A stretch of DNA of 20,201 nt from Ectocarpus siliculosus. Lineage: Eukaryota; Sar; Phaeophyceae; Ectocarpales; Ectocarpaceae. The position numbers and the translations under genes were made by a program. Below are positions 1 through 20,201 of this stretch, in pieces. The DNA is taken from positions 21,734-41,934 of the forward strand of contig FN648607.1 of NCBI GenBank assembly GCA_000310025.1, written 5' to 3'. The notes beneath the pieces are model-generated. The model ran no database searches, was not told the origin of the DNA, and was given only the letters and a program-made list of their open reading frames with translations. Numbering within the stretch: position 1 is the first letter of the stretch; each line of letters starts with the position of its first letter.

Positions 1-1
1 A

Positions 2-712
2 GCGACTCCAGGGAAGAAGGGAATCAGATGGGACAAGGTGGTAGAGAAGGTTTGGAAGGAGATAGGAGACGAGGAGGAGACGTTGGACACGGAAGGGTTC
101 GGGGGGTTCAAGACGAAAGTCAAGGAGATGCTAGAGAGTAGGGAGGAGGCAACCCTTTGGAAGAAGGTACGAAGCGAAGACCACTTGGAGATATACGGGA
201 AGTTGAAAGAAGGGATAGGGATGAAGAAGTACTTGGACGGCCCCATGGACTATGCGAAAAAGCTGAAATTGCAATTTCGAGTAGGCGATCTGGACTTGCC
301 AGAACGGAGGAAGAGGTATACCAGCCGTAGGAGAGAGGAAGAGGAGGATAGACACACATGTCCATGTGGCAAATCGGAGGAGAGTAGACCCCACATAGTT
401 GGGGAGTGTGAGTTGTACAGGAAGGAAAGAGAGGATCTCGAGGAGGAAATGAGACAGAGAGGGTGTGACATGGACAAGTTTGGTAAGTTAGACAACAGCG
501 AAAAAACGATCGCGATAATTGGGGATAGATGGTGGGCACAAGAGGCCCTAGAGGACGGGGATAAGATGTGCAAGAAATTTTTATGGAGTTTGTGGCAGAA
601 ACGTAAAGAGCTCCCAAATGTTGGTGGTGTCTCTAGTAGGTGTAGGAACGGTGCTCCGTCTCGAAAGGGACGCGTGGTCAATGGTCAAATGACTACGGCA
701 AGCAACAAATGA
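2..712 (+). mobile_element. C-terminal fragment of a LINE-type (non-LTR) retrotransposon ORF
   Basis: The frame is open from the window edge to a TGA at 710-712, so this is the 3' end of a longer ORF whose reverse transcriptase core would lie outside the window. The fragment is rich in Lys, Glu and Arg. It carries a segment reading LKLQFRVGDLDLPERR, followed by a Cys-x-Cys ... His ... Cys zinc-knuckle-like cluster (CPCG at about 358-369, then PHIVGEC near 391-411). This arrangement, a basic helical region then a C-x-C-H-C cluster, is typical of the region after the reverse transcriptase domain in many LINE elements. A WW-containing helix (DRWWAQEAL) follows. No endonuclease or polymerase motif is visible because that part is missing. 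The element lies antisense to the minus-strand RING gene, just past its last recognisable exon. A 14-base C run and a CA repeat follow the stop; there is no clear poly-A tail. Confidence 0.7.
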
Positions 713-717
713 GTACG

Positions 718-766
718 CCCCCCCCCCCCCCTCTCTTCTCACACACACGCACACGCACACACACAC
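718..766. repeat. C homopolymer followed by CA dinucleotide repeat
   Basis: Fourteen consecutive C (718-731) are followed by a CT-rich spacer and an imperfect CA/CG repeat up to 766. The repeat abuts the proposed splice donor of the minus-strand exon 767-859, so the intron begins with GTGTGTGTG on the minus strand. The same tract separates that exon from the LINE fragment. Confidence 0.85.
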
Positions 767-859
767 CTGCGGGTGCGGAGCGTCAGCCAGGAGGCGATTC
801 ATCTCCTTCATCTGGGTCCTAAGCTTCACCCGTACGGCCTTCGTCACGGTGAAAGGAAT
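767..859 (-). CDS. Exon of minus RING gene: basic segment ending APHPQ
   Basis: On the minus strand an acceptor (GGGCAG) at 860-865 opens 31 codons, IPFTVTKAVRV ... LLADAPHPQ, ending at a GTGTGTG donor. It matches the plus-strand exon 11458-11547, where TTEKIRV and AMAPHPQ fall at corresponding positions. Both exons are phase 0 at both ends and both end APHPQ directly at the donor. The homology is what supports this small exon; it would not stand alone. No domain is recognised. Confidence 0.65.
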
Positions 860-3142
860 CTGCCCGTTCACAGCAGCAGGTTTTGTACATATGACAGGCG
901 TTGATATTTCGCACCGTCGTAAGCGTAGGTTTACAAGGTGCTGCACCACCGTAGCATAGAAATCCAAGTCACTAAGTTGAATATTGTGCCCGGCCTTGCC
1001 ACACCCACCATATCCCCCGGGGTGTGCGGACCGTCTTTTACTGTTCAGAAACCGATACTGATTGTTCCTCCGGGGGTTACCTCGGGCAAGAGAACGGCGG
1101 GGAGTAGGGCAAGTTGAACGTGTATCATTGCGAGGTTGTCCCTACCTGTTTTTCAGGCCTTTCACGCCGTGGTAACCCCTCACATCTATCCCATAGACGT
1201 GGCGATATGGTGCGGGACTATAGCACTAAACAGAGAAATTTATCCGTGCGCGTACGTGCGCAAGAGAGAGAAAGAAAGAAATGCGAATGCTTCTTGCAGC
1301 CAAACCGCAATACGCTGAGCGTCCGTGTGCTTCGTACTGGCATATGACCCCCTTGCGCAAACCCTTCCAGCTACAACTTGCAACAGTTGTCTACATGCGA
1401 CGCAGCTCGCTGACACGGAGCCTTTAGCACCGAAAAGAAAGTTCGCTATGCCGCGTGCGCTTCATACTCACACTCACCCCAGAGAGCGAAGACGAAGTCA
1501 AGGAAAGCAATCAAGAGCAGCAGTAAAATACCGTAGGTTGCATAAGATATCACACCCCCTGGACACCGATTTTCAAAGCTTGACTACTCGGCAGGAAAAG
1601 CAGTGACGGTGCCGAAAATGGCGGAGTTGAAGCCGTCCCGTCGAGACCTTTCCGAACACGTATCGTTAGCTTTCGGCATCCTCTTGGTTGTGGAGTAATC
1701 CAGCGTTGCAAATCAGTCAAGAGGGGGGTGACATCTTGTGCGACCGACGGTAGCAGATGCCGGCCGACAACAACAGTCAAAACGAAACTTTAGTGGTTGA
1801 AGTGCACGTCGAGGAATTCTTCGGGGATACTCTCTGCCTTTCAAGTACACAGAAAGCAAAACATCACCACGAACAAGTGTCCCCATCTAAGCCTTTACCA
1901 AGGGCACGCGGGAATTATGTTCTAAAAACTCGTACATATATATCATCGAACACCACACTCGCCGGTTTTCTGCACTTGAACCTCTTGGCTCTCGCCCGCT
2001 TTATCTGGGCCTTCGTCCGGACTTGGCTAGGGTCGTGCTGGAATCACACAAACGCACACGAAACAAGAGAAGAATAGACGAAAAAAAGAAGTTGACTTGG
2101 TCTCTGTTTTTGCTGTTGCAAGAGGCTCACGAGGCTTACGAACGATTGAAGAACCTGCCTTGCGGCTTGGGCACAGGTTTGAGACAAAGGCTTTAGACAA
2201 GACAACGATGCATACCACCTTTGTGGGTACCGTAAGTCGAATTTTCGTTGTGGATTCCTTACTACAAGAAGAGGCGTTCTTCTGTAGGTGCCTTGTTTCG
2301 AGGAAAAGAGACCTCTGCGGACTATCGCCGAGGCAACGAATTGTCAGGGGGGTGGGGGAGGAGGTATCTCTTGTCTTACGTGGTGAGGCTTGTCTTTCGT
2401 GTTGAGGGCAATCATGATTAAATCGATGGGCAACGATTAACCCTAGAATGTTTTAGTTTAGCGAGGGTTCTGTCCTGGGTGATCGAAAAATGCATACTAT
2501 CACAATATTCGCGAAAGCCGAAACAAACAGCAACCACAAACCAACTACAGTTGTACTGTACGCATCACACGAAATAAAAAAAACATAACGACGTCAGGGT
2601 GTACAAAGAGAGCACTCCGTTCGTCGGAACAGTAACCACCACCATGCCAAGCATAAGAACGAACTCACAGGCGTGCGAACGTTGAACTGCTCGATCTCCC
2701 TCAGGGAGAGTGTCTTGGTGATGGACCTGACCTCAACTCGGCAAACGGGGCACGCGCTTTCGGTCTTCGTCCACTTGTGGATGCACTTGAAGCAGAACAC
2801 GTGGTTCTGTGGAGGAGAGAGGATCGTTCCAATCGAAGGTGACGGGCGGGGGACAGCGGCAGCACTCACGCATCTGAGGATACCCCTTTCCTCGTCTGGA
2901 AGCAAGCCCTGACAAATGGGGCACTCCCCGCCTGCTACCATGGCCTTGCGACCGGCCAGCGCTAGATCTGCTTCCTCCGTCAGAGGGTTCGGCCTGAAAA
3001 ATCGTGACGAAATGGGTGAAACGAGGAAGAAGAGGAGACGCATCAACGAAGCGTACTTTCCATGTCAAATAGTGAGGGAGGTCGGCGGAAGGGCTCAAGT
3101 ATTGAGGGAAAACAAGGACGGGAAATGGCTGACGGGTGTCTC

Positions 3143-3175
<33 letters not shown>

Positions 3176-4523
3176 GTCTATCGGTGCGTGTCACTCCAAG
3201 TATTATATGCTGTACGAGCGTTGTCTGCTACATACTACTTCCGAAGGACACCATATACCATACCTCAACACCCGGGGGAGATATAGGGTTCCTCCCCTGC
3301 GTTCCCCACTCTTCTTGCGACTTTTCGATTAAAATTTTTCAATGGGAGGGCGTTTCTGATGAAAACACCGCAAGAATCACGTCTCACAAGCATGCGCACC
3401 ATCCTCAGGTAAGTCCACGATCGGACGACCGATCGCGGAAAATATAGATATTGTAGGTAAAATTCCGGCTCAATTTCTCATCTACTTCGAAGTACAATAT
3501 ATTTGTCAGGCTGACTTTTTACCGGCGGAGGAGGATGGGTTGGTGACCGCGGTGGCAGGCACGCGCGTACCAGATGAAGACTCCAAAAAATGTTTAATAT
3601 GTGTCGAACAAAAGAGCCGTTAGCGTGAGAGTCCAACGAGTCGTACACATCGACGTCGGTGGAGGTTTCCCACCCTCCTTCCTTCCGTGTGCGCTCGCAG
3701 GAACGCATCCTAATTACCCGCCACGACACATGCATGCGTGTCGTGGAGTCCAAGCACAACGACAACTACGCACACCTTTACCCTCTCGGGATGATGACCG
3801 TGCCTCCTCCGCGCGGGGTCGCTTCTTTCTCCTCCTCTTCCTCTTCCTCCTCCTCCTCCTCCTCCTCTTCGTCGTCACCTTCTCTTTGATTGCGCCGCCG
3901 TTTGCGGTTGCTCCTCGGTCCGTTACCGCTACTACCACCGCCGCCTGAGACTGGTGAGGGGGGGGGCATGATGAGAACTATTAAGCGAAACGGTTGAAGC
4001 GGTGAATATCGAGTTTTCTTCCCGCTCTCCCGTAAGTTTGACTTCGGTCGAACGACCGGCTTCTCAGGAACACGACGCCTCAGTCCCGAGGCGAGCGCTG
4101 ACGCAAGACACAAACAGCACTGCCGGCGGAAACACCTAGATAGATTGAGAACAAACCTAAAGCCATCACCCGAAAAGGCCCAAAAACACCGCGAGTCGAA
4201 AGTTGGTAGAGGTCTTCGAGGAACATGAAATACACGAAACCATTCACAAATAGCAGGCCGACGTGACGAACTGGGTACTACAGATTGCGGCTAAACACGT
4301 CAATTATGGACGAGAAGCTCAAGCCCCACACCAGCGCACACGTCCTGATGCTGTTTCTCCTGCAGCTGTAGCTGCTGCGTTACGCCGCGCGATCAGCAGG
4401 GGTGGCTCTGGGTAGGCCCTGGTGATGCTACAGGGGTGCGGCGTCGGGGCCGTGCCGGGATAGTACTTGGAGTAGCCGAGGTTGATCCAATGCGCGTTTG
4501 GGGCCTTGGCGACGTTGTTGTTG

Positions 4524-4569
<46 letters not shown>

Positions 4570-4618
4570 CGCTATCGTCGCCGTTGTTGTTATCCTTTTG
4601 TATCCTCGGGGGTGCCAT
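767..4618 (-). CDS. RING-finger protein gene, minus-strand copy (partial, multi-exon)
   Basis: Likely RING-type E3 ubiquitin ligase. Proposed exons, in transcript order: 4618-4342, 3950-3782, 2993-2870, 2806-2669, 859-767. Reading phases join cleanly (1, 2, 0, 0). The start is the ATG at 4618-4616, chosen because the next residues (MAPPRIQ) align with the start of the plus-strand copy (MDPLRRT). Order of parts: Asp/Ser/Asn-rich stretch; motif GY-x-KYYPGTAPTP; Gly-rich, basic and poly-Glu segment; C3HC4 RING with spacing C-x2-C-x13-C-x-H-x2-C-x2-C-x10-C-x2-C; and a basic exon ending APHPQ. Trp after the sixth metal ligand and Pro after the seventh fit an E2-binding RING. The gene continues past 767, where a donor leads into the LINE-containing stretch, so the C-terminus is not seen. 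An exon between 2669 and 859 may be missing from this model. I do not recognise the protein outside the RING. Confidence 0.7.
860..2668 (-). other. Long intron of minus RING gene; no convincing gene inside
   Basis: About 1.8 kb lies between the RING exon donor (GTGAGT at 2668) and the APHPQ exon acceptor. Open frames on either strand are short and show no recognisable domain. The plus copy has an extra Lys-rich exon at the equivalent place (10738-10812). I looked for its counterpart and found only a weak resemblance near 2130-2190 in an incompatible phase. Direct joining of the flanking exons keeps the frame. Confidence 0.45.
2669..2806 (-). CDS. Exon of minus RING gene: second half of RING
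   Basis: Acceptor CCACAG at 2807-2812, then NHVFCFKC, a Lys-Trp pair, and ACPVCR. This supplies His4 and Cys5 to Cys8 of a C3HC4 RING. A short tail follows (TLSLREIEQFNVRTP) up to a good GTGAGT donor. The exon is 46 codons, phase 0 at both ends. The matching plus-strand exon (10040 onward) has the same acceptor position and one extra residue between Cys6 and Cys7. Confidence 0.85.
2870..2993 (-). CDS. Exon of minus RING gene: first half of RING
   Basis: Acceptor TTTTCAG before 2993 opens a 41-codon exon (plus one base completing a split codon) that ends ECPICQGLLPDEERGILRC at a GTGAGT donor. It supplies Cys1 to Cys3 of the RING. The plus copy (9024-9148) also has 41 full codons and reads RCPICQDLLPEENRGIVKC at the same place, with the intron after the same cysteine. 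The intron to the next exon is only 63 bases (2807-2869). Confidence 0.85.
3138..3180. repeat. TC dinucleotide microsatellite
   Basis: A run of TC units with a few G interruptions lies inside intron 2 of the minus-strand RING gene. The pyrimidine run is on the plus strand, so it is a GA run in the transcript and is not a splice polypyrimidine tract for that gene. Confidence 0.9.
3782..3950 (-). CDS. Exon of minus RING gene: Gly-rich, basic and poly-Glu linker
   Basis: The acceptor at CCCTCACCAG (start 3950; a second AG six bases on would start at 3944 in the same phase) and a GTAAAG donor after 3782 bound a phase 1 to phase 2 exon. It encodes a Gly/Ser segment, a basic patch (RSNRKRRRNQRE) that could be a nuclear localisation signal, and about 14 consecutive Glu from a GAG/GAA repeat. 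It joins in frame to the exon at 2993. The plus copy has an unrelated Asn/Asp-rich exon in this place, so support comes from phase and splice sites rather than homology. Confidence 0.55.
4342..4618 (-). CDS. First exon of minus RING gene: poly-Ser and conserved KYYPGTAPTP motif
   Basis: ATG at 4618-4616, in a good context (A at -3, G at +4). It encodes MAPPRIQKDNNNGDDSDS, then a poly-Ser run from a (CAG)14 repeat read as AGC, then Asn, then WINLGYSKYYPGTAPTPHP, SITRAYPEPPLLIARR. Over about 33 residues 22 are identical to the plus-strand first exon. The donor after 4342 (GTGTGC) is weak but gives the phase 1 end needed by the next exon; another GT 11 bases on would also fit. The motif is not one I can name. 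Confidence 0.65.
4527..4568. repeat. (CTG)14 trinucleotide repeat
   Basis: Fourteen perfect CTG units. On the minus strand they lie inside the first exon of the RING gene and are read as a Ser run. Length variation would change the protein by whole residues. Confidence 0.95.
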
Positions 4619-7505
4619 GCTGACGTGATGGCACGGGACTCCGTGGATGACTCCGGTGGCTCGCTGGAGCAAGATGCTGGTCCGATTTTTCCAGCGGTTG
4701 CGGAGCTGAGCCAGCTGTCTATGCGGCTAGCTGTCTTACGCCCGGACTCGCCGTCGTTGCTTGTTATAATCGTGCTTCGGCAGTGAAACTTGTCGTCCCT
4801 GTGACAATAGCGGGTACTTGCTGCTTGTGGTGTTTCGGCGGTGCAAGGGATAGGGATGGAAAAGAAAAGCAACGGGTGGCCAGGTAAGAACAGCCGGATT
4901 TTTCTGGCGTTCTCACATTGCTGTGCATACAGTACATCAGTTTGCCTACAGTACTGCAAGTGTGATAACAATCCAGGACAACTGCCCTGAGGACTTGTAT
5001 CGTTGGTAAAAAGTTCCCATCTCGTCGCGAGCTACTGCTGTATCATCTCCAAAGACACGCTTAACACTGAAATTCAGTACCACTGAACCCCATGCCACCT
5101 CGCCGACGAGAGATCCTCGAACAGCAGTACAGTACTTGCAAGAGCGGGGTTCTGCGATGCAACGCGCTCCACCGTCTGCGACGACTGACCCACCGCCCAC
5201 CGTCCCTACTAGATCCGGCTCTTTCGCCGCCCAGAACCATTGGCGTCAACCGCTACTACACTATGAGGGCCACAACGCAACACGCCCCTTACACACACAC
5301 GTCGGGCGGATCGCACACACGGCGGTGTTCAAGAACCTGTATAAGTAGGTAGTAACGAACAGAGCAGTGCACCGAACCGAGTGCCAGGTGCGCAGCTGGG
5401 TCGGTTGGTGGAAACATGTTGTATTTATGGACCCTACAACGGCTACAATCTACAAAACAAGACGGTTGTGTAATGAGGTGTTTGCTGTGGACTTTCCCTA
5501 CGATTCTCAGAGGCAATGGGCACTCTTTCACTCCATCAAAAGCGTGGTAAATACCTCTTCCTCCTTCCCCCCCGACTAATCGTGGTGTTGTCGCTGCTGC
5601 TGCGTGCCGAAACATGTAAACGAGCCGTTTGGTATACTGCTGCTGCGAATTTGCGGACATTTTTTCACGTGCCTGGTTTGGAAGATCAACCACATGGTGC
5701 CAAGGATCCTCGTCCGCCAAGACCAAAACCTCCACCAAGCGTGAGATAGGTCAGTTCTCTCTCCCTCTCTCCCTCTCTCCCTACCTCCCTCCCTCTTTGC
5801 GTCTTTGGGCCCCGCACTGCTCTGTCTCTGCTGCTCTGCTGCTCTGCTGCCTCTCTCTCCTGGCCGGGGACGCGACGACCACTTCCCCGAACCAACATGC
5901 AAAATGCGGCGGGACTACAGAGAAACGGCACATTATCAAGATCTTAGATCTTACAAGGTCTAGATCTCACATGTAGATCTTAGACATCTAGGCATGAGAA
6001 CATCAGAACCAACGATAACTTGGCGGGCGCAGCCTTCGTCACTCTCTCTGGCTCGCGTTCAGAGACAGCAGGTCTGGTGCACAGACTGAGTACAGCTGCT
6101 GTAGATGAGGTGATTTGCGGACAGTAGTCCTTTGGTCTTTGTATACACTGCTGTCGACAACGTTGCTCTTTCTCACTTAGATAGCCCCGAGGGACACGAC
6201 AAGTGCGATCCTCTTGCTTGTTCTCTTCAGGTACCGTGATTTTCTCCCACCGATCCTGTGTGTGCATGCGCATTGCGAACCTGGCCCCCCTTTTGTGGAG
6301 CCCCATACCTCACGCCCCTCAGCGGCGCGAACAAGACTCGCCGAGTTATCCCGGTAAGACGCTAAACGACAGGTCCGATCGAGTGTGCTGTTAAGTCTAG
6401 ACTACATACCATGCTATGGAGTATGTATGTAGGTCGAATTTGTGTGTGGAGTGGTCGGCCACCTCTGCGCCTGTGACCCTCGAACCGACCCGATACCTAG
6501 TAAGGATGCCAGGGCTTTGCTGTTACTGTTGCAGCTTTCGAACACCGTTGGGTTCGAAACCACAAACGTGTGTTCTCTGCCCCTTCCTCCCCTCTATCCT
6601 TCTCTTCTGTCGCTAGAAGCTACAACATGGTTGGGATCGGCTCCTGGCCTATAGTCCAAGTTCGCTTAACCACCGTTGCGGACGGACGGTAAAAAACTAC
6701 AACCCGCACTCTTGCCACGGACAAGATACGTGTGTGTATGAAATATTAATACACCTCAAGCACGTAATGTAGTCTAGGCCACCAAGTTTTTACCCATCAC
6801 CTGGAACACACAATTCAGAACGCATGCTAATCCGCTTCGGGGCCACGGGTCAACCCTGGACTTTCGTCGGAGGCACCGAACCTTCCGTGTTGGGTGTCTC
6901 TTTCATTAGCATCTTTGCGCAGTTCGGCCGATCAATGAAAACACACGTGAAATTTGTGCTGTGCTTTGAAAGCATGAACATGTGCGAGCGAAGCTGCTAT
7001 TAATAGACGAATCCCCTATGCGCCTAGACTAATAGGAGGCTCCTATATACTTTGGAGTACATTGAAACGCGACCGGTTCACACCGTCCTACCTGGAGCCA
7101 GGGACAACTACAGTACATTGTGGTGAAAACACTCGTGCGATTTGGTGGTGTTGAATGTGTGACGTTTCGTCCAGACATGCTCCTCATGTCGGAGCACGCA
7201 TGATGAAACGACTCAATGCCCCCCGGCACCCGGGAGAGACAAGAAGAGTTATTTCCAGGAACTCAACACGACAACAAGAGAGGTTGGTGGCGCTACCAAC
7301 AGTACACCGCTCCGTGGCTTCTCTTTGAATCTTTAAAGGGGAAATAGTAGTTCGATCAGCGCACTGATGGATCTCTCCTCAACGTTGTAGGACGGTGGAG
7401 CCTCGTCCCCGGTCAAGGACCCGAGAAGACATACCACCACCGACGTCAAGAACGACACAGCTTCACCGCTTCCTCTCAGTCGCCGAGCACTCAAACATCT
7501 ACCAC
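4619..7505. promoter_or_regulatory. Shared upstream region between two divergent RING genes
   Basis: About 2.9 kb separates the two proposed start codons. Open frames here are short, overlap on both strands and show no recognisable domain or credible exon series, so I call no gene. It must hold the promoters of both genes unless first non-coding exons lie elsewhere. I see no convincing TATA box. Notable contents are a CT-rich tract at 5757-5795, the sequence ACAGTACTGCAAG at about 4945 with a near copy (ACAGTACTTGCAAG) at about 5127, and a cluster of AGATCT palindromes at 5938-5980. Confidence 0.5.
5938..5980. repeat. Cluster of four AGATCT palindromes
   Basis: AGATCT occurs at 5939-5944, 5946-5951, 5962-5967 and 5975-5980. 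The first is part of the 8-base palindrome AAGATCTT. The cluster sits near the middle of the divergent intergenic region. A regulatory role is speculation. Confidence 0.6.
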
Positions 7506-7659
7506 ATGGACCCTCTGAGGCGGACGGGAGGAAGAGACGATGAACCCAGGTCTCACCTGGTCGATCCCGGCTACTGCAAGTACTACCCTGGCACCGCGCC
7601 GACGCCGTACCCGTCAAAGATCACCAGGACCTACCCCGCACCAACTTTGCTGGCCCAGC

Positions 7660-7695
<36 letters not shown>

Positions 7696-7721
7696 ATGCG
7701 CTAGCAAACGAAGGCGAGAAG
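7506..7721 (+). CDS. First exon of plus RING gene: KYYPGTAPTP motif and poly-Gln
   Basis: ATG at 7506. It encodes MDPLRRTGGRDDEPRSHLVD, then PGYCKYYPGTAPTPYP, KITRTYPAPTLLAQR, then ten Gln from CAA(CAG)9 and HNALANEGEK. The motif segment is homologous to the minus copy, but there the trinucleotide tract lies before the motif and is read as Ser. The end given (7721, donor GTTCAA) is phase 0 and does not fit the phase 1 acceptor of the next exon. The only phase 1 donors nearby (7762, 7802) are poor. The true end, or an extra small exon, is unresolved. Confidence 0.6.
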
Positions 7722-10700
7722 GTTCAATCATATCTATGGCGGGTTTCCCTACCACAATTGTGTGCTCTTGCACCTCTGCGTTTCTTCTTTTTGTTTTCGT
7801 CGTTTTTGTCTGTGCTAACAGCTTCGCTGCTCAAAACGCGAATACAACCCTTTTTTCTGTCGCCCGAGAGGCAATGACTATTGCCGTGGGGGTAGGATGC
7901 GCCCCGGTGGTCTAGTTGGTATCCTCGAAACCTTCTAGAGGTCAGGTCAGGGGTTCGAATCCTGGCGTAAGCGAGCTTTTCTTGCAAAGTGAGTTTTTCT
8001 CTCGCTTCCGCTTCTGGACTAGTGGATAGCGCTAGTTCGTGTGTACACAGAGGGAAGAGAGTGCTGAACTCTTCTCGCATTAAAAATTGAAGGCGAAGTA
8101 CCGCAGGAGGGGAGGGTAGAAAGGGGCTCTTCTGTGTGACCACGGGTTGGAGTAAACGGCACTAGTGCTGTGAGCGCTGATTTGAAGTGAAGACCAAAAA
8201 AACAAAAAAAAGGATCTATTATGTTTCTTCATTTCAACAGGGACCCAAAACATCTCCAACACTGACATCGACAGCCCCCACAAAGCAGGATAAAACACGT
8301 AACATGTTTCTCTTCGCTAATATTTAGTCTAGACCTCCTGCGGGCAGGATGTGTAACAAGGTTGCATACCTCCCCCTCCTTATGCTGCCTCAAACTATGA
8401 TGCCAGTGTTGTCGCTTCCTGCTCTGTTGTAGAGCACAGCAGTGTTGTCCCCATTGGCATGCGGTGGTGTGGAATTGAAAAATGGGGCTTTTCCCCTATG
8501 CTACAAGCACTGTCCTAGTTACTTCCTCCTTTTCTCGGCACAGATACTAACGTCAGCGCCTCCAACAACAATTCAGACGGCGACAGTAACGACTGCGAAA
8601 GCAACGATCCAAACAGCCTTGACAACAACAACCAGGACGCCGGAGCTGCCGCAACGGCAACAGGTAAGAACAGGGTATCTGGGGTCACAAAAAACGAAGG
8701 AGTGCTCACTTGTATTTTAGACCGTCCTTGATTTCTCATACGGTCAGGCTGACGACCAGCATTTGGTTCAACCCCAAGATCATCGACCGGAGTCGATACC
8801 CCATGTTCCGTAACATGACACGCAGGAGATGGCAGTTGTTTGATATGTTCTAAGCGAGACCGGCAGGTAGGAGCATGTCTCATCGGCGCACGTGGTAATG
8901 AGACGTGCAGCGCGCAGCCGAACCACGACGTTTCGAATCTTTGCACGGCAAGTGCTTAACATCCTTCCTTGTCCCCAACTGTTTCTCCACGGTTGCTACT
9001 ACCGCCATGCTGTACATGCGCAGATAATGCCGTCAACGCGGCCCATCCGAGGACGAAGCGGAAGAACCCTGAAAAGGTCGATGATAAGGCCCGCTGCCCG
9101 ATTTGCCAGGACCTCCTGCCGGAGGAAAACAGAGGCATCGTGAAATGTGTGAGTGAAAAATCCGGCACGGGTGTGTTTGTGTGGTTTGAATCCAAGGGGC
9201 GTGGTTGGCACACAGCAGGTAGAGAGTTCCTTCCACGGAACGTCCCATTTACACAGCGGCAAGATTTCGCCCATTAGTGCGGATGGGTGTGTGTCTAATC
9301 GCACGAGGAACGGTCTCATGGTCGAAGGAGCGCAAGCAGGGAACACAAGACTACCAAACGAAGTCCATTCGAACAATTTAAAGTGCGAAATGTCGCCTCG
9401 GGGTTGAGCGAAGGGTCTCGAAGTGGACCGCCTTCCTGGAGGAATACAGAGAGAAGCATCGTCAAAGCGCGAGCGAATACAGTTAAACCCTCGGAGCCCA
9501 AGCAACACGAGTACGCAAGCGGCGTTTCGCTGGTGGTCTAGCTGAGCATAGCACACGAAGCACCCCAGCACGGCAGAGCGCATAGCGTAGCAAAAACGAA
9601 CTGTTATACGGGTGCTACTGATTTGGAGCGGAAGGTTGATCTGTGTCATATCAAAACTGAGCTACATGAAAAGGATTTTTCTGTTTTTTCCTGCTACGAT
9701 CTCGTTTTGGTACTAGCGGTTTTGGCCAGTTTTGCCACTGTTGGTGCAGTCTATTGGCTGCATTGCATGAAGCCTTTGAAATCTTCACCCGAAAACCTCC
9801 GGACTATGCGATTGTTCATTGGCGCACGAAGCCACACACGTACAGGCCGCGGAACACGTCCGGGGTTTTCTGCCGCTAGGGCCTTCAGCTGCGTATTGTT
9901 GTCTTTTTTTTTCAAGATGCTTCTCTCTATGTACCACTTGCACTCCATTTCACTCAAACAGAGACAGCGGTTTCGTGCAATGTGTGCGGTGATTCTGATG
10001 GTTGTTCTCTTCTTCTTGTTTTTCTGTTGTCGGCCGCAGGGACACGTGTTCTGCTTGAAATGCGTTCTCCAGTGGGTCAAGAAGCAGCAGAACAGCTGCC
10101 CAACATGCCGCGCGAAGGTGTGCCACATCAAGAAGACGCTCAGCTTGGCGGAGGCCCTAGAAAAGAATGTGAACACGGCTTAGAGAGTTTCATGTCAGCT
10201 GCGTCCACTGTTTCCGTTCTGTTTCGTGTGCTTCGTAGTCACGTTCCCTCTGTCTGTTTTTTCCCTCAATGTTTATTTTATTGGATCCGACCGCCGCGCG
10301 GGTGTGGTGGTCGAGTTTCCTCGTGGCTGTTGCAACAGCGAGCGGTTCCATTCCCCCCCCCTCTAATCGAAAGCCACTTACCCAACGAAGATGTTTTGGG
10401 TGTATTCTTTGTGTTTTTTGGGGATAGATTTGCTAAAACATGTTCTCTATGTGTTAGTCTTTGATCGAAAAACCCATATGAATTGAACCCAGAATTTACC
10501 ATGCCTACATATCTCTCAAAATCGATACGCACATTATTTTGTTCGGACGGTCATTGTTTTTGGTTGGTTGGTGTGCAGCATTGCAGCGCCTGCTGTTTAC
10601 ACCGGGTGCCTATTTAGCACCTGCCTGTCAACTAACTGCATACCACTGGCGTCTCATGCAATTTTTTTCACTTGTTCGTCGTCGATTGTTCTTGTCCTTT

Positions 10701-12884
10701 CCGTGCAATTTTCTCGGGTGGTCAATCCGCGGGGCAGGCTAACCGGAAACCTCTGACGAAAGCCCAGCTGAAGAGGACGAAGAGGAAGTCTACTATCGGC
10801 AAGCCCTTCCCGGTGAGCCTTCCTTTCCACAGAAAAAAAGGTTGCGTTAGCTTTGATCGGGCGGCTTGAGATCTCCCGAATCGCCGGAAGACTTCGTTAT
10901 CATCCCACGGTAGTCACTGACATTACAGTATCTTAAGGTTGACAACAACTGCAGTGCTGTAAATTGTCGCAGCAGGACATGTTGATAGGCTTTTGAGTCA
11001 TTTGTCTTGCGGCCTATCACACGCGTGTTATTCACGTTGCGGATACAGCATTTCGACGGAAGGATTTCATCTGAGCAAAACAGGAGACCTTGTCTTCCCA
11101 CCTTGCCTCCTTCCTCTTATTTGACGATGGTCAAGAAGCACGCGCTCACCGACTGGCAGGGGTATAGATGGCAGTGCGCGCCCATACAGCGAAAGCGACG
11201 TTCTCCAGCAGTTGAACAAGGGTCACGTAGTAGGAGGAAGGACAAAACAGGAGGAGCTCCGTCGAGTTTTTTTTTAACCCTCAGCCCAAATTTTGTACTC
11301 TCCAAGTGTCGGAGTGGTGTTAAACGCCGTCCCCTCGAGTTCCCGTCGCCAACGGCGACAGCATTGCTGGCGGTCGCCCTGCTGCTGCCGTACCGATGAT
11401 GCCCCGTGCTGTTGTTGTTGCCGCTGATGGGTATACTACACCGGGCATCGAGCGCAGAAGCCCGACATCACGACCGAGAAGATTCGCGTCCACAAGAAGG
11501 TTAGCCGGGAACAAATCAGGCAGAACGCCATGGCGCCACACCCTCAGGTGAGGGGGAGACAGCCCCAGAGGCCGTCCCACTCACCGCCTCCCGGGTCTTG
11601 ATCGGATCGACTCTTCCGCTCTTCCGCCGGAGCGCTGCCTACAGCGTTTGCGCTCCAAAAAACACCTCTCTGACCCTAATGGTTTGTTACTTTCCCATGC
11701 GTTTTTCGCTCATCATGCTTGAGGCATGCATCACCACACGAAAAAGGAGAATTGTGCGCGGTTCTCAATACCACGGGCTCGGGTAAACTTACATGAGATC
11801 GATGCCGTAACCAAAACATATTTGAGCCTTAGGCTCCACCGAGACCGGTTATAATTTCTACGGTGCGAACGGACGTGTACAATCTCTAGCGTGCGCGCCA
11901 GCGTTATTATAGTGCCAAACAGAGAGCGTGCCCCGACGTCGGGAAAATCAAAAGACCCACAAACCCCGGTTGTGAACTCCCGATATCGGGAGTTTCCTAG
12001 GGTCCAATACGGCGCCAACTTGTGTACTTTCATATGAATCGCAGAGGAGGCTTTCTGCGCCCCCTTGAAGCGGGGGATTTTCGGCTGAGAAGGCACGGGC
12101 GAGGGCAAGCAAGATATTGCGAGGGAGGCAGGAGTAAGAGTAGCAGCAAAGAAAATTCTACTCTAGGGCGACAAGATTGCGCTACCTGACACGCACATCG
12201 CTCGTCCTTCTTCTTGAGACAGGCGCCAGGGGGGTTCCTGCACGCGCAGGAGCAGGCGGAGGCGGCAGCGGAAGCGGCACAGGCGGTGCCTGACGCACAG
12301 CCAGACCAGGTGGGGGGTAATAGCAAAGGCTTGAAGCTTCGGTAGCGTTATGTAGGGCATGCTGTTGGCATTGGCCGTCTGTTGGAGGCGCCATAGATGA
12401 CGTCGGGAAATTCTGCTCGCAGTCCCCTTTTGTCGCGGCAATCGTTTCCGTGTGCCCCCGTCCTTTTCTCCGCGGCAGCCGTTTCCATCACCACCCCCTT
12501 CCTCTTCCCCCTCCCACCCGACCCCCCACCGCCCCCCTCCGCCGGAAATCCAACACCAGGTGGAAGCCATCGTGGACCAACAGGTAGCCATCGCGGTGTT
12601 CTCGAGTTCCCCCCCCCCTCCCCCTGCTACCCCGCAAGTTCCCTCGCCCCTGCCGCCGTCGTCGCCGCGTTCTCTTGCGACGGACCTTGAAGACCGGCGG
12701 GTAGCGATCGAGGCCGACCGCCGGGCGTTGTTGGAGTCTACCTCAGCTTTCAGGGGGCACCGCAGCGTCGGCGGGGGGTCCTACGTTGGAGGAGCCGGGG
12801 GGGCGAGGTCGATTGGTGACAGCGGAGGCGGGGTCGGTGACCGTGTCGGCGAGGCAAGCCTTGACGTGAGAGTGGAAAACAACA

Positions 12885-12915
<31 letters not shown>

Positions 12916-14828
12916 GGTCGGTGGTCGCGGATGGAGATCGACTGTGAACATAGGCAACAGCAGCAGCGGCGTCAGCAGCGACGGGGGTGGGGATGGCTCT
13001 GGAAACAGTGACGCGGACAACAGCAACAGCAGGAACAACGCCGGCGTGCGCACCGGCGGGGCGGCAGAAGCCGCGGCCCAAGAATCTAGCTCGAATCGTG
13101 ACGTGCAAGGAGCAGCGACATCGAGCGGCGGAGACAACCTCGACCATGACGACGACGACGACGATGGTACGGGTGACGGCGTCGGCAACATCACCACGCT
13201 CGGGCACTTGCTGTCGGTCTTGGGCAGCCGTAGGATAAGGGTGTCACCAAACGGTGGTATTGGTGGTATTGATGATGGTGGTGGTGGTGGTGGTATTGCA
13301 GCCGCCGCCCCTAGCTCTGTCCCGTGCTCACCGCTCCTGCCCTCATACAGCAGGCGTAGCAACAACAACAAAAGCATTAGCAATAGCAGCCACGGCGTCG
13401 GGAACCCAGCCACCGACCCGGAAACCAGAAGTGCGGCGCAGGCGGCCATGGCAGTCTCTCGAGCGGCGTCTCGGTACACCTCGCTGGTGCCAGAGCAAGC
13501 GTTGGCAGTGCAGGGACTGGCAGCCCTCGAGTCATCGCCGACGCTGCGGCAGCTGCGCGCGGTCGCCAGGCTTGTGGTCGGCGGCAGCGCCTCAGCTGGG
13601 ATGGCAGGTGCTCCGGCTCTGGCAAGCGTGTCACGGAGACGGCAACCGCAAGACGGGTTAGGACAAGAGAGCAGACAAGACCGGGACGACGAAGCAGGCG
13701 TGTTTGGGAGGCGAGACGGCGGGAAAAGCAACGGCGAGGAACGGGGTAACTTGCTTCCAAGGATCGACAACGACGACAACCGCAGCGACAACATCAGCAG
13801 CAGAGGCGGCGGCAACGGGTCTGAGGAAGAGCCCTGTGTCGAACCCGCCTCTCGACGCACAGCGGTGGGGGAGAGGGACGTCAGTGAGTCAACAATTTTG
13901 GTGCAGCAGCGTTTGGCCTAAAACATTTCGACCAAAGCAAACGACGACAACCCGTTGTACAAGCGATTAGGTTAGCAATCATGCCTTCCTTTTCCCCTAC
14001 GGGTCGTCTTGCATGCAGGCCACACGGAAGAGCGCGACGAGTTCGCGTTTCCAGGAAGGAACGACAACGACACTACTGCGGTGAGTTTTTTTTGCGCTTT
14101 TAGGCGAGTCGAGCACAATGAATGCTTTCGGCAGTCGTTCAAAGGAAACATGACATGATTCCCACCCCACAACATTTCAACTGAGATCGGACGATGTCGT
14201 TGCCGAATGTGACTTTTTTCTCGAATGCCTGCCTTGCTGATGGGTTTCAAGTATGTCGTGGACAGTCTTGAGGCGTTTCTCCGAAATGCCTCGCACAACG
14301 AACCACATACATACATTTTGATGCCATCACGGACCAACTTGAAACACCGAAACCAAAACGTAGCATCTTCCCCTGACGGGCTCCTCGCGCCAGGGAGGAA
14401 CCACCGGCTCGGCTTCTCCCATCCTCAGCGACTCTTCGGCTACCGTTGCCTGCGGCTCTTCGACGTCCATCCCCGAAAGCTTTGCGCACACATCCGGCAA
14501 TGACGCTGCCCCCAGCGGCTCCATCAACGACGGCGCAAACACTGCTGTTGCCGGCGCTGAAGATGCCTGTGGTGGCGACGCCGATGGTGCCGGGGTAGCA
14601 GGTAGTGACCATGCTGGTGGAGGTATCAGTGTTAGCGCGAATGGCGCTGCAGGACCTGGTGGAGTTGCGATCAACTCCGGCAGGGTCCACTCGAGCCCCC
14701 TCAGCAGCAACAACAACAATAACAACAACAACACCTGCAGCTACCTGACGTGGCTAGAATCTAGGTCGGACTTCAACCATTGGCCATCGCCGTCGTCGGA
14801 CGACGACGACAACGCCGCCTCCGATTGA
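7506..14828 (+). CDS. RING-finger protein gene, plus-strand copy (about 10 exons)
   Basis: Probable RING E3 ubiquitin ligase of about 900 residues. Proposed exons: 7506 to about 7721, 8544-8663, 9024-9148, 10040-10168, 10738-10812, 11458-11547, 12223-12309, 12479-13883, 14019-14080, 14394-14828. From exon 2 onward every junction is GT/AG and phase-consistent (1, 0, 0, 0, 0, 0, 1, 0). Order of parts: motif GY-x-KYYPGTAPTP and poly-Gln; Asn/Asp-rich linker; C3HC4 RING split between Cys3 and His4; Lys-rich exons; Ala/Glu helix; a 468-codon low-complexity exon with two short helical stretches; and an Asp-rich end. Start ATG at 7506 aligns with the minus copy. Two weak points: no good phase 1 donor is seen for exon 1, and the exon 4 to exon 5 join uses a poor GTGAAC donor, otherwise translation stops at 10181. 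The C-terminal half is not a family I recognise. Confidence 0.7.
7665..7691. repeat. (CAG)9 trinucleotide repeat
   Basis: Nine CAG units preceded by CAA, read as poly-Gln in the first exon of the plus-strand RING gene. Confidence 0.9.
7898..8040 (+). repeat. tRNA-like element, possible SINE or tRNA pseudogene
   Basis: TGGTCTAGTTGG at 7908-7919 fits a Pol III A box, and GGTTCGAATCC at 7952-7962 is a perfect B box with normal spacing. Flanking TGCGCC (7898-7903) pairs with GGCGTA (7964-7969), like part of an acceptor stem. A TTTT at 7977-7980 could end Pol III transcription. The anticodon arm does not fold into a normal 5-base stem with a 7-base loop, and the acceptor and T stems are imperfect, so this is not a good functional tRNA. 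A second A-box-like sequence, TGGACTAGTGG, follows at 8014-8024 without a B box, which suggests a tRNA-derived SINE. It lies in the first intron of the plus-strand RING gene. Confidence 0.5.
8544..8663 (+). CDS. Exon 2 of plus RING gene: Asn/Asp-rich linker
   Basis: Pyrimidine-rich acceptor TTTCTCGGCACAG to 8543 and donor CAG|GTAAGA after 8663. The 120 bases read DTNVSASNNNSDGDSNDCES and on through Asn/Asp-rich sequence to AAATAT in the frame that joins the RING exon (phase 1 in, phase 1 out). The composition, disordered and acidic, matches later exons. The minus copy has a different exon here. Confidence 0.65.
9024..9148 (+). CDS. Exon 3 of plus RING gene: first half of RING
   Basis: Acceptor CATGCGCAG to 9023 and donor GTGAGT after 9148. 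A basic lead (RTKRKNPEKVDDKA) is followed by RCPICQDLLPEENRGIVKC, giving Cys1 to Cys3. The first RING Cys codon is at 9095-9097. There are 41 full codons, exactly as in the minus-strand counterpart. Confidence 0.85.
10040..10168 (+). CDS. Exon 4 of plus RING gene: second half of RING
   Basis: Acceptor GGCCGCAG to 10039, then GHVFCLKC, a Gln-Trp pair, and SCPTCR, giving His4 and Cys5 to Cys8 of the RING; then the tail KKTLSLAEALEKN. Read straight on, the frame gives VNTA and a TAG at 10181-10183. At the homologous site the minus copy has a GTGAGT donor instead. To continue, this copy would need the weak GTGAAC donor after 10168. Both outcomes are plausible: a short RING protein of about 200 residues, or a longer one, or both by alternative splicing. 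Confidence 0.75.
10738..10812 (+). CDS. Exon 5 of plus RING gene: Lys/Arg-rich segment
   Basis: Acceptor GGGGCAG and donor GTGAGC bound 25 codons, ANRKPLTKAQLKRTKRKST then IGKPFP. It is strongly basic and could act as a nuclear localisation signal or bind nucleic acid. Phase 0 at both ends. Confidence 0.6.
11458..11547 (+). CDS. Exon 6 of plus RING gene: basic segment ending APHPQ
   Basis: Acceptor GAGCGCAG and donor GTGAGG bound 30 codons beginning KPDITTEKIRVHKKVSREQ and ending AMAPHPQ. Homologous to the minus-strand exon 767-859, with the same phase and the same terminal APHPQ at the donor. This match is the main evidence that both genes continue well past the RING. Confidence 0.7.
11932..11994. 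repeat. Two perfect palindromes in intron 6
   Basis: CCCGACGTCGGG (12 bases, 11932-11943) and AACTCCCGATATCGGGAGTT (20 bases, 11975-11994) are both perfect inverted repeats without a spacer, 31 bases apart. They lie in the intron between 11547 and 12223. Confidence 0.85.
12223..12309 (+). CDS. Exon 7 of plus RING gene: Ala/Glu/Gln-rich helix
   Basis: A pyrimidine-rich stretch ending GAGACAG, then 29 codons (APGGFLHAQEQAEAAAEAAQ, AVPDAQPDQ) and a GTGGGG donor. Likely a short helix. Phase 0 at both ends. There is no recognised domain, and the minus copy counterpart would lie outside the window. Confidence 0.6.
12479..13883 (+). CDS. Exon 8 of plus RING gene: long low-complexity exon
   Basis: Acceptor CTCCGCGGCAG to 12478 and a strong A|GTGAGT donor after 13883. 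468 codons without a stop. It begins Pro/Ser-rich, then has a charged helical stretch (LATDLEDRRVAIEADRRALL), Gly runs from a GGC repeat near 12886-12914, a seven-Asp run, the segment ITTLGHLLSVLGSRRIRVSP, and an Ala/Leu-rich helical region around 13430-13610 (including LVPEQALAVQGLAALES). The end is Arg/Asp/Asn-rich. Mostly disordered, with possible helical binding segments. The opposite strand is also open over 1 kb because of the codon composition; the plus frame is preferred because its splice sites and phases fit both neighbours. Confidence 0.7.
14019..14080 (+). CDS. Exon 9 of plus RING gene: short acidic exon
   Basis: Pyrimidine-rich acceptor ending GCATGCAG and a GTGAGT donor. Joined to exon 8 by its phase 1 donor, it reads SHTEERDEFAFPGRNDNDTTA and ends in phase 0, which fits exon 10. 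Confidence 0.6.
14394..14828 (+). CDS. Last proposed exon of plus RING gene: Gly/Ala/Asn/Asp-rich C-terminus
   Basis: Acceptor CTCGCGCCAG to 14393, phase 0. It encodes GGTTGSASPILSDSSATVAC, a Gly/Ala/Asp-rich stretch, eight Asn, CSYLTWLESRSDFNHWPSPS, four Asp, and NAASD, then TGA at 14826-14828. The frame is open again after this stop. If the stop is spliced out, for example by a donor after 14764 and an acceptor at 14878, the protein could extend to about 15135. Confidence 0.6.
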   Translation, partial: GGTTGSASPILSDSSATVACGSSTSIPESFAHTSGNDAAPSGSINDGANTAVAGAEDACGGDADGAGVAGSDHAGGGISVSANGAAGPGGVAINSGRVHSSPLSSNNNNNNNNTCSYLTWLESRSDFNHWPSPSSDDDDNAASD

Positions 14829-15137
14829 GGCCCCAACGACACGCACCTCGGTACCGCGACCCGCCCAGGAGGACCCAGATGTCTTCGTCACGACCATCCT
14901 CGTCAATCAGTGTTCACGAGCACCCCCAATGCGGCAGCCACGGTTGCCTCTGCGGCGGCGTGGGCTGTGGTGGGCTCTGCTGCCGGAGCGGCTAGCGATA
15001 ACGACGACCCGTCGTTGGTTGGAACGGTGCACGACCGTCCCGAGGTTCGGGAGGATCTTCGCCAGCCCAAGCGCTCGCGGCGCTCGAGGGAAGTGTCCCG
15101 GGTATGGACTTTTCCGCTGGGGCTGGGGGGGTGGTAG
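14829..15137 (+). other. In-frame coding-like continuation after the TGA
   Basis: The same frame runs open for 102 codons to a TAG at 15135-15137. It encodes Ala-rich then charged sequence (AASDNDDPSLVGTVHDRPEV, REDLRQPKRSRRSREV) similar in style to the rest of the gene. It may be a further exon, a former coding region cut off by a new stop, or chance. Confidence 0.35.
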
Positions 15138-15827
15138 TGTTTCCACCGTGATGCCGAGGTCAGAAGCGAGTCTTGATCGTGATGACGGCCTCTGGAGACA
15201 CAAAACCATCATGAGAACCGAAGAAGTTTCGCAACAGTGGCGAGGAGGTGCGCAATAGAGTCCTTGTGGCTTGGTGCGCGGGGATGTGTCAAGACGGTGG
15301 GGTCAGGGCTCGCGCGGTTTCTCTTCCGACTGTCATAGGGAGAGTTCTGCTGAAACGTCAATCAGGCGGATCAGTTCAGTAGGTGCCGGCATCGAGAGTG
15401 GCTGCCTTTCCCCAGCCTGTCTTTTTTTGATACTTGGTTCAAACTTAACTACTGCTGTACTGTTGTCCATTAGAGTCGAAGTGCGCGGTCAAGAAAGAAG
15501 AGGCGAAATCGCCCTCCCTCTGGTGTTCGTGCTCAATCAGCCCTCGGCACTGGGGTACTTCGACAAAGTTGATACAGTTAAGAGCTACAAGATGTCGTGT
15601 GGCAGCAGAGAGGAGAATCATGGTGTGGACGCCCCTACCATCAGGTCTCTTTTGTGCTCGTTCTTTGATTTCAGCTGCCAGGATGGATGGGGAACCACCA
15701 AAAGGGGCGGAGGAAAGCTCACTCAGTATTGGGGGCGAGGGCGGGCGGGGTGCAACGACGCCGACCGATAATCTTGGGGGGATTTGGCGTTCAGTTGAAA
15801 ACCACCCCCCGACAGCCTGTGGAAGGC

Positions 15828-15905
15828 AAAGAAGGGTGTGGTGTGATGAGAGTGGTGTGACGAGTGGGTGTGAAGGGTGGGTGTGAGCATTGTGTGCGGG
15901 GGGAG
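15828..15905 (+). repeat. G/GT-rich tract
   Basis: Repeated GGGTG and GTGGTGTG words, ending in a GGGGGGAGGG run, on the plus strand. The G runs are numerous enough for possible quadruplex formation. No gene is called here. Confidence 0.7.
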
Positions 15906-16247
15906 GGTTGCTGACAATACAGGTTAGCGCTTCTTCGTTCGTTGCTCAGGCGATGCTATACGGGTATGGTATGCGAGCGAGAAAGCTCTGGGCATCGTGG
16001 GATACAGTCGGGCCCGATGCATGAGGTCGACGCTACCTCGAGGGGTCTTCGTCGAAATCCTTTGTGGGGGTGAAGTCGATTTACTGTAGTTGGTGGACTT
16101 GAGGTTACTAGGTTAACACGCGGGCGGTACCCGAACAACAGACGCAGGAGATTTTTTCGACACTTGCGCGCCAGCTGCTACAATTCAGTGTTGAACGGGA
16201 GTTGCATACTGCTAGATGCTCTCTTGTTTAGACTGAAAAGCTCTTGC

Positions 16248-16259
16248 GGGGGGGGGGGG
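16248..16259. repeat. G homopolymer
   Basis: Twelve consecutive G in non-coding sequence. Confidence 0.9.
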
Positions 16260-17497
16260 CGCCCTCTCTTGCCCGTGATTCGCGCATGCAATTTAGCGTA
16301 AAGAGAGGTGGAGCTTCTTACGATTGAACGAGGCGGGGGCAGTGTTGGGGTGCAATGTGAACGCCGCTGGGAGCACGGAGACGCTTAGTATCATGATGGC
16401 CTCGCTTCGCGTTTTGTTTGCATGCATCCGATGGTTTCATCGTTTGTTCTGAGGAAAGCAAGAAAAACATCGTAAACATTCTCTGCCAAAAACAAGAAGT
16501 CAGGTCCTATCGCTGCGGCAATAAGGGGCTGAGTCTTGCTCACAAGAGGGGTTTCTTGCGAGCGGGTCGCGACACTGTATGAATAGTGGTAGGACTGAAG
16601 GCCGCGTTTCTAACAGGGGAAACTTAAAAGTGTGACGACGGAAAACGCAGCAACAAGCGAAACGAGATAACACAGGGCATGTGGGTGCCAGCGGAATTTC
16701 ACCAATAGTGCCCCTGCCACCTACTGGAAGGTAATCAAGTATTCCCTCTCCCACTCGTTTCGGATCGACGAGCGAGCTGGCAGGCGTACTGCTGCTTGCT
16801 CCACCCCAACGATGCACGCTGGCTTTGGCCTGTCGACTTCTCTGTACGGGGGGAAATCACCGCGAAAATATGCCCTTCAGCGACGACGCTGGGACCAAGG
16901 GTCGTAAGACCGTGTACTCCTGGATTCTAGACATGAAGCTGTTTTGTTTTAGCACGAAAAGAATCATTCGTAATTAGCGGCATGTATGCAAAGTTAAGAT
17001 GTGAAAATACCAAGAAGATCGGTTCACCAAGAACCGGGGAATGAGAAATGAAGAAAGGCAGGGCAAAGCGCACCTCCAACTTAACAGAAAAACAAAACGT
17101 TCGAGTCTGAACAACATTAGCCTTTCAATTTCGCATGCCATCGGTGCACCGTCGTCGTAAGTAAATCATTGACCACGAGGAATTAAGACTTGCCCATAAA
17201 AGTACCGTCAATATGTAATAGAGCACGCGATAGTACCGTCCTAATCGAGGTTGATGAGACAGCAATGATGGACATCGAACCTCCACCCCACACGCCGCGC
17301 ACACCTCTCTCCGACAAAACGAAATTATGCGTGCTACGGTACTCATACGCGCACGTGACAGGGGTCGTTTCCCTGGAAGCAAGCCACCCAACCATGCCCG
17401 CAACCCCCACCTCTCGCTAGCCGTCAAGCACCCGACAAAAACGCAAGCGGTGAGCGCACAACAATCAAAACAAGTACCCCCCCCCCGGCGCCCCCCG

Positions 17498-17628
17498 CCA
17501 CCAAAATACAAGGAAGAACTGGGGAGCCAACAGAGGCGGAATAGATTCAGCACGAATCCATATAACAAAAAAACACTACCCCCACCCATCACCAAAACAC
17601 AAAGAAAACTCGGGGAGCCAACAGAGGC
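17498..17628. repeat. Imperfect direct repeat, period about 91 bases
   Basis: A unit of about 40 bases containing GGGGAGCCAACAGAGGC is present at 17498-17537 and 17588-17628. The shared 17-base core is exact at 17521-17537 and 17612-17628. A third, partial match (GGAAAACTCGGG) follows near 17654. Confidence 0.8.
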
Positions 17629-17767
17629 ACCCCCCCACCCACCCAAATGCATCGGAAAACTCGGGCAGGGATTCCGCGCCTCAAGACCGGTGCTGCTACG
17701 TTTACCACCGACGCCACACACAGGTACCTGCGTTGTCTTTTCCTGACACCCACGGAAGCCATGACGT

Positions 17768-17835
17768 ACAAAAAAAAAATTAAAAACAGAGAAAAGAAAA
17801 ACAGAAGCGAAAATTAGAAAAATAAAAATACTACA
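17768..17835. repeat. A-rich tract on plus strand
   Basis: The tract is dominated by A with scattered G and T. On the minus strand it translates to a misleading hydrophobic stretch of Phe, Leu and Ile. Confidence 0.8.
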
Positions 17836-18164
17836 AACCGTGACGTAGAGGAGTAGATATAAAGAAAACGCCGTCAAAAATAAATGGAACGCCAAGGGTC
17901 TCTTGCAGCAGGTTGGCTGCGAGGGGGCTGAGACGCGGGCGAAAGGTCCAAGAGGCGTTTGAGCGGGTTGTGCGTTGATTATTAACCTCCGTTCTTTTTT
18001 TTTCGTCCTTCGGTTCATCCGGTAGTCCTGTCACGTGCTCTTGTCCGCGTACGAGCTGACGGTATTCTGCTGTCGCGCGGTCCCCCAGAGCGGCACAGCA
18101 CCCATAAACAAACAAACACAAGCGCAGCAGCGACGAAGGGGGCAGGAGGGGGCGGACAGACGCG

Positions 18165-18330
18165 CGCGAGCGATATCATCGTCGTTGGCGTTTAAGCAAA
18201 GGGATTGTAGCGATGGCTTAAACGTGTACTAGTACTGTTGTGGGGCAGACACGCGAGCGCGCGATATCGTCTTCGTGGACGTTGAAAAAAGGATTTGTAA
18301 CGATGGCATAACCGTACCGTTGTGGATCGT
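18165..18330. repeat. Imperfect tandem duplication, period about 90-91 bases
   Basis: Two diverged copies share the landmarks GCGATATC (about 18170 and 18261), GGATTGTAGCGATGGC versus GGATTTGTAACGATGGC, and a CGTTGTGG-like end. The second copy is a few bases shorter. Confidence 0.75.
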
Positions 18331-18959
18331 TTTCGTTTCGCCACACGCTGAGCAAGATAGAAGTAGGTGGAAGTTTAGTGATACCGACGAGGGAGGGCGA
18401 AGCAGTGGAGAGGGGCGCTCATATAAACCGCGGCGGATGTGCGAAGTCTACCACTGAGCGCACAGAGAGTCGTTGAACCTCGCCGAATCATCGCTCGGTT
18501 CGTTTGAACCGCTCTATTTAGACCCATGCTTTCGTTGTTTGTCTTTTGGGTGAATGCTGGCTTTGAAGCGACTGCTGCTGGTCCCCCGTGACAATCAAAA
18601 CAACGACAGCGACGACGTGGGCTCGTTCGGTCCACCTTCGCCGCTACCCGTCATTCGTACACCAGCATTTCCACGTAGGCTCTCCCTTGACAGCACCGGT
18701 GACAACCACCATTACCGGTCCACAACAAATGAGCTCGCGACTCTCTGACGGTCACCAACACCTTGGGACACAAGAAAACCTATTCAGTGTTGGGTACCGG
18801 GTGGTTTAAAAGCGCGAAGAAAAGTTGACTCAAGACCTTTTCTTCAAGCCTCTGGCGGCAACAACCCACTACAATAACGTACCCAACACGACTCTACAAG
18901 CGCGAGGCTCTGTAGCCATCCAACTTCTACCGCCTCCAAAAACAGAACGGGCTTGAAAC

Positions 18960-19030
18960 GACGACGTGTGGAGACTGCTGTGCAACCGCACGGAAGGGGA
19001 GCTGGAACGAACGTGTGGAGACTGCTCGCT
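18960..19030. repeat. Short direct repeat around ACGTGTGGAGACTGCT
   Basis: The sequence ACGTGTGGAGACTGCT occurs twice about 50 bases apart, just downstream (minus strand) of the membrane-protein exon. Confidence 0.75.
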
Positions 19031-19038
19031 GTGTAAAG

Positions 19039-19060
19039 CAGCAGCAGCAGCAGCAGCAGC
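19039..19060. repeat. (AGC)7 trinucleotide repeat
   Basis: Seven AGC units lie directly after the donor of the minus-strand exon 19065-19170. If that donor is not used, the repeat would be read as a Cys run. Confidence 0.9.
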
Positions 19061-19064
19061 GCAC

Positions 19065-20201
19065 CTTCGTCGTGTAGGGGGGAGACGCCTCTACCGCGTA
19101 GGCCTGTGCTGGTGGGGGTGCTTCCGTGGCAAGGATAGGGGCTTGCTCCGCTTGTGTGCCGTCTTCCTTCCTGCAACAGCACGACCAGCACACACAGCAG
19201 AAAACGCGAGGGTAAGCAGACCGGGGAGCACCCGTTCCCATTGACAATTCAGCTCATGGTTCAGGGCTAGGGAGTGATGTGGGAGGCTGGTTTGGTGGCT
19301 TTCGTGTTCCACCAAAGCTGAAGGCTTGATATGAGGGTTGCAAGGTTGGTGGGAGGAAGAGAAGGAGGAGGCGGAGGCTGGCTGGTCGCGGGTGCTCTGT
19401 TCTGCAACCAGAGGGCGAAAATTGGCAGCACCAGTTGTGTTGATGAGACCGTTGAATGATCAACGCTGCCGTCTGCTGCTTGCTAAAAACTGCTGTACTT
19501 TCTGTTCGCACACAAAGTACACGCAAGCACCATGGAACCGGCTGCCGGGAAGCCCGCGACCGCATGATACAGTATGTGCATGGAAGAACGTCGCAGACTC
19601 GAGAGCCAACCATGCCAACGCCTGTTTCGTCCACAACAGCGACAACGCACGACTAGATCGACACGTTTCAGCTACGCACAAAGATCGTGGCTTGGTCCTA
19701 CGATAGGAATTTTATCTTTCGCGGCGACCCAAATGGAAAGCGTCGACTACTACTGCTTGGAACAGTCTCCGGGGGGGGGGGGGGACCCTTTCATCACACA
19801 GGAAAGAACCTACAAAAGCAGAAAACAGTTGAGACAAAGTACCCAGAGAAGAGACGCTGGCATCCAGTCATCTCCCATGGGGAGAGGGGGCCTCCGACAT
19901 ATCACCCAGTGAGAAATAATGCGGATACAGTACCTAACGTCTTCGAGAACGCCACACTATTTCAACAACAACCACCCAACGCTGCACACACGCATAAACT
20001 CCCAGGCATGGTGTCGCTTACGACAGGCAGAGAGAGAGAGAGAGAGAGAAGAGAAAGAAATCTACTATGTAGCTAAAGAGGAGAGGCCACGTTCGACGTA
20101 TCGGTGGCTCACCTTACACCACAGAAGCAGCAGCAGAAAATGATGCCCATCACGATAGCCAAGACGAGCGCCCACGCGGCTTCGTACCCGGTGCACTCAC
20201 T
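19065..20201 (-). CDS. Single-pass membrane protein gene, partial (two exons)
   Basis: Two minus-strand exons join cleanly. The first (20201-20113) is open to the window edge and reads SECTGYEAAW, then the hydrophobic helix ALVLAIVMGIIF, then CCCFCGV, ending in phase 2 at a GTGAGC donor. The second (19170-19065) has acceptor CTGTTGCAG and reads R-KEDGTQAEQAPILATEAP, PPAQAYAVEASPPYTTK, ending in phase 0 at GTGCGC. The layout is one membrane helix, a Cys-rich juxtamembrane stretch (a possible palmitoylation site) and a Pro/Ala-rich tail containing PPxxxY-like sequence. This fits the tail of a type I membrane protein whose outer part lies to the right. I do not recognise the family. Without the final donor, translation would go through a Cys run to a TAG near 18925; with it, the next exon was not found. 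Confidence 0.55.
19171..20112 (-). other. Intron of the membrane-protein gene
   Basis: About 940 bases between the two proposed exons. It contains a run of 14 G (19771-19784) and an AG microsatellite (about 20029-20050). Open frames inside show no domain. Confidence 0.45.

Follow-up and report, generated by a model that had tools for sequence, protein, structure and literature searches.

Two neighbouring RING-finger genes of Ectocarpus siliculosus are probably old copies of one gene left head to head

Two RING-finger genes of the brown alga Ectocarpus siliculosus, here called A and B, lie on opposite strands in a 20,201-nt stretch of contig FN648607.1 that we analysed as a whole (the window; C467:21734-41934 in the searched genome of 189,456,909 bases and 492 contigs). 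They are very probably two old, diverged copies of one RING-finger gene, with RING-type E3 ubiquitin ligases as likely products, and most likely arose by a local inverted duplication that left them head to head, and at least two further genes of this genome belong to the same family.

To model the exons of both genes we relied on frame, similarity and the consensus at splice sites; positions are given in window coordinates. Gene A comprises six exons in a mutually fitting frame on the minus strand, from 4618 down to 767. Exon 1 (4342-4618) contains the start codon, a serine/asparagine tract and the GYSKYYPGTAPTPHP motif, the place of which was also recovered by a motif query of the genome; its phase-1 donor, GTGTGC, was picked to keep the frame. 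A basic and glutamate-rich linker (exon 2, 3782-3950) is followed by the first RING half (2870-2993), ending in RGILRC at a phase-0 GTGAGT donor, and by the second RING half (2669-2806), which reads NHVFC...CPVCR...ITKTLSL. The basic exon 5 (1963-2037, TKAQIKRARAK), of borderline similarity to its counterpart in B, has a GC donor, and the exon VTKAVRV...APHPQ (767-859), with the phase-0 donor GTGTGT, is the last readable one. Gene A can be read only to 767 because the sequence to the left of the window is N in the stretches taken (C467:15000-21733 and 8000-12000); on the right side, 3,566 of the 3,601 bases taken are likewise N. From position 1 to about 731-740 the window is occupied by the end of a dispersed repeat in antisense orientation to gene A, which stops ~27-40 bases beyond the last readable donor of A. 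This repeat belongs to a young family: at least 39 other copies align over at least 726 bases with 99-100% identity, besides at least six shorter pieces, all of these counts being lower bounds from the best 40 of 1237 candidates. Its plus strand carries an open frame with a CPCG...H...C motif, presumably akin to those of non-LTR retrotransposon proteins, for which no Pfam match was obtained.

Gene B comprises ten exons on the plus strand, from 7506 to the stop codon at 14828. Exon 1 (7506-7713) contains the GYCKYYPGTAPTPYP motif and a glutamine run, and its end is ambiguous, with either a GC donor after 7713 or a GT donor after 7721; the latter version adds an exon at 8241-8298, placed by eye, and both versions are in frame. 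This donor, the donor of exon 1 in A and the GC donor of exon 5 in A are soft points of the two models. Exon 2 of B (8544-8663) is an asparagine/aspartate-rich linker. The first RING half (9024-9148) ends in RGIVKC at a phase-0 GTGAGT donor and the second (10040-10168) reads GHVFC...CPTCR...IKKTLSL, followed by the basic exon (10738-10812, TKAQLKRTKRK) and the exon TEKIRV...APHPQ (11458-11547), again with a phase-0 donor. The tail consists of an alanine/glutamine-rich exon (12223-12309), a long low-complexity exon (12479-13883), a short exon (14019-14080) and the last exon with the stop codon (14394-14828). In genome searches, an 80-residue piece of the long exon and the last 32 residues of the protein each matched themselves alone. 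A microtubule-binding Pfam model reached 20.7 bits on B (cut-off 25); the match covers the glutamine run and the linker, and we discarded it as compositional. Within an intron of B, at about 7899-7972, we noticed by eye a tRNA-like stretch, TGGTCTAGTTGGTAT...GGTTCGAATCC, which is perhaps a decayed tRNA or a tRNA-derived repeat; the ARAGORN tRNA scan and the Rfam scan of the window each returned no hit. Open frames were also listed behind gene B, in 14829-20201.

That A and B share an origin finds good support in the comparison of their predicted exons. Identical residues amount to 24 of the 40 aligned in the motif exon (score 140, maximum of 500 shuffles 47), 13/18 in the first RING half (82 versus 36), 21/41 in the second RING half (111 versus 46) and 12/29 in the APHPQ exon (44 versus 35), the maxima always being those of 500 shuffles. 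In both genes the RING is cut directly after the fourth cysteine by a phase-0 donor, and both have an extra shared 75-nt exon, the basic one, between the RING and the APHPQ exon; its similarity is borderline (score 37, maximum of 500 shuffles 37). The same relationship is visible at the nucleotide level, where 97 inverted-repeat pairs were found in 700-14828 and the 25 longest were inspected: just two of these are not of the CTG/CAG type, one pairing the motif exons over 102 nt at 75% and the other the second RING exons over 49 nt at 73%. The earlier note had described two genes on opposite strands with a common N-terminal motif, a RING split at one boundary, a later exon ending in APHPQ at a phase-0 donor and an equal order of parts; the exon models and scores bear out each of these features. 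It had also called an independent origin very unlikely, and we consider such an origin ruled out by block scores above those of all 500 shuffles. Its remark that both first-half RING exons have 41 full codons is right as a count and weak as an argument, because the acceptor phases differ (one extra leading base in A, two in B) and the corresponding count is 49 in gene C and 35 in gene D, the two further family members described below; the residues preceding the RING do not align between A and B.

Genome searches with the RINGs of B, A and C identified two more genes with the same RING cut, both on the minus strand of contig C23. The RING of gene C lies at 3189016-3189150 (locus 3184500-3194000, L005) and that of gene D at 3233708-3233833 (locus 3229500-3239400, L010); the start codons, at ~3190831 and ~3235444, are 44.6 kb apart on the same strand. 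The motif query of the genome returned three places: besides B itself it matched A with 64% and C with 46% (E 1.13). Gene C carries the APHPQ exon and gene D a version of it that ends in TVHPE and whose acceptor is unplaced; in all four genes the exon models contain four phase-0 donors, which follow one another alike. Thus, by sequence, the family has four or more members in this genome, and the RING cut and the APHPQ exon are older than the split between A and B because C and D have them as well. The marks from which a duplicated pair had been deduced therefore do indicate common origin, and they are not specific to the pair, C and D sharing the RING intron and most of the others. Another 14 RING-like places were listed (E up to 0.001 with the B query and 0.01 with the others): 10 of them stay open across the RING boundary, an in-frame stop occurs in two (C16:3936558 and C27:4065091) and two begin at most four residues from the boundary (C2:5221953 and C27:2718599), so that the last four may or may not have the cut. 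As a possible fifth member, C27:4065091 was rejected by eye, its translation being APC11-like as far as we can judge. A genome search with the APHPQ exon of A found A alone and missed B and C, so exons this short are below the reach of the search and it is by the RING that members were counted; the family size and the genome-search counts are accordingly lower bounds, and further, more diverged members may exist. When the genome was searched with the 2.9 kb gap between A and B, no other place with the whole pair came to light. Downstream of exon 6 of D runs an alanine/arginine-rich open frame of 478 codons, which may be the tail of D. On viral contigs, 39 pattern matches were obtained, one of which was confirmed (39% over 41 residues).

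Relationships within the family were assessed by an unrooted four-gene likelihood test on an alignment of 178 columns, gaps included, from five blocks. Over the whole alignment, the tree that separates A and B from C and D is best by 17.1 log units, with an AU p value of 0.997 compared with 0.0031 and 0.0032 for the alternatives. For the two RING halves together the alternatives are rejected at 0.023 each; for the motif exon with the first RING half their values are 0.009 and 0.009, and for the motif exon alone 0.085 and 0.050. The basic and APHPQ exons (0.30 and 0.30) do not decide between the trees. Because the tree is unrooted, the result is a split without an order of events; it matches the places of the genes, A and B lying together and C and D together, and makes the neighbours A and B each other's closest paralogues among the four members found. 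One might instead suppose that A is not the sister of B, that it belongs to the branch of C and D or has undergone partial conversion by C, and that its place beside B is chance. The second RING half invites this thought, A and C being identical there at 23 of 33 residues with a score of 142, compared with 111 for A and B. However, this exon taken alone still gives AB/CD as the best tree (0.097 and 0.142 for the others, neither rejected), the motif exon and first RING half favour A with B, and the alternative trees are rejected by both the whole alignment and the RING halves, which leaves such a placement improbable; the likeness of A and C may rather reflect faster change of B in this exon. 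It is more improbable still, to the point of being negligible, that A and B are unrelated genes made alike by convergence or chance. RING fingers are indeed common and short, and the basic exon alone does not exceed chance level. Against this stand the motif score (140 versus 47), the same RING intron and the same order of parts, and 10 of the 14 other RING-like places read straight across the boundary at which A and B are cut.

In 80 aligned codons of A and B, 26 residues differ; 18 base differences fall on first, 16 on second and 35 on third codon positions. This excess at position 3 is as expected under protein constraint, and the coding parts of both genes look constrained. Among the comparable fourfold sites, 13/24 differ between A and B, and the smaller counts for the other pairs are 9/13 (A-C), 8/8 (A-D), 4/8 (B-C), 3/7 (B-D) and 5/9 (C-D). 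When the exons were masked and 701-6050, reversed, was compared with 6051-12400, leaving out 12401-14828, three weak matches appeared (E 2.0, 5.4 and 5.4), compared with one (E 2.0) in the reversed control; hence no non-exon similarity above the control was found in 701-12400, and a recent palindromic duplication is ruled out. The duplication is old because 13/24 fourfold sites differ and no non-exon similarity above the control is left in that part, in agreement with the age proposed for the copies before. These data also bear on the idea that A is decaying or has been truncated, the repeat just behind its APHPQ exon having cut the gene, and that B alone works. The repeat ending ~27-40 bases past the last readable donor, the GC donor of the basic exon and the lack of a readable tail would fit such a fate, yet A has six open exons that keep the frame and a full RING including the arginine linchpin, and the repeat sits in what would be an intron. 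The preponderance of position-3 differences also speaks for constraint, in a test that cannot separate the branches of A and B. We therefore regard decay of A as unlikely and retain two old copies as the preferred reading.

All four proteins show the C3HC4 spacing with eight zinc ligands and an arginine directly after the last ligand, the linchpin position, and the Pfam model zf-RING_2 is above its cut-off in each of them; A was scanned over the RING only, as a peptide carrying a surplus V where the exons join. The accessible text of PMC7667886 places the linchpin, which engages E2 and ubiquitin, next behind the last zinc ligand, and names arginine as the commonest residue there. As the RINGs of A to D keep both the C3HC4 ligands and the arginine linchpin, all four genes likely encode active E3 ligases. 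In such proteins the RING would dock a ubiquitin-loaded E2 and the linchpin arginine would hold E2~ubiquitin in its reactive closed form, while partners may be chosen by the N-terminal motif, the basic exon, the APHPQ segment and the flexible low-complexity tail. The partners of A and B probably differ, because the linkers differ and the tail pieces of B have no match elsewhere. Against solved chains, the profile of A, B and C gave its best whole-sequence score with the ubiquitin ligase RNF4 (4ap4, 75.6 bits), a value raised by the two RINGs in that chain; single-domain scores are level between a herpesvirus RING (1chc, 45.2 bits) and RNF4 (2xeu, 44.0). RNF4 resembles our proteins in its C3HC4 RING, CGHVFC core and CPTCR end with the arginine linchpin, in an alignment that covers the RING only. 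The NCBIfam model rad18, which matched two of the three members scanned far below its cut-off, was rejected. The C-x-H-x-F-C-F-x-C-I-x-x-W core of these RINGs and the basic, valine-rich stretch behind it resemble what we take to be the RING of PHRF1. Unlike PHRF1, in which a PHD finger is expected beside the RING, the full model of B and, for C and D, the segments from the RING to the APHPQ exon gave no PHD match at E 0.1 or better, and since none was found where it was looked for, A to D are not filed as PHRF1-type. We consider it possible, though rather doubtful, that A to D form an E3 family specific to the brown-alga lineage with a conserved tail of its own, in which local duplication at two places produced one pair apiece, the linkers and tails then becoming specialised for different partners. 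A candidate for this tail is the succession of KTLS behind the RING, the basic exon and V.K.VRV...HP[QE]; in a literature search on ring finger or ubiquitin ligase in brown alga or Ectocarpus, none of the titles dealt with this family.

The gap between the two genes (4619-7505) measures 2,887 bases from start codon to start codon. Except for a CT-rich simple repeat, 37-48 bases of which match at seven other places, it matches nothing but itself in the genome, and it holds no residual similarity between the A and B sides. According to the accessible text of PMC7784034, 61.7% of the Ectocarpus genes flanking start-site-adjacent gaps are in divergent pairs, with a median gap of 409 bp, a common start-site region below ~600 bp and no correlation of transcript levels within pairs. 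The head-to-head order of A and B is thus unremarkable, such neighbours being common in Ectocarpus by the figures given there. In contrast to those pairs, A and B are paralogues, and their gap, measured between start codons, far exceeds the median; the ~600 bp limit refers to transcription start sites. The earlier suggestion of a shared 2.9 kb upstream region, in the sense of common regulation, is not sustained by this unique sequence without A/B likeness, and by analogy with the pairs in the cited text it is unlikely that the gap acts as one promoter for A and B.

The arrangement is therefore ordinary for such genomes, and A and B illustrate an old inverted duplication in a genome of a kind rich in divergent neighbours; the exon models of the two genes and the recognition of a family with four or more members are useful for annotation and leave the general view of RING ligases and of gene duplication unchanged. 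Apart from this family, we observed that the EsV-1-7 domain family, which the accessible text of PMC7457493 describes as expanded in brown algae, had matches in 0/14 control genomes. In Ectocarpus it is very large, with 880 candidates on many contigs, and all of the best 150 of these 880, which were scored, are over the cut-off.
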